From assembly GCA_041690355.1 (NCBI GenBank), contig JAWLHK010000003.1, positions 214,695-278,694 of the forward strand: DNA of 64,000 nt, given 5' to 3'. A model generated the notes under the pieces. That model searched no databases, was not told the origin of the DNA, and saw only the letters and a program-made list of their open reading frames with translations. This DNA is from JAWLHK01 sp041690355 [NCBI: bacterium] (lineage in GTDB: Bacteria > J088 > JAWLBW01). Each line of letters begins with the position of its first letter. Position 1 is the stretch's first letter. The translations under genes were made by a program, and so were the position numbers. Of this stretch, positions 1-64,000 are shown one piece after another.

Positions 1-721
1 TCGTGTTCCCGTTCTCCGACAACTTCGTCGAACAGCCCCGCGAGCACCCGGTACAGACGCTCTCGTGGTCGGTGAGGTACCAGGCGCGCATCTTGAAGCG
101 GAAGTCGCGGTTCGTCAGCGCGCCCACCGGGCAGATGTCGGCCACGTTGATGGAATAGGGGTTGTTCAGCTCGGTGCCGGCCGCGAGCCCGACGTAATAG
201 TTGTCGCCGCGTTCAAAGATGCCGAGTTCCTTGCTGCCGCTGATCTCGTCGCAGAAGCGCACGCAGCGCGAGCAGGCGATGCAGCGTTCGGCATCGTAAA
301 CCACGTATGGCCCGATGGGCAGCGCCTTCACGCGGCGGGTCTTGCGATCGACCATGCGGCTGGGCTTGAGGTCGTACTGCATGTAGTAATCCTGCAGCTT
401 GCACTCGCCGGCCTGATCGCAGACCGGGCAATCCAGCGGATGATTGGCGAACAGGAATTCCTGCACACCCTGGCGCGCCTTCTTGACCTTGTCGCTCTGC
501 GTGTGCACGACCATGTTGTCGGAACATACCGTGTTGCAGGCAATCTGCAGCTTCGGCATCTTCTCGATTTCAACCAGGCACATGCGGCAGTTACCGGCAA
601 TCGAAAGCCCCGGATGCCAGCAGTAGAAGGGAACGTCGATTCCCGCGCCGTGCGCGGCCTTGATGACCGTCGTGCCGGCTTCGACCGTAACCTGTTTTCC
701 GTCGATGGTTAACGTGGGCAT
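1..721 (-). CDS. nuoG: NADH-quinone oxidoreductase subunit G (NuoG), N-terminal part
   Basis: Iron-sulfur subunit of the peripheral arm of respiratory complex I, carrying electrons from NuoF/E toward the quinone. The ATG is at 721 and the frame runs off the window start, so only about 240 residues are seen. Visible ligands: a [2Fe-2S] set (C34, C45, C48, C62), an H-x3-C-x2-C-x5-C set (H94, C98, C101, C107), a CIACSRCVRFC plus CPVGAL pair for a [4Fe-4S] cluster, and CTGCSRGC at the cut end, which looks like the start of the extra N7-type cluster found in some NuoG. It lies 17 bases after nuoF and is the last visible gene of nuoABCDEFG. Whether it is full length cannot be judged here. Confidence 0.96.
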   Translation of the reverse strand, partial: MPTLTIDGKQVTVEAGTTVIKAAHGAGIDVPFYCWHPGLSIAGNCRMCLVEIEKMPKLQIACNTVCSDNMVVHTQSDKVKKARQGVQEFLFANHPLDCPVCDQAGECKLQDYYMQYDLKPSRMVDRKTRRVKALPIGPYVVYDAERCIACSRCVRFCDEISGSKELGIFERGDNYYVGLAAGTELNNPYSINVADICPVGALTNRDFRFKMRAWYLTDHESVCTGCSRGCSTKLSENGNT

Positions 722-738
722 AGGCTCTGTAACCTCAC

Positions 739-2042
<1,304 letters not shown>

Positions 2043-2043
<1 letters not shown>

Positions 2044-2600
2044 CAGTGGCCCCCGAGAGAATGCGTGGTGAGCGGCGTCATCTGCGCCGCCTGCCGAACC
2101 GGACGCTTGCGCAGCTCGTCGAGAATCTCGTCGATGCGCTTCTCCGTCAGGTTTTCGTAATAGGCGTTGAGCGAGTAGTCGCGGGCCGTGACCTGGAACA
2201 TCGGCGCGGTGCCGCACGAAGCCAGGCACTCTACGGCGACGAGCGTGAACTTGCCGTCGGCCGTGGTTTCACCCAGGTGCACGTTCAGTTTGCCTTCGAG
2301 GTAGCGAATGACGCTCTCGGCGCCGCGCAGGGCACAGGAAAGCGTCTGGCAGACCTGAATGATGTAGTCGCCCACCGGCTTACGGTTGTAGAGCGAGTAA
2401 AAGGTCGCGACTTCCTGCACCAGCGACGGAGCGACGTCGAGCGTCTTCGCCACCAGGTGGATGACTTCGTCGCTCACGTATCCGAATTCGGCCTGCGCCA
2501 GGTGCAGGGCCGGAAGCAGTACGGCCTGCTTGTTCGGATACTTGGTGACGAGGTCGGCGATTTCAGCCTTGCGGGCTTCTGAAAATTCAAGAACGTTCAT
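2043..2600 (-). CDS. nuoE: NADH-quinone oxidoreductase subunit E (NuoE), [2Fe-2S] subunit
   Basis: Complex I peripheral-arm subunit with one thioredoxin-fold [2Fe-2S] cluster that partners NuoF. The 185 residues include the cluster ligands as CQTLSC and CLASC, and the family segment AEFGYVSDEVIHLVA. It lies 6 bases after nuoD and overlaps nuoF by one base. The last ~20 residues (after RPVRQ) are a short non-conserved tail. No anomalies otherwise. Confidence 0.96.
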
Positions 2601-2606
2601 GGTCGA

Positions 2607-3863
2607 TTACCGATCGCATTCGCCGCCAATCATGTTGATCATGCCGAACGTCGGAACGACGTCGGCCATGGTGTGCCCTTCGAGCATGCGGCTCATGCCG
2701 CCCATCATGATGAAGGACGGCGGACGGCAGCGCAGCTTGTACGGCTTTCCTGTGCCGTCGCTGACGAGGTAGAAGCCCAACTCGCCATTGCCCCCCTCGA
2801 CGGCGAAGTAGACCTCGCCCTTGGGAATCTGGATGCCGTGCATGACGAGCTTGAAGTGATTGACCAGCCCTTCGATGGTGTTGTACACCTCGTCTTTGGG
2901 CGGGAGCATGAAGCGCGGATCATAGAGATTGACCGGACCCTCGGGCATACGGTCGAGGCACTGCTCGATGATACGCACGCTCTGCTCCATCTCAAGCATG
3001 CGCACATAGAAACGATCGTAGTTGTCGCCGTGCTCGCCGAGCGGAACGTCGAAGTCAATCTGGTCGTAGACCAGGTACGGATTCGCCTTGCGCACGTCGT
3101 AGTTGATCCCCGAGGCGCGCAGCATCGGCCCGGTGAACCCGTAGCTGATCGCTTCGTCGGCCTGCATGACGCCTACGCCACGCATCCGATCGAAATAGAT
3201 GCGGTTTTTCGCCAGCAGCTTCTGGCCCTCGACCAGAACTTCACGAACCTTGACGAGCGCCGCGCGGCACTGCGCTTCGAATCCTTCGGGCAGGTCGCGC
3301 GAGAGGCCCCCGATGCGGCAGTAGCTGACCGTCAGGCGCGCGCCCGAAAGAGCTTCGTGCAGCTCCCACACGTATTCGCGCGCCTTGATGAAGTAAAGAA
3401 ACGCCGACATGGCGCCCAGTTCCATCGCTGACGCGCCGATGCAGGTCAGGTGATCGGAGAGGCGACTGATTTCGGAGATGAGCACCCGGATCCACTGGCA
3501 GCGTTCGGTAACCTCGACGCCGAGCGCCTTTTCGACCACGCCGGCATAGGCGACGTTGTTGATCATCGGGCTCAGGTAGTTCAGCCGGTCCACGTAGGGA
3601 AAACACTTGAAGTACGAGCCGGCCTCACATTCCTTTTCGAAGCCGCGATGCAGGTACCCGACGTGCACATCGCTGCGCACGATCGTCTCGCCCGAGAGTT
3701 CGAGCACCATCTTGATGGTGCCATGCATGGCCGGATGGCTCGGGCCGACGTTGAGAATCATGTTCTCGCTGCGCAGCTCGCGTTCTTCTTCGAACCCCGG
3801 CTCGGCCGGAAGCGAAGGCTCGGCCGGCAGGCGTGCCTTGTCGACGGACTGGGGAGAACTCAT
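2607..3863 (-). CDS. nuoD: NADH-quinone oxidoreductase subunit D (NuoD)
   Basis: The 49-kDa-type subunit forming, with NuoB, the quinone pocket of complex I. It is 418 residues with the conserved HPAMHGTIKMVLEL near the N-terminus, GYLHRGFEK, and the C-terminal DVVPTFGMINMIGGECDR. It is a separate gene from nuoC (not the NuoCD fusion of enterobacteria); the two overlap by 4 bases as ATGA. A ~30-residue polar N-terminal lead precedes the conserved start. Confidence 0.97.
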   Translation of the reverse strand: MSSPQSVDKARLPAEPSLPAEPGFEEERELRSENMILNVGPSHPAMHGTIKMVLELSGETIVRSDVHVGYLHRGFEKECEAGSYFKCFPYVDRLNYLSPMINNVAYAGVVEKALGVEVTERCQWIRVLISEISRLSDHLTCIGASAMELGAMSAFLYFIKAREYVWELHEALSGARLTVSYCRIGGLSRDLPEGFEAQCRAALVKVREVLVEGQKLLAKNRIYFDRMRGVGVMQADEAISYGFTGPMLRASGINYDVRKANPYLVYDQIDFDVPLGEHGDNYDRFYVRMLEMEQSVRIIEQCLDRMPEGPVNLYDPRFMLPPKDEVYNTIEGLVNHFKLVMHGIQIPKGEVYFAVEGGNGELGFYLVSDGTGKPYKLRCRPPSFIMMGGMSRMLEGHTMADVVPTFGMINMIGGECDR

Positions 3864-4375
3864 TGCTCTTCCTCCTCGCGGGGCCGCATGGCGATCAGCG
3901 GCTGCTCACGCGTGTAGGGATAATCCTTGCGCAGGGGGTGCCCTTCGAATTCGTCATAGAGAAGAATCCGGCGCATGTCGGGGTGCCCCTCGAGCACGAC
4001 GCCGTACATGTCGTAAATTTCGCGCTCCATGAAGTTGGCGGCCTTCCAGAGTCCGTACAGCGACGAAAAACGGGCGTCGTTCTCGGGCGCACGGGCCTTG
4101 ATACGCACGCGCAGGTTGCGCGACAGCGAATACAGATGCGCGACGAACTCGAAGCGCCCCTCGCCGGGGAAAACGTCGTCGCCGGGTGTCATGTAGAGGT
4201 GGTCGACGACCGTCTCGTCCATGAGCATCTCGAAACCGAGCTCGCTCTTCAGAAAGCCGGCGACCGCCAGCAGGGCGTCGCGCTTGACGAGGGCCGTATC
4301 GTCCCCCGCAAACGAGTGGGTGAACAGAATGTCGTCTCCGAACCGCGCACGAAGGCGTTCAAGCGTATCGGCCAT
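3860..4375 (-). CDS. nuoC: NADH-quinone oxidoreductase subunit C (NuoC)
   Basis: The 30-kDa-type subunit of the complex I hydrophilic arm; it has no redox centre. The 171 residues include the family signature AANFMEREIYDMYGVVLEGH followed by PDMRRILLYDEFEGHPLRKDYP. ATG at 4375 is preferred over an in-frame TTG at 4384 because a GAG lies about 5 bases before the ATG and the TTG would overlap the nuoB stop. The 3' end overlaps nuoD by 4 bases. Confidence 0.95.
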   Translation of the reverse strand: MADTLERLRARFGDDILFTHSFAGDDTALVKRDALLAVAGFLKSELGFEMLMDETVVDHLYMTPGDDVFPGEGRFEFVAHLYSLSRNLRVRIKARAPENDARFSSLYGLWKAANFMEREIYDMYGVVLEGHPDMRRILLYDEFEGHPLRKDYPYTREQPLIAMRPREEEEQ

Positions 4376-4380
4376 GATTC

Positions 4381-4893
4381 TCAAATCTTCTGGGGCTGTC
4401 TCTGAATTTTTTCCTGAAGCATCAGCAGCGCGTCAAGCACGGTCTCAGGACGCGGCGGGCATCCGGGGATGTAGACGTCGACGGGAATGATCTTGTCGAT
4501 CCCCTGCACGACCGAGTAGTTACGGTAGAAGCCGCCCGAAGTCGCGCAGGCGCCGAACGAAATCACCCACTTCGGCTCGCACATCTGTTCGTAGATTCGC
4601 TGCAGAATCGGAGCCTGCTTGTGCACGATCGTGCCCACGACCATGAGCAGGTCGGCCTGGCGCGGCGAAAAACGCGGCAGCGCGGCGCCGAAGCGATCAG
4701 TATCGTAATGGCCGCTGCTGGTCGCCATGTACTCCATGCCGCAGCAGGCGGTCACGAAGGGGTAGTTGAACAGCGAATACTTGCGCGCCCAGCCGATCGC
4801 CGCATCGAGCTTGGTCGTGACCGCAACCGCTTCCTGGCCGGGCCGCACCGCGCCGGCGCCCGGCACCTGCGGCGTCGTGGAATTCAAATCCAT
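4381..4893 (-). CDS. nuoB: NADH-quinone oxidoreductase subunit B (NuoB)
   Basis: Complex I subunit carrying the terminal [4Fe-4S] cluster N2 next to the quinone. Cluster ligands are visible as the tandem cysteines in TACCGMEYM, GACATSGGFY and IPGCPPRPE. The ATG at 4893 (170 residues) is preceded by AAAGGAG at good spacing and overlaps the nuoA stop by 10 bases; a longer in-frame start at 4914 lacks this. The first ~20 residues are a Pro/Gly/Ala-rich lead. Confidence 0.96.
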   Translation of the reverse strand: MDLNSTTPQVPGAGAVRPGQEAVAVTTKLDAAIGWARKYSLFNYPFVTACCGMEYMATSSGHYDTDRFGAALPRFSPRQADLLMVVGTIVHKQAPILQRIYEQMCEPKWVISFGACATSGGFYRNYSVVQGIDKIIPVDVYIPGCPPRPETVLDALLMLQEKIQRQPQKI

Positions 4894-5240
4894 TCCAGCG
4901 CTCCTTTTTTCCACTCGTAGACCAGCCCCGCGGTCAGCACGAAAAGAAACAGCGAAGCGGCCAGAAAGCCGAGCATGCCGAGTTCGCGGTAGTGCACCGC
5001 CCAGGGATAGAGAAAGACGACTTCGATGTCGAACATGATGAACAGCGCAGCAATCAGGTAGAACTTGACATGCATGCGCCGTTTGACCGGCGTCAGCGGC
5101 TCAGACCCCGTTTCGAACGGCTCGAGCTTGACCTTGGTCAGCACTTTCGGGCCGAGGTAGGAAACGAGTCCGATCATCGCGAACGCAAGCGCCAGAACGA
5201 TGACGAAGACCAGCAGGATGGCAATGTAGGGATTGATCAT
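4884..5240 (-). CDS. nuoA: NADH-quinone oxidoreductase subunit A (NuoA)
   Basis: Small membrane subunit of complex I at the junction of the hydrophilic and membrane arms. The 118 residues show three hydrophobic segments (about 5-27, 62-82, 88-110) and the family segment KLEPFETGSEPL between TM1 and TM2, with MFDIEVVFLYPWAV in TM2. It is the first gene of the nuo operon and follows the promoter at 5277-5305. Its ribosome-binding site is weak. Confidence 0.95.
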   Translation of the reverse strand: MINPYIAILLVFVIVLALAFAMIGLVSYLGPKVLTKVKLEPFETGSEPLTPVKRRMHVKFYLIAALFIMFDIEVVFLYPWAVHYRELGMLGFLAASLFLFVLTAGLVYEWKKGALEWI

Positions 5241-5276
5241 ACCGGGCTACCGAGGGCGGCTAAAGAAGAATAGAAC

Positions 5277-5305
5277 ATGATGCCTGCGGCTCTGAAGAGT
5301 GTCAA
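5277..5305 (-). promoter_or_regulatory. Promoter of the nuo operon
   Basis: On the minus strand TTGACA (5300-5305) is followed by a 17-base spacer and CATCAT (5277-5282). The expected start is near 5270, leaving a leader of about 30 bases before nuoA. Read from sequence only. Confidence 0.65.
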
Positions 5306-5418
5306 GCGCGACCCCCTCGGCGGCCGCTGCAGCGCGAGACGGGAGACCGTCGCGCCGGCTTCGGGGCGCGCCGGCGGGCCGTGCCGCAGGGGGCCTTGAA
5401 AGCTAACCCCTTGGAATA

Positions 5419-5447
5419 TTGACGAAAGGTAGACATGCGACTAGAAT
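5419..5447 (+). promoter_or_regulatory. Promoter of the CheW-like/receiver operon
   Basis: TTGACG (5419-5424), a 17-base spacer and TAGAAT (5442-5447). This near-consensus site puts transcription start near 5454, which rules out the in-frame TTG at 5419 and ATG at 5449 and selects ATG 5470 for the first gene. It is back to back with the nuo promoter, 113 bases apart at the -35 boxes. Confidence 0.7.
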
Positions 5448-5469
5448 AATGTGGCAATTTGCAGGCGAA

Positions 5470-5859
5470 ATGCTGGAACACGACGGACGGTTTCTTGTAG
5501 TCGGCATCGGAAGACACCGGTTTGCGCTGCCGATGGGCCGCGTCGCCGGCGTCGCGGTGCTCGATCCGGGCACGGCGCACGCGGCCGAACGCGAGGGCGC
5601 GTTCGAGTGGCAAGGCGACCGGTGGCCCGTTTGGTCGCCGCCGGGTATCGATTCGCAGCCGGCCGCCGGCGCGAGCATGGTGCTTCTCGATGCGCCGCGT
5701 CTGGCGATGGTGTGCGATGCCTGGTCGTCGATTCGGCAGCCCGCCGCGTTGTTGCGGGTGCCCGATGCCCTGGCGCGCATTCACCCGTGCGTTCGCGAGG
5801 CGTTTCTGCACGAAGGCGATCTCGTCTTCTGCCTTCGACCGCAGGCGATGCGCGCATGA
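5470..5859 (+). CDS. CheW-like scaffold protein 1 (short, divergent)
   Basis: Probably a CheW-fold coupling protein, which in chemosensory arrays links receptors to a CheA kinase. The first residues give FLVVGIGRHRFALPMGRVAGV, the typical first CheW strand pair, and the rest keeps the alternating strand pattern. At 129 residues it is shorter than most CheW (about 140-170) and the middle is diverged. ATG 5470 is chosen because an AGG lies 5-6 bases before it and the promoter at 5419-5447 excludes earlier starts. It overlaps the next CheW-like gene as ATGA. No CheA or receptor lies next to it, so its partner is unknown. Confidence 0.6.
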   Translation: MLEHDGRFLVVGIGRHRFALPMGRVAGVAVLDPGTAHAAEREGAFEWQGDRWPVWSPPGIDSQPAAGASMVLLDAPRLAMVCDAWSSIRQPAALLRVPDALARIHPCVREAFLHEGDLVFCLRPQAMRA

Positions 5860-6233
5860 ACGTGCTGGCGCTCGACGCGGGAGAAACCTGGGTGATACCG
5901 CTCGACCGGGTCGTGCGGATCACCGACGACGAGGGGCTGCATGACTTTTCGCTGCCTGTTCCCGGGCTTGAAGGGCTCCTGCCGGCAGCCGACGGCCTGA
6001 TCGCCGTCTGGATGCCGCAGGAATTCACACGGAGCGGCAGGGTTGTCATCCTGCTGCGGGGCGGAACGGAAGAACTTGGGCTGCGCGTCTCTCTGGTACT
6101 GGGAGTGCAGAAGACCGCAGCCGCCGGTGCCGCACACGGAGAGCCGGTCGTACTGGAAGACGGCCGGCACGGCCGATGGTTTGATACAGACGTATTGGAG
6201 CGCCGGCTTGCCGGAATGCTTCCGGAGGAATGA
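5856..6233 (+). CDS. CheW-like scaffold protein 2 (short, divergent)
   Basis: A 125-residue protein with a CheW-like order of strands: a first pair at WVIPLDRVVRITD, then VPGLEGLLPAADGLIAVW where CheW has its VLGVVNLRG segment, then VVILLRGG and a valine-rich LRVSLVLGV strand. Similarity is by pattern, not by a strong signature. The start codon overlaps the stop of the first CheW-like gene (ATGA), and the stop is followed directly by the ATG of the receiver gene. Two tandem, unequal CheW-like genes beside a receiver suggest a dedicated scaffold pair; that is inference. Confidence 0.55.
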   Translation: MNVLALDAGETWVIPLDRVVRITDDEGLHDFSLPVPGLEGLLPAADGLIAVWMPQEFTRSGRVVILLRGGTEELGLRVSLVLGVQKTAAAGAAHGEPVVLEDGRHGRWFDTDVLERRLAGMLPEE

Positions 6234-7964
6234 ATGCCGAAGAAAATCCTGCTCGCCGATGACAGCATCACCATTCAGAAGGTCATCGGGCTCACCTTCG
6301 CGAACGAAGACTTCGAGTTGACCGTCGTCGACAACGGCGACGACTGTGTCGCCAAAGCGCGCGAGGTCATTCCCGATCTGATCATCGCCGACGTCGTCAT
6401 GCCGGGAAAAGACGGCTACGAAGTCTGCTATACCGTCAAGAACACCCCGGAGCTCAAGCACATTCCGGTACTGCTGCTGACCGGCACCTTCGAGACGTTC
6501 GACGAAGACATGGCCACTCGCGTCGGCGCCGAGGGGCATATCACGAAACCCTTCGAGAGCCAGTCGCTCATCGATAAGGTGAACGAGCTCATTGTTGCCG
6601 CCGAGGCGAGCGCGGCCGGCACCGCCGACTCCTTCGACGATGCGCCGGCCGAAACACTCGTCGCCGATGACGCTGGCCTCGATCCGGTCGAACCCGTGGA
6701 GCCGATGGAAGAGCTCGAGCCTGTCGATGCCATCGAGCCGCTAGACACGCTGGAGCCCATGGAGCCCATGGAGTCCATGGAGCCGGTCGAGCCGGTAGAA
6801 GACTTCTCGCACGTCTCCTCCGACCCTGAAGAAACCAGCTTTGCCGATGTCAGCCTCGACGACGCGCCGGCAGAACCGGTGGCGATCGACGAGCCCCTCG
6901 AAGAGCCTGAGGCCGTCTCGCCCGAGCCCTCTCCCTTCGACGAGCCGGTGCCCGAACCGTTTGACGAACCCATGGGCGAAGCCTTCGATGAGCCGGAGCC
7001 CCAGTCTTTCGACGCGGCAGACGAGGACGCGGCCGAAGCGGCGACGCCTCCTGCAGCCTCGGCGGCAGGCGACTGGAACGTCAACGACTTCAACGATTTC
7101 ATGGCCGGCAGCAACGGCCCGGCGGCGGTCGCGGCCCCGGCCGATGCCGAGGACCTGCCTGCGCCGGTGCAGGAAGAATCGTTCGCGATGGACGACGATC
7201 TTCCCGCGTCGGCCGAGCCCGAAGCGCTCCCGGAAACGCTCGAAGAGGACCCCCAGGAAATGGAGCCGACGGCTGACGATTTGCCGATGCCGCTCGACGC
7301 CGACGCCGGGTCTGACCTCCCGGTACCTCTCTCAGCCGACGACGACCTCCCGGTCGCCATGGAAGAGGTCGAGGAGCTCTCAACCGAGAGCACCGACTTT
7401 GACGATCTGCCCGCACCGCTCGACGAACCGGCCCTCGATCTCGCACAGCCGGCTGAGCCGGAGGCTGAAGAGCTGATGGAAGAGAGCGCAGCCGACGACC
7501 CGACCGAATTGATGTCGGCCGGAGAACCCGCGTCCGGGAGCAGCGACTGGGACAGCGCGCCTGCGGATGAGGAACTCGGCGGCACCCCCGCCGACGTCGA
7601 CACCCTCTACGGGCTCGATGACGACATGGCCGCAGAACCGCCCGCCGAACCCGCTCCGCCGGCTTCGGTCGCGGTGCAGCCGGCCGGTGTCTCCACGGTC
7701 TCGATGGCCGAGGTCGAGAAGCTGCTCGAGGCGCGCCTCAACCGCTTCGCCGAGGACCTCGATTCGCGCCTGCGCACGCTGCTGGCTGACGAATCGCTGC
7801 TCCAGCCCGCCGCGGCCAAGACGGTCGAGGCCATCGAGCACCGGCTTGCCAGCGCCGTTCAGAAGGCGGCGCCCGAGATGGTTGAACGCGTCGTCTCCCA
7901 GGCGCTGACCGGCACGATGGAACGTGTGCTCACCGAGCTGCTCGGCAAAGTACGCAACGGCTGA
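6234..7964 (+). CDS. Response regulator with long acidic Pro-rich linker and helical C-terminus
   Basis: An intact receiver domain fills residues 1-120: acidic pair D9/D10, phospho-acceptor D53 in ADVVMPGKDG, T83 and K105 in ITKPF. Residues about 125-485 are strongly acidic and Pro/Ala-rich with short imperfect repeats of the type EPVEPMEELEP, and look disordered. Residues about 490-576 form an amphipathic helical tail. No output domain is recognised. The arrangement recalls AglZ and FrzS of Myxococcus, which join a receiver-like domain to a long tail and act with MglA, but here the middle is disordered rather than coiled coil. It is the third gene of the operon and is followed by a terminator. 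Confidence 0.75.
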   Translation: MPKKILLADDSITIQKVIGLTFANEDFELTVVDNGDDCVAKAREVIPDLIIADVVMPGKDGYEVCYTVKNTPELKHIPVLLLTGTFETFDEDMATRVGAEGHITKPFESQSLIDKVNELIVAAEASAAGTADSFDDAPAETLVADDAGLDPVEPVEPMEELEPVDAIEPLDTLEPMEPMESMEPVEPVEDFSHVSSDPEETSFADVSLDDAPAEPVAIDEPLEEPEAVSPEPSPFDEPVPEPFDEPMGEAFDEPEPQSFDAADEDAAEAATPPAASAAGDWNVNDFNDFMAGSNGPAAVAAPADAEDLPAPVQEESFAMDDDLPASAEPEALPETLEEDPQEMEPTADDLPMPLDADAGSDLPVPLSADDDLPVAMEEVEELSTESTDFDDLPAPLDEPALDLAQPAEPEAEELMEESAADDPTELMSAGEPASGSSDWDSAPADEELGGTPADVDTLYGLDDDMAAEPPAEPAPPASVAVQPAGVSTVSMAEVEKLLEARLNRFAEDLDSRLRTLLADESLLQPAAAKTVEAIEHRLASAVQKAAPEMVERVVSQALTGTMERVLTELLGKVRNG

Positions 7965-7983
7965 GCCCCGGCGACCGGACTTC

Positions 7984-8023
7984 AGGCGGGGACGAACATC
8001 CGTCCCCGCCTCTCTATTTTTTT
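7984..8023 (+). terminator. Intrinsic terminator after the CheW-like/receiver operon
   Basis: An 11-bp GC-rich stem (AGGCGGGGACG with CGTCCCCGCCT, six-base loop) is followed after four bases by a run of seven T. It isolates valS, which starts at 8045. Confidence 0.85.
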
Positions 8024-8044
8024 CTTCGCACTACGGAAGCAGCG

Positions 8045-10774
8045 ATGCAGAGAAAGCTCGGCGATCTTGCCGGGGCCTACGAGCCCGGCTCCTTTGAACC
8101 GCAGTGGGCCGATGAATGGGCCGCCGGCGACCTGTTCCGGGCCGACCCCGAGGCACAGGGCGAACCCTTCAGTATCGTGATTCCTCCGCCTAACGTGACG
8201 GGAGTCCTGCACATCGGCCACGCGCTGAACAACACGCTGCAGGACGTCATGGTGCGGTATCACCGGATGCGCGGCGACAACGTGCTCTGGGTGCCCGGGA
8301 TGGACCACGCCGGCATTGCGACCCAGAACGTGGTCGAGCGGCAGCTGGCCGCCGGCAACGTCACGAAAGAGTCGCTCGGGCGCGACGCTTTTCTCGAACG
8401 GGTCTGGCAGTGGAAGGAAGAAAGCGGCGGCGCCATCATCCGCCAGCTCAAGCGCCTCGGCGCCAGCTGCGACTGGTCGCGCGAGCGCTTCACGATGGAC
8501 GAAGGGCTTTCGCGCGCGGTGCGCCGCGTGTTCGTCGAGCTGTACCGCGACGGGCTCATCTACCGCGGCACCCGGCTCATCAACTGGTGTCCGCGCTGCC
8601 TCACGGCCCTGAGCGACATCGAAGTCGAGCACGAAGACAGCGCGGGCAAGCTCTATCACCTGCGCTATCCGCTGGCCAACGGCGAGGGCGCGGTGAGCGT
8701 CGCGACCACCCGTCCCGAAACGCTCTTCGGTGATTCGGCGGTGGCCGTGCATCCGGACGACGAGCGCTATACCCGGCTCATCGGGCGTGAAGTCGTGTTG
8801 CCGCTGACGGGCCGTTCGATTCCCGTCATCGCCGACACCTACGTCGACATGAATTTCGGCAGCGGCGTCGTCAAGATCACGCCCGCGCACGACTTCAACG
8901 ACTACGATGTCGGCGCCCGCCACAACCTGGCTCGGCGCAACGTGCTGACGGCCGAGGCGCGCATGGCGCTCGACGCCGCGACGGTGCCGGACGCCGACGT
9001 GCGCGCCCGGTATGACGGACTCGAGCGCTACGCCGCGCGCCAGCAGCTCATCGCCGACCTTGAAGCGGCCGGCCTGCTCGAAAAAATCGAAGACCACGCC
9101 CATGCCGTCGGGCAGTGCTACCGCTGCAAGACGAACGTTGAGCCGTTTCTGTCGCCCCAGTGGTTCGTGAAGGTCGGCCCGCCCGAAGAAGCCGGCTCGC
9201 TGGCTGGCCGCGCCATCCGCGCCGTGCGCGAGGGCCAGACGCGCATCGTGCCCGAGCAGTGGAAAAACTCCTACTACGCCTGGATGGAGAATATCAAGGA
9301 CTGGTGTATCTCGCGCCAGCTCTGGTGGGGCCATCGCATTCCCGCCTACCGCTGCGTGGATTGCAACCGCCAGGCCGGATCTGACGATCCGCAGACCGGC
9401 GATCCGGAACGCAGGCTGGCCTCCGAGGCGCCCCTCTCGGCCTGCCCCTACTGCGGCGGCGGCGTCGCTGAGGACCCGGACGTGCTCGACACCTGGTTTT
9501 CGAGCGCCCTCTGGCCGTTCACGACCATGGGCTGGCCCGGCAGCACGCCCGAACTGGCGAAGTACTACCCGACGAGCCTGCTGGTGACGGGGTTCGACAT
9601 TCTCTTCTTCTGGGTTGCCCGCATGATGATGATGGGCCTTCACTTCCAGAAAGAGGTCCCCTTCCGCGACGTGTATATCCATGCGCTCGTCCGCGATGCC
9701 GAAGGGCAGAAGATGAGCAAGAGCAAAGGCAACGTCATCGATCCGCTGTCCATGATCGAAAAGTACGGAGCCGATCCGCTGCGCTTCACGCTCACCGCCA
9801 TGGCGGCGCAGGGGCGCGACATCAAGCTCTCGCCGGAGCGGATTGAGGGATACAAGGCGTTCGCCAACAAGCTGTGGAACGCGACGAAATTCGCCCTGCA
9901 GCATGTTCAGGCCGGGAGCGGCGACACCGCCCCCGCCGGGCCGGCCGTCGCCGATCGGTGGATTCTGAGCCGGCTCGACCGGGCGGCCGAAGACGTCCGT
10001 CGCGCGCTCGACGAGTACCGCTTCAATGATGCCGCCGCACGCGCCTATCAGTTCATCTGGAACGAACTCTGCGACTGGTACCTCGAACTCTCGAAGCCGG
10101 TACTCTACGGCGACGACGAGGCGGCCAAGGCGCGCACCCGCGCGACCCTGACCGAGGTTTTCGACACCACCTATCGCCTGCTGCACCCCTTCATGCCGTT
10201 TCTCACCGAAGAACTCTGGCATCACCTGCCGGGCGATCGCGGCGGCTCGCTGGCCCGGGCCGCCTACCCCGCGCCCGATGCGGGGCGCCGCGACGCGCCG
10301 GCCGAAGAGGCCATGGAGACGGTCCTCGACATCATCAAGGCGGTACGTAACATCCGAGGCGAAAACAACCTGAGCCCGGGCGCGCGCCTGGACGTGCGTC
10401 TGCACTTCCGCCAACCCGAGCGGCGCGCGGTCGTGGAGTCGAACCGGAAACTGTTGACCGACCTGGGGCGCATCGAGTCTCTCGATCTCGACGCCGGCGA
10501 AGTGGTTCCCAAAGCGGCCAAGGCGGTGACCGCGGGCATTGACGTCTTCGTACCCCTGGCCGGTCTCATCGACATCGATGAAGAAATCAAGCGCCTCGAA
10601 AAGGAACTCGGCAAGGTGGCGGCCGAGGCAGAAAAAGTGTCGCGCAAGCTGACGAACCCGGAGTTCATCAACAAAGCGCCCGAGGCGGTGGTCGCCAAGG
10701 AAAAAGCGCGGCTTCAGGAGCTCGAAGAAAAAGGGGCCCGGCTGCGCCAGGGCCTCGAGACGCTGCGCGCATGA
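8045..10774 (+). CDS. valS: Valine-tRNA ligase
   Basis: Class I aminoacyl-tRNA synthetase that charges tRNA-Val. The 909 residues show the PPPNVTG..HIGH signature (HIGH at 56-59), the editing-domain segments TTRPETLFGD and TPAHDFNDY, KMSKS at 556-560, and a C-terminal coiled-coil arm rich in Lys/Glu from about 840. Length is normal. It starts 21 bases after a terminator, so it probably has its own promoter there, though none is clear. Its stop overlaps the nadC start as ATGA, heading a valS-nadC-birA-coaX operon. Confidence 0.97.
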   Translation: MQRKLGDLAGAYEPGSFEPQWADEWAAGDLFRADPEAQGEPFSIVIPPPNVTGVLHIGHALNNTLQDVMVRYHRMRGDNVLWVPGMDHAGIATQNVVERQLAAGNVTKESLGRDAFLERVWQWKEESGGAIIRQLKRLGASCDWSRERFTMDEGLSRAVRRVFVELYRDGLIYRGTRLINWCPRCLTALSDIEVEHEDSAGKLYHLRYPLANGEGAVSVATTRPETLFGDSAVAVHPDDERYTRLIGREVVLPLTGRSIPVIADTYVDMNFGSGVVKITPAHDFNDYDVGARHNLARRNVLTAEARMALDAATVPDADVRARYDGLERYAARQQLIADLEAAGLLEKIEDHAHAVGQCYRCKTNVEPFLSPQWFVKVGPPEEAGSLAGRAIRAVREGQTRIVPEQWKNSYYAWMENIKDWCISRQLWWGHRIPAYRCVDCNRQAGSDDPQTGDPERRLASEAPLSACPYCGGGVAEDPDVLDTWFSSALWPFTTMGWPGSTPELAKYYPTSLLVTGFDILFFWVARMMMMGLHFQKEVPFRDVYIHALVRDAEGQKMSKSKGNVIDPLSMIEKYGADPLRFTLTAMAAQGRDIKLSPERIEGYKAFANKLWNATKFALQHVQAGSGDTAPAGPAVADRWILSRLDRAAEDVRRALDEYRFNDAAARAYQFIWNELCDWYLELSKPVLYGDDEAAKARTRATLTEVFDTTYRLLHPFMPFLTEELWHHLPGDRGGSLARAAYPAPDAGRRDAPAEEAMETVLDIIKAVRNIRGENNLSPGARLDVRLHFRQPERRAVVESNRKLLTDLGRIESLDLDAGEVVPKAAKAVTAGIDVFVPLAGLIDIDEEIKRLEKELGKVAAEAEKVSRKLTNPEFINKAPEAVVAKEKARLQELEEKGARLRQGLETLRA

Positions 10775-11610
10775 GCTACGACCTCGACGAAACTCTCCGG
10801 CGGTGGCTGGCCGAGGACCTCGGGCGCGGCGACGTGACCACCCGGGTCAGCCTCGCCGCGGGCGCGCGCGCGCGGGGCACCCTTCTCGCCAAGACTCCGC
10901 TCGTCGTGGCCGGCCTCGACATTGCGGCCCGCGTATTCGCGCTGCTCGATGACCGCATCGTCTTTGAGGCCGCCTGTACAGTTGGCGATCGTCTTGAAGC
11001 CGGCACGCCCGTTGCCCGGGTCGAGGGGCCGGCGGCCCCGCTGCTCGCCGGTGAGCGCCTCGCCCTCAACCTGCTCCAGCACCTGTGCGGTGTCGCCACG
11101 CTCACGCGCACATACGTCGACGCGGTCGCTGGCACTCGCGCGCGCATCCTCGACACGCGCAAGACCCTCCCCGGCCTGCGCCGTCTCGAAAAAGAGGCGG
11201 TGCTCGCCGGCGGCGGAGTCAACCACCGGCATGGGCTCGACGACGGCATTCTGCTCAAGGACAACCACCTCGCCCTGGGCGGGGGGTTGGAAGAGGCGCT
11301 GCGGCGCGCCGTCGAGCGACGTCCGCACGGGCTGCGCATCGAGGTCGAGGTGTCGTCGCCCGACGAGGCCGAACGAGCACTCGCGGCTGGCGCCGACATG
11401 CTGCTGCTCGACAACATGAGCCTCGCCGACCTGCGCGAAACCGTGCGCCGCGTGGACGGCCGGACGCCGCTGGAAGCGAGCGGCGGCGTCGACCTGACCA
11501 CCGTGCGCGCGATTGCCGAAACGGGGGTCGACTTCATCAGCGTCGGCCGGCTCACCCATTCGGCTCCGGCCGCCGACATCAACCTCAAGTTCCACCCCGT
11601 GCCGGCCTGA
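10771..11610 (+). CDS. nadC: Nicotinate-nucleotide diphosphorylase (carboxylating)
   Basis: Quinolinate phosphoribosyltransferase: quinolinate plus PRPP gives nicotinate mononucleotide in NAD synthesis. The 279 residues include NLLQHLCGVATLT, the ARILDTRKTLPGLR segment, GGGVNHRHGLDDGILLKDNH and the late EASGGV and GVDFISVG segments, all typical of NadC. It overlaps valS by 4 bases and is followed 2 bases later by birA. No anomaly is seen. Confidence 0.96.
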   Translation: MSYDLDETLRRWLAEDLGRGDVTTRVSLAAGARARGTLLAKTPLVVAGLDIAARVFALLDDRIVFEAACTVGDRLEAGTPVARVEGPAAPLLAGERLALNLLQHLCGVATLTRTYVDAVAGTRARILDTRKTLPGLRRLEKEAVLAGGGVNHRHGLDDGILLKDNHLALGGGLEEALRRAVERRPHGLRIEVEVSSPDEAERALAAGADMLLLDNMSLADLRETVRRVDGRTPLEASGGVDLTTVRAIAETGVDFISVGRLTHSAPAADINLKFHPVPA

Positions 11611-11612
11611 GT

Positions 11613-12398
11613 ATGTCGTCGTCGCTGGATATCGCGCGCGTACGCGGCCGCATGCAGGCCATGAGCCTGCATGCCTCGCTGGAGTGGCAGTCCGAAGTCG
11701 ACTCCACCAACACCTGGGCGGCCGCCGAAGCGTCGGCCGGCGCGCAGCCGTATTCCTGGTTCGTCGCGGGCGCTCAACGCGCCGGCCGCGGACGCCTCGG
11801 CAGAACCTGGAGTTCGCCGCCGGAACTCAATCTGTATGCCTCCTGCGTGCTGCGCCCCGCCGTTCCCCCGGCCCGGGTGGCTCAGACCAGCCTCGTGGTC
11901 GCTCTGGCTGTGCGCCGCGCACTTGCGCCGCTGGTACCCGACGTACAGGTCAAGTGGCCCAATGATCTCCTCGTATCGGGCCGAAAAGTAGCCGGGATCC
12001 TCTGCGAAGCCCAGTTTCAGGGCGAGCGGCTCGGAGCTGTCGTGGCCGGTATCGGCGTCAACGTCGGCGCCCTTCCCGCCGATCTGCCGCCCGAGGTACG
12101 CGTCCGGGCGACCAGCCTGCGTGACGCCGGCTCTGAGGCTACGGTCGAGGACGTGCTGCTGGCCATGGCCGCGGCGCTCGAGACGCTTCTCCCCGCGTTC
12201 GAATCGACGGGCTTCGCCCCCCTGCGCGACGAATGGAATGCGGCCTGTGCTCTGAGCGGACGGCGCGTGACACTCGCCTTTGCCGATCAGGAGCGCGAAG
12301 GCGTGGTGCGCGGCCTGGATGAAGAAGGACTGCTTCTGCTTGAAACCGCCGGGGGACTCGAACGGATTCTCGCCGGCGAAGTGACGGTGAAGAAATGA
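11613..12398 (+). CDS. birA: Biotin-[acetyl-CoA-carboxylase] ligase, monofunctional
   Basis: Attaches biotin to the biotin carrier protein of biotin-dependent carboxylases. The 261 residues have the biotinyl-adenylate site [34 protein letters not shown] and GIGVNVG, followed by the small C-terminal beta domain. There is no N-terminal winged helix, so it should lack the BirA repressor role. ATG 11613 lies 2 bases after nadC; an alternative start at a later Met (about residue 11-14) would also keep the domain. The 3' end overlaps coaX by 4 bases. Confidence 0.94.
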
Positions 12399-13180
12399 GC
12401 GAAACGACTCTGCTGGTCATCGACATCGGCAATACGAACACGGTCCTCGGCGTCTACCGCGGCGAGCGGCTCGAACATCACTGGCGCCTGACCACGCGGG
12501 CCGAAGGCACCGTCGATGAATACGGCAGCATGATTCGCCACCTCGTGGCCATGGCCGGACTCGATCACCGCGCCATCGAAGGAACGGCCATCAGCAGCGT
12601 CGTGCCGCCCCTGACCGGCGTGCTCGAGCGTGTCTGCCAGACGTACTTCGACCAGAAGCCGCTGACCGTCGGACCGGGCGTCAAGACGGGCATCGCCATT
12701 CTCTACGACAACCCGAAAGAGGTCGGCGCCGATCGCATCGTCAATGCCGTGGCCGCGGCCGAGCGCTACGGCGGTGATCTGATCATCGTCGACTTCGGAA
12801 CGGCCACTACCTTCGACTGCGTGAGCGGCGACGGCGAATACCTGGGCGGCGTCATCGCCCCCGGCATGGGGATCTCCATGGAGGCGCTCTTCAAGAACGC
12901 CTCGAAGCTCCCGCGCGTCGAACTCGTGCGGCCGAAGTCGGTCATCGGCAAGACGACGGTGCAGAGCATGCAGGCGGGTATCATTTTCGGTTACGCCGGT
13001 CTGGTCGAAGGCATCGTGCGGCGGCTGAAACGGGAGTTCAAGACCCCTCCGCGCGTCATCGCCACCGGGGGCCTTTCGACGCTTATCGCCCGCGAGTCCG
13101 ACGTCGTCGACGAGATTGACGAATACCTCACCCTGGATGGCCTTCGCCTGCTCTACGAGCGGAATCGGAAAGAGCGTTAA
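12395..13180 (+). CDS. coaX: Type III pantothenate kinase
   Basis: Phosphorylates pantothenate, the first step of coenzyme A synthesis. The ASKHA-fold marks are visible: [16 protein letters not shown] at the start, [25 protein letters not shown] and a GGVIAPG segment. At 261 residues it has the family length. birA and coaX neighbours are common in bacteria. Here it is the last gene of the valS operon; coaD, a later step of the same pathway, is at 33802. No terminator is seen after it. Confidence 0.96.
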
Positions 13181-13194
13181 CTACCGGGACCTGT

Positions 13195-13224
13195 TTGACT
13201 TTTGGCGTTCCGGAACGGTAAGCT
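13195..13224 (+). promoter_or_regulatory. Possible promoter of the SPOR/MglA operon, with overlapping inverted repeat
   Basis: TTGACT (13195-13200), 18-base spacer, TAAGCT (13219-13224). The -10 is only a fair match. An inverted repeat, ACGGTAA/TTACCGT with a 3-base centre (13215-13231), covers the -10 and could be an operator. Confidence 0.4.
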
Positions 13225-13252
13225 TTACCGTTGCCGGCGCGGCGTCACGACC

Positions 13253-14143
13253 ATGCGACTCATTGACGAACTTCTCAAGGACGATTTCTTCCACGGCGGC
13301 TACCAACCGGTACCCGAAGCCCCCGCTCGGGCCGACGACGGCGCGCGCGGCCGGGCCGGACTGGTCGCGGCGGTCGCGGCGGTGTTTCTCCTGCTGGGCG
13401 GCGGCGCTGGCGGCGCATGGTACTTTCTGTTGCGCCCGGGCGCAGTCGAGAGCGTGCCCGCGCTAACCACCGCCGGCGCGCTTTCGGACACGGGCACTCA
13501 CGACGACGCTCCTCTGCCCACGACGTTCACCGCGGCGGCCACCGATGCTGCCCTGGCCGAGGCCATGACGGCCCCCGTGACGGCGGCTGCCGTCACCCGG
13601 CCGACCGAACAGACTCCGTCGCCGGCGGCCGCGAACCCGGTACCGCAGGAAGCGCCTGTGCAGACGGCTTCGAAGCCTGTCGAACCGTCTGAGCTCTGGG
13701 TGCTCGCCTTTCCCACCCTCGTGAACGCAGGCGAAGTCGAGCGCATCAAGCGTATGCTTGCCGAAAGCCGGATCGAGGCGCGAGTCAACGAAACGCGGGC
13801 CCGCGCCAATGTGTACAAGGTCGTGTCTTCGGCGCCGGTCGCCGCGGCCGATCTGGAAGAGACCCGGCACAAGGCGAATCAGGCCAAGCTCCCTTTTCGC
13901 GAGACGCCGGCCGCAGACGACACCTTCGCTTTCGATCTCGGCACCTATTCGGCCGACGATGCAGCCCAGGTGCTCGCGCTCGCGGGTCGCATCGGCCTCG
14001 GCGCACGGCTCGAGCCGACGACCGCATTCATCCCGGCCTGGGAAATCGAGGCCGGCTCTTATCCCGCGCAGTCGGCAGCCGACCGCGCCGCCGGACTGCT
14101 TACCGCTTCAGGACTTGACGTCAAAGTGAGACAGGTGCGCTGA
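13253..14143 (+). CDS. Membrane-anchored protein with two SPOR-like domains
   Basis: A 296-residue bitopic protein. Residues 1-35 are cytoplasmic, about 36-60 form one membrane segment, then a Thr/Ala/Pro-rich linker leads to two SPOR-like repeats (about 145-215 and 220-296), each with the strand-helix-strand pattern and phrases like LVNAGEVERIKRMLAES and EIEAGSYPAQSAADRA. SPOR domains bind denuded septal peptidoglycan, so a division-site or polar location is likely. ATG 13253 is chosen since it begins MRLIDELL just before the membrane segment; the frame is open to 13202. Its stop overlaps the next gene as TGATG. Confidence 0.6.
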   Translation: MRLIDELLKDDFFHGGYQPVPEAPARADDGARGRAGLVAAVAAVFLLLGGGAGGAWYFLLRPGAVESVPALTTAGALSDTGTHDDAPLPTTFTAAATDAALAEAMTAPVTAAAVTRPTEQTPSPAAANPVPQEAPVQTASKPVEPSELWVLAFPTLVNAGEVERIKRMLAESRIEARVNETRARANVYKVVSSAPVAAADLEETRHKANQAKLPFRETPAADDTFAFDLGTYSADDAAQVLALAGRIGLGARLEPTTAFIPAWEIEAGSYPAQSAADRAAGLLTASGLDVKVRQVR

Positions 14144-15261
14144 TGCTGCCCCTTCGCAACGATTTACCGCTCTCGGCCGAGGCCCGCAAGTTTCTCGTCC
14201 CTGCCCCCGAGCCGGCGCGCATGATGGCCGCCCGCGGCCTCGCCCCCCTGGCGCCGGTCGAGCTGCTGCAGGTACAGGTTCTCCTGAGCGAAGACGAGGC
14301 CCCCTCCGTGGCCCAGGCCGCGGCCCAGAGCCTGCAGGGCCTTCCCGAGAGCATGTTTCTGGCTGCCATCCCGTCGATTTCGGACGGCTCGATTCTCGAC
14401 CGCATCGCCCGCTGCCCGCTGACGGCGAAAGCGAAAGAAGCCCTGCTGCTCAACCGTGCCGTCGCCGACGAGACCCTCGTTCACGTCGCAACCGCCGAAA
14501 AAGACGACAAGGTACTCGACATTCTCGCCGGCAACCAGGCGCGTATGATGAACCATGCGCCCATTGCTGAGGCCATGCTCGAGAACCCGCACGTGTCGTT
14601 CGCGACCAAGCGACGCCTCGAGGAATTCTTTCTGAACGACTACGCCGCACGCATTCTCGACCCGGGCCAGGAAGCACCGCAGGAGGCAGCCGACACCCTG
14701 GCTGCCGATTTCGCCGCGGCCCTTGCCGTCGCTCCCGCCGGCGGCGTCGCCGAAGTCGAGGCCCTCAGTCCCGAAGAGCTCGCCCGGGAACTGCTGGAAG
14801 AGAAACCCGACGACGCGCCCGCAGCCCCGGTCGAAGAGGCCAAGAAGAACAGCCTCTACAAGACCATCATCGATATGAAGGTCTCGGGCAAGATCAAGCT
14901 CGCCCTCAAGGGGAATAAAGAAGCACGCAGCATCCTGATCAAGGATGCGAACAAGCTGGTTTCGGGCAGTGTCCTCAAGAATCCGCGCATTTCCGACGGC
15001 GAAGTCGTGGCCGTCGCCAACTCCAAGAGCGCCAGTGAAGATCTGCTCCGGATCATCGCAGCGAACTCGCAGTGGATGTCTCTCTATGCGATCCGGTCGG
15101 GACTCGTGCACAATTCGAAGACCCCGCCGGCCATCGCCATGAAGCTTCTGCCGACCCTCAGCGACGCCGAAATTGCAAAGCTGACCAAGAGCAAGGGGGT
15201 CTCCGGTGCGGTCTCGACCGCTGCCAAACGACTGATGAACGCGAAGGCGAAAAGGAAGTGA
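14143..15261 (+). CDS. Helical-repeat protein of unknown function
   Basis: I do not recognise a named family. The 372 residues are predicted almost all helical, with repeated units of about 25-35 residues built like 'N-x-x-(V/I)-(S/A)-(D/F)-x-x-(V/L)' (NRAVADETLVHVATAEKD, NPHVSFATKRRLEEFF, NPRISDGEVVAVANSK), which suggests a HEAT- or LRV-like solenoid. An acidic stretch lies at about 200-235, and the tail after residue 340 is Lys-rich. No signal peptide or membrane segment is seen. It sits between the SPOR protein (1-base overlap) and the MglA-like GTPase (6-base gap), so it may be an adaptor for the GTPase; that is inference. Confidence 0.6.
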   Translation: MLPLRNDLPLSAEARKFLVPAPEPARMMAARGLAPLAPVELLQVQVLLSEDEAPSVAQAAAQSLQGLPESMFLAAIPSISDGSILDRIARCPLTAKAKEALLLNRAVADETLVHVATAEKDDKVLDILAGNQARMMNHAPIAEAMLENPHVSFATKRRLEEFFLNDYAARILDPGQEAPQEAADTLAADFAAALAVAPAGGVAEVEALSPEELARELLEEKPDDAPAAPVEEAKKNSLYKTIIDMKVSGKIKLALKGNKEARSILIKDANKLVSGSVLKNPRISDGEVVAVANSKSASEDLLRIIAANSQWMSLYAIRSGLVHNSKTPPAIAMKLLPTLSDAEIAKLTKSKGVSGAVSTAAKRLMNAKAKRK

Positions 15262-15267
15262 GAGCCC

Positions 15268-16227
15268 ATGGCGCTGCTCAATTATAAGAAAAAAGAGATC
15301 AACGCCAAGATCGTTTATTACGGTCCGGGCCTCTCGGGTAAGACCACCAACATCCAGCACATCCACACCAAGCTGCGTCCCGAGCACAGGGGCAAGCTGA
15401 TGACGCTGGCCACGCAGACCGACCGGACGCTCTTCTTCGACTTCCTGCCGGTCGAGCTCGGCGAAATCCGCGGACTCAAGACCCGCTTTCAGATCTATAC
15501 CGTACCCGGCCAGGTCTTCTACAACGCGACCCGCAAGCTCGTCCTCAAGAATGTCGACGGCGTCGTGTTCGTCGCCGACAGCGATCCCGCGCACCTGGCC
15601 GACAACCTCGAGAGCCTGCGCAACCTCGAGCAGAACCTGCAGCATCATGGCAAGAACATCCGTACGCTGCCGGTCATCATCCAGTACAATAAGCGCGACC
15701 TTCCGAACGCCATGCCGATCGAGGAGCTCGAGGCGAAACTCAACAGCTTCGGACTCCCATATACCGAAGCCTCGGCCGGACTTGGCAAAGGGGTGCTCGA
15801 TACCCTGACCCGGATCTCCAAGCTCGTCCTGCAATCTCTGCGCGATACGCAGAACATCACGAAAATCGAAGAGGCTGCAGGCAAGGCGGGCGTTAACGCA
15901 CCAGACCCCGGCATGCTCGAGAGCGACGCCGCCCTCGAAAGCCCCATTGCCGCCGATGATGATGAGCTCGAAATGGAAGTCGAGCTCGAAGACCCGGATG
16001 CCGAGACGGCCCTCGAGATTGAAGAGGAACTCGACGAAGGAGAGCAGGAAAACGTCTTGCTCGGGGCAGAGGACCGTACGGCCCCGCCGACGCTCGAGCT
16101 GAAAGGAATCGTCGAGTCGAAGGTCACGGGTCCGACCACGCTCGAACTCACCCTGGCGTTTCTGACCCCTTCGGGCGAGCAGGAAGTCACCCTGCAGGTC
16201 GACCTGCGCGCGCTGGCTCCCCGCTGA
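15268..16227 (+). CDS. MglA-like Ras-superfamily GTPase with acidic C-terminal extension
   Basis: Residues 1-195 match MglA of Myxococcus, the GTP switch that sets cell polarity for motility: P-loop GPGLSGKT (19-26), TDRTLFFDFLP with R53, the MglA-specific TVPGQ (T78 replacing the usual Asp, Q82 catalytic) and NKRD (141-144). The GTPase site thus looks active. MglA normally ends near 195; here about 125 more residues follow, first acidic (about 225-270), then a predicted beta-rich end (LELKGIVESKV onward). No MglB (GTPase activator) gene is in the window. It closes the SPOR-repeat-GTPase operon. Confidence 0.85.
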   Translation: MALLNYKKKEINAKIVYYGPGLSGKTTNIQHIHTKLRPEHRGKLMTLATQTDRTLFFDFLPVELGEIRGLKTRFQIYTVPGQVFYNATRKLVLKNVDGVVFVADSDPAHLADNLESLRNLEQNLQHHGKNIRTLPVIIQYNKRDLPNAMPIEELEAKLNSFGLPYTEASAGLGKGVLDTLTRISKLVLQSLRDTQNITKIEEAAGKAGVNAPDPGMLESDAALESPIAADDDELEMEVELEDPDAETALEIEEELDEGEQENVLLGAEDRTAPPTLELKGIVESKVTGPTTLELTLAFLTPSGEQEVTLQVDLRALAPR

Positions 16228-16315
16228 CCCTCCCCTTCCGACGACGCCACGACGCGCCCTGCAGCCGCCTGAAAACGCGCCTTGCGGACGCTCGGGGGAA
16301 CACTGAAACGCCCTG

Positions 16316-16855
16316 CTACTGCGACAGCCGGCTGAGCTGGTTCATGTGCCGGCCTGAAGCCAGAACGTCGCGCGAGCGCTCGTCGAGCCCCACATGCCGC
16401 GCCGTCCAGAGCCCCGAGGGGGCCTGCTCGAACAGGCCGACCGCCGCCGGATAGTCGAAGCGCCGCGGTCCGGCGCTCGCCGGATTGAAGAACCACGTCT
16501 CGCCGCGCTGTTCGTTGTGCGGCAGGTGCGAGTGGCCGAACACCACGACATCCGCCGGTTGCTCGCGCAGGGCGCCGGCAACCTCGGGGCGAAGGCGCCA
16601 GGGCCTGTCGAGAATGTGAGTGAGAAAGAATTGCAGGCCGCCGAGCGTAACCCGGGCAAATTCGCCTGCGTCTCCGCAGCGGAAACCATCGATGTTCCCG
16701 GCCACGGCCGTCACCGGTGCGAGCGCGCGCAGCTCGAGCAGGATGTCGGCGTCGCCGATGTCGCCGGCGTGCAGGATGTGATCGACACCGTCGAAAACGT
16801 CGAACACGGCGGGAGCCAATACACCATGCGTGTCGGAGATGACGCCGATTCTCAT
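16316..16855 (-). CDS. YfcE/MJ0936-type metallophosphoesterase
   Basis: Calcineurin-like phosphoesterase of the small YfcE group, which cleaves phosphodiesters with two metal ions. The 179 residues carry the metal motifs in order: SDTHG, HAGDIGD, GNIDG, THILD (in place of the usual THG) and GHSHLPH. The substrate cannot be told from sequence. It is divergent from the SnoaL-like gene (108-base gap) and has no operon partner. An 88-base gap separates its end from the MglA-like gene; I see no hairpin terminator there. Confidence 0.85.
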   Translation of the reverse strand: MRIGVISDTHGVLAPAVFDVFDGVDHILHAGDIGDADILLELRALAPVTAVAGNIDGFRCGDAGEFARVTLGGLQFFLTHILDRPWRLRPEVAGALREQPADVVVFGHSHLPHNEQRGETWFFNPASAGPRRFDYPAAVGLFEQAPSGLWTARHVGLDERSRDVLASGRHMNQLSRLSQ

Positions 16856-16963
16856 GGATACAGCCTACCCGATTTCTTCGCTCCCGCCACGCCCCTTGTC
16901 CACCGCCGGCTAATCCGCCGCCGGCTCTTGGCAGTTTTATCCGACAGGGCTCATGCTGGCTTC

Positions 16964-17473
16964 ATGCGCCGGACCCTGCCCCTGATTCTCATGGTTCTGC
17001 TGCTGCCGGCGGTGGCCCCCGAAGCGCTGGGCCAGGCGGCTGACCGCGAACAGGCAAACGAACGCCTCGTTCGCGCCATGTTCAACGACACCCTGAACGA
17101 AAAGCGCTTCGTCCAGGCCGAGCGGTTTTACTCGCCTTGGGTCATTCAGCATAACGCCGTGGCCGGGGGCGAGACCGTTAGCCTGCCGCAGCTCGTGCAG
17201 TCGTTCGAGCTTCTTCAACAGGGCTTTCCCGACTACCGCTTTGAAATCCGCGAGGTGGTAAGCGAACGCAACAAGGTCGTCGTACGCTATATCTTCAACG
17301 GCACCCATCGCGGAACGTTTATGGGGGTGGAGCCGACCAACCGGGCCGTATCGATCTGGGGTGTCGGATGGTACCGGGTCGAAGGCGGGAAGATCCGCGA
17401 AACCTGGGGCAGCCCCGTAAGCGCAAGTCTTCTGGGCGCCATCGGCGGTCTACGCACCCCCTCAAGCGGCTGA
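16964..17473 (+). CDS. Secreted SnoaL-like protein
   Basis: A 169-residue NTF2/SnoaL-fold protein (ester cyclase-like family). A signal peptide covers about residues 1-25 (basic start, LPLILMVLLLPAV, cut near GQA/AD), so it acts outside the cytoplasm. The phrases FYSPWVIQHNAVAGGE, FPDYRFEI and WGVGWYRVEGGKIRETW are typical of the fold. Family members vary in activity and no substrate can be assigned. The start is set by the signal peptide. Its 3' end overlaps the convergent VWA gene by 12 bases. The upstream gap has a direct repeat, CCGCCGGCT at 16903 and 16918. Confidence 0.75.
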   Translation: MRRTLPLILMVLLLPAVAPEALGQAADREQANERLVRAMFNDTLNEKRFVQAERFYSPWVIQHNAVAGGETVSLPQLVQSFELLQQGFPDYRFEIREVVSERNKVVVRYIFNGTHRGTFMGVEPTNRAVSIWGVGWYRVEGGKIRETWGSPVSASLLGAIGGLRTPSSG

Positions 17474-18604
17474 GGCGCGGCGGCCCGGCCTGCCGCCTTG
17501 CGTCAGATGGCGCATGGCCTGGTCGAGCCCGTCGAGCGAAAGCGGATACATCGCAAAAATATTCCCCACAATCTGGGCGCTCTGCCCCGAAAGCAGGCGT
17601 TCGGCGCCGAGAACCGGGTTCAGCCAGACCGAACGGGAGAAGGCCGTCTGCAGGCGCTGCAGCCAGATCACACCGGGGTCTGCATTCGCCGGCCCCTCGA
17701 TGGCCCCCTTGGGCCAGAGCAGCTCACGCGGATTCATGTGCGCGTCGCCAACCGCGACGAGCCAGTGATCTTCGCCCAGGCGCAGCAGTTCTTCGGTCTC
17801 GACCGGAACCCGGCGCTCGATGTCGGCGTAGACCTGCTGGTACGGGCAGTTGTGAAAGTAGTAGGCGCGCAGATCCCGCACCTGCCCGGCCACAGCCGAG
17901 AACAACCGGTTGACCAGCGTGGCGTGCGGCGTCATGGTGCCGCCCGCATCCATGAGCAGAACGAGGCGCACCCGGTTACGCTTCGGGCGTCGGAACACGA
18001 GATCGATTTCGCCCCCGTTGCGCGATGTCTCGCGGATGGTGGCCTCCAGATCCAGCTCATCGGCCGGACCGTCGGGGAGCATGCGGCGCAGGCGGCCGAG
18101 CGCCACCCGCAGGCTGCGGGTGTCGAGCACGACGTCGGAGCGGTAGTTGCGAAACCTGCGCTTGCGCGCGACGAGCAGCGCCGACTCCCGCCCCCCTTCT
18201 CCCTCTGTGCGGATGGGGCCCTCGATATCGCGCTCGGCCTCGGCGACCATGCGCAGGACGGCGTCGCGGTGCTCGTAGAGCATGGCGAGAAGTTCGGGGG
18301 GCAGTTCGATGCCCAGAGCCCGCAGCGAGTCGCCCGAAAAGTCGGTCAGGCCCTGGAGAAACCGCTCCGTATCGGTGGCGGCGCGAGCGGGCGCCAAACC
18401 TGCGTCGCCGAAGGCGTCGGCAAAGGCTTCGTCGTAGCGGTCGTACAGCGTCTCGTGCTTGACGCACAGGGCGCGCGCGGTGGAGTAAAGCACGTCGAGC
18501 GAAGGGCGCGGATGGTGCCGAAGCACCTCGCACACGCCGAGCCACTCGGTAGGACCGACGGCAATCCCGCGCCCGCGCAGGGCGAAGAAGAAGCCGAGGA
18601 ACAT
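17462..18604 (-). CDS. VWA-domain protein of the CoxE/COG3825 type
   Basis: A 380-residue cytoplasmic protein with a C-terminal von Willebrand A domain (about 210-360). The metal site reads LLMDAGGTMTPH, where a standard domain has DxSxS; Gly and Thr replace the two Ser, a variant known in this family as DVGGSM. It follows the MoxR ATPase by 2 bases, the common MoxR-VWA pairing in which the ATPase remodels or activates a metal- or cofactor-dependent target. The target is not visible here. Confidence 0.8.
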   Translation of the reverse strand: MFLGFFFALRGRGIAVGPTEWLGVCEVLRHHPRPSLDVLYSTARALCVKHETLYDRYDEAFADAFGDAGLAPARAATDTERFLQGLTDFSGDSLRALGIELPPELLAMLYEHRDAVLRMVAEAERDIEGPIRTEGEGGRESALLVARKRRFRNYRSDVVLDTRSLRVALGRLRRMLPDGPADELDLEATIRETSRNGGEIDLVFRRPKRNRVRLVLLMDAGGTMTPHATLVNRLFSAVAGQVRDLRAYYFHNCPYQQVYADIERRVPVETEELLRLGEDHWLVAVGDAHMNPRELLWPKGAIEGPANADPGVIWLQRLQTAFSRSVWLNPVLGAERLLSGQSAQIVGNIFAMYPLSLDGLDQAMRHLTQGGRPGRRASAA

Positions 18605-18606
18605 GG

Positions 18607-19431
18607 TCAGCCGGCCGGCGGCTGGAGTTGCCGGAGGGCGAGTTCCAGATCGGGCGACGTCTTGAGCAGCGCACCCAGGTTGGGGATGCCGCCGTGAAGG
18701 TCGCCCGGTTCAATTCCCTTGTGCATGAGGATGCGCAGCCAGTCGATGAGTTCGCTCGTGGCGGGCTTCTTGCGCAGGTTCATCTCGCGAACGGCATAGA
18801 AGCGCTCGAGGGCAGCCGTCAGCATGGCCTCGGCGAGATCGGGAAAGTGCACGCGCACGATGCGCGCCATCGCGTCGCGATCGGGAAAGGCGAGAAAGTG
18901 AAAGACGCAGCGCCTGAGAAAGGCGTCGGGAAGTTCTTTTTCGCTGTTGCTGGTCACGACGACCATCGGGCGCACGCGCGCCTCGATTTCGTCACCCGTT
19001 TCGGTGACGCGAAAGCGCATGCGGTCCAGTTCGTAGAGCAGATCGTTCGGGAACTCGAGGTCGGCCTTGTCGATCTCATCAATCAGAAGAACGACCCGCT
19101 GCTCCGACTGCAGGGCCAGGCCCAGCGGCCCCATGCGGATGTAGCGCCGGATGTCGCGAACGTCCCCCTCGCCGAAGCGGGCGTCGTTCAAGCGTTGCAC
19201 GGTATCGTACACGTACAGGCCGTCCTGCGCCTTCGACGTGCTCTTCACGTTCCACTCGTACAACGGCATCCCCAGCGACTCGGCGATGCGCGCGGCGAGC
19301 ACGGTCTTGCCCGTCCCCGGTTCTCCCTTCAGAAGCAGCGGGCGCCCCAGCAGGAGCGCGGCATTGACGTCGTCGATGAGCCCGGGCCCCGCGATATAGG
19401 CGTTGTGTCCTTGAAACTGCATGCCATCCAT
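18607..19431 (-). CDS. MoxR-family AAA+ ATPase
   Basis: A 274-residue MoxR-type AAA+ ATPase with Walker A GEPGTGKT, Walker B LLIDEIDKAD, sensor-1 VVTSNSEKELPDAFLRRC and a helical lid. With the following VWA gene it forms a chaperone-like pair. ATG 19431 is chosen over the in-frame ATG 19422 only by position; both lie right after the T-run of the ompA-like gene's terminator, and neither has a good ribosome-binding site. A longer frame back to 19512 would begin inside the upstream gene and read through the terminator. Confidence 0.87.
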   Translation of the reverse strand: MDGMQFQGHNAYIAGPGLIDDVNAALLLGRPLLLKGEPGTGKTVLAARIAESLGMPLYEWNVKSTSKAQDGLYVYDTVQRLNDARFGEGDVRDIRRYIRMGPLGLALQSEQRVVLLIDEIDKADLEFPNDLLYELDRMRFRVTETGDEIEARVRPMVVVTSNSEKELPDAFLRRCVFHFLAFPDRDAMARIVRVHFPDLAEAMLTAALERFYAVREMNLRKKPATSELIDWLRILMHKGIEPGDLHGGIPNLGALLKTSPDLELALRQLQPPAG

Positions 19432-19434
19432 CAG

Positions 19435-19465
19435 AAAAAAAGCGGGCGGAGACCTGCTCCGCCCG
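19435..19465 (-). terminator. Intrinsic terminator of the OmpA-domain gene
   Basis: On the minus strand a perfect 9-bp stem (CGGGCGGAG/CTCCGCCCG, 5-base loop) is followed by C and seven T. The MoxR start codon is only 3 bases further on. Confidence 0.88.
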
Positions 19466-19492
19466 GAAACATAATCGCTCGGTCCCGCCGGT

Positions 19493-22402
19493 TCAGCGGG
19501 TGGTAAACTCAACCCGCCGGTTCTTCGCGCGGTTATCCGGGGTCGTGTTCGGCACGAGCGGCTTCTCTTCGCCGGCGCCCACGGCCGTGAGGCGTTCGGC
19601 GGCGATCCCCTTCGAGACCAGATACCGGACGACCAGTTCGGCCTGCTCCTGCGTCAGGCGCAGATTACCCGCCGCCGGGCCCTCGTCGTCGGTGTAGGCG
19701 CGAACACTGACCTTGAGGTCCTTGCGCTGGGCGAGCACCGCGGCGAGCGCATCGAGAAGTTCGCGCTGCTCGGCCGAGAGTTCACGGGCGCTGCGATCAA
19801 TCGAGACCGGACGCGCGAGCAGGAACCGGCTCCCCTCGAGGCGCACCAGGGCGCTGCCGGCCCCCCCTTCGGGCTCGAGGGTGAAGTCCTGCACCGTTTT
19901 CTTGCGCTCGAGAATCTGCACCTTGACGATCTTTTCTGCAAAGCCTTTGGCGCTCAGCCGCACATCGTAGGTGCCGACGGGGACGACTTTGTAGAAGTTG
20001 CCGGTCGACGGATCTACCGCGAGGGTGCCGATCTTTTCGTCGAGGAACTGGACGACGCCGCCCGCCAGGGGCGTTCCGTCGGGTCCGAGCAGCCGTCCGG
20101 CAATGGCGCCGACCGCGTTCGTCGGGGCGAGCTGGATGTCGACCTGCGTTTTCTTTCCGGCTTCGATGGGAATCAGGTAGTTCCGGTTGCCGTAGCCCTC
20201 GGCGGCCACTTCGATCTTGTAGCGTCCCGGCGGGAGCGACGCATAGAACTCGCCGGTCTCGGGGTTGGCGATAAGCTCGCGCAGGTCGGCTTCGGGAAAG
20301 GAGATTACGCCGGCGACGGGCTTGCCGTCGGGAGCGAGCAGTCGCCCGGCAAGCGCCCCGACGGTGCTCATGCCCACCGAAGGTAGCTCAAAGACGACGC
20401 GGGTCTTGCGCCGGGCCTGAATCGGAACGAGAAAGACTTTCGCGTCAAACCCTTCGGCTTCGACCTGCACCTTGTATTCGCCGGGCGGGAGAATCTTCAC
20501 GAAGCTGCCGTCGGCAGGATTGCTGCGGGTACCGGCGATGTCCTGGTCGAGAAAGGTAAGCGTCGCCCCGACCGGCTTGGCGGCCGAGTCGAGCACGTTA
20601 CCCACGAGAGCGCCGACGAGCTGACCGCCCTCGTCAATCTTGCGCAGCAGGATCTTTTCGGTGATGACTTCCTGGCTCAGGACGGTCGGCGCGATCACAA
20701 CCGGCTCGTACTGCTCCTTGACCACGCGGATGCGCGCCTGCCCCGCCAGCAGCGGGTGGCTGGTGAACTCGCCCTGCTCGTCCTGAGTAACCTGGCGCGT
20801 CACGTCGAAGTCGGGATACTGGATAATCGCTCCGCCCAGCGGCTCGCCGGTTTCGGCGTCGACGACGATCCCCTTCACGAAGCCGCGCGTGTCGACGATC
20901 TTCTGCGAGTCAGGGTCGTGACTGTAGCTGAGCCCGAACCAGAGCTGGTACGGATTGGTGGAGCGGGCAGCACGCCGGGCCGCGATGTACTCGCCGGTCA
21001 GTCCGTACGAAAGGTCGACGGCGAAATCGAGCACCATCCGGTCGATGAAGTTCCAGCGAACGCCTGGCGTGAAACGCTGCGCGCTCGAACTCCAGCCTTC
21101 CTTGTAGAGGCCGTTGCCTACCTTGTTGTTGATTTCCTGTTCGGTTGTGTATTCGAGGAAAACGGTGTAGGCGTCCTGCGGAAATTCGAGCGCGAAATTC
21201 AGGATGAACTGATCGCCGGCGCGCACATTCAAGGCATTGATGCGGCTGGCGGTGAGTTCGGCGTCGAAGTCCAGGTTGGCCCCGTCTCCGGCAAGCAGCG
21301 CCTTGTAGCCGTTGTCCCAGAAGAACCCGAGGTTCAGATGGGCGACGAGCGGCCACTGCAGCTTGGGCTGTTCGCGGGCGTCGAAGGTCAGCATGCCCAT
21401 CGGCAGCAGGCTGAACGTTCCGAGGCGCGTGCCCAGCGTCCGCACGCGGGTGTACATCTTGATGTCGAGAAGCCCGCCGGTCGAGAGGTACTCGTTGATC
21501 GGATGGACGTACTTGCCGCCCAGCGACAGATCGCCGAGCGTCTGAATGAATTCCGGCTCGAGCCCGGTGGCGTTCGGGGTGATGCGGTGCGCGGTGCCGA
21601 AGCCGTCGAGGTGGACCTCGAGGTTGTCAAGGACGTTGTAGATCAGGTGCCCGCGGATATCGAGGCGCGTATGGTCGGCGTTATCCCACTCGTCGCCCAG
21701 ATAATAGAAACCGAGGTGCGAGCCGAAACGCATCCCGTTCCGGATGCCCGTGCGTCCCGAAACCGTGCGGAACACGCCCGTAAAGCCGGACAGAGTGAGG
21801 CCGTTTTCGGAGCCGGCACGCTTGTTGATGACCAGCTGGCCGGTTTCAAGACGGAAGGTGTCGGCGGTCGAAGGTGCCGGCGCCTCCGGTTCCGTCGCAT
21901 CTGCGCTGCCGAAGGTCGTCACCTGTTCTGCCTGCTCGCCGCTCGACGGCGCCGGAGCGGTCTGGGGTGCGGTGTCGCTGCCGAAAGTCGCGGCGGGGGC
22001 TTCATCCTGCTGCGCCGGGGCGGGCGGAGTCGAAGGCTGCGGGGCGGGCTGCGCGTTCGCGTCGGCGGCAGGGCCCGACCCGCTCGAAAACGTGGCGGCG
22101 GGCGGCTCGTCGGCGGCAGCCGAAGGCGTTTCGGCCCCGGAAGTCTCGACTGCATCCGCCTGCTCCTGGCTTGCAGCCGGGGTCTCGGCGGGCGCCGGCG
22201 ACGCAGAGTCCTGCTCGGGCGATGACGCCTCAGACGGCGTTTCATCCGACGAGAAAGTCGCCCCCTCGTCGGCTGCGGGCGCGGGCGCTTCCTGCACCGA
22301 GGGTGCCGGGGCCGTCGGCCGGGCCTGACGGTTCAACTGCGCCTGCGCGGGAAGCGGAGACAGCGACAAAAAAAGCAGGGAAAGGAGCAGCTTGCGCGAC
22401 AC
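19493..22402 (-). CDS. Large outer-membrane protein: disordered lead, beta-barrel-like region, four carboxypeptidase-regulatory-like repeats, OmpA C-terminus
   Basis: A 969-residue exported protein. Order: signal peptide (KLLLSLLFLSLSPLPAQAQ), a Pro/Ala/Glu-rich lead of about 160 residues with four repeats built on (T)TF(S/G)S, an aromatic strand-rich region of about 300 residues that looks like a barrel, four domains of about 80 residues of the carboxypeptidase-regulatory or PEGA type (each ending near PPGxYKxxVxAxGF), and an OmpA-like peptidoglycan-binding end with NRAKNRRVEF. GTG 22402 is chosen: AGGA lies 5 bases before it, and the promoter at 22448-22476 would place the mRNA start near 22441, at or after the in-frame ATG at 22444. 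Probably ties the outer membrane to the cell wall; no specific role is known. Confidence 0.8.
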   Translation of the reverse strand: MSRKLLLSLLFLSLSPLPAQAQLNRQARPTAPAPSVQEAPAPAADEGATFSSDETPSEASSPEQDSASPAPAETPAASQEQADAVETSGAETPSAAADEPPAATFSSGSGPAADANAQPAPQPSTPPAPAQQDEAPAATFGSDTAPQTAPAPSSGEQAEQVTTFGSADATEPEAPAPSTADTFRLETGQLVINKRAGSENGLTLSGFTGVFRTVSGRTGIRNGMRFGSHLGFYYLGDEWDNADHTRLDIRGHLIYNVLDNLEVHLDGFGTAHRITPNATGLEPEFIQTLGDLSLGGKYVHPINEYLSTGGLLDIKMYTRVRTLGTRLGTFSLLPMGMLTFDAREQPKLQWPLVAHLNLGFFWDNGYKALLAGDGANLDFDAELTASRINALNVRAGDQFILNFALEFPQDAYTVFLEYTTEQEINNKVGNGLYKEGWSSSAQRFTPGVRWNFIDRMVLDFAVDLSYGLTGEYIAARRAARSTNPYQLWFGLSYSHDPDSQKIVDTRGFVKGIVVDAETGEPLGGAIIQYPDFDVTRQVTQDEQGEFTSHPLLAGQARIRVVKEQYEPVVIAPTVLSQEVITEKILLRKIDEGGQLVGALVGNVLDSAAKPVGATLTFLDQDIAGTRSNPADGSFVKILPPGEYKVQVEAEGFDAKVFLVPIQARRKTRVVFELPSVGMSTVGALAGRLLAPDGKPVAGVISFPEADLRELIANPETGEFYASLPPGRYKIEVAAEGYGNRNYLIPIEAGKKTQVDIQLAPTNAVGAIAGRLLGPDGTPLAGGVVQFLDEKIGTLAVDPSTGNFYKVVPVGTYDVRLSAKGFAEKIVKVQILERKKTVQDFTLEPEGGAGSALVRLEGSRFLLARPVSIDRSARELSAEQRELLDALAAVLAQRKDLKVSVRAYTDDEGPAAGNLRLTQEQAELVVRYLVSKGIAAERLTAVGAGEEKPLVPNTTPDNRAKNRRVEFTTR

Positions 22403-22447
22403 GTGTATCCTATGGGCGCTGACTCTGCGGACGCCAAAAGTCATACA

Positions 22448-22476
22448 TTTTTAACACACGCGTCCGGGTAAGTCAA
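22448..22476 (-). promoter_or_regulatory. Promoter of the OmpA-domain gene
   Basis: TTGACT (22471-22476 on the minus strand), 17-base spacer, TAAAAA (22448-22453). It lies just after the recO stop and decides the GTG start at 22402. Confidence 0.6.
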
Positions 22477-22478
22477 TT

Positions 22479-23240
22479 TCAGAATTCTGTTTGATTTTGG
22501 TCCGTTACCTGCATTTCATCCCAGACCCGGACGGCACGGAGTTCACCTCCGGCGTGGTGGCGGAGCGCCTCGCGGACCAGTTGGCGCAGCTCTTCGCGAA
22601 CCACCCGCCTTGCGGCGCCCGGAATATCTTCAGGGCGCACGGCATCGGGCAGCCCTGCAAGCGCCTCCAGGGTCTGCCGGCTGACGGCAACCCCCCCTCT
22701 GCGGCAGTCGGGGCAGAATACTCCTCCCTCGGCGGCCACGAACCAGCCCTGCCCGGGGCGGTTGCCGCAGCCGATGCAGGCCGCAAAAGGGGCCAGCATG
22801 CCGTGATGGCGCAGAAAGGCGAGCAGGGCCAGGTCGAAGCCGGCCCGGTTCAGCTCCCCCTCCTGGATGACCCGCCAGGACGCCAGAAGCCAGTCGAAGG
22901 ATTCCCGCCCCTCATCGCCGGCCACGGCAAACCGGGCGGCAAGTTCGAGCAGCCCCTCGGCCATGCCCAGACGGGCCAGGTCGCCCAGGAGGCCGGGAAA
23001 CCACTCGCGGATGCGCACGTCTTCGAGACGGGCGATGGCGCCGGCCGTGCGCTGCGTGAGCCGCACGTCGAGGCAGACGAGTTTCTGCAGCCGGCCCCCG
23101 TAGCGCTTGCGGCTCGCCCGCGCACCGCGGGCGACACCGCTCATGCGCCCCTGGTCGCGGGTCAGAAGGTCGACGATGAGATCACTTTCACCCAGCGCGC
23201 GGTGGGTGATCACGACCGCCTCGGTCTCCCACCGCTCCAC
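22479..23240 (-). CDS. recO: DNA repair protein RecO
   Basis: Recombination mediator that with RecR loads RecA on gapped DNA. The 253 residues have the N-terminal OB-fold start (ETEAVVITHRALGESDLIVDLLTRDQGRMSGVAR, key part only), the helical middle and a zinc site formed by CIGCG and CPDC. It starts with GTG one base after the preceding chemoreceptor-like gene and is the last gene of that operon. The link to receptor genes is probably only positional. Confidence 0.93.
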   Translation of the reverse strand: MERWETEAVVITHRALGESDLIVDLLTRDQGRMSGVARGARASRKRYGGRLQKLVCLDVRLTQRTAGAIARLEDVRIREWFPGLLGDLARLGMAEGLLELAARFAVAGDEGRESFDWLLASWRVIQEGELNRAGFDLALLAFLRHHGMLAPFAACIGCGNRPGQGWFVAAEGGVFCPDCRRGGVAVSRQTLEALAGLPDAVRPEDIPGAARRVVREELRQLVREALRHHAGGELRAVRVWDEMQVTDQNQTEF

Positions 23241-23241
23241 G

Positions 23242-25803
23242 TCAGGAGACCGAGACCCGCGTCAGTTTTTCTTCGACGCGCTCGAGCAGGGCGTCGATGC
23301 GCTGAAGCTGGGCGTCGATTTCAGTCGCTAGATCGCGGTTGTGCACCGTGGACGCCCGGATCTCGCCCATGAAATCGACGACCCCCGTCGATCCGGCCGA
23401 CAGCGTGCGCAGGTCGCGGCGGATGGCCGCGATACCATCGGCCATGCGCGCCAGCGACCCACCCAGCCCGCGCGTACTCTCACCCTGGTCGCCGGTGGTG
23501 TTCTGCACGGTCTGCAGCATGCGCTGCAGCTGATCGAGGCCCTGGCGCAGTTCGCCCATGTCGCGCGTGCTGTCCTGGGTGAACTGGCGCAGGTTCTCGA
23601 GCCGCTTGAGTTCGTCGCTCACGTCGCCGAGAATCTGCGCGATGTTGTTGTTCTGGTAGAAAATTCCTTCGCTGATCGTCCGCGCATTGCGCTCGTTCAG
23701 CGACGCCTGCTCGCGGATGGACTCGACCGACTCGACCGCCATGCCCGTCAGCAGCTGGCCCTGCTGCATGCGCCCCAGAGCGACGCGAATCTCTTCGAGC
23801 GACCGGTGGGTGTGCTCGCGGATGCGATGCATGAGCACGCCGACGTCCTTCGTGTTCGACTCGGTGCGCTCGGCCAGGTCCTTGATTTCGTCGCCGACGA
23901 CGGCAAAGTCCTTCGCATGCTCGTCACCTGACTGCGCCGCGAGGATGGCGGCGTTGAAGGCCAGCAGGGCCGTCTGCTCGGTTACCTCGGTAATGACGTC
24001 GACCACCCCGCCGATGCGCACGACCCCTTCGCGGAAGTTCTGCAGTTCGGCAAACAGATTCTCGGTGCCGGTGCTGACGACCGTGACCCCCGCGGCAATG
24101 CGCTTGACCGCCTCATTGGACGCCACCGCCCGCTCGCTCGCGTGCTCACTGCTGCGGGCCACCGACTTGACTTCGTTATCGAGCACCGTGAATGCCTCGC
24201 GCACCCGCGCGACCGAGGAGCGCAGCCTGATGACCCCCTCGTACAAGTCGTTGACGCCGTTCGACGAACCTTCGACGTTCTGATACATCAGATCGATGAG
24301 CCGGTTTCCGGCGCGGATGACATCCAGCAGCTCGACGAGCTCCTGCCGGATGTCGTCGAGATAGTTTTCGAGCTGGCTGACGGTGCTCTGGCTCTCGCCG
24401 GTCGACCGGACGATGACACCGGCGTTTTCTTCGATGTCGCGCAGGGCCCCGTTCAGGCCGCTGACGCTCGTGAAGGCGAGCTCGACGCTCTTCTCCTGCT
24501 CGGCCGAGCGGGCCCGGATCTCCTGCATGCCGGCGCCGATTTCAGCGCGAAAGCGCTTGCCATGCTCCAGACTGGTCTTCATGTCGCGGAACATGCTGCG
24601 CAGCCCCCCCTCCATTTCGTGCAGGGCGCCATCGAAGAGGCTCAGCTCGTCTTCGGTGATGATGACCGGGGGCTCCCGCAGCGATCCGGTCGCCAGGTCG
24701 CGAACCCAGCCGCGGAGGGCCGAGAACGGGCCGATGATGTCCCGGGTGGCCATGTCGAAAATGGCGACCGACGTCCCGAAGGCAAAGAAGAGAATCAACA
24801 GCGTCACCCAGACGATGGCCAGGCTGCCGCTGAGATAGACCATGGCGGGGACGGTCGCGATGGCGTAGCCGCCCGGAACGGCCCGAAAGGCGATTCGATC
24901 GAGTGTCTGCCGATCTTCAAACTCACCGCTCACGCTGGTAAGGGCCGGTACGATGCGCTCGAGCGACATCGGCAGCGCGCCGATGACGCGATTCGGACCC
25001 GACTCCCAGATGGCCAGCGAAAAGTTGAGGTACCGCTGCCGTTCGCGCAGATAGTCGGGCCAGGCCGACGAATCGGCCGGGAGATCGGGCACCAGATTAG
25101 CGAGCACCGCCGACGCCTGAATACCGGCCTGCTCGCCAGAAACGCGCAGCAGCTGCCCATAGCCCATGAGCCCCGACAACGTAAGCGCGCCCATGACCAG
25201 CAGAACCATGGTGACCAGCAGACGCACCCGGGCGCTGATGCGGAATCCCTCGGGCAGCTCCTGGCCGGCCGGAATGTGCTGCACCAGCGTGCGCCCGACC
25301 GGCTGCATGAGCAGGCGAAACAGGCTGAACTGGAAAATCAGCACGATGAAAGCCGCCACGCCCCCGGTCGCCAGCAGAAAGGCCAGCTTGACCGGCGAAA
25401 TCTTCAGTGAGAGATAGAGGCCGATCGCGAAGGCGACCAGCGAAAGAATCCAGAAGAGAAAACTGACGCCGGCCATCCGTCGCGGCAGGCTCACATAGTT
25501 CTGCGTCGCCTCGTTCAGCGCCTCGGCGTCGACCTGCCCCATGCCGGCCTGGTACAGAAAGCGGGTCACCGGACGCAGGATGCGCTCGTTGTAGAGCATC
25601 TGTCCGAAGAAGTCGATCGCCAGAATCGCGGTGAGGTACCGCAGCGCCGTCGTCCACTCCGACTGGTGCAGCGAGACGACCGGCAGGATCATCCACGAGA
25701 GCAGCGCCACCGCTCCGATCGAAGTCAGGCTGTAGGCGGTCGTCAGGCGCAAGCGCAGCCGTATGCCCACCCAGCCGCCGAAGCTCCGGAAGAGAAAGTT
25801 CAT
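23242..25803 (-). CDS. Chemoreceptor-like protein 1, six membrane helices, altered signalling tip
   Basis: An 853-residue protein. Hydrophobic segments lie at about 22-42, 52-70, 112-132, 140-162, 194-216 and 324-346, so the sensing part has four extra N-terminal helices besides the usual pair round a short extracellular domain (about 217-323). A HAMP-like stretch and a long coiled coil follow, with the hairpin tip at about 609-650: EQTALLAFNAAILAAQSG, then FAVVGDEIKDLAERTE. In Tsr-type receptors the tip reads NAAVEAARAGE; here E385 and R388 equivalents are Leu and Gln. It overlaps the related gene 25800-28328 by 4 bases. The ligand is unknown. Confidence 0.8.
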   Translation of the reverse strand: MNFLFRSFGGWVGIRLRLRLTTAYSLTSIGAVALLSWMILPVVSLHQSEWTTALRYLTAILAIDFFGQMLYNERILRPVTRFLYQAGMGQVDAEALNEATQNYVSLPRRMAGVSFLFWILSLVAFAIGLYLSLKISPVKLAFLLATGGVAAFIVLIFQFSLFRLLMQPVGRTLVQHIPAGQELPEGFRISARVRLLVTMVLLVMGALTLSGLMGYGQLLRVSGEQAGIQASAVLANLVPDLPADSSAWPDYLRERQRYLNFSLAIWESGPNRVIGALPMSLERIVPALTSVSGEFEDRQTLDRIAFRAVPGGYAIATVPAMVYLSGSLAIVWVTLLILFFAFGTSVAIFDMATRDIIGPFSALRGWVRDLATGSLREPPVIITEDELSLFDGALHEMEGGLRSMFRDMKTSLEHGKRFRAEIGAGMQEIRARSAEQEKSVELAFTSVSGLNGALRDIEENAGVIVRSTGESQSTVSQLENYLDDIRQELVELLDVIRAGNRLIDLMYQNVEGSSNGVNDLYEGVIRLRSSVARVREAFTVLDNEVKSVARSSEHASERAVASNEAVKRIAAGVTVVSTGTENLFAELQNFREGVVRIGGVVDVITEVTEQTALLAFNAAILAAQSGDEHAKDFAVVGDEIKDLAERTESNTKDVGVLMHRIREHTHRSLEEIRVALGRMQQGQLLTGMAVESVESIREQASLNERNARTISEGIFYQNNNIAQILGDVSDELKRLENLRQFTQDSTRDMGELRQGLDQLQRMLQTVQNTTGDQGESTRGLGGSLARMADGIAAIRRDLRTLSAGSTGVVDFMGEIRASTVHNRDLATEIDAQLQRIDALLERVEEKLTRVSVS

Positions 25804-28328
25804 GCCAGCCTGAACCGCTCCACGAATCGGTGAAAGGACTGGGCCTCGGCGCGCAGGGCTTCGACGTCACGCCGCAGGCGTGCCGTCATGCTCTTGTTCG
25901 CATCCGAGCCGTGTTCGATCGTCTTCATGGCCCGCCCGATGGCGAGCACCTGTTCCTGCTGTTCGCCGAGAATGCGGGCCAGATGAGCGATCATGGTTTC
26001 GACCTGTTCGATGTCACCCGAGAGCACGCGTCCCCCCTCGGCCTGGGCGCGCGCAAGCGACTTGACCGCCAGCGCCCCCCCCTTGACCCGCTGCATGCGC
26101 GTCTCGACTTCCTTGGCGCGGGCCAGCCGGCTCCGGACGTCGCCGTGCACCTGCTCAATCAGCCGGGCGAGTTCGAGCCCCTGCTGCTCGATGCCCTCGC
26201 TGAGTGTAACCTGCTCCTGCGATGCCTCGGCGACCCGCGTCATGCCGCGCGCCCCGTTTTCGGCCAGTCCGATGATCGAGGCCAGGTGTTCGCCCGATGA
26301 GGTCGAGGCGTGACGCGTTTCTTCGACGCTGGCGCGAACTTCGTCGACACCCGACGAGAGCTGCAGGCTGCTCTCGCTCACGGAGCGGATCATGGAGATG
26401 ATCTGTCCGGTCGCCGTATTGGTGCGATCGGCCAGCGTCTTGATCTTCTCGGCGACCACGGCGAAGCTGAGGCCGTTCTCGCCCGCCTGCGCCGCAATGA
26501 TGGCGGCGTTGAGGCTGAGCAGCTTGGTGTCGTCGGCGACCTCGTCGATGACGCCGATGAGCTTGCCGACCGAGTTGAGCTTGTCGATCAGATCCTGCAG
26601 CGCGTGCGACGTGCGCTCGACCGAGTCTTCGATGAGCGCAATGCTGTTGACGGTCTGGCCCGTCATGTCGAGCCCTTCACGGCTCGATTCGAGCATGCGC
26701 GTCGAAATGTTGCGCGTGCCCGAAACGCGTTCGCCGTTGCGCCGGATGGAGTCTGAAAATTTGCGAATGTTGCGCGTGAGAACCTCTGTCGATCGGAGCA
26801 GATCGCTCAGGTTGGCGAAGATCAGCTCCGAGACGCGCTGGTTGTGCTCGAGTCCCGAGACGACGCTGTTGAGCAGCTGCATGACCCGGTCGGTCGAATC
26901 ATCGACGTAACGTACGGTGCGATCGAGCTGAAGAATCGCCGACGATCCTTCGGCCGACTGCACATTCAGGGCGTCGCCGGCCCGCGCGATCTTCTGCAGC
27001 CCGCCGGTCATGCTCTCGACCGACTGCAGCCCGCGGTGAACGCGCGCCGACTGCTCTACCGACGTTTCTTCGATCTTCTGCGCCGCCACCAGCAGGCGCT
27101 GCGAGACCACATCGATCTCAGCGCTGGCCGTGTCCAGGTCGGCGGCGACGCCGCGCAGAAATCCCCGCACGGTTTCCAGTTCAGCAGAAAATTCGCCGAT
27201 TTCGTCTTCGATCAGGATCTCGGCGCTCTGGCTGAGGTCGCCTCTCGCCATGCGCTGCGACTTTCGCACCAGCTCACGCAGCAGATTGGCAATTTCGCGG
27301 GCCGTGAACGTCGCGACCGCGAGAATGGTCAGCATCGCAATCAGAAACAGGCCGAGGTAGGCATTGCCCGCCTCGTGCATGGCGTTCTCCGACATGCGCC
27401 AGGGATAAATCGCCAGCAGCGAATACTGCCCGTTGCCGACGGCCATTTTGCGCGCCAGCCACGGGCTGCGCCAGTTCACCGCCGTCGCCCCCTCGAGCGT
27501 ATTCAAGGGCAGGTTCGCGGTGTTCAGGTTGAGGACGTCGCGCCCTTCGACGTCGAGCAGAAACAGGCGTCCGCCCGAGCCGAGCTGCGTACGCGCGAGA
27601 ACGGGCCCCACCGACGCGGCTGCCCCCGCGGCAAGCGCCTGGTCGACCTGCGGCGCGAGACGGCGCATCTCGTTTTCGGCGTGGCTGAGAAGCCCGGCCT
27701 GCGTGCGTTCGGCAATGAATGTGTATCCGAAGAGGCAGGAAAAGACGAGTGAACTGCCGATGAGCGTTCCCGCCGCGGTTACCAGCTTGTTGCGCAGCCC
27801 AAAGAGCGGCGTCGAGAACAGGTAGCGCCCATGCCCCTGCGCGACGACCTGCCGCGCGACTTCGCGGGCCAGCGGCCTGATCCGGCTCTTGTAGAAGTAG
27901 AACTGGAGCAGAAAACCGATGCCGCCCCCGCAGAGAATCGCCATGAAAATCGCGAGGGACAGAAAGAGGGTGGTGTCGTCAGCCGTCCACGTCCCGAAGA
28001 AGAGGTAAAACAGCAGCACCCCGACGACGTCGAGCCCCACCCATAAAAACCACGAAAGCTGGGCGGCCCGCACGGGAAACGCCCGCAGCGAGTTGATGGC
28101 ATGCAGAATGTCGCGGTCAATGACCTCCTGGCGCGGAAGCAGCGGACGAAGCAGCAGTGCGTGCAGGATGCCGCCGAAGACGAACGCGCCGACCGCCAGC
28201 ATGATGCCGACATTGCGCTCTTCTTCGGACAGCCGCAGCACCCATACGATAAGTCCGGCCGTCGCCCCGAGCGCGACGGTAACCGAACCGCTGTGGATGA
28301 TCTGCAACTGGCGGTGGAGCTGCTTCAC
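25800..28328 (-). CDS. Chemoreceptor-like protein 2, six membrane helices, altered signalling tip
   Basis: An 842-residue paralogue of the next gene in the operon, with the same plan: four N-terminal hydrophobic segments (about 13-32, 42-62, 93-113, 122-143), a fifth at about 186-206, an extracellular domain of roughly 115 residues, a sixth at about 323-345, HAMP (about 346-395) and a coiled-coil signalling part. The tip at about 599-640 reads LLSLNAAIIAAQAGENG then FAVVAEKIKTLADRT; again the tip Glu and Arg of classic receptors are Ile and Gln. The start is GTG, overlapping the rodZ-like stop as GTGA. No methylation sites or C-terminal CheR pentapeptide are evident. Confidence 0.8.
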   Translation of the reverse strand: MKQLHRQLQIIHSGSVTVALGATAGLIVWVLRLSEEERNVGIMLAVGAFVFGGILHALLLRPLLPRQEVIDRDILHAINSLRAFPVRAAQLSWFLWVGLDVVGVLLFYLFFGTWTADDTTLFLSLAIFMAILCGGGIGFLLQFYFYKSRIRPLAREVARQVVAQGHGRYLFSTPLFGLRNKLVTAAGTLIGSSLVFSCLFGYTFIAERTQAGLLSHAENEMRRLAPQVDQALAAGAAASVGPVLARTQLGSGGRLFLLDVEGRDVLNLNTANLPLNTLEGATAVNWRSPWLARKMAVGNGQYSLLAIYPWRMSENAMHEAGNAYLGLFLIAMLTILAVATFTAREIANLLRELVRKSQRMARGDLSQSAEILIEDEIGEFSAELETVRGFLRGVAADLDTASAEIDVVSQRLLVAAQKIEETSVEQSARVHRGLQSVESMTGGLQKIARAGDALNVQSAEGSSAILQLDRTVRYVDDSTDRVMQLLNSVVSGLEHNQRVSELIFANLSDLLRSTEVLTRNIRKFSDSIRRNGERVSGTRNISTRMLESSREGLDMTGQTVNSIALIEDSVERTSHALQDLIDKLNSVGKLIGVIDEVADDTKLLSLNAAIIAAQAGENGLSFAVVAEKIKTLADRTNTATGQIISMIRSVSESSLQLSSGVDEVRASVEETRHASTSSGEHLASIIGLAENGARGMTRVAEASQEQVTLSEGIEQQGLELARLIEQVHGDVRSRLARAKEVETRMQRVKGGALAVKSLARAQAEGGRVLSGDIEQVETMIAHLARILGEQQEQVLAIGRAMKTIEHGSDANKSMTARLRRDVEALRAEAQSFHRFVERFRLA

Positions 28329-29098
28329 GGCGACGGGGCCCCTTCGCGCGAGAAGACCTTGCGGCGCACGCGGCCCTGTTCGCCGAATCTGCCGAGCGAA
28401 CGGCCCTCGTAGATCACCGTCACCCCCCCGGCGTTACCCGTGAGCAACTCGATGCGTTCGTCGCCGCGCACCCGCCAGATGGTTCCGGACTGCATCATGC
28501 GCTCTTCGGGTTCGCGGCCGTCGACCCCGATCTTTACGTAGCTGACCTGGTCGGCCTGCACCTCGAGCTCCATCGGCTTGCGCGCCGGCGGGCCGGGGGG
28601 TTCGGGCGCGATTTCAACCGTTTCGGCGGGCGCCGTCACGGCGAGGGTGGCCTCCGTCACGGGAAGCGGCAGGGGGGCGGGCTCGGGCAGCGTTGCAGCG
28701 GTCTGAACCGACACGCCCGAACGCACGGCAAAGAGGGCCCAGCCCGCCAGCGAAAGCAGAATCACCGCGCCGAGTGCGAAGATGACTTTGCGAATGGGCT
28801 GCCGCCCTTCGATGAGGTACATCTTTTCGCCGCGCACCTCGCGCAGATCGGGCGCCATTGACTGGTGATTCGTATGCTCTTCATAGCGCAGCACGACTTC
28901 GTCGGCGTTGATGCCGAGGTAGCGGGCATAGCTGCGCAGGAACCCTTTGATGAAAATATCGGCGCCCAGCTCTTCAAAGCGCTCTTCTTCGAGGGCTTCG
29001 AGCGCCCGCATACCGATACGGGTCGCCTGAGCAACCTCGCGCAGCGAGACCCCCCGCATTTCCCGTTCGCGTTTGAGCCAGGCCCCGAATCCTTCCAC
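28325..29098 (-). CDS. RodZ-like protein: N-terminal HTH, one membrane helix, periplasmic DUF4115-like domain
   Basis: RodZ links the MreB cytoskeleton to the wall-building complex. The 257 residues have an Xre-type helix-turn-helix (about 1-70, GVSLREVAQATRIGMRALEALEEERF and IKGFLRSYARYLG), a membrane segment at about 97-119, a Pro/Ala linker and a beta-rich end (about 170-257) like DUF4115. The start is GTG directly after the stop of the lipoprotein gene, with AGAGG about 6 bases before it. The 3' end overlaps a chemoreceptor-like gene, so the two proteins are probably made together. Confidence 0.85.
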   Translation of the reverse strand: MEGFGAWLKREREMRGVSLREVAQATRIGMRALEALEEERFEELGADIFIKGFLRSYARYLGINADEVVLRYEEHTNHQSMAPDLREVRGEKMYLIEGRQPIRKVIFALGAVILLSLAGWALFAVRSGVSVQTAATLPEPAPLPLPVTEATLAVTAPAETVEIAPEPPGPPARKPMELEVQADQVSYVKIGVDGREPEERMMQSGTIWRVRGDERIELLTGNAGGVTVIYEGRSLGRFGEQGRVRRKVFSREGAPSP

Positions 29099-29893
29099 TC
29101 AGCGCCTCTTCTCTTCCTTGCCCTTCAGCAGCTCGAGCATGTAATTGCACTGATCGGCGTCGCGGGAGCCGGGCGCCATCGACTTCACGCGCTCGCAGGC
29201 CTTGATGGCGTTCGTGCGCTGGCCCACGCGCAGGTAGGCGTTCGAGAGCTGTGCGTACGGCTCGGCAAACTTCGGGCACAGTTTGACGGCTTTGGAGAGC
29301 GCCTGCACGGCCTCGACATACTTCTTGTCGCGCATGTGCACGACGCCCATCTTGTTGTAGGCCATGCAGGCGACATCGCGCGCCTCGGGCTTCGGCATCG
29401 CTATGGCGACCGCCTTCTGGTAGCTCTGCTGCGCATTGGCGGAATCGAAACGCCCCGAAAATGCGTCGCCGCGGTTCAGCCAGGCGCGCTCGGGGGTCGC
29501 ATAGAGCAGATCGGCGATGGCCCGATCGAAGGCGGCCACTGCCTCGTCGAACCGTCCGGCGGCGGCATAGGCGGCGCCGAGGTTATTGTGCGCTTCAGAA
29601 AAATCGGGTTTCAGCGTAACCGCTTTTTCGTAGGCCCGGATGGCCAGCACGTACTCTGCTTTGCAGTAGTATGCCAGCCCCAGGGCATTCTGCAGTTCGG
29701 CGTCTTCTGCATTGCGCTTTTCGGCTTCGAGCAGATAGCGAAGCGCCTCGGTGCAGTTGTCGGAGAGCAGGGCCGAGATGCCCAGTTTCGTATAAAACGC
29801 CGCTTCGCCCTTGGTTTCGGGCGAGTGCGCGCAGGCCGTCAGTACGGCGAGAAGAAAAAGCGGAACCGCGCGAAAGCGGATGTTCTTGCGCAA
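29099..29893 (-). CDS. TPR lipoprotein, Tgl/PilF/PilW-type pilotin
   Basis: A 264-residue lipoprotein with five or more TPR units. The signal ends in the lipobox LTAC at residue ~19. The phrase YATPERAWLNRGDAF matches the 'TPE-x-A-x-x-N-x-G' mark of PilF/PilW/Tgl proteins, which help the type IV pilus secretin PilQ assemble in the outer membrane. TTG 29893 is chosen: AGGAG lies 7 bases before it and it gives a proper signal peptide, and no ATG or GTG does. If correct, the cell makes type IV pili, whose other genes are outside this window. Confidence 0.78.
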   Translation of the reverse strand: MRKNIRFRAVPLFLLAVLTACAHSPETKGEAAFYTKLGISALLSDNCTEALRYLLEAEKRNAEDAELQNALGLAYYCKAEYVLAIRAYEKAVTLKPDFSEAHNNLGAAYAAAGRFDEAVAAFDRAIADLLYATPERAWLNRGDAFSGRFDSANAQQSYQKAVAIAMPKPEARDVACMAYNKMGVVHMRDKKYVEAVQALSKAVKLCPKFAEPYAQLSNAYLRVGQRTNAIKACERVKSMAPGSRDADQCNYMLELLKGKEEKRR

Positions 29894-29903
29894 AACGAAT
29901 CTC

Positions 29904-30533
29904 CTAGGCCGAGGTAAGTAGACGGAGGAAAACCTTGAAATTCTTATCTTCGAGCGGATCGGCCGATTGCGGCTGCGGGGGCGGCGCGGGCGCCTGAATG
30001 TACCCGACCTGGGTCGGCGGCGCATCGGGACGCAGCTCGAGAATGGAGTCTTCGATTTCCAGATCGCCGGGCTGGTTGTCGAGCAGAACGACTTCTGCGC
30101 CGGCGCCGGCATCGGTCGACGCAGGCTGCGCCTGGGGCTGCGGCCGCGCGCGCGGAGCCAGGGGCGAGAAGATCGGAACGCCCGCGAGGGTGTTGCGGCG
30201 CACCGTGTCGTCGACACGGCGGATCTGCAGGTCTTCCATCATGAAGCCCATGCTTTCCGTAAACTGCACGCCCTGTTCCTGCACGAGCGGATAATCGCTC
30301 TTGTCGATAGGCTCCATCCACCGGTAAACCAGGGCCGCGTTCGAGCTCAGCATGTGCAGGTAGATGTAGGCTTCAATCCCCATCCGCCCGCGGCCGGTCA
30401 CGAAGTAGGCCCGCGCCTCCTGCGCATCGAGCGTGTCGGCGGCAATCTGCGGCTGATTTACCGAGCTGTAGAGCTCGAGCAGGCCCGCCGGATCGAGCGG
30501 AACGGCCGCCATCCCCCGGCTCAGTTCAAACAT
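29904..30533 (-). CDS. Uncharacterised protein between pfkB-type kinase and pilotin genes
   Basis: I do not recognise this 209-residue protein. Residues 1-120 look folded (helical, with RAYFVTGRGRMGIEAYIYLHML and a later DLQIRRVDDTVRR); residues 120-190 are Pro/Ala-rich and probably disordered; the last stretch DKNFKVFLRLLTS is a short amphipathic helix that could be a docking peptide. No signal or membrane segment. It overlaps the kinase by 8 bases and lies 10 bases before the pilotin gene. Confidence 0.65.
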   Translation of the reverse strand: MFELSRGMAAVPLDPAGLLELYSSVNQPQIAADTLDAQEARAYFVTGRGRMGIEAYIYLHMLSSNAALVYRWMEPIDKSDYPLVQEQGVQFTESMGFMMEDLQIRRVDDTVRRNTLAGVPIFSPLAPRARPQPQAQPASTDAGAGAEVVLLDNQPGDLEIEDSILELRPDAPPTQVGYIQAPAPPPQPQSADPLEDKNFKVFLRLLTSA

Positions 30534-31446
30534 GATTGGGCTCCAGTTCGAGCATCTTGCGATAGCTCTGCATGCGCTCCTGAATCTCCGGATGGGTAAG
30601 CCGGGTGAGCCGGCGCAGGCTGAAGTCTTCGACCGTGAAACTGGCCATGACGCTGCCGAAGGCGACCGCTTTGCGCAGGGTGCCGGCTTCAAAGCTGCCG
30701 GCGTGGGCGAGGTAGCCCATGAAGCCGCCGGCGAACGTATCGCCGGCCCCGGTGGGGTCGAACACGTCTTCGAGAGGATACGCGGGGGCCGAAAAGATCG
30801 ACCCCTCGCCGAACAGGAGCGCTCCGTATTCGCCCCGCTTGACGGCGACATAGCGCGGCCCCAGCGAGAGTATCTTGCGGGCGGCGCGCACCAGGTTGTA
30901 CTCACCCGTGTATTCGCGCGCTTCGGCTTCGTTCATGAAGACGAGGTCGACGGCGCCGAGCACCTCGGTGAGCGAATCCTTCTTCGTCTCGATCCAGTAG
31001 TTCATCGTGTCGCAGGCCACGATGCGCGGCCGCTTCGTCTGCCGCAGGACGTCGAGCTGCAGATCGGGATCGATATTGGCGAGAAAGAGGTACTCGATTT
31101 CGGCATATTCCGACGGAATCACCGGGCGGAAGTCGCCGAGCACGTTCAGTTCAGTCTTGCGCGTCTCGGCCGTATTCAGATCGAACCCGTAGGCACCCGA
31201 CCAGCGAAAGGTCTTGCCTTCGGGGATGGACACGAGCCCGGCCGTATCGACCTTGTGCTTCTGAAGCAGCTTGATGTGCTCGTCGGGAAAATCGGCCCCC
31301 ACGGCGGCGACGACCGACGGCGAGGCGAAGTAGCCGGCGGCCACCGAGAAATAGACGGCCGAGCCGCCCAGAACGTTATCGGCCTTGCCGAAGGGGGTCT
31401 CGACGTTGTCGAGCGCGACCGAGCCAACCACGAGAATACGTGACAT
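30526..31446 (-). CDS. PfkB-family carbohydrate/nucleoside kinase
   Basis: A ribokinase-fold kinase of 306 residues. It has the N-terminal GSVALDNVETP and GGSAVYFSVAA glycine pair and the catalytic anion-hole motif DPTGAGDTFAGG with the catalytic Asp. Substrate cannot be assigned; adenosine-kinase-like and sugar-kinase members look alike at this level. ATG 31446 is chosen over 31455 by homology (MSRILVVGSVALD). It is the first gene of the operon that runs to recO; the promoter at 31540-31568 leaves a long leader of about 90 bases. Confidence 0.88.
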   Translation of the reverse strand: MSRILVVGSVALDNVETPFGKADNVLGGSAVYFSVAAGYFASPSVVAAVGADFPDEHIKLLQKHKVDTAGLVSIPEGKTFRWSGAYGFDLNTAETRKTELNVLGDFRPVIPSEYAEIEYLFLANIDPDLQLDVLRQTKRPRIVACDTMNYWIETKKDSLTEVLGAVDLVFMNEAEAREYTGEYNLVRAARKILSLGPRYVAVKRGEYGALLFGEGSIFSAPAYPLEDVFDPTGAGDTFAGGFMGYLAHAGSFEAGTLRKAVAFGSVMASFTVEDFSLRRLTRLTHPEIQERMQSYRKMLELEPNHV

Positions 31447-31539
31447 GCGATCCAATCCTGATCAGGGCGGCATTAGCGCGTCTGGGGGCCAGACCCGGCC
31501 CCTCGCAGCGCTGCCTGCCGGGTAGTCCGACGCTGCAAC

Positions 31540-31568
31540 ATTGTATTCAGATTCCCCCCGAATATCAA
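31540..31568 (-). promoter_or_regulatory. Promoter of the pfkB-pilotin-rodZ-receptor-recO operon, with long leader
   Basis: TTGATA (31563-31568, minus strand), 17-base spacer, TACAAT (31540-31545). Start is expected near 31533. The leader to 31446 includes a 6-bp GC hairpin (GGGGCC, six-base loop, GGCCCC; about 31477-31497) without a T-run. Confidence 0.68.
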
Positions 31569-31639
31569 ACGGTTGCCGGGAAGCGTCCCGCGGGGCCGGC
31601 CCTGGGCCGAACCGCGGAATCCGGGGGCGGCCGCCGGGC

Positions 31640-31668
31640 AAAAAAAGAGGGCGGCCCGCAGGCCGCCC
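31640..31668 (-). terminator. Intrinsic terminator closing the miaB-to-OMP operon
   Basis: On the minus strand an 8-bp stem GGGCGGCC/GGCCGCCC with a 4-base loop is followed by TC and seven T. It lies 8 bases after the stop of the outer-membrane protein gene. Confidence 0.88.
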
Positions 31669-31675
31669 GGAGAGA

Positions 31676-32572
31676 TCAGTGGGGAAAAAGCCCGAACGAG
31701 GCCGCAGCGCGTAGCGTCGGCCCCGAAGCGTCGACGGCGGGCGATCCGGTAACCGGGCGCACGCTGTCGCCGAACTCCCATCGGCCGGCTCCTGCCCTGC
31801 CCCAGAGATAGCCGGCCGATACGTCGATGCCGAACCAGGGCACCACTTTGAACTTGACCCCTACCCATGGGTTCACGGCCAGATAGTTCACACGCAGGGT
31901 CTTGGCGAAAGTCGCCGTGCGCGGCGTACCCGAGAGATCGCCGACCAGGTCGTCCCAGTCGGCCTGCTCGTTGCGCACCCGCAGCTCCTGCTGGGCGTAG
32001 CGCACCTCGTACTCGCCGCTGCCGAGCATGCCGCCGCCGTAGAACTCCCACCGCCGCGTCGGATAGACGTATTCGAGCGTGAGCCCGATATGCGCAGCCG
32101 TGACGTCGACCTCGCGCAGAAACACCGCACTCGAGTCGTCGATGATCGACTTGGAGCCCTCGGCGAGCATGCCCCCGACGCGGAAATTACGGCCGATGTA
32201 GCCGAAGGCGTGAATGCCCTGGGTCTCGAACGGCCCGCCGGGAAATCCATCGGCGCCGAAGTTGAGCTGGCGGGCCAGGTTGTCGAGCACGGCCTGATCG
32301 GACCACAGAAAGCCGAACACGAACGAGGCGCCGCCGCCCCCCTGGGGTCCGCCGGCGGCGCGGGCCGCCTCCTGCCCCCGCGGCTCGGGGGGCTCGGCCA
32401 GCTCGTCGACGGGAGACACGTCGGTGACGAAGGCGGCAAAGCCGGCGGGCCCGGTCACCTCGGCGGGGGAGGCCGCCTGCGGAACGGCGAGGGTCGGTTC
32501 GGTAACCGGCTCGACCGCTCCGGTACCCTGCAATGCGTAGACAAAGGCCGTTGCGGCCCACCAGCCAGCCAT
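31676..32572 (-). CDS. Probable outer-membrane beta-barrel protein
   Basis: A 298-residue protein of no named family that I recognise. A short hydrophobic start (WWAATAFVYALQG) is a likely signal peptide, then about 60 Pro/Glu-rich residues, then a strand-rich part from about 80 with alternating aromatic and Gly residues (HAFGYIGRNFRVGGMLAEG, LTLEYVYPTRRWEFYGGGM, VNPWVGVKFKVVPWFGIDVSAGYLW split across strands) ending in Phe-Gly-Leu-Phe-Pro-His. The end is strand-like but lacks a terminal Phe. It is 21 bases after the aminotransferase gene and directly before a terminator. Confidence 0.65.
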   Translation of the reverse strand: MAGWWAATAFVYALQGTGAVEPVTEPTLAVPQAASPAEVTGPAGFAAFVTDVSPVDELAEPPEPRGQEAARAAGGPQGGGGASFVFGFLWSDQAVLDNLARQLNFGADGFPGGPFETQGIHAFGYIGRNFRVGGMLAEGSKSIIDDSSAVFLREVDVTAAHIGLTLEYVYPTRRWEFYGGGMLGSGEYEVRYAQQELRVRNEQADWDDLVGDLSGTPRTATFAKTLRVNYLAVNPWVGVKFKVVPWFGIDVSAGYLWGRAGAGRWEFGDSVRPVTGSPAVDASGPTLRAAASFGLFPH

Positions 32573-32593
32573 GCCAGACCTCGAGGTTTCAGT

Positions 32594-33805
32594 TCACTGC
32601 AGACGGGCCACCGCTTCGGCGATGCGGTCGAGCCCCTTGCGAATCGTCTCCATGCCCGTCGCGTAGCTGAGGCGCACGTAGTCGGGAGCGCCGAATCCGG
32701 GGCCCGGCACGACCGCCACCAGGTACTCTTCGAGCAGATAGTCGGCGAGCGCATCGGCGTCCTTGATGACGCGGTCGCCGGCTTTTCTGCCGAACAGGCC
32801 GCTCACGTTCGGAAACACATAAAACGCCCCCTCGGGCTTCGGACAGCGGATGCCGGGAATGGCGTTCAGACGCTCGACGATGTAGTCGCGCCGTTTCGCG
32901 AACTCGGCGCGCATCATGTCGACCGGCTCCTGGCTGCCGCTCAGCGCCTCGACCGCGCCGGCCATGGCGAACGAGGTCGGGTTCGACGTGCTCTGCCCCT
33001 GGATCTTGTTCATCGCCGCGATGACCGCCTTGTCGCCGGCGGTGTAGCCGAGTCGCCAGCCCGTCATCGAGTAGGCCTTGCTGAGCCCGTTGACCACGAA
33101 GGTGCGGCGCTTCATCTCGTCGTCGACGGCGGCGATGGTCGCAAAGGGGAAGTTATCGTAGAGCAGCTTCTCGTAGATTTCGTCGCTCACGACCATGAGC
33201 TGCGGATGCTTGCGCACGACGTCGGCGAGGGCGCGCAGTTCGTCGGTCGAATAGGCCGCCCCCGTGGGGTTCGACGGGCTGTTCAACACGAGCAGTCGGC
33301 TGCGCTCGGTAATCACCTTCTCGAGCGCGTCGGGGCGCAGCTTGAAGCCGTCGGCCTCGCGGGTCTCGACGAACACCGGCGCGGCGCCCGCCAGGATGGC
33401 CATGTCGGGGTACGAAACCCAGTACGGGGTCGGGATGATGACTTCATTGCCCGGGTTGAGCACGGCCTGAAAGAGATTGTAGAGCGAGTGCTTCGCCCCT
33501 GACGAGACGATGATCTCGTCGCCGGTATAGGTCAGGCCGTTGTCGCGCTTGAGCTTGTCGATGATGGCGTTCTTCAGGGCCGGCGTGCCGGCGACGGGCG
33601 TATACTTGGTCTCGCCCTTTTCGAGGGCCCGGATCGCAGCCTGCTTGATCGCCTCGGGCGTATCGAAGTCGGGTTCACCGGCTCCAAAGCCGATGACATC
33701 CTTGCCCTGCGCCTTCAGGGCCGCGGCCTTGGCGGTAATCGTGAGCGTGGGCGAAGGCTTGATGCTGTTGGCGCGATCGGAGATCTGAATCGTAAGCGTA
33801 CTCAT
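32594..33805 (-). CDS. aspC: Aspartate aminotransferase-type PLP enzyme (class I)
   Basis: Transfers the amino group between aspartate and 2-oxoglutarate. The 403 residues show VIGFGAGEPDFDTP, YTPVAGTPALKNAI, the NSPSNPTGAAYS segment, the PLP lysine in VNGLSKAYSMTGWRLGY and the C-terminal arginine region YVRLSYA. This is the Ib subgroup common outside enterobacteria, some of which also accept prephenate, so the symbol names the reaction, not orthology to E. coli. Start ATG 33805 overlaps the coaD stop as ATGA; the frame is open further upstream but without homology. Confidence 0.92.
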   Translation of the reverse strand: MSTLTIQISDRANSIKPSPTLTITAKAAALKAQGKDVIGFGAGEPDFDTPEAIKQAAIRALEKGETKYTPVAGTPALKNAIIDKLKRDNGLTYTGDEIIVSSGAKHSLYNLFQAVLNPGNEVIIPTPYWVSYPDMAILAGAAPVFVETREADGFKLRPDALEKVITERSRLLVLNSPSNPTGAAYSTDELRALADVVRKHPQLMVVSDEIYEKLLYDNFPFATIAAVDDEMKRRTFVVNGLSKAYSMTGWRLGYTAGDKAVIAAMNKIQGQSTSNPTSFAMAGAVEALSGSQEPVDMMRAEFAKRRDYIVERLNAIPGIRCPKPEGAFYVFPNVSGLFGRKAGDRVIKDADALADYLLEEYLVAVVPGPGFGAPDYVRLSYATGMETIRKGLDRIAEAVARLQ

Positions 33806-34287
33806 GATTGGGCTACCTTGTTGCGAAGTTCCTCGGCAATGACCGGGGGAATCATTCCCGTCACGTCGCCGCCGAAGCGGGCAATTTCCTTGATGATCGT
33901 CGAGCTCAGATAGCTGCACGCCGCGTCGGTCATCATGAAGACGGTTTCCATCTGCGGATAGAGGCGCTTGTTGGCGAGCGCCATCTGGAACTCGTATTCG
34001 TAGTCGGACACGGTTCGGATGCCGCGCAGGACCACGTTCGCCTGGATGCTGCGGGCATAGTCGACGAGCAATCCCTGAAACCGGTCGATGCGCACCCGCG
34101 GGTTCGCGCCGAAGACGGCATGCAGGTGGCGCAGGCGTTCTTCTTCGGTGAACAGCGTGCGCTTCGAGGTGTTGTGGGCAATCGCGACGACGACCTCGTC
34201 GAAAACGTCGAGACCCCGCTCGATGATGTTCACATGGCCCATCGTAAGCGGATCGAAAGTCCCGGGATAAATGGCGCGGTTAGACAT
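33802..34287 (-). CDS. coaD: Pantetheine-phosphate adenylyltransferase
   Basis: Fourth step of coenzyme A synthesis: 4'-phosphopantetheine plus ATP gives dephospho-CoA. The 161 residues have the nucleotidyltransferase motif YPGTFDPLTMGHVNII, NTSKRTLFT and the C-terminal YLSSTIIKEIARFGGDV. Length matches CoaD. It overlaps rsmD by 8 bases; rsmD-coaD is a very common pair in bacteria. Confidence 0.97.
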   Translation of the reverse strand: MSNRAIYPGTFDPLTMGHVNIIERGLDVFDEVVVAIAHNTSKRTLFTEEERLRHLHAVFGANPRVRIDRFQGLLVDYARSIQANVVLRGIRTVSDYEYEFQMALANKRLYPQMETVFMMTDAACSYLSSTIIKEIARFGGDVTGMIPPVIAEELRNKVAQS

Positions 34288-34825
34288 GTCGGTATAAATA
34301 AACGATCGTTCGGCCGAAGGTTCGGGTGGTCACGGTCTCCCAGCGGTCGTGCGACGTCGGCGGCGGCTCGGTCGTCGCGGTCTCGACCACGACGAACGCC
34401 CCCGGCTCAAGCAGCGGCTCGAGCAACGCCAGCGCCTCGTCGCGAAGCGGTCCGGCGTAGGGCGGATCGACGAACACGAGCGAAAACCGCCGCCCTTCGG
34501 CCGCCAGCGTGCGCAGGCCCGACCGCGAATCGCCCCGCACGATGCGCGTCCGCGGCCGGCACTTGAGCGCATCCAGGTTCTGCTCGAGCGCCCGCAGCGC
34601 AGCCGGATCCTTCTCGAGAAACACGGCCGTCGGCGCGCCCCGGCTCAGGGCCTCGATCCCCAAGGCGCCGCTCCCTGCGAATACGTCGAGCGCGTCGCCC
34701 GGAGACCAGCGAAAGGCCAGCAGGTCGAACATGGTCTGCCGGACCCGGTCTGCAGTCGGGCGCACGGCAAGCCCCGCCGGCGCCCGCAGCTGCCGTCCTC
34801 GGAACTCACCTGTGATGACGCGCAT
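34280..34825 (-). CDS. rsmD: 16S rRNA (guanine(966)-N(2))-methyltransferase
   Basis: Methylates G966 of 16S rRNA with S-adenosylmethionine. The 181 residues have the family start MRVITGEFRGRQL, PTADRVRQTMFDLL, the SAM-site DVFAGSGALGIEALSRGA and the catalytic FVDPPY. Length is normal. It is 43 bases after the PATAN regulator gene; that gap holds a direct repeat ACAAAGGGG at 34832 and 34851. Confidence 0.95.
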   Translation of the reverse strand: MRVITGEFRGRQLRAPAGLAVRPTADRVRQTMFDLLAFRWSPGDALDVFAGSGALGIEALSRGAPTAVFLEKDPAALRALEQNLDALKCRPRTRIVRGDSRSGLRTLAAEGRRFSLVFVDPPYAGPLRDEALALLEPLLEPGAFVVVETATTEPPPTSHDRWETVTTRTFGRTIVYLYRHV

Positions 34826-34868
34826 GGCCGAACAAAGGGGTCATGGTCGCACAAAGGGGCGCGCGGCG

Positions 34869-36347
34869 TCAACGAACGCCAACCGACCAGCCCGCCGAAA
34901 CGGCGAACCGGGTCAGTACGGCGCGCACGGCCTGCGGCAGCGTCGCGAAGTTGCCGCGCTGCACCTGGTGAACGTCGCGTTCCGAGGCTACGCCGAAGGC
35001 GCTGCGCACCCAATGGGCGTGCGCCGGAGCGTCGCCGTAGAAGACGTACTCGACCGGGCGATCGGCCGCGGTGAGCCAGCGCGCGCTTTCGTTGAGAAAA
35101 TCGAGTTCCTTGTCGTCGGCGGCCGAAGCCACGATGAGCCCGCCGCAGATCGTGCCGACCGGAACGTCGGCCAGCGCGAGGTAAGACCGGCCGGGCGGGT
35201 AGAAATCGAGCTGGAGCGTGAAGTCGCCGTCCAGGGGATAGAGGATGCGGTTGCCCAGGACGCGGTCCTGGTGCTGATGCCACTCGGCATTCGGCAGGAC
35301 GCCCTGCACGCCCGAGATGACTTCGGCTGCGCTCACGAATACCGGAATCCGCAGCGTCTGCGGCCGGCGCGGCGTGTGCCTGACCGCCTGCTTCAGAAAG
35401 GCGGCCAGCGACGTCTCGATGCGCAGGCCCGCGTCGAGTACCGGATTCGAGCCGCTCAATCCGACGAGCCCCGCGTCGAGCAGCGAACGAAGCGCATGAT
35501 GGGCCTCGAGGTCGGGCACGCGTGCGTTCTCGACGATATCTTCGGGGCTGCCGTAGAACTCGACCAGCAGCAGAATCTCGCGGTGCACCGGATGCAGCCC
35601 CTGCGGCAGGGCGCTCAGATCGCGCAGGAGCACGAGCCGGCCGCTGAGCGGCCGGTCGGCCCGGAGGCGGTCGACTTCGTCACGCTGGCGGGCCCCTTCA
35701 AGCAACAGTGCATCGAGCGGCAGCGTGATGGCTTCGGCCCGGCCGACGCGCGCCGACTTGAATACGAAGCGGCCGCTGTCACGTTCGAGAAGGCGCAGAA
35801 ACGCCTTCATGCCTTCGGCCTTGCCGGCGCGCGCGTCGACGACCTCTCCTTTGCGGATCCAGAGCGTGCCCGTAGGCTCTCCCTGTACCTCGAGCATCCC
35901 TTCGCGGCGATTGGCGCGGATGAGCTGCAGGAGGTCGGCCATCGGGATTTCGGAGAGCGATCCGGCGAGCCGGTCGCCCCCTTCGGCCACGGCGCTGATG
36001 CGAAAGGCGAACCGCAGCACGGCGTCGACCGCCTGCTGTTTGACGACCGGCTTGGCGAGCACGGCATCGGCAAAGCTCGCCGCCCCCCCACCCTCGCGCA
36101 CGAGCACGATGGGCACGCCGGCCGTGCGCGGATTGTTCCGCAGAATCTCGACGAGCTTCGGAGTATCGATCACCGGCAGCGATTCGCCGAATACGAAAAG
36201 GTCCTGCCGTACGCTGAGAGCGCGTTCGAGCGCCTGGGCGCCGTCGGCCGCGACCGAAACGTGTACGTCGAGGTCTTCGAGCGCCTCCTCGATGCGGACG
36301 ACCGTTTTCTGGTCGGCGTCGGCGATGAGAATATACTTGGCGGCCAT
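34869..36347 (-). CDS. Pseudo-receiver plus PATAN (DUF4388) protein with possible degenerate GTPase-like end
   Basis: A 492-residue soluble protein. Residues 1-120 have a receiver fold (YILIADADQKTV) but the phospho-acceptor position reads LFVFGESLPVID, with no Asp, so phosphorylation is unlikely. Residues about 125-210 match PATAN/DUF4388 (GSLSEIPMADLLQLIRANRREG, GTLWIRKGEVVDA). Residues about 330-492 resemble the second half of small Ras-like GTPases in strand order, but where a P-loop should be (VFVSAAEVISGVQGVL) there is no GKS/T. Domains of this type occur in deltaproteobacterial and cyanobacterial motility and polarity regulators. It overlaps the preceding regulator gene by one base. 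Confidence 0.7.
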   Translation of the reverse strand: MAAKYILIADADQKTVVRIEEALEDLDVHVSVAADGAQALERALSVRQDLFVFGESLPVIDTPKLVEILRNNPRTAGVPIVLVREGGGAASFADAVLAKPVVKQQAVDAVLRFAFRISAVAEGGDRLAGSLSEIPMADLLQLIRANRREGMLEVQGEPTGTLWIRKGEVVDARAGKAEGMKAFLRLLERDSGRFVFKSARVGRAEAITLPLDALLLEGARQRDEVDRLRADRPLSGRLVLLRDLSALPQGLHPVHREILLLVEFYGSPEDIVENARVPDLEAHHALRSLLDAGLVGLSGSNPVLDAGLRIETSLAAFLKQAVRHTPRRPQTLRIPVFVSAAEVISGVQGVLPNAEWHQHQDRVLGNRILYPLDGDFTLQLDFYPPGRSYLALADVPVGTICGGLIVASAADDKELDFLNESARWLTAADRPVEYVFYGDAPAHAHWVRSAFGVASERDVHQVQRGNFATLPQAVRAVLTRFAVSAGWSVGVR

Positions 36348-38122
36348 CAGAGCTGCCTCTGGAGAAAGTACTGTTCCTGCAGCGCGAAGATGAGCGCATC
36401 GGCGAGAAACGGGTCGGCGGCCACGAAGCCGCGCGCGACGCCCCCTTCGCCTCTCTCGAACAGGACCACGAATCCGCTCTCGCCGGTCAGGTAGAGGGCG
36501 AAATAGCGCTCGCCCCCCGGAAAGGCCGGCACATGGATCGCAACGCAGTGTTCGTGCGCGGCATCCAGCGTAAAATCCGTCGCGTCACCGAAGAGGGTGA
36601 GCCGCGCCTGCTTGCCCAGATCCAGAATCCGCTCTTCGAGCCAGGCCCCGTGCCGCTTGAGTTCGGGAAAACCCAGAAAAAGCACAGAGCGTTTGCGGGC
36701 GTCGCTCCGGATGTCGGTGTAGAGGAAGTGAACGGCATCGAGAAAGAAATTCTTGTCGATGTCGGCAGCGTCGGGCGAGCGTACAAGGCGGTCGAAGATG
36801 CTCCAGAAGTCGTCCTTCTCGAGAACCCGTCCCGGACTGCGATCCCAGGCTTCGCGCCGCCGCGTCAGGGTCGCGATCAGTTCTTCCAGCGACTCGCCGT
36901 CGGCCGGGAAGGCCGCGTGGGTGACCGTTTCGAGCTCTTCGCGCGCCACGCCCCGGCTGCGCAGCGACGTCACGAGGCGCCGGCCGAAACTGCGGGCCCC
37001 CACGCCGTCGGTTTCAGGGAGAAAGAACCGGAAGCGCCGCTCCCCGACATGGGTCACGACGTCGGTCTCGCGCAGAAAGTCCTTGAAGAAGGCGTCGGCA
37101 TCCTCGGGCGAGAGCGGCAGATTCGACTCCACCAGCGAGAAACTGCGGCTGTAGCGCTGCGCCGTGACGCGTTCGCGCTCTGCGATCTCGAGAAAACGCT
37201 CCAGGGGAAGGACTGCGTTCTCGCCGCGCGCCGTGCGCCGTTTGAGGTCCTGGACGACGAGGGCGTTCTGCAGCGCGATGGCCGAAAATTCGCCGAGCAT
37301 GCGCAGGGTACGCAGATCCCGGTTGCGAAACTGCCCTTCGACGTTGCGCACGAGCTTCAGGATGCCCAGCAGTTCCTTGTCGCGAATGAGGGGTACGTGC
37401 ACGCAGGAACGGTCGAGGTCTCCCGGGCCGCCCCCCTCGCGGTGGGGAAAAAACGGCAGCTCGCGCAACAGCTGGTCGTGGCTGCGGTAGTCGGAATAGC
37501 CGAACTCGGCCGGCTCGTCCGTATCAATGAGCCCGCGGCGTCCGGCTTCGCGGAACTGGGCCGTCTGCTCCGCGGCCGCGAGCCAGACGATGGCGCCCGC
37601 CGCTTCGGTCTCCTGCATGAAGCCGTCAAGCATCAGGTCGACGAGAGCATCGAGCTCGAGCGTGCCGAGAATGGCGAGGCCGCGCTTGTAGAGCGAGAGG
37701 GTGTAGAAGTACTCGGCGCTCTGCGCAAGCAGCTTGCCATGCTCGAGAAAAATGCGCTGGCGCTCGAGCACGTCGGCGACCGTCTGCAGCAGCTCGGCCT
37801 CGTGAATCGGCTTGATGACGTATTCCTTGATCCCCAGCGAGAGGGCACGGTTGATCGAGACCATGTCGTCGACGCGCGTCGCGATCATGATCTCGAGCCC
37901 CGAGTTTTCGTTGCGGATCTGTCGGGCAAGTTCGAGGCCCGAAGCGTTCTCGAGCACGAGGTCGAGAATCACCAGGTCGTAGGCGTTTTCGGCGAGGCGC
38001 TGCAGACAGGTTGCCGGGTCGGCGACCGTGTCGACCTGATAGCCCTCTGCAGTGAGCACATCGGTATAGTACTCGCGGAAAAAGCGATCATCGTCGACGG
38101 CGAGAATGCGTCCGGTGGCCAT
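36347..38122 (-). CDS. Response regulator with GAF and degenerate GGDEF domains
   Basis: A 591-residue protein. The receiver (1-120) is intact: DDD at 9-11, phospho-acceptor in VILDLVLEN and K in VIKPIHE. A GAF domain follows at about 145-300. Residues about 310-430 have GGDEF-domain order, but the active-site hairpin reads THVGERRFRFFLPET where GGDEF/GGEEF is expected, and the metal-binding phrase is SNLPL, so it should not make c-di-GMP. About 150 further residues have no family I recognise. ATG 38122 is used (MATGRILAVDDD); the first 35 bases overlap the VanZ-like gene upstream. Confidence 0.72.
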   Translation of the reverse strand: MATGRILAVDDDRFFREYYTDVLTAEGYQVDTVADPATCLQRLAENAYDLVILDLVLENASGLELARQIRNENSGLEIMIATRVDDMVSINRALSLGIKEYVIKPIHEAELLQTVADVLERQRIFLEHGKLLAQSAEYFYTLSLYKRGLAILGTLELDALVDLMLDGFMQETEAAGAIVWLAAAEQTAQFREAGRRGLIDTDEPAEFGYSDYRSHDQLLRELPFFPHREGGGPGDLDRSCVHVPLIRDKELLGILKLVRNVEGQFRNRDLRTLRMLGEFSAIALQNALVVQDLKRRTARGENAVLPLERFLEIAERERVTAQRYSRSFSLVESNLPLSPEDADAFFKDFLRETDVVTHVGERRFRFFLPETDGVGARSFGRRLVTSLRSRGVAREELETVTHAAFPADGESLEELIATLTRRREAWDRSPGRVLEKDDFWSIFDRLVRSPDAADIDKNFFLDAVHFLYTDIRSDARKRSVLFLGFPELKRHGAWLEERILDLGKQARLTLFGDATDFTLDAAHEHCVAIHVPAFPGGERYFALYLTGESGFVVLFERGEGGVARGFVAADPFLADALIFALQEQYFLQRQL

Positions 38123-38474
38123 AAATGCGTTCGGCTGCCCCATACAGCGCGATCCCGGCAATTAACCCCGCTACGTCTGCCACCCAGTCGGCAAGTTCGA
38201 CCGACCGGCCCGGCACATAGGCCTGATGGACCTCGTCGGTTGCAGCGTAGATCGTCCCCAGGATCAGGGCCGTGAGCCCGCGAACCATAGTAGTGGATGC
38301 GCCTTCTTTCGTCAAAGCCGCCATCAGCAGAAAGCCGAAGCCGGCAAACAGCATCCAGTGCCCGAGCTTGTCGGGCATGTCACGGGGGATGGGCGGATGC
38401 GACTGGTGGCTCAGCCAGAAGATGAAGGCCGCGTAGACGGCCACGAGTCCCCAGCGCAGCAGGGGGCGTTGCAT
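38088..38474 (-). CDS. VanZ-like membrane protein
   Basis: A 128-residue membrane protein with four hydrophobic segments and the VanZ-family marks DKLGHWMLFAGFGFL and DEVHQAYVPGRSVELADWVADVAG. VanZ-type proteins are linked to teicoplanin resistance in one case, but most have no known role. The Arg-rich last ten residues are coded in the 35-base overlap with the downstream response regulator. The stop of the BFN-like gene lies in the start codon of this one. Confidence 0.85.
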   Translation of the reverse strand: MQRPLLRWGLVAVYAAFIFWLSHQSHPPIPRDMPDKLGHWMLFAGFGFLLMAALTKEGASTTMVRGLTALILGTIYAATDEVHQAYVPGRSVELADWVADVAGLIAGIALYGAAERIYGHRTHSRRRR

Positions 38475-38875
38475 CAGTGGACGACCCGAAGCGAGGCCGG
38501 CGCCCGCTCACTCTCGGTTTCGGCGCTGCCGTAGCTTTCGGTCCCGAACAGCCGCTCGTCGAGCCAGACCGCCGCATTGCACTCGAGCGCGAGAGCCACG
38601 GCCAGGGCGGCATGCGCCCGGATGCGCCGCCTGAACAGCCAGCGCCGCAGGACGATTTCGCCCCCCCGCGAGGACAGAATCGAGCGCACTTCGACCCGAT
38701 CCACCTTCCACTTCAGCCGCCCGATGACGGCCTGGAGCGCCTCGACGGCCATGCGCGAGCCGGGAACCGGCAGCGTCGCGCGGCGACCCTCGGTGTCCCG
38801 CGCGACGATGCGCACGTCGCCGAGAAGGTCTTCGGTCTGAATCCACTCGCCGGGCACGAAGCGCAGGCCGTTCAT
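38474..38875 (-). CDS. Degenerate bifunctional-nuclease (BFN/DUF151)-like protein
   Basis: A 133-residue protein that I assign weakly to DUF151. The central order fits: RRATLPVPGSRMAVEAL, VDRVEVRSILSSRGGEIV, then a helix IRAHAALAVALALECNAAVWLD that lines up with the family's DARPSDAIALALRTGAPIFV. The DARPSDA signature itself is lost. The position supports the call: DUF151 genes sit directly after miaB in Geobacter and relatives, and here the start overlaps the miaB stop as ATGA. Function is probably changed. Confidence 0.5.
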   Translation of the reverse strand: MNGLRFVPGEWIQTEDLLGDVRIVARDTEGRRATLPVPGSRMAVEALQAVIGRLKWKVDRVEVRSILSSRGGEIVLRRWLFRRRIRAHAALAVALALECNAAVWLDERLFGTESYGSAETESERAPASLRVVH

Positions 38876-40212
38876 GCCACCGCCTCGCGCGGAGTCGCCC
38901 CCGGTTCGCCCCGCAGGGAATTGGGGAAGGCGCGGATGATCGACACCCGCTCGAACTGCCCTGGGGCGCTGTCGCCGCTGAAGTGGACGATGCGGTTGCA
39001 GCTCGTTCGCCCCTGCCAGATGCCGTCTTCCTGCCGTTCAACCAGAACCTCGAGGCTTCTGCCGACGAGAGCCCGGTTATAGTCGAGGCAGATCTCTTCC
39101 TGCCGCTTGAGCACCCGCTGCAGGCGCTCGTGTTTGACCGCTTCTGAAACGTGATCGCCCTGGTCTGCGGCGCGGGTTCCCGGCCGGGGCGAATATTTGA
39201 AGGCGAACAGATGCGTGAAGCGCACCCGTTCCATCAGATCCAGCGTGCGCTGGAAGTCTTCATCGGTTTCGCCGGGGTAGCCGACAATCAGGTCGGTCGT
39301 GACGCCGGCCTCGGGGGCGATGCTGCGCAGCAGATCGATCTTGGCCACGTACTCGTCAAAGGTATAACGCCGGTTCATCAGCTTCAGAATGCGATCGGAG
39401 CCGCTCTGGACCGGCAGGTGCAGATGCCGCGCGAGCTGGGGCAGGCGCCCGTAGCACTCGATCTGCTCGCGCGTCAGGTCGCGCGGATGCGAAGACGTGA
39501 AGCGCACGCGCCGGATGCCCTCGACGCAGGCGACGGCCTCGAGCAGCTTGTCGAACGTAAAATCGGTCTTCTTGCCGTACGAGTTGACGTTCTGCCCGAG
39601 CAAGGTGACCTCGACGACACCGCGACGGGCGAGGGCCCGTGTCTCCTCGAGAATGTTCTCGGGTGTCCGGCTCGCCTCGCGTCCCCGCGTATAGGGAACG
39701 ATGCAGTAGGAACAGAAATGGTCGCACCCTTCGGCGATCGTCACGAACGCGCTGATGCCGTCGACCGTGCCGTACGGGGTCTGCAGTTCGCCCTCGCGGA
39801 AGCGGGCGTCACGGTTCGGGGCCCACTCGGTGGCGACGAGCCCCCGCGCGCCCCGGGCCTCGGCCACGAGCTCACGGATGTTACGGACGTTCTGCGTGCC
39901 GAACACCAGGTCGACGAACGGAACCCGGCGGCGGAAGGTCTCGCCGTGTTCCTGGGCGACACAGCCGCCGACGCCGATCATGACATCGGGGCGCTCGCGC
40001 TTCAGATCGCGGTAGGTCCCGAGCAGGCTGAAGACCTTCTGTTCGGCTTTGTCCCGAATGGCGCAGGTGTTGACCAGGATCAGGTCGGCGCTCGCCGGAT
40101 CTTCGACGCGGTCGTATCCGTCTTCGGCAAGCAGACCCGCCATGAGGCGCGTGTCGTACTCGTTCATCTGACAGCCGAAGGTCTGAATATAGACTTTCTT
40201 GGGGGCAGGCAT
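38872..40212 (-). CDS. miaB: tRNA-2-methylthio-N6-dimethylallyladenosine synthase
   Basis: Radical-SAM enzyme that methylthiolates i6A37 of tRNA. The 446 residues have the N-terminal cluster cysteines (TFGCQMNEYD, LVNTCAIR, GVGGCVAQ), the radical-SAM motif CDHFCSYCIVPYTRG, the MiaB phrase LLGQNVNSYG and a C-terminal TRAM domain. ATG 40212 is the only start that fits the family N-terminus. It has no Shine-Dalgarno sequence and lies 6 bases after a -10 box, so the mRNA may be leaderless. It heads the operon down to the terminator at 31640. Confidence 0.95.
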   Translation of the reverse strand: MPAPKKVYIQTFGCQMNEYDTRLMAGLLAEDGYDRVEDPASADLILVNTCAIRDKAEQKVFSLLGTYRDLKRERPDVMIGVGGCVAQEHGETFRRRVPFVDLVFGTQNVRNIRELVAEARGARGLVATEWAPNRDARFREGELQTPYGTVDGISAFVTIAEGCDHFCSYCIVPYTRGREASRTPENILEETRALARRGVVEVTLLGQNVNSYGKKTDFTFDKLLEAVACVEGIRRVRFTSSHPRDLTREQIECYGRLPQLARHLHLPVQSGSDRILKLMNRRYTFDEYVAKIDLLRSIAPEAGVTTDLIVGYPGETDEDFQRTLDLMERVRFTHLFAFKYSPRPGTRAADQGDHVSEAVKHERLQRVLKRQEEICLDYNRALVGRSLEVLVERQEDGIWQGRTSCNRIVHFSGDSAPGQFERVSIIRAFPNSLRGEPGATPREAVA

Positions 40213-40218
40213 CCCATT

Positions 40219-40248
40219 ACTGTACTGGCCTGCGCGGGGGCCGGTCAA
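40219..40248 (-). promoter_or_regulatory. Promoter at miaB, probably giving a leaderless mRNA
   Basis: TTGACC (40243-40248, minus strand), 18-base spacer, TACAGT (40219-40224). The A of the miaB ATG is the seventh base after the -10 box, where transcription would be expected to start. Confidence 0.6.
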
Positions 40249-40363
40249 GCGCGCCTTACACCAGTTACAGGCGGTTTGCAAGCCCCCCCTCATGCGGTAA
40301 GCGCCCTCCCGCCGTTGCCCGGCCGGCCGCTTCTAGAATGAGATCAGCAACGGGGGAAACATC

Positions 40364-40373
40364 GGGGGGGGGG
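40364..40373 (+). repeat. G10 homopolymer at the ribosome-binding site of the diguanylate cyclase gene
   Basis: Ten consecutive G, ending four bases before ATG 40378, replace a normal Shine-Dalgarno sequence. A second run of five G lies at 40352-40356. Length changes here would alter translation start, not frame. Confidence 0.8.
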
Positions 40374-40377
40374 AACC

Positions 40378-41835
40378 ATGGGGATGCGCATCCTGGTCGT
40401 CGACGGCGCGCCGCGCCGCGACTGGCTGGCAGAACATCTGGGCGCGCTGGGCAACGTGATCACGGCGGCCACCGTGCACGCGGCCCGGCGGCTCGTCGCG
40501 GGGCAGCCGTGGGACTACGTGCTCATCGGCGACGTGCGCGAGGCCGAGCAGTTCGGCCGCGAGTTGCGCGAGGCCCCCGAGCCCAGCGCCGCGGGCGTGC
40601 CCCGGCCGGTCTGCATCGGGATCGACAGCCGCCCCGTCCTGGACGAAAACCTGGGGCTCGAACACTATTCCACTGAAGAGAAGCGGGCGGTCGTGGCCGC
40701 CTTTGTGCGCCGCCGCAGCCGCGTTTCTTCCGTTGCCGAAGAGGCGGGCGACCTGCAGCAGCAGCTGGTCGAGATGCGGCGCAGAGACGAAGAGGTCTGC
40801 CGCGCCAACCGCAGACTTTCGACCCTGCTCGAAGAGACCCGCCGCATGCTCAGCCCCGACGACGAAGAGGCCGCGCTGGCCGAGCTGCTGCGCACGGCCT
40901 CGCAACTCGGCGGCGGCGTGCCGGCCGCCCTGATCGTGGCGCGCAAGGAAGGGCTGGTCGTGCGCCAGGTTCACGGGATTCCCGGCGAGCGCATCGGCTC
41001 GGATCCGCTGGGAGAGCGGCCGCGGCGCCGCATCGCCCCGTTCGAACGCCTGCTCGAGCCTCCCGAACTCGACGACGCCCTCTGCCGGCTGTTCGACACC
41101 GACCGCTACTACGTGATCCCCCTGCGTCACGAAGCGCGCGCGCAGGCCCTCATCGCCCTCGGCGGCGACCCCGCCGAAGCCGACCGTGGCGGTCTCCAGC
41201 TGCTCGCGCCGCTCGCGGCCATGAACCTGCGTCTGCGCCGTCGCATGCGCCAGCTGCGCACCCAGGCGGATCAGGACGGCCTCACGCGATTGAAGAATCA
41301 TGCCGCGGTAAAGCGCCAGCTGCGGCTCGAAGTCAAACGCCATCAGCGCCTGGGCCGCCCGCTTTCGGTCATTCTCTTCGACCTCGATCACTTCAAGCGC
41401 GTCAACGACACGCACGGCCACCTGGCTGGAGACAAGGTGCTGTGCACGGTCGCCGAAATGCTTCGGCGCAGCAGCCGCGAAACCGACACCATCGGGCGGT
41501 ACGGGGGCGAAGAGTTCGTCATGCTCCTCCCCGACACCGGACGCGCCGGCGCCGAGCAGAAGGTTCTCACCCTGCTCGCAAGTTTACGCGAAGTACAGCT
41601 GTCGGGTACCGGACCGCTTACCTTCAGCGCCGGCATTGCCGAGTTCCCACGCGACGGACAGACCCCGACCGAACTGTTCGCCTCGGCCGACGCCGCCCTG
41701 TATGCGGCCAAACGGGCCGGGCGCGACCAGGTCGTCACTTATACGGAGTGGCTCGAAGAAGAGTTCCGGCGCGGCGACTCCCTCTTTCCCGCCGACCGCT
41801 TCGCAGGCAGCGAATCGACCGGCGATCATCCATAA
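40378..41835 (+). CDS. Diguanylate cyclase with pseudo-receiver and GAF-like region
   Basis: Makes c-di-GMP from two GTP. In 485 residues: an N-terminal receiver-like domain (1-110) lacking the usual acidic pocket, a coiled coil (about 120-160), a GAF-like domain (about 165-290) and a full GGDEF domain with DLDHFKRVND and GGEEF at 376-380. The product-inhibition site RETD (367-370) stands five residues before GGEEF. ATG 40384 (MRILVVDG) is also possible; both lie just behind a G10 tract that serves as ribosome-binding site. A -10-like TAGAAT is at 40334-40339 but no clear -35. The hairpin at 41841-41869 may end both this gene and enolase. Confidence 0.88.
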   Translation: MGMRILVVDGAPRRDWLAEHLGALGNVITAATVHAARRLVAGQPWDYVLIGDVREAEQFGRELREAPEPSAAGVPRPVCIGIDSRPVLDENLGLEHYSTEEKRAVVAAFVRRRSRVSSVAEEAGDLQQQLVEMRRRDEEVCRANRRLSTLLEETRRMLSPDDEEAALAELLRTASQLGGGVPAALIVARKEGLVVRQVHGIPGERIGSDPLGERPRRRIAPFERLLEPPELDDALCRLFDTDRYYVIPLRHEARAQALIALGGDPAEADRGGLQLLAPLAAMNLRLRRRMRQLRTQADQDGLTRLKNHAAVKRQLRLEVKRHQRLGRPLSVILFDLDHFKRVNDTHGHLAGDKVLCTVAEMLRRSSRETDTIGRYGGEEFVMLLPDTGRAGAEQKVLTLLASLREVQLSGTGPLTFSAGIAEFPRDGQTPTELFASADAALYAAKRAGRDQVVTYTEWLEEEFRRGDSLFPADRFAGSESTGDHP

Positions 41836-41840
41836 ATCAG

Positions 41841-41869
41841 AAAACCCGCCCCCCGGGTCGGGGGGCGGG
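41841..41869 (-). terminator. Terminator of enolase, shared by convergent genes
   Basis: A perfect 10-bp stem CCCGCCCCCC/GGGGGGCGGG with a 5-base loop. On the minus strand TTTT follows, so it best serves eno; the plus-strand gene has the hairpin but no T-run. Confidence 0.75.
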
Positions 41870-41892
41870 CTGGATTCCAACCGCAGCCGCAC

Positions 41893-43477
<1,585 letters not shown>

Positions 43478-43526
43478 GGCTCCCTCCGGTGCGAAGTGCG
43501 CCGAGGCGCCGGAGCAGAAAGGTGGG

Positions 43527-43555
43527 ATTGTACACCGGAGACCGCAGCGCTTCAA
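43527..43555 (-). promoter_or_regulatory. Promoter of acyP-eno
   Basis: TTGAAG (43550-43555, minus strand), 17-base spacer, TACAAT (43527-43532). The leader to 43477 is about 43 bases. Confidence 0.65.
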
Positions 43556-43675
43556 CAGGGCCCGGGCTTACCTGTTCGGCAACATGTAGACAGCAGATAC
43601 GCAATTCCGTCTGGAAATTTCCTTCCGCCTTTGATAGGCTGGCCGAGTTCCCCCTCTTCTCCCAGGGTTCTCTGA

Positions 43676-44884
43676 GTGATTTCTGCCGAACAGGAACGCG
43701 ATGAGCTCCGCGCGCGTCTCGAAAGGCTGGCCCTCGACCTGGCCGCCAGCGAGCAGCGGGTCAGTGCCGGCGCCGAGTTCGTCGCCCGCCTGAGCCACGA
43801 GCTGCGCACGCCGCTGACGGCCATCCTGGGGTACGCCGAGATCCTGCGCATCCACACGCGCGGCCGCCTGCCCCCCGAGCAGGTGCATCAGATCGAAATC
43901 ATCGAGCGCAGCGGGCAGGCCCTGCTCAGGCTGATCACGGCGGCGATGGACTGGTCGCGCATCGAGAACGGGCGCATGCAGCCGGTGCCGCGCGAATTCA
44001 ACCTGCGCGAACTCTTCGAGGGTTTTGCCGAGGCCATGCTCCCCATGGCCGACGCCAAGGGGCTCGCCTTCGATCTCGAACTCGATGCGGACTGTCCGGA
44101 GGAGTTCGTGACCGACCCCGACCTGCTGCAGCAGGTCGTCTCGAATCTGACCTCCAACGCCATCAAATACACCGAGCGCGGTTCGGTCAGGCTGCGCGTG
44201 CGCTGTTCGCCACTCGACCTGCGCTGCGACGTCACCGATACCGGCCCCGGAATTCCGCGCAGCGAGCATGGGCGGGTCTTCGAAGAGTTTCACCGCCTGC
44301 AGCCCCGCCAGGAGGGGACGGGCCTCGGCCTGTCGATCACCAAGGGGCTCGTCGAAGTTCTGGGCGGCCGCATCCGCCTCGACAGTGAGCCGGGGCGCGG
44401 AAGCCGGTTCGAAGTCGCCGTCCCCCGCCTGGCCCCCCGGGCCGAACCGATCGAGCGAAGGCAGGGGAGCGACCTGTATTTCGAGACGGGTTCAGGCGCC
44501 GGACGGATTCTCATCGTCGACGACAACGCCGACAACCGCGATCTGCTGCGCGAGCTGCTTGTGGAACAGGGCTTTGCCGTCGACGCCGTCGAAGACGGGC
44601 GCGATTGCCTCGAGTTCCTGAGCCGCAGCCTGCCCGATCTCATCGTCATGGACATGATGATGCCGCAGATCGACGGATTCGAGACGACGCGCCGCCTGCG
44701 CAGCATCTATCCGGCCAACAAACTCCCGGTCATCGGCGTGACGGCGCTGGCCGGCGAACAGGATCGCGAACGGGTGCTCGCCGCCGGTTGCAACCACTGT
44801 TTGACAAAGCCCATCGACCTGCGCCAGCTCCTGCACGTCATCCACACGTGGATCGACGGCCTCGACAAGGCGAAGTCCGGATAA
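43676..44884 (+). CDS. Soluble hybrid histidine kinase with C-terminal receiver
   Basis: A 402-residue cytoplasmic two-component protein without sensor domain. A short coiled coil (1-30) leads to the DHp domain with H41 in ARLSHELRTPLTAILGY, a catalytic ATPase domain (N box SNLTSNAIKYTERG, DTGPGIP, GTGLGLSI) and a receiver at about 280-395 with DD near its start, phospho-acceptor D326 in VMDMMMP and K in LTKPID. Start is GTG at 43676 with only a weak AGGG upstream. Its input must come from a partner protein. A perfect palindrome GGAAATTTCC lies upstream at 43613-43622. Confidence 0.9.
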   Translation: MISAEQERDELRARLERLALDLAASEQRVSAGAEFVARLSHELRTPLTAILGYAEILRIHTRGRLPPEQVHQIEIIERSGQALLRLITAAMDWSRIENGRMQPVPREFNLRELFEGFAEAMLPMADAKGLAFDLELDADCPEEFVTDPDLLQQVVSNLTSNAIKYTERGSVRLRVRCSPLDLRCDVTDTGPGIPRSEHGRVFEEFHRLQPRQEGTGLGLSITKGLVEVLGGRIRLDSEPGRGSRFEVAVPRLAPRAEPIERRQGSDLYFETGSGAGRILIVDDNADNRDLLRELLVEQGFAVDAVEDGRDCLEFLSRSLPDLIVMDMMMPQIDGFETTRRLRSIYPANKLPVIGVTALAGEQDRERVLAAGCNHCLTKPIDLRQLLHVIHTWIDGLDKAKSG

Positions 44885-44912
44885 TTACAGGAATTTTTAC
44901 CATCCCGACGGC

Positions 44913-44941
44913 TTGACCCCCTCCCGGCGAAGTGGTATTGT
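44913..44941 (+). promoter_or_regulatory. Promoter of the three-lipoprotein operon
   Basis: TTGACC (44913-44918), 17-base spacer, TATTGT (44936-44941). Start is expected near 44948, giving a 49-base leader with GGGAG before ATG 44997. Confidence 0.65.
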
Positions 44942-44996
44942 TACTAACTGCCTGTTTACCAAGGCGCGAACCACTCCGCTGGTCTGGGAGCCGACC

Positions 44997-47462
44997 ATGA
45001 AAACCTCCGTAGCCCCGGTGTTTACGCTGCTGGCCGCCCTTAGCGTTGCGGCCTGCGACAACGACCCCGCCCCGTCCGCCGTATGCAAACCGCGTTTGGT
45101 AAGCCTTGCGCCGACGCAGAAAACGGCGCACACGGCGAACGTCGGAGAATTCGTTTCGTTCTTCGCCGAGGATGCCGGCTGCGCAGAGGGCGAGCAGTAC
45201 AACGTCCGCTGGAAGCTCGGCGACAAGGTGGTCAGCTACGCGAACGATTATCTGTTCGTCGCCTGTTCTACCGACATTCCCGACGGCCAGCAGGAGGCCG
45301 TATTCGATGTCATGGCCGAGGCTGTGACCTACACGACCACCGAAGATTCCACCCAGGAGGTTGTCGTAGCCTCGCATGCGTGGAAGCTCACCGTGCGCGA
45401 CATCGCGCGCCCCGATCGCCCGTCCTGCTACGAGAAATCGATCAGCGACGTGCAGAACCTGACGAGCGCCGACACCGAAGAGGGTCAGCAGCAGCTCAAG
45501 GACGCCGCCACCTGCCTCGACACCTACCTCGCCGATTACGCCTGCGATTTCGAAGCCGCCTATGCCACGGCGCTGGCCAAATCGGCCCTGTTCGGCGAAA
45601 GCCTTTTCCCCCGCTACATGGACCGTCTGAACTTCAGCCAGGAAGACGTCCAGGCGATTGTCGAAGACGAAATCGAGCCCATCCGCCGCAACTTCCTGGT
45701 CATCACCGAGAAGGCGCCCGATGATTTCGCGTTCTTCGTGCAGGGGCTCTTCGAGGTCTTCGTCATGAAGGATGCGCCCGACCTCGAGGGGGACGACACC
45801 ATCCGCATGTATGCGAACGGAAGTCACGACAAGGGCGAAGCGCGCATGATTCTCACGATGCTGAACGCCCTCGACGGGTTTCTGAGCATCATGCTCGCCA
45901 ACGAAGGGGCCATCGAGTTCGGCCTGCACACGCCCCCCGGCGAAAACTCGACGACGATTCAGAACCGGCTCATCACGAACCTCGAGGCCGATCCGGAATT
46001 CTTCACCTTTGCCGACGCCGTCGACGATGCGGGCGCCGAGGTTGCCGACGCTGAAGGCAAGCGGCTGATGAAGCTTGCGCAGAACCATTTCATCCAGGCG
46101 ATCGAGAACGCGGTGCTCGTCTTCGACCGGGTGCGCAGCGAGACCCACGACCAGGCGAACGACCTGATCCGCTACTGGGACTGCGGGCTCGACGCCGTCT
46201 GCCCCGCCCGCTGCAGCTATATGCCCCAGGGGCAGTACATCAATCCGTCGCTCAAGGGCGACACGGCTGAATACAATGAGACTTTCTTTCAGAGCTGCGA
46301 AGAGGCCGGCGGCAGCTACGAAGATCGCAACCTGAACGGCAAGTGCGACGAGAAGTGGACGCGCGCCGATCTGGGGGAATGCAATCAGGCCTTCGACGAC
46401 GGCGAAATCATCGGCACGACGCGCATCGCCTGGGGCCAGAGTGCACCGAAGCGCCAGGCCCCGCAGACCGACGTCAAGGTCATTCAGAAAGTGCTGCGTA
46501 TCCTGCAGGATAACCTGCGCGGGCCCGATGCCCTGCCGCTCGACAAGATCGGCGAAGAGGCCGGGCTGGCGCCGCGTTTCATCTCGAGCGGCATGCTGGC
46601 GTTGGGCATCCCCTATCCCGAGGTTCGCCTGAGCGAGTTCTTCGTCACCCCGAACAGCTTTCGCCAGCTCGTGCCCCTCTACAGCAAGGCCGAGAAGATG
46701 TTCATTCTCTCTCTCGAGAACGAACCCTTCGACGACTTCGGGTACGACTGGCTGGCCGACAAAGACGAACCGCATTACGGCAAGGCGACCAATCCCGACA
46801 ACCCGTCGGACACGACCTGGAACCCGCTCGATCCGGCCTTCGACAACCTGGATCCATTCTGCAACCCGATCTGCAACGAGAACGACGGTCGCGACAACGA
46901 CGGCGACGGGCTGGTCGACTGGAACGACCGCAAGTACGGGATTACCAAGGATCTCGGCGTCGAGGGGAATTTCGTTTTCGATTTCATCGACGCGCAACCC
47001 CACAACGGCGTGCACGACCCGGGCGAAAAAAGCGAATGGTTCAAGGACGTAGGTACCGTCAATGCTTCGGGCCGCACGATCGGAGCCGGAGACAAGAAAT
47101 GGAACAAGGCCGACCGCGCGCACCAGTGGCCCACGGGCGCCGACGTCGGGCCCGTTTCGGATCTTGCGCGCGAGGATGATCCCCCGAACGGCGCCCTCAC
47201 CGAACTGCCCGACGGTCTCTACGATCCGTACTACTTCATGTTTCAGGACCCGACCTTCAGCGGCCTGGTGCACTTCATCGTCGATCCGAACCGCCCCACG
47301 GTCGACCTGACGAACAGCAACGGCGTCTCGCTGCCAAACAACGCGCGGCTCCACCGCTTTGAATCCAAGGTGCTCGATACGCTGTTCGAATTCGAGTTCC
47401 GCGAGGCCAACGCGCACCCGTGCGCCTACGCCAATTCGACACTCTGCAATCGCTGGGAGTAA
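44997..47462 (+). CDS. Large lipoprotein 1 of unknown function, with Ca-binding-like loop
   Basis: Not a family I recognise. The 821 residues start with a lipoprotein signal (lipobox VAAC, C20), followed by Asp, which in E. coli would keep a lipoprotein in the inner membrane. Many Cys pairs (CYEKS, CLDTYLADYACDF, CGLDAVCPARCSY) suggest disulfides outside the cytoplasm. The middle (about 150-480) is largely helical. An EF-hand-like loop, DNDGDGLVDWND, stands at about 638-649, and EDRNLNGKCDEKW is a second acidic loop. ATG 44997 has GGGAG upstream. It is first in the operon with the next two lipoprotein genes. Confidence 0.75.
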   Translation: MKTSVAPVFTLLAALSVAACDNDPAPSAVCKPRLVSLAPTQKTAHTANVGEFVSFFAEDAGCAEGEQYNVRWKLGDKVVSYANDYLFVACSTDIPDGQQEAVFDVMAEAVTYTTTEDSTQEVVVASHAWKLTVRDIARPDRPSCYEKSISDVQNLTSADTEEGQQQLKDAATCLDTYLADYACDFEAAYATALAKSALFGESLFPRYMDRLNFSQEDVQAIVEDEIEPIRRNFLVITEKAPDDFAFFVQGLFEVFVMKDAPDLEGDDTIRMYANGSHDKGEARMILTMLNALDGFLSIMLANEGAIEFGLHTPPGENSTTIQNRLITNLEADPEFFTFADAVDDAGAEVADAEGKRLMKLAQNHFIQAIENAVLVFDRVRSETHDQANDLIRYWDCGLDAVCPARCSYMPQGQYINPSLKGDTAEYNETFFQSCEEAGGSYEDRNLNGKCDEKWTRADLGECNQAFDDGEIIGTTRIAWGQSAPKRQAPQTDVKVIQKVLRILQDNLRGPDALPLDKIGEEAGLAPRFISSGMLALGIPYPEVRLSEFFVTPNSFRQLVPLYSKAEKMFILSLENEPFDDFGYDWLADKDEPHYGKATNPDNPSDTTWNPLDPAFDNLDPFCNPICNENDGRDNDGDGLVDWNDRKYGITKDLGVEGNFVFDFIDAQPHNGVHDPGEKSEWFKDVGTVNASGRTIGAGDKKWNKADRAHQWPTGADVGPVSDLAREDDPPNGALTELPDGLYDPYYFMFQDPTFSGLVHFIVDPNRPTVDLTNSNGVSLPNNARLHRFESKVLDTLFEFEFREANAHPCAYANSTLCNRWE

Positions 47463-47468
47463 TCGTTC

Positions 47469-50318
47469 ATGCGTCAACGCCTGCTCGCCGCAGCGCTCGC
47501 CGCGGCATCCTTCGCCCCTTTCGCCGCCTGCACGAGCGAACCACCTCAGGTCTGCGACGGCATTCCCAATGTGGCCTTCAGCAAGGATCCGACCGCGCTC
47601 TATCCGAGCGGCGGCGGATGTCTGTACGTCGATCTGCGCCTGGCCTGCGCCGAGGCCGACGACGTTCCGGCGGCGACGACCGTGTGCATGACGCTCGACG
47701 GCACCGACCCCGATCCCAGCCGGGCGTCGACCTATTGCCTGCCGGCGCCCGTGCGCGAGATTCCGATCTGCACGGCGGGTAAGACCTGCCTGCGCTATTA
47801 CCTCGTCGGCGCCGACGGCAGCCAGGGGAGCGTGCAGGAAACCTGCTACACCGTCGCGCCGCCGCCGGTGGTCACCTGTGAACCCGGCTCGCGCCTGTCG
47901 AATCAGGACGTCGAAGTCAGCCTGCGCAGCAGCAAGGAAAAGACGACCATCGTCTACACCACCGACGGCACCGACCCCGATCCGGAAGACGTGAACGCCC
48001 AGAAGGCCCCCGCGCCGGTCGCGCTCTCGCTCAGCCGGACCACGACGGTCAAGTTCATCGGCATCGACGAAGCCGGCAACGTGAGCGCCCGCGAGAGCTG
48101 CACTTACCAGATCGACAAGGTGGCCCCCATCACGACGGCCGATCCGACGCCCGAAGCGGCGCCGGCGGCGGGCAACATCGCGCTTGCGCTGCAGACGAAC
48201 GAATCGGCGACGATCTATTACACAACCGACGGGTCGACTCCGGATCCGCAGCGCATCGAACCCGACGGCACCACGCAGTACGCGCTGCTGCAGGCGAGCA
48301 CGACGCTCACGCGCAGCGCCTTCGTCACCTTCTACGCCGTCGACATGGCGGGCAACGTCGAGACGCCGACGCAGGAGTTGGTCTATCACATCGGCGGCAA
48401 GCCGGCGGTCGGCGTGAACCCGTCGGGCGGCTTCTTTGCCGAGACGGCCATCGACGTCACGCTGCGCGCCGCCCCCGCCAACGAAGACGACCCGTATGAA
48501 ATCTGGTATACGACCAACGGCGACGACCCGGCCCGCAACGGCTCGACGAGCACGAAGTGCCCGGGCGATCCCTGCGTGATCTCCGACTTTGACCAGGAAG
48601 GGGAATACGAGCTCAAGTACATCGCCGTTTCGAACCCCGGCGCGGGTACCGAGAAAACCTCCGATATCCACTCGGCGGTCTTCCTGCTCGGCGTGACCGC
48701 CCCCCCGTTCTTTCGGGAATACAATTTCACGCAGGCGAATTTGATGGACGCCGGCGATACCGACCTGACCGTCGAGATGAGCACGGCGAAGGGCTATGCG
48801 CGCCTGCGCCGCGTGCGGCCGACTTACGTGGGGGGCACCAACATTCCGCGCAATGACTACGCCACGGGTCTCGAGGCCCGCTGGGCGGCCGTCAACGGCG
48901 GCAGCGGCCTGCACGTCTACTACGCCATGGGCAGTGGCGCCTACGGAGAGCTGCGGGAGTACGTCAGTACGAACCTGACCGGGGCGCTCTGGTCGCAATG
49001 TTTCCCGATGAATCTCTTCTTCAATGCCGGATGCGGGGTGGGGACGATCATCGGGCCGGTTCTGGGGGTGTCGCCCTTCATCGACAACACCTTCCGGGTG
49101 AACCTGATTACGCCGTGGACGGCTGCCAACAACCAGGGGGGCATTGCCCGCTGGACGTTCACCTACGGCGGCGCCGTCACACGCCCCTGGACGCACACGA
49201 ACCAGACGCAGTTCGCGCAGGTCGGCGACGCCGTCGCCGACGAGTTCTATGGTCCCCAGGAACTTCCGAAGTCTGACTCGGTCGTCGATACCTTCTCGCA
49301 AACGGCTTTCATCCCCCGGCACACGGGTGGTCAGCATACGGTCTGGGCCTATGAGGTCACGAACGGGACCCAGAAGGCCGGCACCACGCCCCCCGCCCTT
49401 TCGGCGCGCGCAACTGCACTGGCGACGTTCACGACGCCGAGCTTCGCACGCCTGCTGGGGGTCGGAACCGAAAATGGGAAGTTCCTGATTCTCAACCAGG
49501 CCACGCTGGCCACCATCGCCACCATCGGGGGCTCCTGCCCGACTGGCGTTCCCTGCAGGGTCAACAGCGTGTCGTGGGTGACCACGGGGGGGAACAACTA
49601 CGCGCTGCTCGGCATGGGATACTACAGCGACCCGGTGACCGGGCAGGTTGCGGTCGTAAGGGTGGACAACAGCGGAAACATCACAGGTGTCGACGCGGCG
49701 GCCCTGCCGACGACCGACGATTTCGCCATCCGCGGGCCGGTCGAAGCCATCCGTGTTGCGACCGGGACCAACGTCGCCGTGGCCGCCATCCGCGAGCAGG
49801 GGATCGTGCTCTTCGACTTGACCGACCTGGCCAACCTCCAGGTGCACTCGCGCGGCTTTGCTGCCGGGCGCGACTTCAGCGACACCTACTTCACGGCCGT
49901 CGACATCGACCTGAATCAGACCGGGACGGGAACGCAGAACCGCATTCTCGCCGTCGACGGCGCGACCTATCAGACCGACAACGGGGCGCCCCGCAGTGAC
50001 GGCGGCTTCCGCGTATTCGAGCTGCCGTCGAACGTCGACGCCTGGGAGACCACCGGCGAGTTCGTATCCACGAACATCAACGGCGCCAAGCGGGTGAGCT
50101 CGGTTACGCTCGAAGCGGCCACGCCCGATCCGCTCGACGGGGTCACCGTCAAGTTCCGCGCCGACGGCGTCGACCTCGACGAACCGGTCGGGATCGGCAA
50201 CCGCCTGAACTTCGACAACCCGCCGCTTGATCTGCGCTTCCGCCTCATCTTCTCGGGTGACGGCTCGGCCACGAAGCAGGTCAAGTATCTCAAGTTCAAA
50301 ATGACTCCGGTTGAATAA
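47469..50318 (+). CDS. Large lipoprotein 2 with four chitobiase-C-terminal-like repeats
   Basis: The 949 residues begin with a lipoprotein signal (FAAC, C21). Four repeats contain the phrase (Y/M)TxDGxDPD (MTLDGTDPDPSRAS, YTTDGTDPDPEDV, YTTDGSTPDPQRI, YTTNGDDPARNG), the mark of the CHB_HEX_C/Fn3-like beta-sandwich found at the end of chitobiases and in bacterial surface proteins. The second half (about 420-900) is strand-rich with propeller-like turns (LLGVGTENGKFLILN, GIVLFDLTDLANLQ) and has no catalytic motif that I know. It starts 6 bases after the first lipoprotein gene and its stop shares a base with the next start (TAATG). Confidence 0.8.
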   Translation: MRQRLLAAALAAASFAPFAACTSEPPQVCDGIPNVAFSKDPTALYPSGGGCLYVDLRLACAEADDVPAATTVCMTLDGTDPDPSRASTYCLPAPVREIPICTAGKTCLRYYLVGADGSQGSVQETCYTVAPPPVVTCEPGSRLSNQDVEVSLRSSKEKTTIVYTTDGTDPDPEDVNAQKAPAPVALSLSRTTTVKFIGIDEAGNVSARESCTYQIDKVAPITTADPTPEAAPAAGNIALALQTNESATIYYTTDGSTPDPQRIEPDGTTQYALLQASTTLTRSAFVTFYAVDMAGNVETPTQELVYHIGGKPAVGVNPSGGFFAETAIDVTLRAAPANEDDPYEIWYTTNGDDPARNGSTSTKCPGDPCVISDFDQEGEYELKYIAVSNPGAGTEKTSDIHSAVFLLGVTAPPFFREYNFTQANLMDAGDTDLTVEMSTAKGYARLRRVRPTYVGGTNIPRNDYATGLEARWAAVNGGSGLHVYYAMGSGAYGELREYVSTNLTGALWSQCFPMNLFFNAGCGVGTIIGPVLGVSPFIDNTFRVNLITPWTAANNQGGIARWTFTYGGAVTRPWTHTNQTQFAQVGDAVADEFYGPQELPKSDSVVDTFSQTAFIPRHTGGQHTVWAYEVTNGTQKAGTTPPALSARATALATFTTPSFARLLGVGTENGKFLILNQATLATIATIGGSCPTGVPCRVNSVSWVTTGGNNYALLGMGYYSDPVTGQVAVVRVDNSGNITGVDAAALPTTDDFAIRGPVEAIRVATGTNVAVAAIREQGIVLFDLTDLANLQVHSRGFAAGRDFSDTYFTAVDIDLNQTGTGTQNRILAVDGATYQTDNGAPRSDGGFRVFELPSNVDAWETTGEFVSTNINGAKRVSSVTLEAATPDPLDGVTVKFRADGVDLDEPVGIGNRLNFDNPPLDLRFRLIFSGDGSATKQVKYLKFKMTPVE

Positions 50319-51547
50319 TGAAGCGCTACGTATTACCCGCCCTTCTGCTCCTCGCAGCGGCCTGCGGCCGCGAAGAGGAAGATCCTGCTCTGGAGGCGGC
50401 CGGCGCCGCGGGTGTCCAGACGGTCGTTCTGCCGTCGGACATCCAGTGGCTGAACACCGGCATCGTCATGCGCCCCGGAACGCGCGTCCACATCCAGCCG
50501 GCGCCGTCGCAGCTCGACGAAGCCCTGGGGGTCGATGAAGCGAACATGCGCGCCGACATTCCCGCGAGCGGCTCGTTCGGGCTCCTGGCCCGTGTCGGCG
50601 AACATGGGCTGCCCGTCGCCGTGGGCGAAGGCGTTGCCCTGCAGGCGAGTTCGCACACCTGGGGCGAAGGCGTCTTCATCGGCCGCAACGGCCGGCCAAG
50701 CGATTTCAGTGCCGCGAACGGCGCCGCCGAAGACGTGACGCACGTGGCCGAGACGGTGCTCAACGACCTGACGGTCATCCTGGAAGTCGAAAAGACGACC
50801 TCGCCGGCGCCGCTCGCCCCCGTCATGGGATTCTTTACGAGCAACCCGAGCCCGACCTTCGACTGGGATGACTCGGAAGACGCCTTCAAGTACGTCTTCG
50901 AACTCTCGATGTATCCCGACTTCCGTGACCAGCTGCTCAACCTCGAGCCCACCGCATCCAGCGTGAGCCTGGCCGCGCTCCAGAGCGACGACAACTCGGG
51001 TACGCCCACGATTCCCGGCCAGTCGAACCCCTCGGCGTCACTCGGAGAAGGGGTGTACTACTGGCGGGTGCGGGCGCAGGTGAACACCTGCCGCACCATC
51101 GCCCCCTGCTTCACGTGGACCGACCACAGCGTCGTACACGCCTTCGGCCGTGAAACTCGCGCGGCGCTCCCCCAGCCCCGGGTGCTCACGCCGGCGGCCG
51201 GCGATCGCTTCAACAGCGGCGAGCCGGTGCTTCTCGAGCTTACGCAGGTTCCCGACGCGAGCGGGCTGTTCTGGCGCTACCAGCTCTATCACGGCGCGTG
51301 CGGCACGGTGATCAACCCGGCCAACGCACAGCCCAAGACCGTGAGCCCGTGGTACGTGTTCCGCCGCGAATTCCGCAACAACTTCATCGGCGACGCGCCC
51401 CAGCGCTATGCCGCCCGGCCGCTGCGCGACCTGTCGAACGGTTCTTACGTCGTGCGCCTGGAGACGGTCGACGGCGCCGATGGCGCGGCCCTGGATACCG
51501 CCCGCGCCGGCCGCCGCGACGTGGCCTTCACGGTCGGCTGTAACTGA
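50318..51547 (+). CDS. Lipoprotein 3 with Fn3-like repeats
   Basis: A 409-residue lipoprotein with signal LLLLAAAC (C16) and a very acidic start GREEEDP. The rest is predicted mostly beta. A Fn3- or Ig-like unit is visible at about 160-265 (SNPSPTFDWDDSEDAFKYVFELS, then EGVYYWRVRAQ), a second at about 285-405 that ends in NGSYVVRLETVDG. No enzyme motif. With the two genes before it, it forms an operon of about 6.5 kb whose products could build one surface complex; that is inference from position. Confidence 0.72.
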   Translation: MKRYVLPALLLLAAACGREEEDPALEAAGAAGVQTVVLPSDIQWLNTGIVMRPGTRVHIQPAPSQLDEALGVDEANMRADIPASGSFGLLARVGEHGLPVAVGEGVALQASSHTWGEGVFIGRNGRPSDFSAANGAAEDVTHVAETVLNDLTVILEVEKTTSPAPLAPVMGFFTSNPSPTFDWDDSEDAFKYVFELSMYPDFRDQLLNLEPTASSVSLAALQSDDNSGTPTIPGQSNPSASLGEGVYYWRVRAQVNTCRTIAPCFTWTDHSVVHAFGRETRAALPQPRVLTPAAGDRFNSGEPVLLELTQVPDASGLFWRYQLYHGACGTVINPANAQPKTVSPWYVFRREFRNNFIGDAPQRYAARPLRDLSNGSYVVRLETVDGADGAALDTARAGRRDVAFTVGCN

Positions 51548-51568
51548 CCGGCGCACTTCGGACGTAGA

Positions 51569-51964
51569 ATGGCGCTCTCGCCTTCGCTCGTTTTGACCGC
51601 CGCGTGGCTCTTCGCCGCGCTGGCGGGTCTGGTCGCCCTGTTTCAGCTGGCCCTGGCGCTGGGGGCGCCCTGGGGGGCCGTGGCCATGGGGGGCGTCCAC
51701 CCCGGACGGCTGCCACACGCCTACCGCATCGCGGCGCTCGGCCAGATGGTCCTGCTTGGCCTGCTGGCCTTGGTGGTACTGAGCGGGGCCGGCCTCTATC
51801 CCGATCCGCAGAACTGGTCGGCGGTGCTCGTCTGGGTCGCCGTCGGCTTCAGCGCCCTGGCCGTCGTGGCCAATCTGGCCACGCCGAGCCGCTGGGAGCG
51901 CCGCATCTGGGCTCCCGTGGCGGTACTCATGTTCCTGAGCAGCCTGGCGGTCGCGCTGGCCTGA
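51569..51964 (+). CDS. Small four-helix membrane protein of unknown function
   Basis: The 131 residues form four hydrophobic segments (about 7-30, 52-72, 85-103, 112-130) with a short loop GGVHPGRLPHAYR after the first. This looks like a small integral membrane protein with both ends on one side. No family is recognised. It begins 21 bases after lipoprotein 3 and may be cotranscribed. The stop is 3 bases from the end of the convergent SRPBCC gene, and no terminator is seen between them. Confidence 0.65.
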   Translation: MALSPSLVLTAAWLFAALAGLVALFQLALALGAPWGAVAMGGVHPGRLPHAYRIAALGQMVLLGLLALVVLSGAGLYPDPQNWSAVLVWVAVGFSALAVVANLATPSRWERRIWAPVAVLMFLSSLAVALA

Positions 51965-51967
51965 CGA

Positions 51968-52393
51968 TCAGCGTTCGGCGATGCGTTTGAGCTTCTTCAG
52001 GGCGGGTCCGACGGCCGCGTTTACGGCGGCGGCGGCCCCGGCGCCCACCAGCTTGCCCACGATGGGGAGCTTCGTCTCGATCTCGGTCCAGTAGGTCACC
52101 CGAACACGTCCGCCGGGCAGCGGCTCGAGCTCGATCATGCCCTGATGCCGGCGCACGAGCGGATTCCGGACCTGATAGCCGTATCGGCGCAGTGGCTCGT
52201 GGTGACTGATGACCTCGGCCAGCGGCAGGGGGCCGGCTTTCATGACCCTGCGCCGGCCGGCGGCGTCGGGGCCGTCAGGAAGGTCGAAGCCGGTCATGCC
52301 GGGAAACCACTCGGGCCACCGGTCTGCGCTGCCGACCAGCCCCCAGATCGTCTCAGGGGAAGCGTGGATCTCAATCCGTTGCTGAAAGCGCAT
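51968..52393 (-). CDS. SRPBCC-fold (START-like) protein
   Basis: A 141-residue single-domain protein with the SRPBCC start IEIHASPETIWGLVGSADRWPEWFPGM and a long C-terminal helix (about 105-141). The family binds hydrophobic ligands in a deep pocket, and this member cannot be assigned a ligand. Its ATG lies one base after the six-T run of the mdh terminator and has no clear ribosome-binding site. Expression probably depends on read-through from mdh or an internal mdh promoter. Confidence 0.78.
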   Translation of the reverse strand: MRFQQRIEIHASPETIWGLVGSADRWPEWFPGMTGFDLPDGPDAAGRRRVMKAGPLPLAEVISHHEPLRRYGYQVRNPLVRRHQGMIELEPLPGGRVRVTYWTEIETKLPIVGKLVGAGAAAAVNAAVGPALKKLKRIAER

Positions 52394-52394
52394 G

Positions 52395-52421
52395 AAAAAA
52401 CGCCCGGGGGTTGCCCCGGCG
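52395..52421 (-). terminator. Intrinsic terminator of mdh
   Basis: On the minus strand an 8-9 bp stem with one bulge (CGCCGGGG with CCCCGGGCG, short loop) is followed directly by six T. The next gene's ATG is one base beyond. Confidence 0.8.
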
Positions 52422-52430
52422 CTCTTGAAA

Positions 52431-53414
<984 letters not shown>

Positions 53415-53452
53415 CTACAGGGTATCACGCAGGGCCGTAGAGGGCCAACCGG

Positions 53453-54790
53453 TCAGCCGAGAGAAGCGAGCACCTCGGCCGCGGCCCGCTCGCCCGTCTC
53501 GAGCGCGCCGTGGACGGTGGCCATGAACCCGTCGGTATGCGTGGCCTCGCCCGCGAAGAAGAGCGTGTCGGCGACGGAACGCGCGAGCACGGCCGGCGCG
53601 TCGAGGCCGCCGACCGGGACGTAGGTGTAGGCCCCGCGCGCGAACGGATCATGCTGCCAGTCGCTCGCATGGGCCGCGACGAGCGCGTCCCGCAGCCGGC
53701 CGGCCGAAACGGCGAACAGCTGTGCCAGGGAGTGAAGCCCCGCCTCGATCAGCGCCGGGGTATCGGCCTCCCGCAGACGGTCGGCGGCCGAGCCGGCCGC
53801 CCAGCCCGTGAGCACCGGCGTCTGCAGGGGCGCGGTGGTCCACCAGACCGGGACGGGCACGCCGTCGCCGTGAAAAAAACCCAGGTCGCGCAGGCCGTGC
53901 GGCGCACCGGGCAGGCGCACGTCACGCCAGAACGGCGTGCGGAAGCGGAGGAGCAGCCGCACGACGGGGCCCACGGTCAGCCGGTCGGCGGCGGCACGCA
54001 TTTCGGAAAGCTCGGGCTCGAACCGAACGGCCCCCCGGTCGTCGGGCGGCCCCTGCAACAGGGCGAGCGGCAGCGTGATCACGGCGCGCGCGCCGTCGAC
54101 GTCGGCAAGCGGACTCGCGCCGCGCATCCGCACCTTGAAGCGTACGCGCCCCGGTTGCCACGTGACCGCCGTCACGATGGAATTCAGTCGCAGCTCGCCG
54201 CGGGCGGGGTCGAGCGCGCGGGCCAGAGCCAGGGGGAGCCGGTCGTAGCCGCCGGGGAAGCGGAAGTTGCGCTCGCCGTCGATCCCCTCGGCGGCCCGCT
54301 CGTCCCGAGCCAGCGCATGCGCGCTCACGCGGTGCAGGTGGGCGGCGTTGTATCCCTCGGCATACCCGGCGGCGAGCTGTGCCGCCTTGCCGCGGATGCG
54401 CCCCTGCCGTTCGGCCTCGGCCAGCACTTCACCGAACGGGCGGTCGGTCGGCCCGGGATGGAGCAGCACGTCCATGACCGCCGGCCAGACGTCGTCGAAC
54501 GTCGTGAGCGCTCCTTCATACGTTCCCCACGACGTACCCCGCACCTCCATGGCCTGCAGGTTCGACAGCCCCAGATAGCGCAGCGTGGCCGGCGGCTCGC
54601 CGTGCATGAACTCGGCCCCCAGTTCGACCGGCACGGGCCAGAGCGGGTCGTGCACCGTGTGAATGCGGCCCCCCACCCGCCCACGCGCCTCGAGGACGAC
54701 GACGGGTACGCCGGCGGCCTTCAGGTGAAACGCGGCGGCGAGCCCGGCCGCACCGGCGCCGATGATGAGCACGGGAAGGCGATCGGCCAT
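53453..54790 (-). CDS. Flavin-containing amine oxidase family protein
   Basis: FAD-dependent oxidase of the monoamine-oxidase superfamily, 445 residues. FAD motifs are clear: IIGAGAAGLAAAFHLKAAG, VLEARGRVGGRIHT, and near the end LFFAGEATHTDGFMATVHGALETG, which holds the flavin and closes the site. The substrate is not predictable (amines, amino acids or other). ATG 54790 has GGAG just before it. It is a single gene, 86 bases upstream of mdh on the same strand, with no terminator visible between. Confidence 0.9.
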   Translation of the reverse strand: MADRLPVLIIGAGAAGLAAAFHLKAAGVPVVVLEARGRVGGRIHTVHDPLWPVPVELGAEFMHGEPPATLRYLGLSNLQAMEVRGTSWGTYEGALTTFDDVWPAVMDVLLHPGPTDRPFGEVLAEAERQGRIRGKAAQLAAGYAEGYNAAHLHRVSAHALARDERAAEGIDGERNFRFPGGYDRLPLALARALDPARGELRLNSIVTAVTWQPGRVRFKVRMRGASPLADVDGARAVITLPLALLQGPPDDRGAVRFEPELSEMRAAADRLTVGPVVRLLLRFRTPFWRDVRLPGAPHGLRDLGFFHGDGVPVPVWWTTAPLQTPVLTGWAAGSAADRLREADTPALIEAGLHSLAQLFAVSAGRLRDALVAAHASDWQHDPFARGAYTYVPVGGLDAPAVLARSVADTLFFAGEATHTDGFMATVHGALETGERAAAEVLASLG

Positions 54791-54817
54791 GACTCCACCC
54801 TACCACGCAATCCGGTC

Positions 54818-54838
54818 ATCGGACATCGGACGTCGGAC
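54818..54838. repeat. Three tandem 7-bp repeats
   Basis: ATCGGAC, ATCGGAC, GTCGGAC stand in direct tandem in the 203-base gap between the divergent amine oxidase and uvrB genes. Confidence 0.6.
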
Positions 54839-54888
54839 GCCGGCAAAACAAGGACTCCGTGCGTTCACGGCGCGGTTGTTTTTATCCT

Positions 54889-54956
54889 GCCCTTGCCTCG
54901 TCCCCCCCTCCCCCGCTCCCCCACTCTCCCCCTCCACTCCCGCCCCTCGCCCTCCA
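54889..54956. other. Pyrimidine-rich low-complexity tract upstream of uvrB
   Basis: About 68 bases that are nearly all C and T on the plus strand, with runs such as TCCCCCCCTCCCCC. It fills the space where a -35 region of uvrB would be expected to lie just beyond. It codes for nothing that I can support. Confidence 0.6.
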
Positions 54957-54993
54957 CAAGCGCCACCACCGACGGTCTTGCTAAAATAAAGGG

Positions 54994-57012
54994 ATGTCCA
55001 GATTGCACAGCGACGACAGGCACACCTTCAAGCTGGTCACGGAGTACGAACCCCGCGGCGATCAGCCCCGCGCGATCCAGGAACTGGTCGAGGGGCTGCA
55101 CCGTGGCGACCGCTACCAGACCCTGCTGGGGGTCACCGGCAGCGGCAAGACCTTCACGATGGCCAATGTCGTGGCGACCGTGAACAAGCCGACGCTCGTC
55201 CTCGCGCACAACAAGACGCTCGCCGCACAGCTCTACGCGGAATTCAAGGAGCTGTTTCCCGAGAACGAAGTGCACTACTTCGTCAGCTACTACGATTACT
55301 ACCAACCGGAAGCCTACATCCCCTCGACCGACACGTTCATCGAGAAGGACAGCTCCATCAACGAAGAAATCGACAAGCTGCGCCACGCCGCCACGAGCGC
55401 GCTGCTGGAGCGGAACGACGTCATCATCGTCTCATCGGTCTCCTGCATCTACGGTCTCGGCTCGCCCGAGGCGTACCACGACATGCTCGTGTACATCGAG
55501 ATGGGGCGCGACAACAACCGCGACGCCATCCTGCGCAAGCTCGTCGACATTCAGTATCAGCGGAACGATCTGGACTTCCACCGCGGAACCTTTCGCGTGC
55601 GCGGCGACGTGCTCGAAGTCTTTCCCGCGAGCATGGACGACCGCGCCATCCGCATCGAGTTCTGGGGTGACGATGTGGAATCGATTTCGGCCATCGATCC
55701 GCTGACGGGCAAGGTCGTCGAGAAGCTGCAGAAGATTGCCATCTATCCCGCGACGCACTGGGTGACCACGAAAGACATCCTCAAGCGGGCCATCCCGAAC
55801 ATCCAGGAGGAGCTGCGGGAGCGCCTCCAGTACTTCCGCGCAGAGAACAGGCTGGTCGAAGCCCAGCGGCTCGAGCAACGCACCCTCTACGACATCGAGA
55901 TGATGGAAGAGATGGGCTACTGCTCGGGGATCGAGAACTACTCGCGCCACCTGACCGGGCGCGCTCCGGGAGAGCCGCCCCCGACGCTGCTCGACTATTT
56001 CCCCAAGGACTTTCTGCTCTTCGTGGACGAAAGCCACGTCACCCTCCCCCAGGTGCGCGGCATGTACCGCGGCGACCGCTCGCGCAAGACCACGCTGGTA
56101 GAGCACGGCTTCCGCCTGCTCTCGGCCCTCGACAACCGCCCGCTCAACTACGAGGAATTCGAGGAGCGTACGTATCAGGTCGTCTATGTGAGCGCCACGC
56201 CGTCGCCATTCGAGCTCACGAAGAGCAACGGGGTGGTCGTCGAACAGATCATCCGTCCGACCGGCCTCATCGACCCCGTGGTGGAGGTTCGTTCGGCGCG
56301 GAACCAGGTGGATGATCTGCTGGCGGAGATCCGGACGGTCGTCGCGCGGAAGGAACGCGTACTCGTCACGACCCTCACGAAGCGCCTGGCCGAGGACCTC
56401 ACGGACTTCTACAAGGAGGCCGGGGTCAGGGTGAAGTACCTGCATGCAGACATCGAGACGCTCGAGCGCATCGAGATCATCCGCGAGCTGCGCCTGGGAA
56501 CCTTCGACGTTCTCGTGGGGATCAATCTGCTGCGCGAAGGCCTGGACATACCCGAAGTCTCCCTCGTCGCCATTCTGGATGCGGACAAGGAAGGGTTCCT
56601 GCGCGGCGAGACGGCGCTCATTCAGACCTTCGGCCGCGCGGCCCGCAACGCATCGGGACGCGTCGTTCTCTACGCCGACACGATGACCGATTCGATGCAG
56701 AAGGCGATGCGTGAGACCGAGCGCCGCCGCGCCATCCAGATGGCCTACAACGAGGAACACGGCATCACGCCGGTGACCATCCGCAAGAACATCGCCAGCC
56801 ACGGCCTGTTCGAAGTCTACAAGGCAGACTATGGCGAGGTCCCCCTCGCCGCCGAAGAGGCTCCGAAGTACGAAAGCGCGGCGCAGATCGACAAGGACAT
56901 CGAGAAACTGCGCAAGCAGATGCTCAAGGCGGCGTCCGATATGGAGTTCGAGCGCGCGGCCGAACTGCGGGACAAAATCAAGCACCTGCGCGAGCTGCAA
57001 TTGACGCTGTAG
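54994..57012 (+). CDS. uvrB: UvrABC excision nuclease subunit B
   Basis: Damage-verifying helicase subunit of nucleotide excision repair. The 672 residues show [14 protein letters not shown] (Walker A), the beta-hairpin [21 protein letters not shown] (key part [10 protein letters not shown]), DEXD-type [11 protein letters not shown], helicase motif VI near [14 protein letters not shown] and the C-terminal UvrC-binding UVR motif ([20 protein letters not shown]). Start is uncertain: ATG 54994 has AAAGGG touching it and a -10-like TAAAAT six bases before, while an in-frame TTG at 55003 has that AAAGGG at better spacing. Confidence 0.96.
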
Positions 57013-57026
57013 GCCAGGCGTTTTTC

Positions 57027-57057
57027 TTGGCGGGTCGCGCCTTCGCTGTGATATGCT
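57027..57057 (+). promoter_or_regulatory. Possible extended -10 promoter of the macroglobulin gene
   Basis: TG-A-TATGCT (57049-57057) is an extended -10; a weak -35 TTGGCG lies 19 bases upstream (57027-57032). ATG 57082 follows with GGAGG at 4 bases. Confidence 0.4.
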
Positions 57058-57081
57058 CAGGCATTTCCCTGCGGAGGCCCC

Positions 57082-60000
57082 ATGCCGAAGTCGTTCCGGT
57101 TCCTGACCGCTCTCTCCCTCGTCATTTCCACGGCATTCCTGGTTTCCTGTTCCAAGGACGCCGACGATGCTCCCGCCGCGCCGGCGGGCGCCGAGAGCCC
57201 CGTCTCCGGGACCGGTGACAACGCGGCCCCCGTTGTTCCCACCGCCGAAAATCTCGACCCCTTCATTTCGACGGTAGGCCTTTCGGGACTCGTGCCCGAA
57301 AAGATCACGGTGGACTTCATGGAGGCCCCCATCGCCCCGGCCGACGTGAACAAGCCGGTCGCCAAGGAGACCGTCCTGACGATCTCGCCGGCCGTGGAGG
57401 GAAAACTGGTGTGGACGAGCCAGACCGCCCTCGAGTTCACTCCGACGGAACCTTTCGCGATGGACACCGAATACACGGTGACGCTCGAGTCGGTCGCCAC
57501 CCATGCGGGGGTCATCCGTCCCGCAAAGGCGGGCACGTGGACCCGCAAGTTTCACACCCCCACTTTCGGACTGAGCCGGCTCTCGCAGCGCGCCATCGAC
57601 CTGCGGCGCAAGAGCGCCGAGGTCGATCTTGTCTTTTCGGGTCCCGTCGACTCCCGTACCATCTCCCGCTACGCCTCGTGGGCGGTGACCGAGACGACGG
57701 TTCGCGAGGTCACCTATCGTCAGAAAGACCCGATGACGATCACGGCGACGCTGCGCAACCCGAAGATCGGCCAGGGGACGATCGTCTCCTTCAAGCTCGC
57801 CCAGGGCATGCCGATGAGCGGCGACGACCGCGTGCGCGCCGACGAAGACGACCGCACCGTCGAGCTCCGGGTGGCCGAACCGGTCCGGATCCTCAGCGCG
57901 CGGCGGCAGGAAGGGACGAGCGGACACTACGTAGAGATCATCTGCGACGACGGCGCCGCCCCGCGAGGCCACCGGCAGTGGGATTACGAAGAACGCGAAT
58001 ACCGCGAGTACAGCACGCGCTGCCAGGTACGCGAAGAAGACGTGGCCGAGGGTATTCACTTCCACCCCCCCGTGAAGATCTCGATTGCGCCGGTTCCCCG
58101 CGGGTTCCGCATCTTCGGCGATTTTCAACGCGGCAGTTACTCGATGCTGGTCAATGCGGGGGTGCGCACCCTCGACGGCGGCGCGCTCACGGCCGACTAC
58201 AAGACCACGTTCTCGGTGCCGCCCCGCTCGCCGCGGGTCGCCTTCGTTTCCAAGGGGCGCTACCTGCCCCGCGATGCGTGGAACAACCTGCCGGTCACGC
58301 ATCTGAACGTCGACAGCCTGAACCTGACGGTGCGTCACGTCCCCCAGAGCAATGTGATTTTCTGGATGAGCGGCCACGATGAGACGGCCGATCAGCGTAC
58401 CTCGAACGTCATTCTCTCGACGAGCATCCCGGTCGACTCGCCGGCCGATCAGCAGAAGACCTCCTGGATCGACATCGGTTCGCTGCTCCCCGAGCGCAAA
58501 TCGGGGGTCTACGAACTCTCGGTGAACGGACGCGGCCAGAACGATCGCGCCCGCCTTCTCTTGACCGATCTCAACCTGATCGTCAAGCGCGAAGCGGCCG
58601 ACAGAGGCACCGAGACGGGCCGGGCAGTACGGGTCTGGGCGCTCGACATGCACTCGGCCGAGCCCCAGTCGGGGGTCGAGATCAAGCTCATCCGGCCGAG
58701 CGGCCAGAGCGTGGCCCGGTGCACGACCGACGGCAAGCAGGGATGTACCCTGCGGTATCCGGCACCCGATGCCGACAACACGCCGCCGTTCGCCATCGTC
58801 GCCTCCAAAGGTGACGACTTCACGTACCTCAAGTTCGACGAGCTGAAGACCGAGATCAGCAAGGAGTTCGTCCAGGGCGAATCGTACTTCAGCGAGCGCC
58901 CCTACCGCGCCTACCTGTATCCCGACCGCGGCGTATACCGGCCCGGCGAGACGGCGCATGTATCGGCCATCGTGCGCGGTGAAGACTTCGGCGCGCCTCA
59001 GGCCGGGCTGCCCGTCGTGCTCAAGGTGACCGATCCGCGCGCGCGGGTGCTGAAAGAAACGACGCTCACCACGAATGCCGCGGGGGTCGTGACGCTCGAC
59101 ATCCCGTTCGCCGTCTTCGCCCCCACGGGCCGCTACGAGCTGCGCCTCTCGGCCGGGGGCAGCACGCTGACCGAGGGCGCATTCAATGTCGAAGAATTCG
59201 TGCCCGAGCGAATGAAGGTCGAGGCCGCCCCCCTGCTCGCAGCCCTGCAGGCGCCCGACGCACCCGCCATCGACGTGCAGGCCCGGTATCTGTTCGGCGG
59301 CTCTGCCGAGGGGAGCCGGGTAGAACTCAACTGCGAAGCCGAACCCGGCCTCTTCGCGCCGCCCGAAAACAAGCAGTTCCACTACGGGGTGTGGACCGAT
59401 CCGAGAGGGCTCAAGAGCGTCGCCCTGGGCTCGGTCGACGGCTCGCTCGACAAGGAAGGGCGCTCGGTGATGACCTGCCCCAACATCGCGCGCGCGTCGG
59501 GGCTCGGCGGAACCGTGAAAGTTCGCGCCCGCGCCGCCGTTTTCGAATCGGGCTCGGGCCGCACGACCGTCGGCGAAACCAGCGCCCTGCTCCACCCCGA
59601 AAAATACTACGTCGGCCTGCAGGCGGGCGTGAGCAAGGTCGAATCCGGCAAGCCCTTTACCGTAGAAGGGATCATCGTCGACTGGGAGGGCCGCCCCGTC
59701 CAGAAAGCGATGGAAGTGAAACTGGACCTCGCCCGCATCGAGTACGACTACAACTGGGAGTGGGATGAAGGCGAAGGGCGCAACAGCTACACGCGTCACG
59801 TGCGCCTGGTGCGCGATTCGGGCACGACCGCCAAGGCCGAGAACGGCCGCTTCAAAGTCAACCTCACGGCGCTCGAAGACTCGCCCGGATTTCTCGTGCG
59901 CGCCTACGCGGGCAACACGCGAACCGACCTCGAACTCGACGGCGAAGACTGCTACTGGTGCTGGTACCGCGAGAGCCGCGAAGACCGCACGCCCCGGCCG

Positions 60001-62733
60001 CTGAAGCCGACCTGGCTGCAGGTGTCGGTGAACGGCGACGTCAAGGTCGGCGCCGAGAGCGAAGTCACCGTTCGGGTCCCCTTCGCCGGCCGTATGCTCA
60101 TGACGCTCGAAACCCACGGCGTCCTCAAAAGCGAATGGCTCGACGTCAAACCGGGCGAAAGCCGATGGCGCTTCGAGCTCGATGAGTTCGTACCCAACGT
60201 CTACGTCAGCGCCCTGCTGGTCAAGGATCCGCATGCGGAATCGAAGGATGCCTTCCTTCCCGATCGTGCCTTCGGGGTCAAGTCGGTGGCCGTCGAACCC
60301 GACGGGTTCCGCCGCACGATCGCCATCAAGGTTCCCGAAGAAGTCCGGCCGAACGCGAAGCTCAGCGTGGCGCTCGATCTCGGCCCGTCGCAGGAAAAGA
60401 CGTGGGTCACGGTAGCCGCCGTCGATGAAGGAATTCTTTCGCTGACCCGCTTCAAGGATCCCAACCCGTTTCCCTCCATCTTCTCTGCGCGCGCGCTCGG
60501 CATCGAAACCTTCGAAACCGTCGGCTGGACGCTGCTGCTCCCTCCCTCGGGTCCCTCGAAGGGAACGGGCGGCGACGCGGGCACGGCCGATCCGGGCCGC
60601 GTGCAGATGGTCAAGCCGGTCGCGCTCTGGTCGGGACTGGTCGAGGTGCCCGCCGACGGCAAGGCGACCGTGACCTTCGCGGTGCCGCAGTACCGCGGGA
60701 ACCTGCGGGTCATGGCTGTTGCCGCCGGCGAGAAGACCATGGGCTCCGCCGCGGCGAGCGTGCCTGTGCGCGATCCGCTCGTGCTGCAGACGACCGTCCC
60801 GCGCTTTCTCTCGTCGGGCGATCGCTTTCAGGTGCCGGTGTTCGTGACCAACCTGACGGGAAAGAACCAGACGGTCAGCGTCACGCTCCAGGCCGAAGAG
60901 CTCCCGATGGCCGGCCTGACCACCGACGGCGACCCGGTGCCGCCGCTCGACCTGCGCGGCCCGGCCACGAAGAAAGTGGCCATCGCCGCCGGCAAGAGCG
61001 GCACGGTGGTCTTCGAGGCGGTCGCCCTGAAGACCGTCGGCGCCGCCAAGTTCCGCGTCAAGGCTTCGGCCGGGAACCTGGAGAGCCATGAAGAACTCGA
61101 CGTTCCCTTTCTGCCCGCCGCACCGATGGAGCGCATCGTGCAGCGGATCGAAGTCGAAGGCAAGGAGCTGAACCTGAAGCCGCTGCTGCAGGGGTGGGTG
61201 CCGACGACGGAGAACTCGACGATCTGGGTCACCGCCAACCCGTACGGCGAAACCTTCGATCATCTCAAATACATCGTGCGCTATCCCTACGGCTGCATCG
61301 AACAGACGACATCTTCGCTGCGGCCGCTGCTTTTCGTGGGGAACCTGCTGCACAACGTCGATCCCGCCTTGACGGCGGCGCAGTCGGTCGAAGATCGGGT
61401 CATGCACGGCGTCGACCGGCTGCTCTCGATGCAGACGCCTTCGGGCGGATTCTCGTACTGGCCGGGGGCGCAGACCCCCACCTTCTGGGGTACGGCCTAC
61501 GCGACGCACACGCTCTTCGAAGCCTCGCGGCTCGGATACGCCGTCCCGCGGGAACGCATCAACGATGCCCTCTCGTACATGGAGCGGATCCTGAACGAGA
61601 ACAGCGGAGGACGCGACTCGTACTATTACGGGCAGACGCTCGCGACCGCCGAGTACTATCTTCAGTACGTTCTCGCCGTGACCGGCCGCGGACGCAAGGC
61701 GCGCGTGCAGAAGATGATCGACGAAATCGGCAATCCCACCCGAGGGGCCGACCGTGAAAAGCTCTACACCCTCAAGGCCGCGCTGTATCTGGCGGGCGAT
61801 CGCAGGTACGAGCGGGATCTGAAGAATCCCGACGTTTCGGCCGTGACCGATGAGCGCTACAACGACTGGTCGTTCTACTCTGATCGCCGCCGCCGCGGGT
61901 TCATTCTCAGCGTCTTTCACGACCTGTTCGGCAACGACGGGGCCGGCGAGGCGCTCGCCAACGTGGTCGGCAACGCGCTGAGCCGCTCGCCGAGCTGGTA
62001 TTACACCACGCAGGAGATCGTCTGGGGCGTGACCGCGCTGGGCAAGTGGGTCGAAGGATCGGCCAGGAACCTGGGCGATCCGGTGCTGTCGGCGAACGGA
62101 AAGAATGCTGCGCCGGTGCGTACCGAACGCAAGGCCACTGACCGGACGTGGGGCCTCTACCGCGCCTCGGAGTACAAGGACCTCACGCTGAAGCTGCCGA
62201 ACCGGTCGGACGGACGGATCTTCGTCATCCTGAGCAGCGAGGGGGTGCGCACCAACGGGCAGTGGAAGGTCGGCGGCGAAGGGCTGCGCGTAAGCCGGAC
62301 TTTTCACGACGCCGACGGGAAGACGCTCGATCTGAAGACCGGCGTCAAGCTCGGGCAGCTCGTCTACGTGCGCGTGCGCGTGACCAATCCGCGAGGCGAG
62401 CGTCTGGAGAACATCGCCATGGTCGACCGGTTTCCCGCCGGGTGGGAAATCGAGAATCCGCGGCTGGGGCGCGGCTCGGGCGTCAACTGGATCAACGGCG
62501 ACGACCTCTGGGACGCCGCCTACATGAACATCCGCGACGACCGCATCGAGGTCTTCGGGGCCATCACTCCGGGGGGGACGGTAGACGTCGTCTATGCCCT
62601 GCGGGCGGTCACCGCGGGAGAATTCTCGGTGCCGCCGGTCGAGGCGACGGCGATGTACGATCCCCGTATCTGGGCGCGGGAGGCGGGCACGGCCGTGCGC
62701 ATTGCGGGTCCATGGCAGGCGTTTCTCGACTGA
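57082..62733 (+). CDS. Bacterial alpha-2-macroglobulin lipoprotein with intact thioester motif
   Basis: Large periplasmic protease trap. The 1883 residues start with a lipoprotein signal (LVSC) and contain the MG beta-sandwich domains and the thioester domain. The thioester motif CIEQ is at 1405-1408 (in YPYGCIEQTTS), so covalent trapping of proteases should be possible, as in E. coli ECAM (yfhM). YPDRGVYRPGETAHVSAIVRG and YFSERPYRAYLYPDRG are family phrases. The following gene is pbpC, the usual partner: the pair is thought to guard and repair the wall after a breach. It overlaps pbpC by 22 bases. Confidence 0.93.
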   Translation: MPKSFRFLTALSLVISTAFLVSCSKDADDAPAAPAGAESPVSGTGDNAAPVVPTAENLDPFISTVGLSGLVPEKITVDFMEAPIAPADVNKPVAKETVLTISPAVEGKLVWTSQTALEFTPTEPFAMDTEYTVTLESVATHAGVIRPAKAGTWTRKFHTPTFGLSRLSQRAIDLRRKSAEVDLVFSGPVDSRTISRYASWAVTETTVREVTYRQKDPMTITATLRNPKIGQGTIVSFKLAQGMPMSGDDRVRADEDDRTVELRVAEPVRILSARRQEGTSGHYVEIICDDGAAPRGHRQWDYEEREYREYSTRCQVREEDVAEGIHFHPPVKISIAPVPRGFRIFGDFQRGSYSMLVNAGVRTLDGGALTADYKTTFSVPPRSPRVAFVSKGRYLPRDAWNNLPVTHLNVDSLNLTVRHVPQSNVIFWMSGHDETADQRTSNVILSTSIPVDSPADQQKTSWIDIGSLLPERKSGVYELSVNGRGQNDRARLLLTDLNLIVKREAADRGTETGRAVRVWALDMHSAEPQSGVEIKLIRPSGQSVARCTTDGKQGCTLRYPAPDADNTPPFAIVASKGDDFTYLKFDELKTEISKEFVQGESYFSERPYRAYLYPDRGVYRPGETAHVSAIVRGEDFGAPQAGLPVVLKVTDPRARVLKETTLTTNAAGVVTLDIPFAVFAPTGRYELRLSAGGSTLTEGAFNVEEFVPERMKVEAAPLLAALQAPDAPAIDVQARYLFGGSAEGSRVELNCEAEPGLFAPPENKQFHYGVWTDPRGLKSVALGSVDGSLDKEGRSVMTCPNIARASGLGGTVKVRARAAVFESGSGRTTVGETSALLHPEKYYVGLQAGVSKVESGKPFTVEGIIVDWEGRPVQKAMEVKLDLARIEYDYNWEWDEGEGRNSYTRHVRLVRDSGTTAKAENGRFKVNLTALEDSPGFLVRAYAGNTRTDLELDGEDCYWCWYRESREDRTPRPLKPTWLQVSVNGDVKVGAESEVTVRVPFAGRMLMTLETHGVLKSEWLDVKPGESRWRFELDEFVPNVYVSALLVKDPHAESKDAFLPDRAFGVKSVAVEPDGFRRTIAIKVPEEVRPNAKLSVALDLGPSQEKTWVTVAAVDEGILSLTRFKDPNPFPSIFSARALGIETFETVGWTLLLPPSGPSKGTGGDAGTADPGRVQMVKPVALWSGLVEVPADGKATVTFAVPQYRGNLRVMAVAAGEKTMGSAAASVPVRDPLVLQTTVPRFLSSGDRFQVPVFVTNLTGKNQTVSVTLQAEELPMAGLTTDGDPVPPLDLRGPATKKVAIAAGKSGTVVFEAVALKTVGAAKFRVKASAGNLESHEELDVPFLPAAPMERIVQRIEVEGKELNLKPLLQGWVPTTENSTIWVTANPYGETFDHLKYIVRYPYGCIEQTTSSLRPLLFVGNLLHNVDPALTAAQSVEDRVMHGVDRLLSMQTPSGGFSYWPGAQTPTFWGTAYATHTLFEASRLGYAVPRERINDALSYMERILNENSGGRDSYYYGQTLATAEYYLQYVLAVTGRGRKARVQKMIDEIGNPTRGADREKLYTLKAALYLAGDRRYERDLKNPDVSAVTDERYNDWSFYSDRRRRGFILSVFHDLFGNDGAGEALANVVGNALSRSPSWYYTTQEIVWGVTALGKWVEGSARNLGDPVLSANGKNAAPVRTERKATDRTWGLYRASEYKDLTLKLPNRSDGRIFVILSSEGVRTNGQWKVGGEGLRVSRTFHDADGKTLDLKTGVKLGQLVYVRVRVTNPRGERLENIAMVDRFPAGWEIENPRLGRGSGVNWINGDDLWDAAYMNIRDDRIEVFGAITPGGTVDVVYALRAVTAGEFSVPPVEATAMYDPRIWAREAGTAVRIAGPWQAFLD

Positions 62734-64000
62734 CGCGGCGGCGCCTCGCGCTCGGCTTCGCCGGGGCCTGCGCAACGCTGCTCGCGCTGTGGCTCGCGGC
62801 CTGGCTCGCGCCGCTGCCCGAGCGCCTGGAGACGGCGCCGTCGAAGGTCGTCTATTTCGAGGACGGCACGACGGCGCATGTCTACCTTGCGCCCGACGAC
62901 CGCTGGCGTATTCACGTGCCGCTCGACGAGGTCGATCCGGCCTACGTCGCGGCACTGCTCGCCTTCGAGGATCGCCGCTTCTTCTGGCATCCCGGCGTCG
63001 ATCCGGCCGCCCTCGTCCGGGCCGCCCTTTCGAACCTGCGCGCCGGCGACGTGGTCTCAGGGGGCTCGACGCTCACGATGCAGCTCGTGCGGGTGCTCGA
63101 ACCGCGGCCGCGCACCTTGCGCTCCAAGATCGTCGAGGCCGCGCGGGCGGTTCAGCTCGAATTGCGCTTTTCAAAGCGGACCCTGCTCGAGTACTACCTG
63201 CAGTTCGTCCCCTTCGGGCGGAACGTCGAGGGGGTCGAAGCGGCCGCCCTGGCCTATTTCGGGCATCGCGCCTCGGCGCTCAGCTCGCGTGAAATCGCCA
63301 TTCTTCTGGCCGTTCCGCAACAGCCCACCCTGCGGGCGCCCAGCCCAGGGAACCGGGCGCGGCTGCAGGAGGCGGCAAGCGCCGTGGCCGACAGGCTGGC
63401 GCCGGCGGGCCACGCCCGCTTTGCCGAAGTCGCCGAACATGGCGTGCGCGACGTGCCGGAATCGCTGCGCGCTTTTCCCCGGCTCGCGCCGCATGCCGCG
63501 CGCTGGATGAGCGAGCAACTCCCCTCGGCAAACGCGCTCTACACGACCTTGAACCGCAACGTCCAGCTCCTCGCCGAGACCATGGCGGCCCGGGTCCGGG
63601 CGCGTGCCCGCGACGCCGGCATCCACAACATCGCCATCGTGGTCGCCGATCAGAAAGCGGGAACGATCGAGGCGCTCGTGGGGAACTTCGAGTTCTGGGA
63701 CGAAGCGCACGGCGGCCAGATCGGCGGCTTCACGGTCCCGCGCTCGCCCGGCTCGCTGCTCAAACCGTTCATCTACGCCCTCGCCATCGACCGCGGCATC
63801 GCCATCGCCGATTCTCTCATCACCGACATTCCCGTGCGTTATCCCGGCTACGCGCCGCGCAACTACGACGGCGAATTTCAGGGACTCGTGCGCCTCGAAG
63901 ACGCCCTCGCATTTTCGCTGAACATCCCCTTCGTCAACCTGCTCGAACAGGTCGGCGTCGAGCCGTTTCTCGGATTTCTGCACCAGGCCGGGGTCGCGAG
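62712..64000 (+). CDS. pbpC: Penicillin-binding protein 1C, N-terminal part
   Basis: Class A penicillin-binding protein (glycosyltransferase plus transpeptidase). About 429 residues are seen before the window ends. A membrane anchor (about 12-32) is followed by the glycosyltransferase domain with the catalytic Glu E86 in FEDRRFFWHPGVD and GGSTLTMQLVR, then the start of the transpeptidase domain with the active-site S348-L-L-K351. ATG 62712 lies inside the end of the macroglobulin gene (22-base overlap). The 1C type is shown by this neighbour and by the short TG-TP linker; the C-terminal domain is not visible. Confidence 0.93.
   Translation, partial: MAGVSRLTRRRLALGFAGACATLLALWLAAWLAPLPERLETAPSKVVYFEDGTTAHVYLAPDDRWRIHVPLDEVDPAYVAALLAFEDRRFFWHPGVDPAALVRAALSNLRAGDVVSGGSTLTMQLVRVLEPRPRTLRSKIVEAARAVQLELRFSKRTLLEYYLQFVPFGRNVEGVEAAALAYFGHRASALSSREIAILLAVPQQPTLRAPSPGNRARLQEAASAVADRLAPAGHARFAEVAEHGVRDVPESLRAFPRLAPHAARWMSEQLPSANALYTTLNRNVQLLAETMAARVRARARDAGIHNIAIVVADQKAGTIEALVGNFEFWDEAHGGQIGGFTVPRSPGSLLKPFIYALAIDRGIAIADSLITDIPVRYPGYAPRNYDGEFQGLVRLEDALAFSLNIPFVNLLEQVGVEPFLGFLHQAGVA

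Follow-up and report, generated by a model that had tools for sequence, protein, structure and literature searches.

Two long chemoreceptor-like proteins with altered hairpin tips are encoded next to rodZ and may form a receptor team of their own

The window analysed here is a whole stretch of 64,000 nucleotides (contig JAWLHK010000003.1 of assembly GCA_041690355.1), in which seven minus-strand genes lie between 22479 and 31455 in the same-strand order pfkB, hypothetical, tgl-like, rodZ, receptor A, receptor B and recO (Table 1), with all gaps at 10 bases or less and some of the starts chosen by eye. The first-pass annotation had described two paralogous receptors translated in series with rodZ through 4-base overlaps, and the reading frames bear this out: the stop of rodZ and the start of A share GTGA (28325-28328), the stop of A and the start of B share ATGA (25800-25803), and the junctions from the tgl-like gene through rodZ, A and B to recO measure 0, -4, -4 and +1 bases, the tgl-like stop abutting the rodZ start. 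The composition of both receptor genes is of the coding type (GC3 of 0.83 in A and 0.86 in B vs. GC2 of 0.43 and 0.42). RodZ scored over the cut-off with HTH_25 (81.8 bits, cut-off 24.6) as well as with RodZ_C (41.5 bits, cut-off 23.9). The gene before it, which has a TTG start preceded by AGGAG and encodes a lipobox (LTAC), remained under the cut-offs of both the Tgl model (99.5 vs. 225 bits) and the PilW model (86.2 vs. 154 bits), and its label was therefore kept at Tgl/PilW-like. A rodZ gene next to a PilF/PilW-type gene is probably also found in gammaproteobacteria. We know of no link of recO or pfkB to pili or cell shape. The seven genes may form one transcript with putative limits. Promoter-like sites numbered 3 vs. 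0.9 expected (besides the one upstream of pfkB, one inside A and one upstream of the gene after RecO, 9/12 each), and terminator-like sites 8 vs. 7.1 expected, the longest stem lying upstream of pfkB.

Table 1. Features of the gene run, in order of transcription, with positions in the window
Feature	Position	Strand	Basis and remarks
Promoter-like site upstream of pfkB	31540..31568	-	10/12 consensus matches; consensus match only
PfkB-type sugar kinase	30526..31455	-	Pfam; opens the run
Hypothetical protein	29904..30533	-	No Pfam match; overlaps the pfkB end; start chosen by eye
Tgl/PilW-like TPR lipoprotein	29099..29893	-	Tgl model; start chosen by eye
RodZ	28325..29098	-	HTH_25 and RodZ_C (Pfam)
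Receptor A, 842 aa	25800..28328	-	Six hydrophobic segments, HAMP-like segment, 32-heptad hairpin arms, altered tip
Membrane module of A (residues 1-343)	27300..28328	-	Hydrophobicity; no Pfam match except sub-threshold HAMP
HAMP-like segment of A (about residues 341-393)	27150..27308	-	PF00672, 22.9 bits, cut-off 25; end estimated
Hairpin tip of A, NAAIIAAQAGE	26478..26510	-	Ile at 385, Gln at 388 (Tsr numbering)
Receptor B, 853 aa	23242..25803	-	Build as A; altered tip and one-residue turn insertion
Membrane module of B (residues 1-348)	24760..25803	-	No Pfam family; second segment weak
Hairpin tip of B, NAAILAAQSGD	23923..23955	-	Leu at 385, Gln at 388
RecO	22479..23240	-	Pfam; one base past the B stop

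Just past recO, a 983-aa protein with repeated CarboxypepD_reg and a C-terminal OmpA is encoded (19493-22444, minus strand), and two adjacent response-regulator proteins are found at 34869-38161 (minus strand), one with DUF4388 and a receiver below cut-off, the other with GAF. On the plus strand, a small Arf/Ras-type GTPase with a C-terminal extension (15268-16227) directly follows a 372-aa protein with no Pfam match (14143-15261); the sole plasmid match to its first 192 residues was a Deinococcus ficus plasmid Arf-like protein (54% identity), and joined queries including this GTPase returned nothing in 143 genomes. The window further encodes a bacterial alpha-2-macroglobulin of 1883 aa (57082-62733, plus strand), a UvrB with 59-62% identity among the matches listed, and a synthetase at 8045-10774, taken as ValRS-type since Pfam found Val_tRNA-synt_C, with mostly 46-59% identity to its matches and no group standing out.

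Both receptors matched MCPsignal (PF00015; A 84.0 bits, B 82.4 bits, cut-off 34.6). Six membrane helices had been claimed for each of them, and hydrophobicity together with the charge of the loops agrees: A has six clear segments (residues 15-33, 42-60, 94-112, 123-141, 182-200 and 325-343), and B has five scoring 1.9-2.4 plus a weak second one (mean Kyte-Doolittle 1.18). Between the last two helices lies an outside segment of 124 residues in A (201-324) and of 116 residues in B (214-329), and the K/R counts of the loops, inside to outside 21:5 in A and 18:3 in B, fit the N-in, six-crossing topology predicted for both. In Pfam scans of residues 1-400 of A and 1-405 of B, no family appeared apart from the HAMP match of A, which spans residues 341-379 below the cut-off, and neither protein contained an output domain apart from the receptor hairpin. 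The AlphaFold2 model of the N-terminal part of A had a pLDDT of 46.5, and a likewise low-confidence model (pLDDT 58.9) would place the hairpin turn of A at residues 616-619.

If the first arm is taken to run from the estimated end of HAMP as far as the turn, and the second from there to the C-terminus, A has arms of 222 + 223 residues and B of 222 + 224, or about 32 heptads each. By this predicted arm length, with the HAMP end estimated, both proteins are of 64H-class length (64 heptads, 32 per arm), an addition to what had been recognized before. In A the hydrophobic heptad pattern passes through the tip without a change of phase; in B it is shifted by one past the tip. Gap-free comparison of A with B gave 29/200 identical residues in the first arm and 27/206 in the second (13-15%), each value being matched by 1 of 2000 shuffles; other registers were nearly as good (29 at +7 in the first arm, 25 at +4 and at -13 in the second), which leaves the register of the outer arms unsettled. 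Identity is concentrated in the tip core, with 14 of 23 residues shared ahead of the turn and 10 of 15 immediately beyond it. The strict methylation-site consensus was found in neither protein, and since it was also absent from 27 of 64 control frames, most of which had been picked by a canonical tip, the lack of such sites in A and B was set aside as an argument.

Alignment to the receptor consensus, which was gap-free for A and contained one gap past the residues concerned for B, confirmed that the equivalents of E385 and R388 of Tsr are replaced in both tips, NAAIIAAQAG in A and NAAILAAQSG in B. B also contains an insertion of one residue in the turn, after the tip and before FAVV (region 23900-23955, minus strand). 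For comparison, control tips were collected from 60 of the 68 receptor places listed in 40 genomes by a search with A and from loci L001-L008, i.e., 68 loci with 64 distinct tips that were not selected on tip sequence; the 40 genomes were given as relatives of one genome (G001), to whose group the sample may lean, and sampling by similarity to A would, if anything, favour A-like tips. Position 385 was Glu in all 64 distinct tips, and position 388 was Arg in 58, the rest having Ala (3), Gly, His or Lys, so that R388 is itself not fixed. E385/R388 marks most members of the PF00015 family but does not define it. The 43-residue core was free of indels in the 64 control tips, and the insertion of B is thus without a match there. 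Among fixed or nearly fixed positions, A departs at 374, 376, 379, 385, 388, 394 and 402, with the loss of K/R394 and of E402, the latter seen in no control tip (n = 64); B departs at 376, 380, 385, 388, 389, 392, 393, 395 and 400 and by its extra turn residue, the assignment of residues 391-395 depending on where the gap is placed. N381, A382, G390, F396, V398, V399 and L406 are kept in both proteins, and the acidic residue at 391 is retained as in the control receptors. The loss of several positions that are fixed in the 64 controls is what would be expected if both genes were losing their function, with the tip changes as the first sign, but neither reading frame is interrupted (842 and 853 codons, both of coding composition), the arm lengths agree within two residues and the pair is swapped in parallel in A and B, which makes decay extremely improbable.

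Pattern searches extended the comparison, their counts being limited by the fixed NAAI start. In 208 genomes given as relatives of another genome (G208), the DNA pattern for NAAI-hydrophobic-AAQ had three matches, each in a different genome, namely two PurE-like frames and one 34-residue frame, hence no receptor, and NAAIEAA(R/S) had 34 matches in 18 of the same genomes (individual matches unchecked). In viral_contigs, NAAI-hydrophobic-AAQ was present in 59 stretches, one of them a receptor (L052), a looser pattern allowing other small residues found L052 alone, and the canonical tip pattern had at least 120 matches. The L052 receptor is unrelated to A and B, and its tip is canonical apart from Ile at 385 and Gln at 388, so the swap is rare but not unique to A and B. 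Ile + Gln tips may also occur in deltaproteobacterial receptors. In the samples counted, the Ile/Leu + Gln pair was present in 0 of the 64 distinct control tips, and the pattern searches added this one unrelated receptor. At its own locus (L052:9008-12235) the Ile + Gln receptor is fused to a C-terminal SBP_bac_5, and no che gene was recognized by eye within 12.8 kb.

Relatives of the pair were sought in several collections. Searches with A found no homologue in genome_contigs and, among plasmids, only matches of less than 60% identity, none covering more than 80% of the query; the N-terminal module of A and that of B found nothing on plasmids. The A/B alignment retrieved the generic receptor L001 alone from genome_contigs and nothing from viral_contigs. 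Against 200 genomes of one phylum (that of G250), A had five matches in four genomes, restricted to the cytoplasmic part and once including the last helix, and four of the five appeared again among 150 genomes that were largely the same draw. Joined queries returned nothing in sets of 72 and 71 genomes, nor in a weak search of 337 genomes, in each of which no more than two candidates were scored. Because no homologue of A or B emerged from these searches, the operon linkage could be accidental. A literature search, in which RodZ itself was little used as a query, met no rodZ-linked receptor pair, and the tip letters as a query led to no paper. Geobacter GSU0582, considered as a rodZ-linked relative, was discarded, as the source passages describe a heme PAS receptor and have nothing on gene order.

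In the 48 window ORFs scanned with Pfam, a subset of the six-frame ORFs, no CheA, CheW, CheB or CheR domain was found, which makes the partner kinase of A and B a hypothetical one. The two proteins might instead work without CheA, either as a scaffold or as a relay that reaches its target (RodZ, a response regulator or the Tgl-like protein) directly. The overlap of A with rodZ points in the same direction, as does the combined loss of E385, R388, K/R394 and E402 in A. We nevertheless regard such a device as quite unlikely, given that N381, V398 and the acidic residue at 391 are as in the control receptors and that Pfam recognized the receptor hairpin as the only output domain of both proteins.

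What is known of the tip residues bears on this as well. Five conserved residues of Tsr, including Glu385 and Arg388, matter for clustering and function (PMC8466855), and the trimer-contact residues have been described as nearly invariant (PMC4692393). When five such positions were changed to alanine in Agrobacterium MCP514, the accessible text of that study names failing variants only at the equivalents of N381 and V398 (for V398 by our arithmetic, from a constant offset of 45), and in that text the variants at the equivalents of E385 and R388 are not named among the failures (PMC8466855). A and B retain N381 and V398, so a CheA-free array does not follow from the swap by itself. Both observations would suit receptors of the 64H class that sit in the usual CheW/CheA arrays, in which case the swap would be tolerated drift and the operon position incidental. 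Such membership would agree with the occurrence of 64H receptors in five Desulfuromonas genomes, for which the accessible data give 1, 1, 2, 3 and 2 (PMC8235581), and with the swap in the otherwise canonical tip of L052. It accounts poorly, however, for arms that are 13-15% identical and yet have the same two positions changed alike, and for the loss of K/R394 and E402 in A and the insertion in B, when neither an indel nor a loss of E402 occurs in the 64 controls; on balance, we find ordinary membership rather doubtful.

Our preferred reading, to which we assign a probability of about 0.38, is that A and B are membrane receptors of 64H length that form an array insulated from ordinary receptors, encoded in a rodZ/tgl operon. 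The outside domain, together with the additional helices, would sense the state of the membrane or envelope, HAMP and the hairpin would pass the signal to the tip, and A and B would assemble together and not with canonical receptors. We infer their pairing with each other from the E385/R388 trimer contact, which is replaced alike in both; for two far-diverged proteins that changed one contact in the same way, a self-contacting team is the simplest functional cause. This array would regulate a CheW/CheA-type partner of its own, the gene of which would lie outside the window; both proteins keep N381, V398, G390 and F396, as they should if they still bind a baseplate partner. Its output might act on type IV pili or on RodZ/MreB-directed wall growth, a proposal drawn from what the genes overlapping or abutting A and B do; judged by this gene company, the pair may have an envelope or pilus role. 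The reading is further favoured by arms that match in length in spite of their low identity, by a pair swap that none of the 64 control tips has, and by the Ile + Gln pair of L052. Conversely, R388 varies among the controls, recO and pfkB share the run, and since the MCP514 alanine variants at the 385/388 equivalents are not named as failing in the accessible text, the swap may not insulate. A bolder version, which we hold to be unlikely, is that Ile/Leu-385 with Gln-388 constitutes a second, orthogonal tip code, whose array would exist in a cell beside canonical receptors and, tied by gene overlap to RodZ and a Tgl-like pilus protein, monitor the envelope or the pilus. Of the first-pass annotation, the tip change stands as real and rare, and the pair does overlap rodZ, with a tgl-like gene in the same run; its CheA-free array and its wall or pilus function are conjectural, N381 and V398 being kept. 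Few sequences in bacterial signalling are as fixed as chemoreceptor tips, and a natural pair in which both partners have the same contact changed would allow a test of whether the sharing of an array is decided by tip residues. Association with rodZ and a pilus-type lipoprotein would connect chemosensory hairpins with cell shape or pili.

Among described receptors, the 64H class is nearest in build, as it has MCPsignal and two arms of about 32 heptads, like A and B, which differ from it in the six hydrophobic segments, the turn insertion of B and, presumably, the replaced E385/R388. The 64H class is listed among the MiST3 classes (PMC6943060), and the 40+24H class named for Geobacteraceae (PMC3543383) is probably the same. 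HtrVIII of Halobacterium salinarum also combines six N-terminal membrane segments with a receptor domain; the available description compares its segments with cytochrome c oxidase (PMC13401364), whereas the membrane modules of A and B belong to no Pfam family. L052 shares Ile 385 and Gln 388 with A and differs from both proteins in a tip that is canonical elsewhere, in its N-terminus and in the C-terminal SBP_bac_5. The structures 6s18 (aromatic acid chemoreceptor) and 2ch7 (Thermotoga) have the hairpin signalling domain in common with A and B by sequence, but their aligned tips read NAAIEAAR. The E. coli receptors are classed as 36H and those of Thermotoga as 44H in the accessible text of PMC2577667, and their arms are thus shorter than those of A and B.
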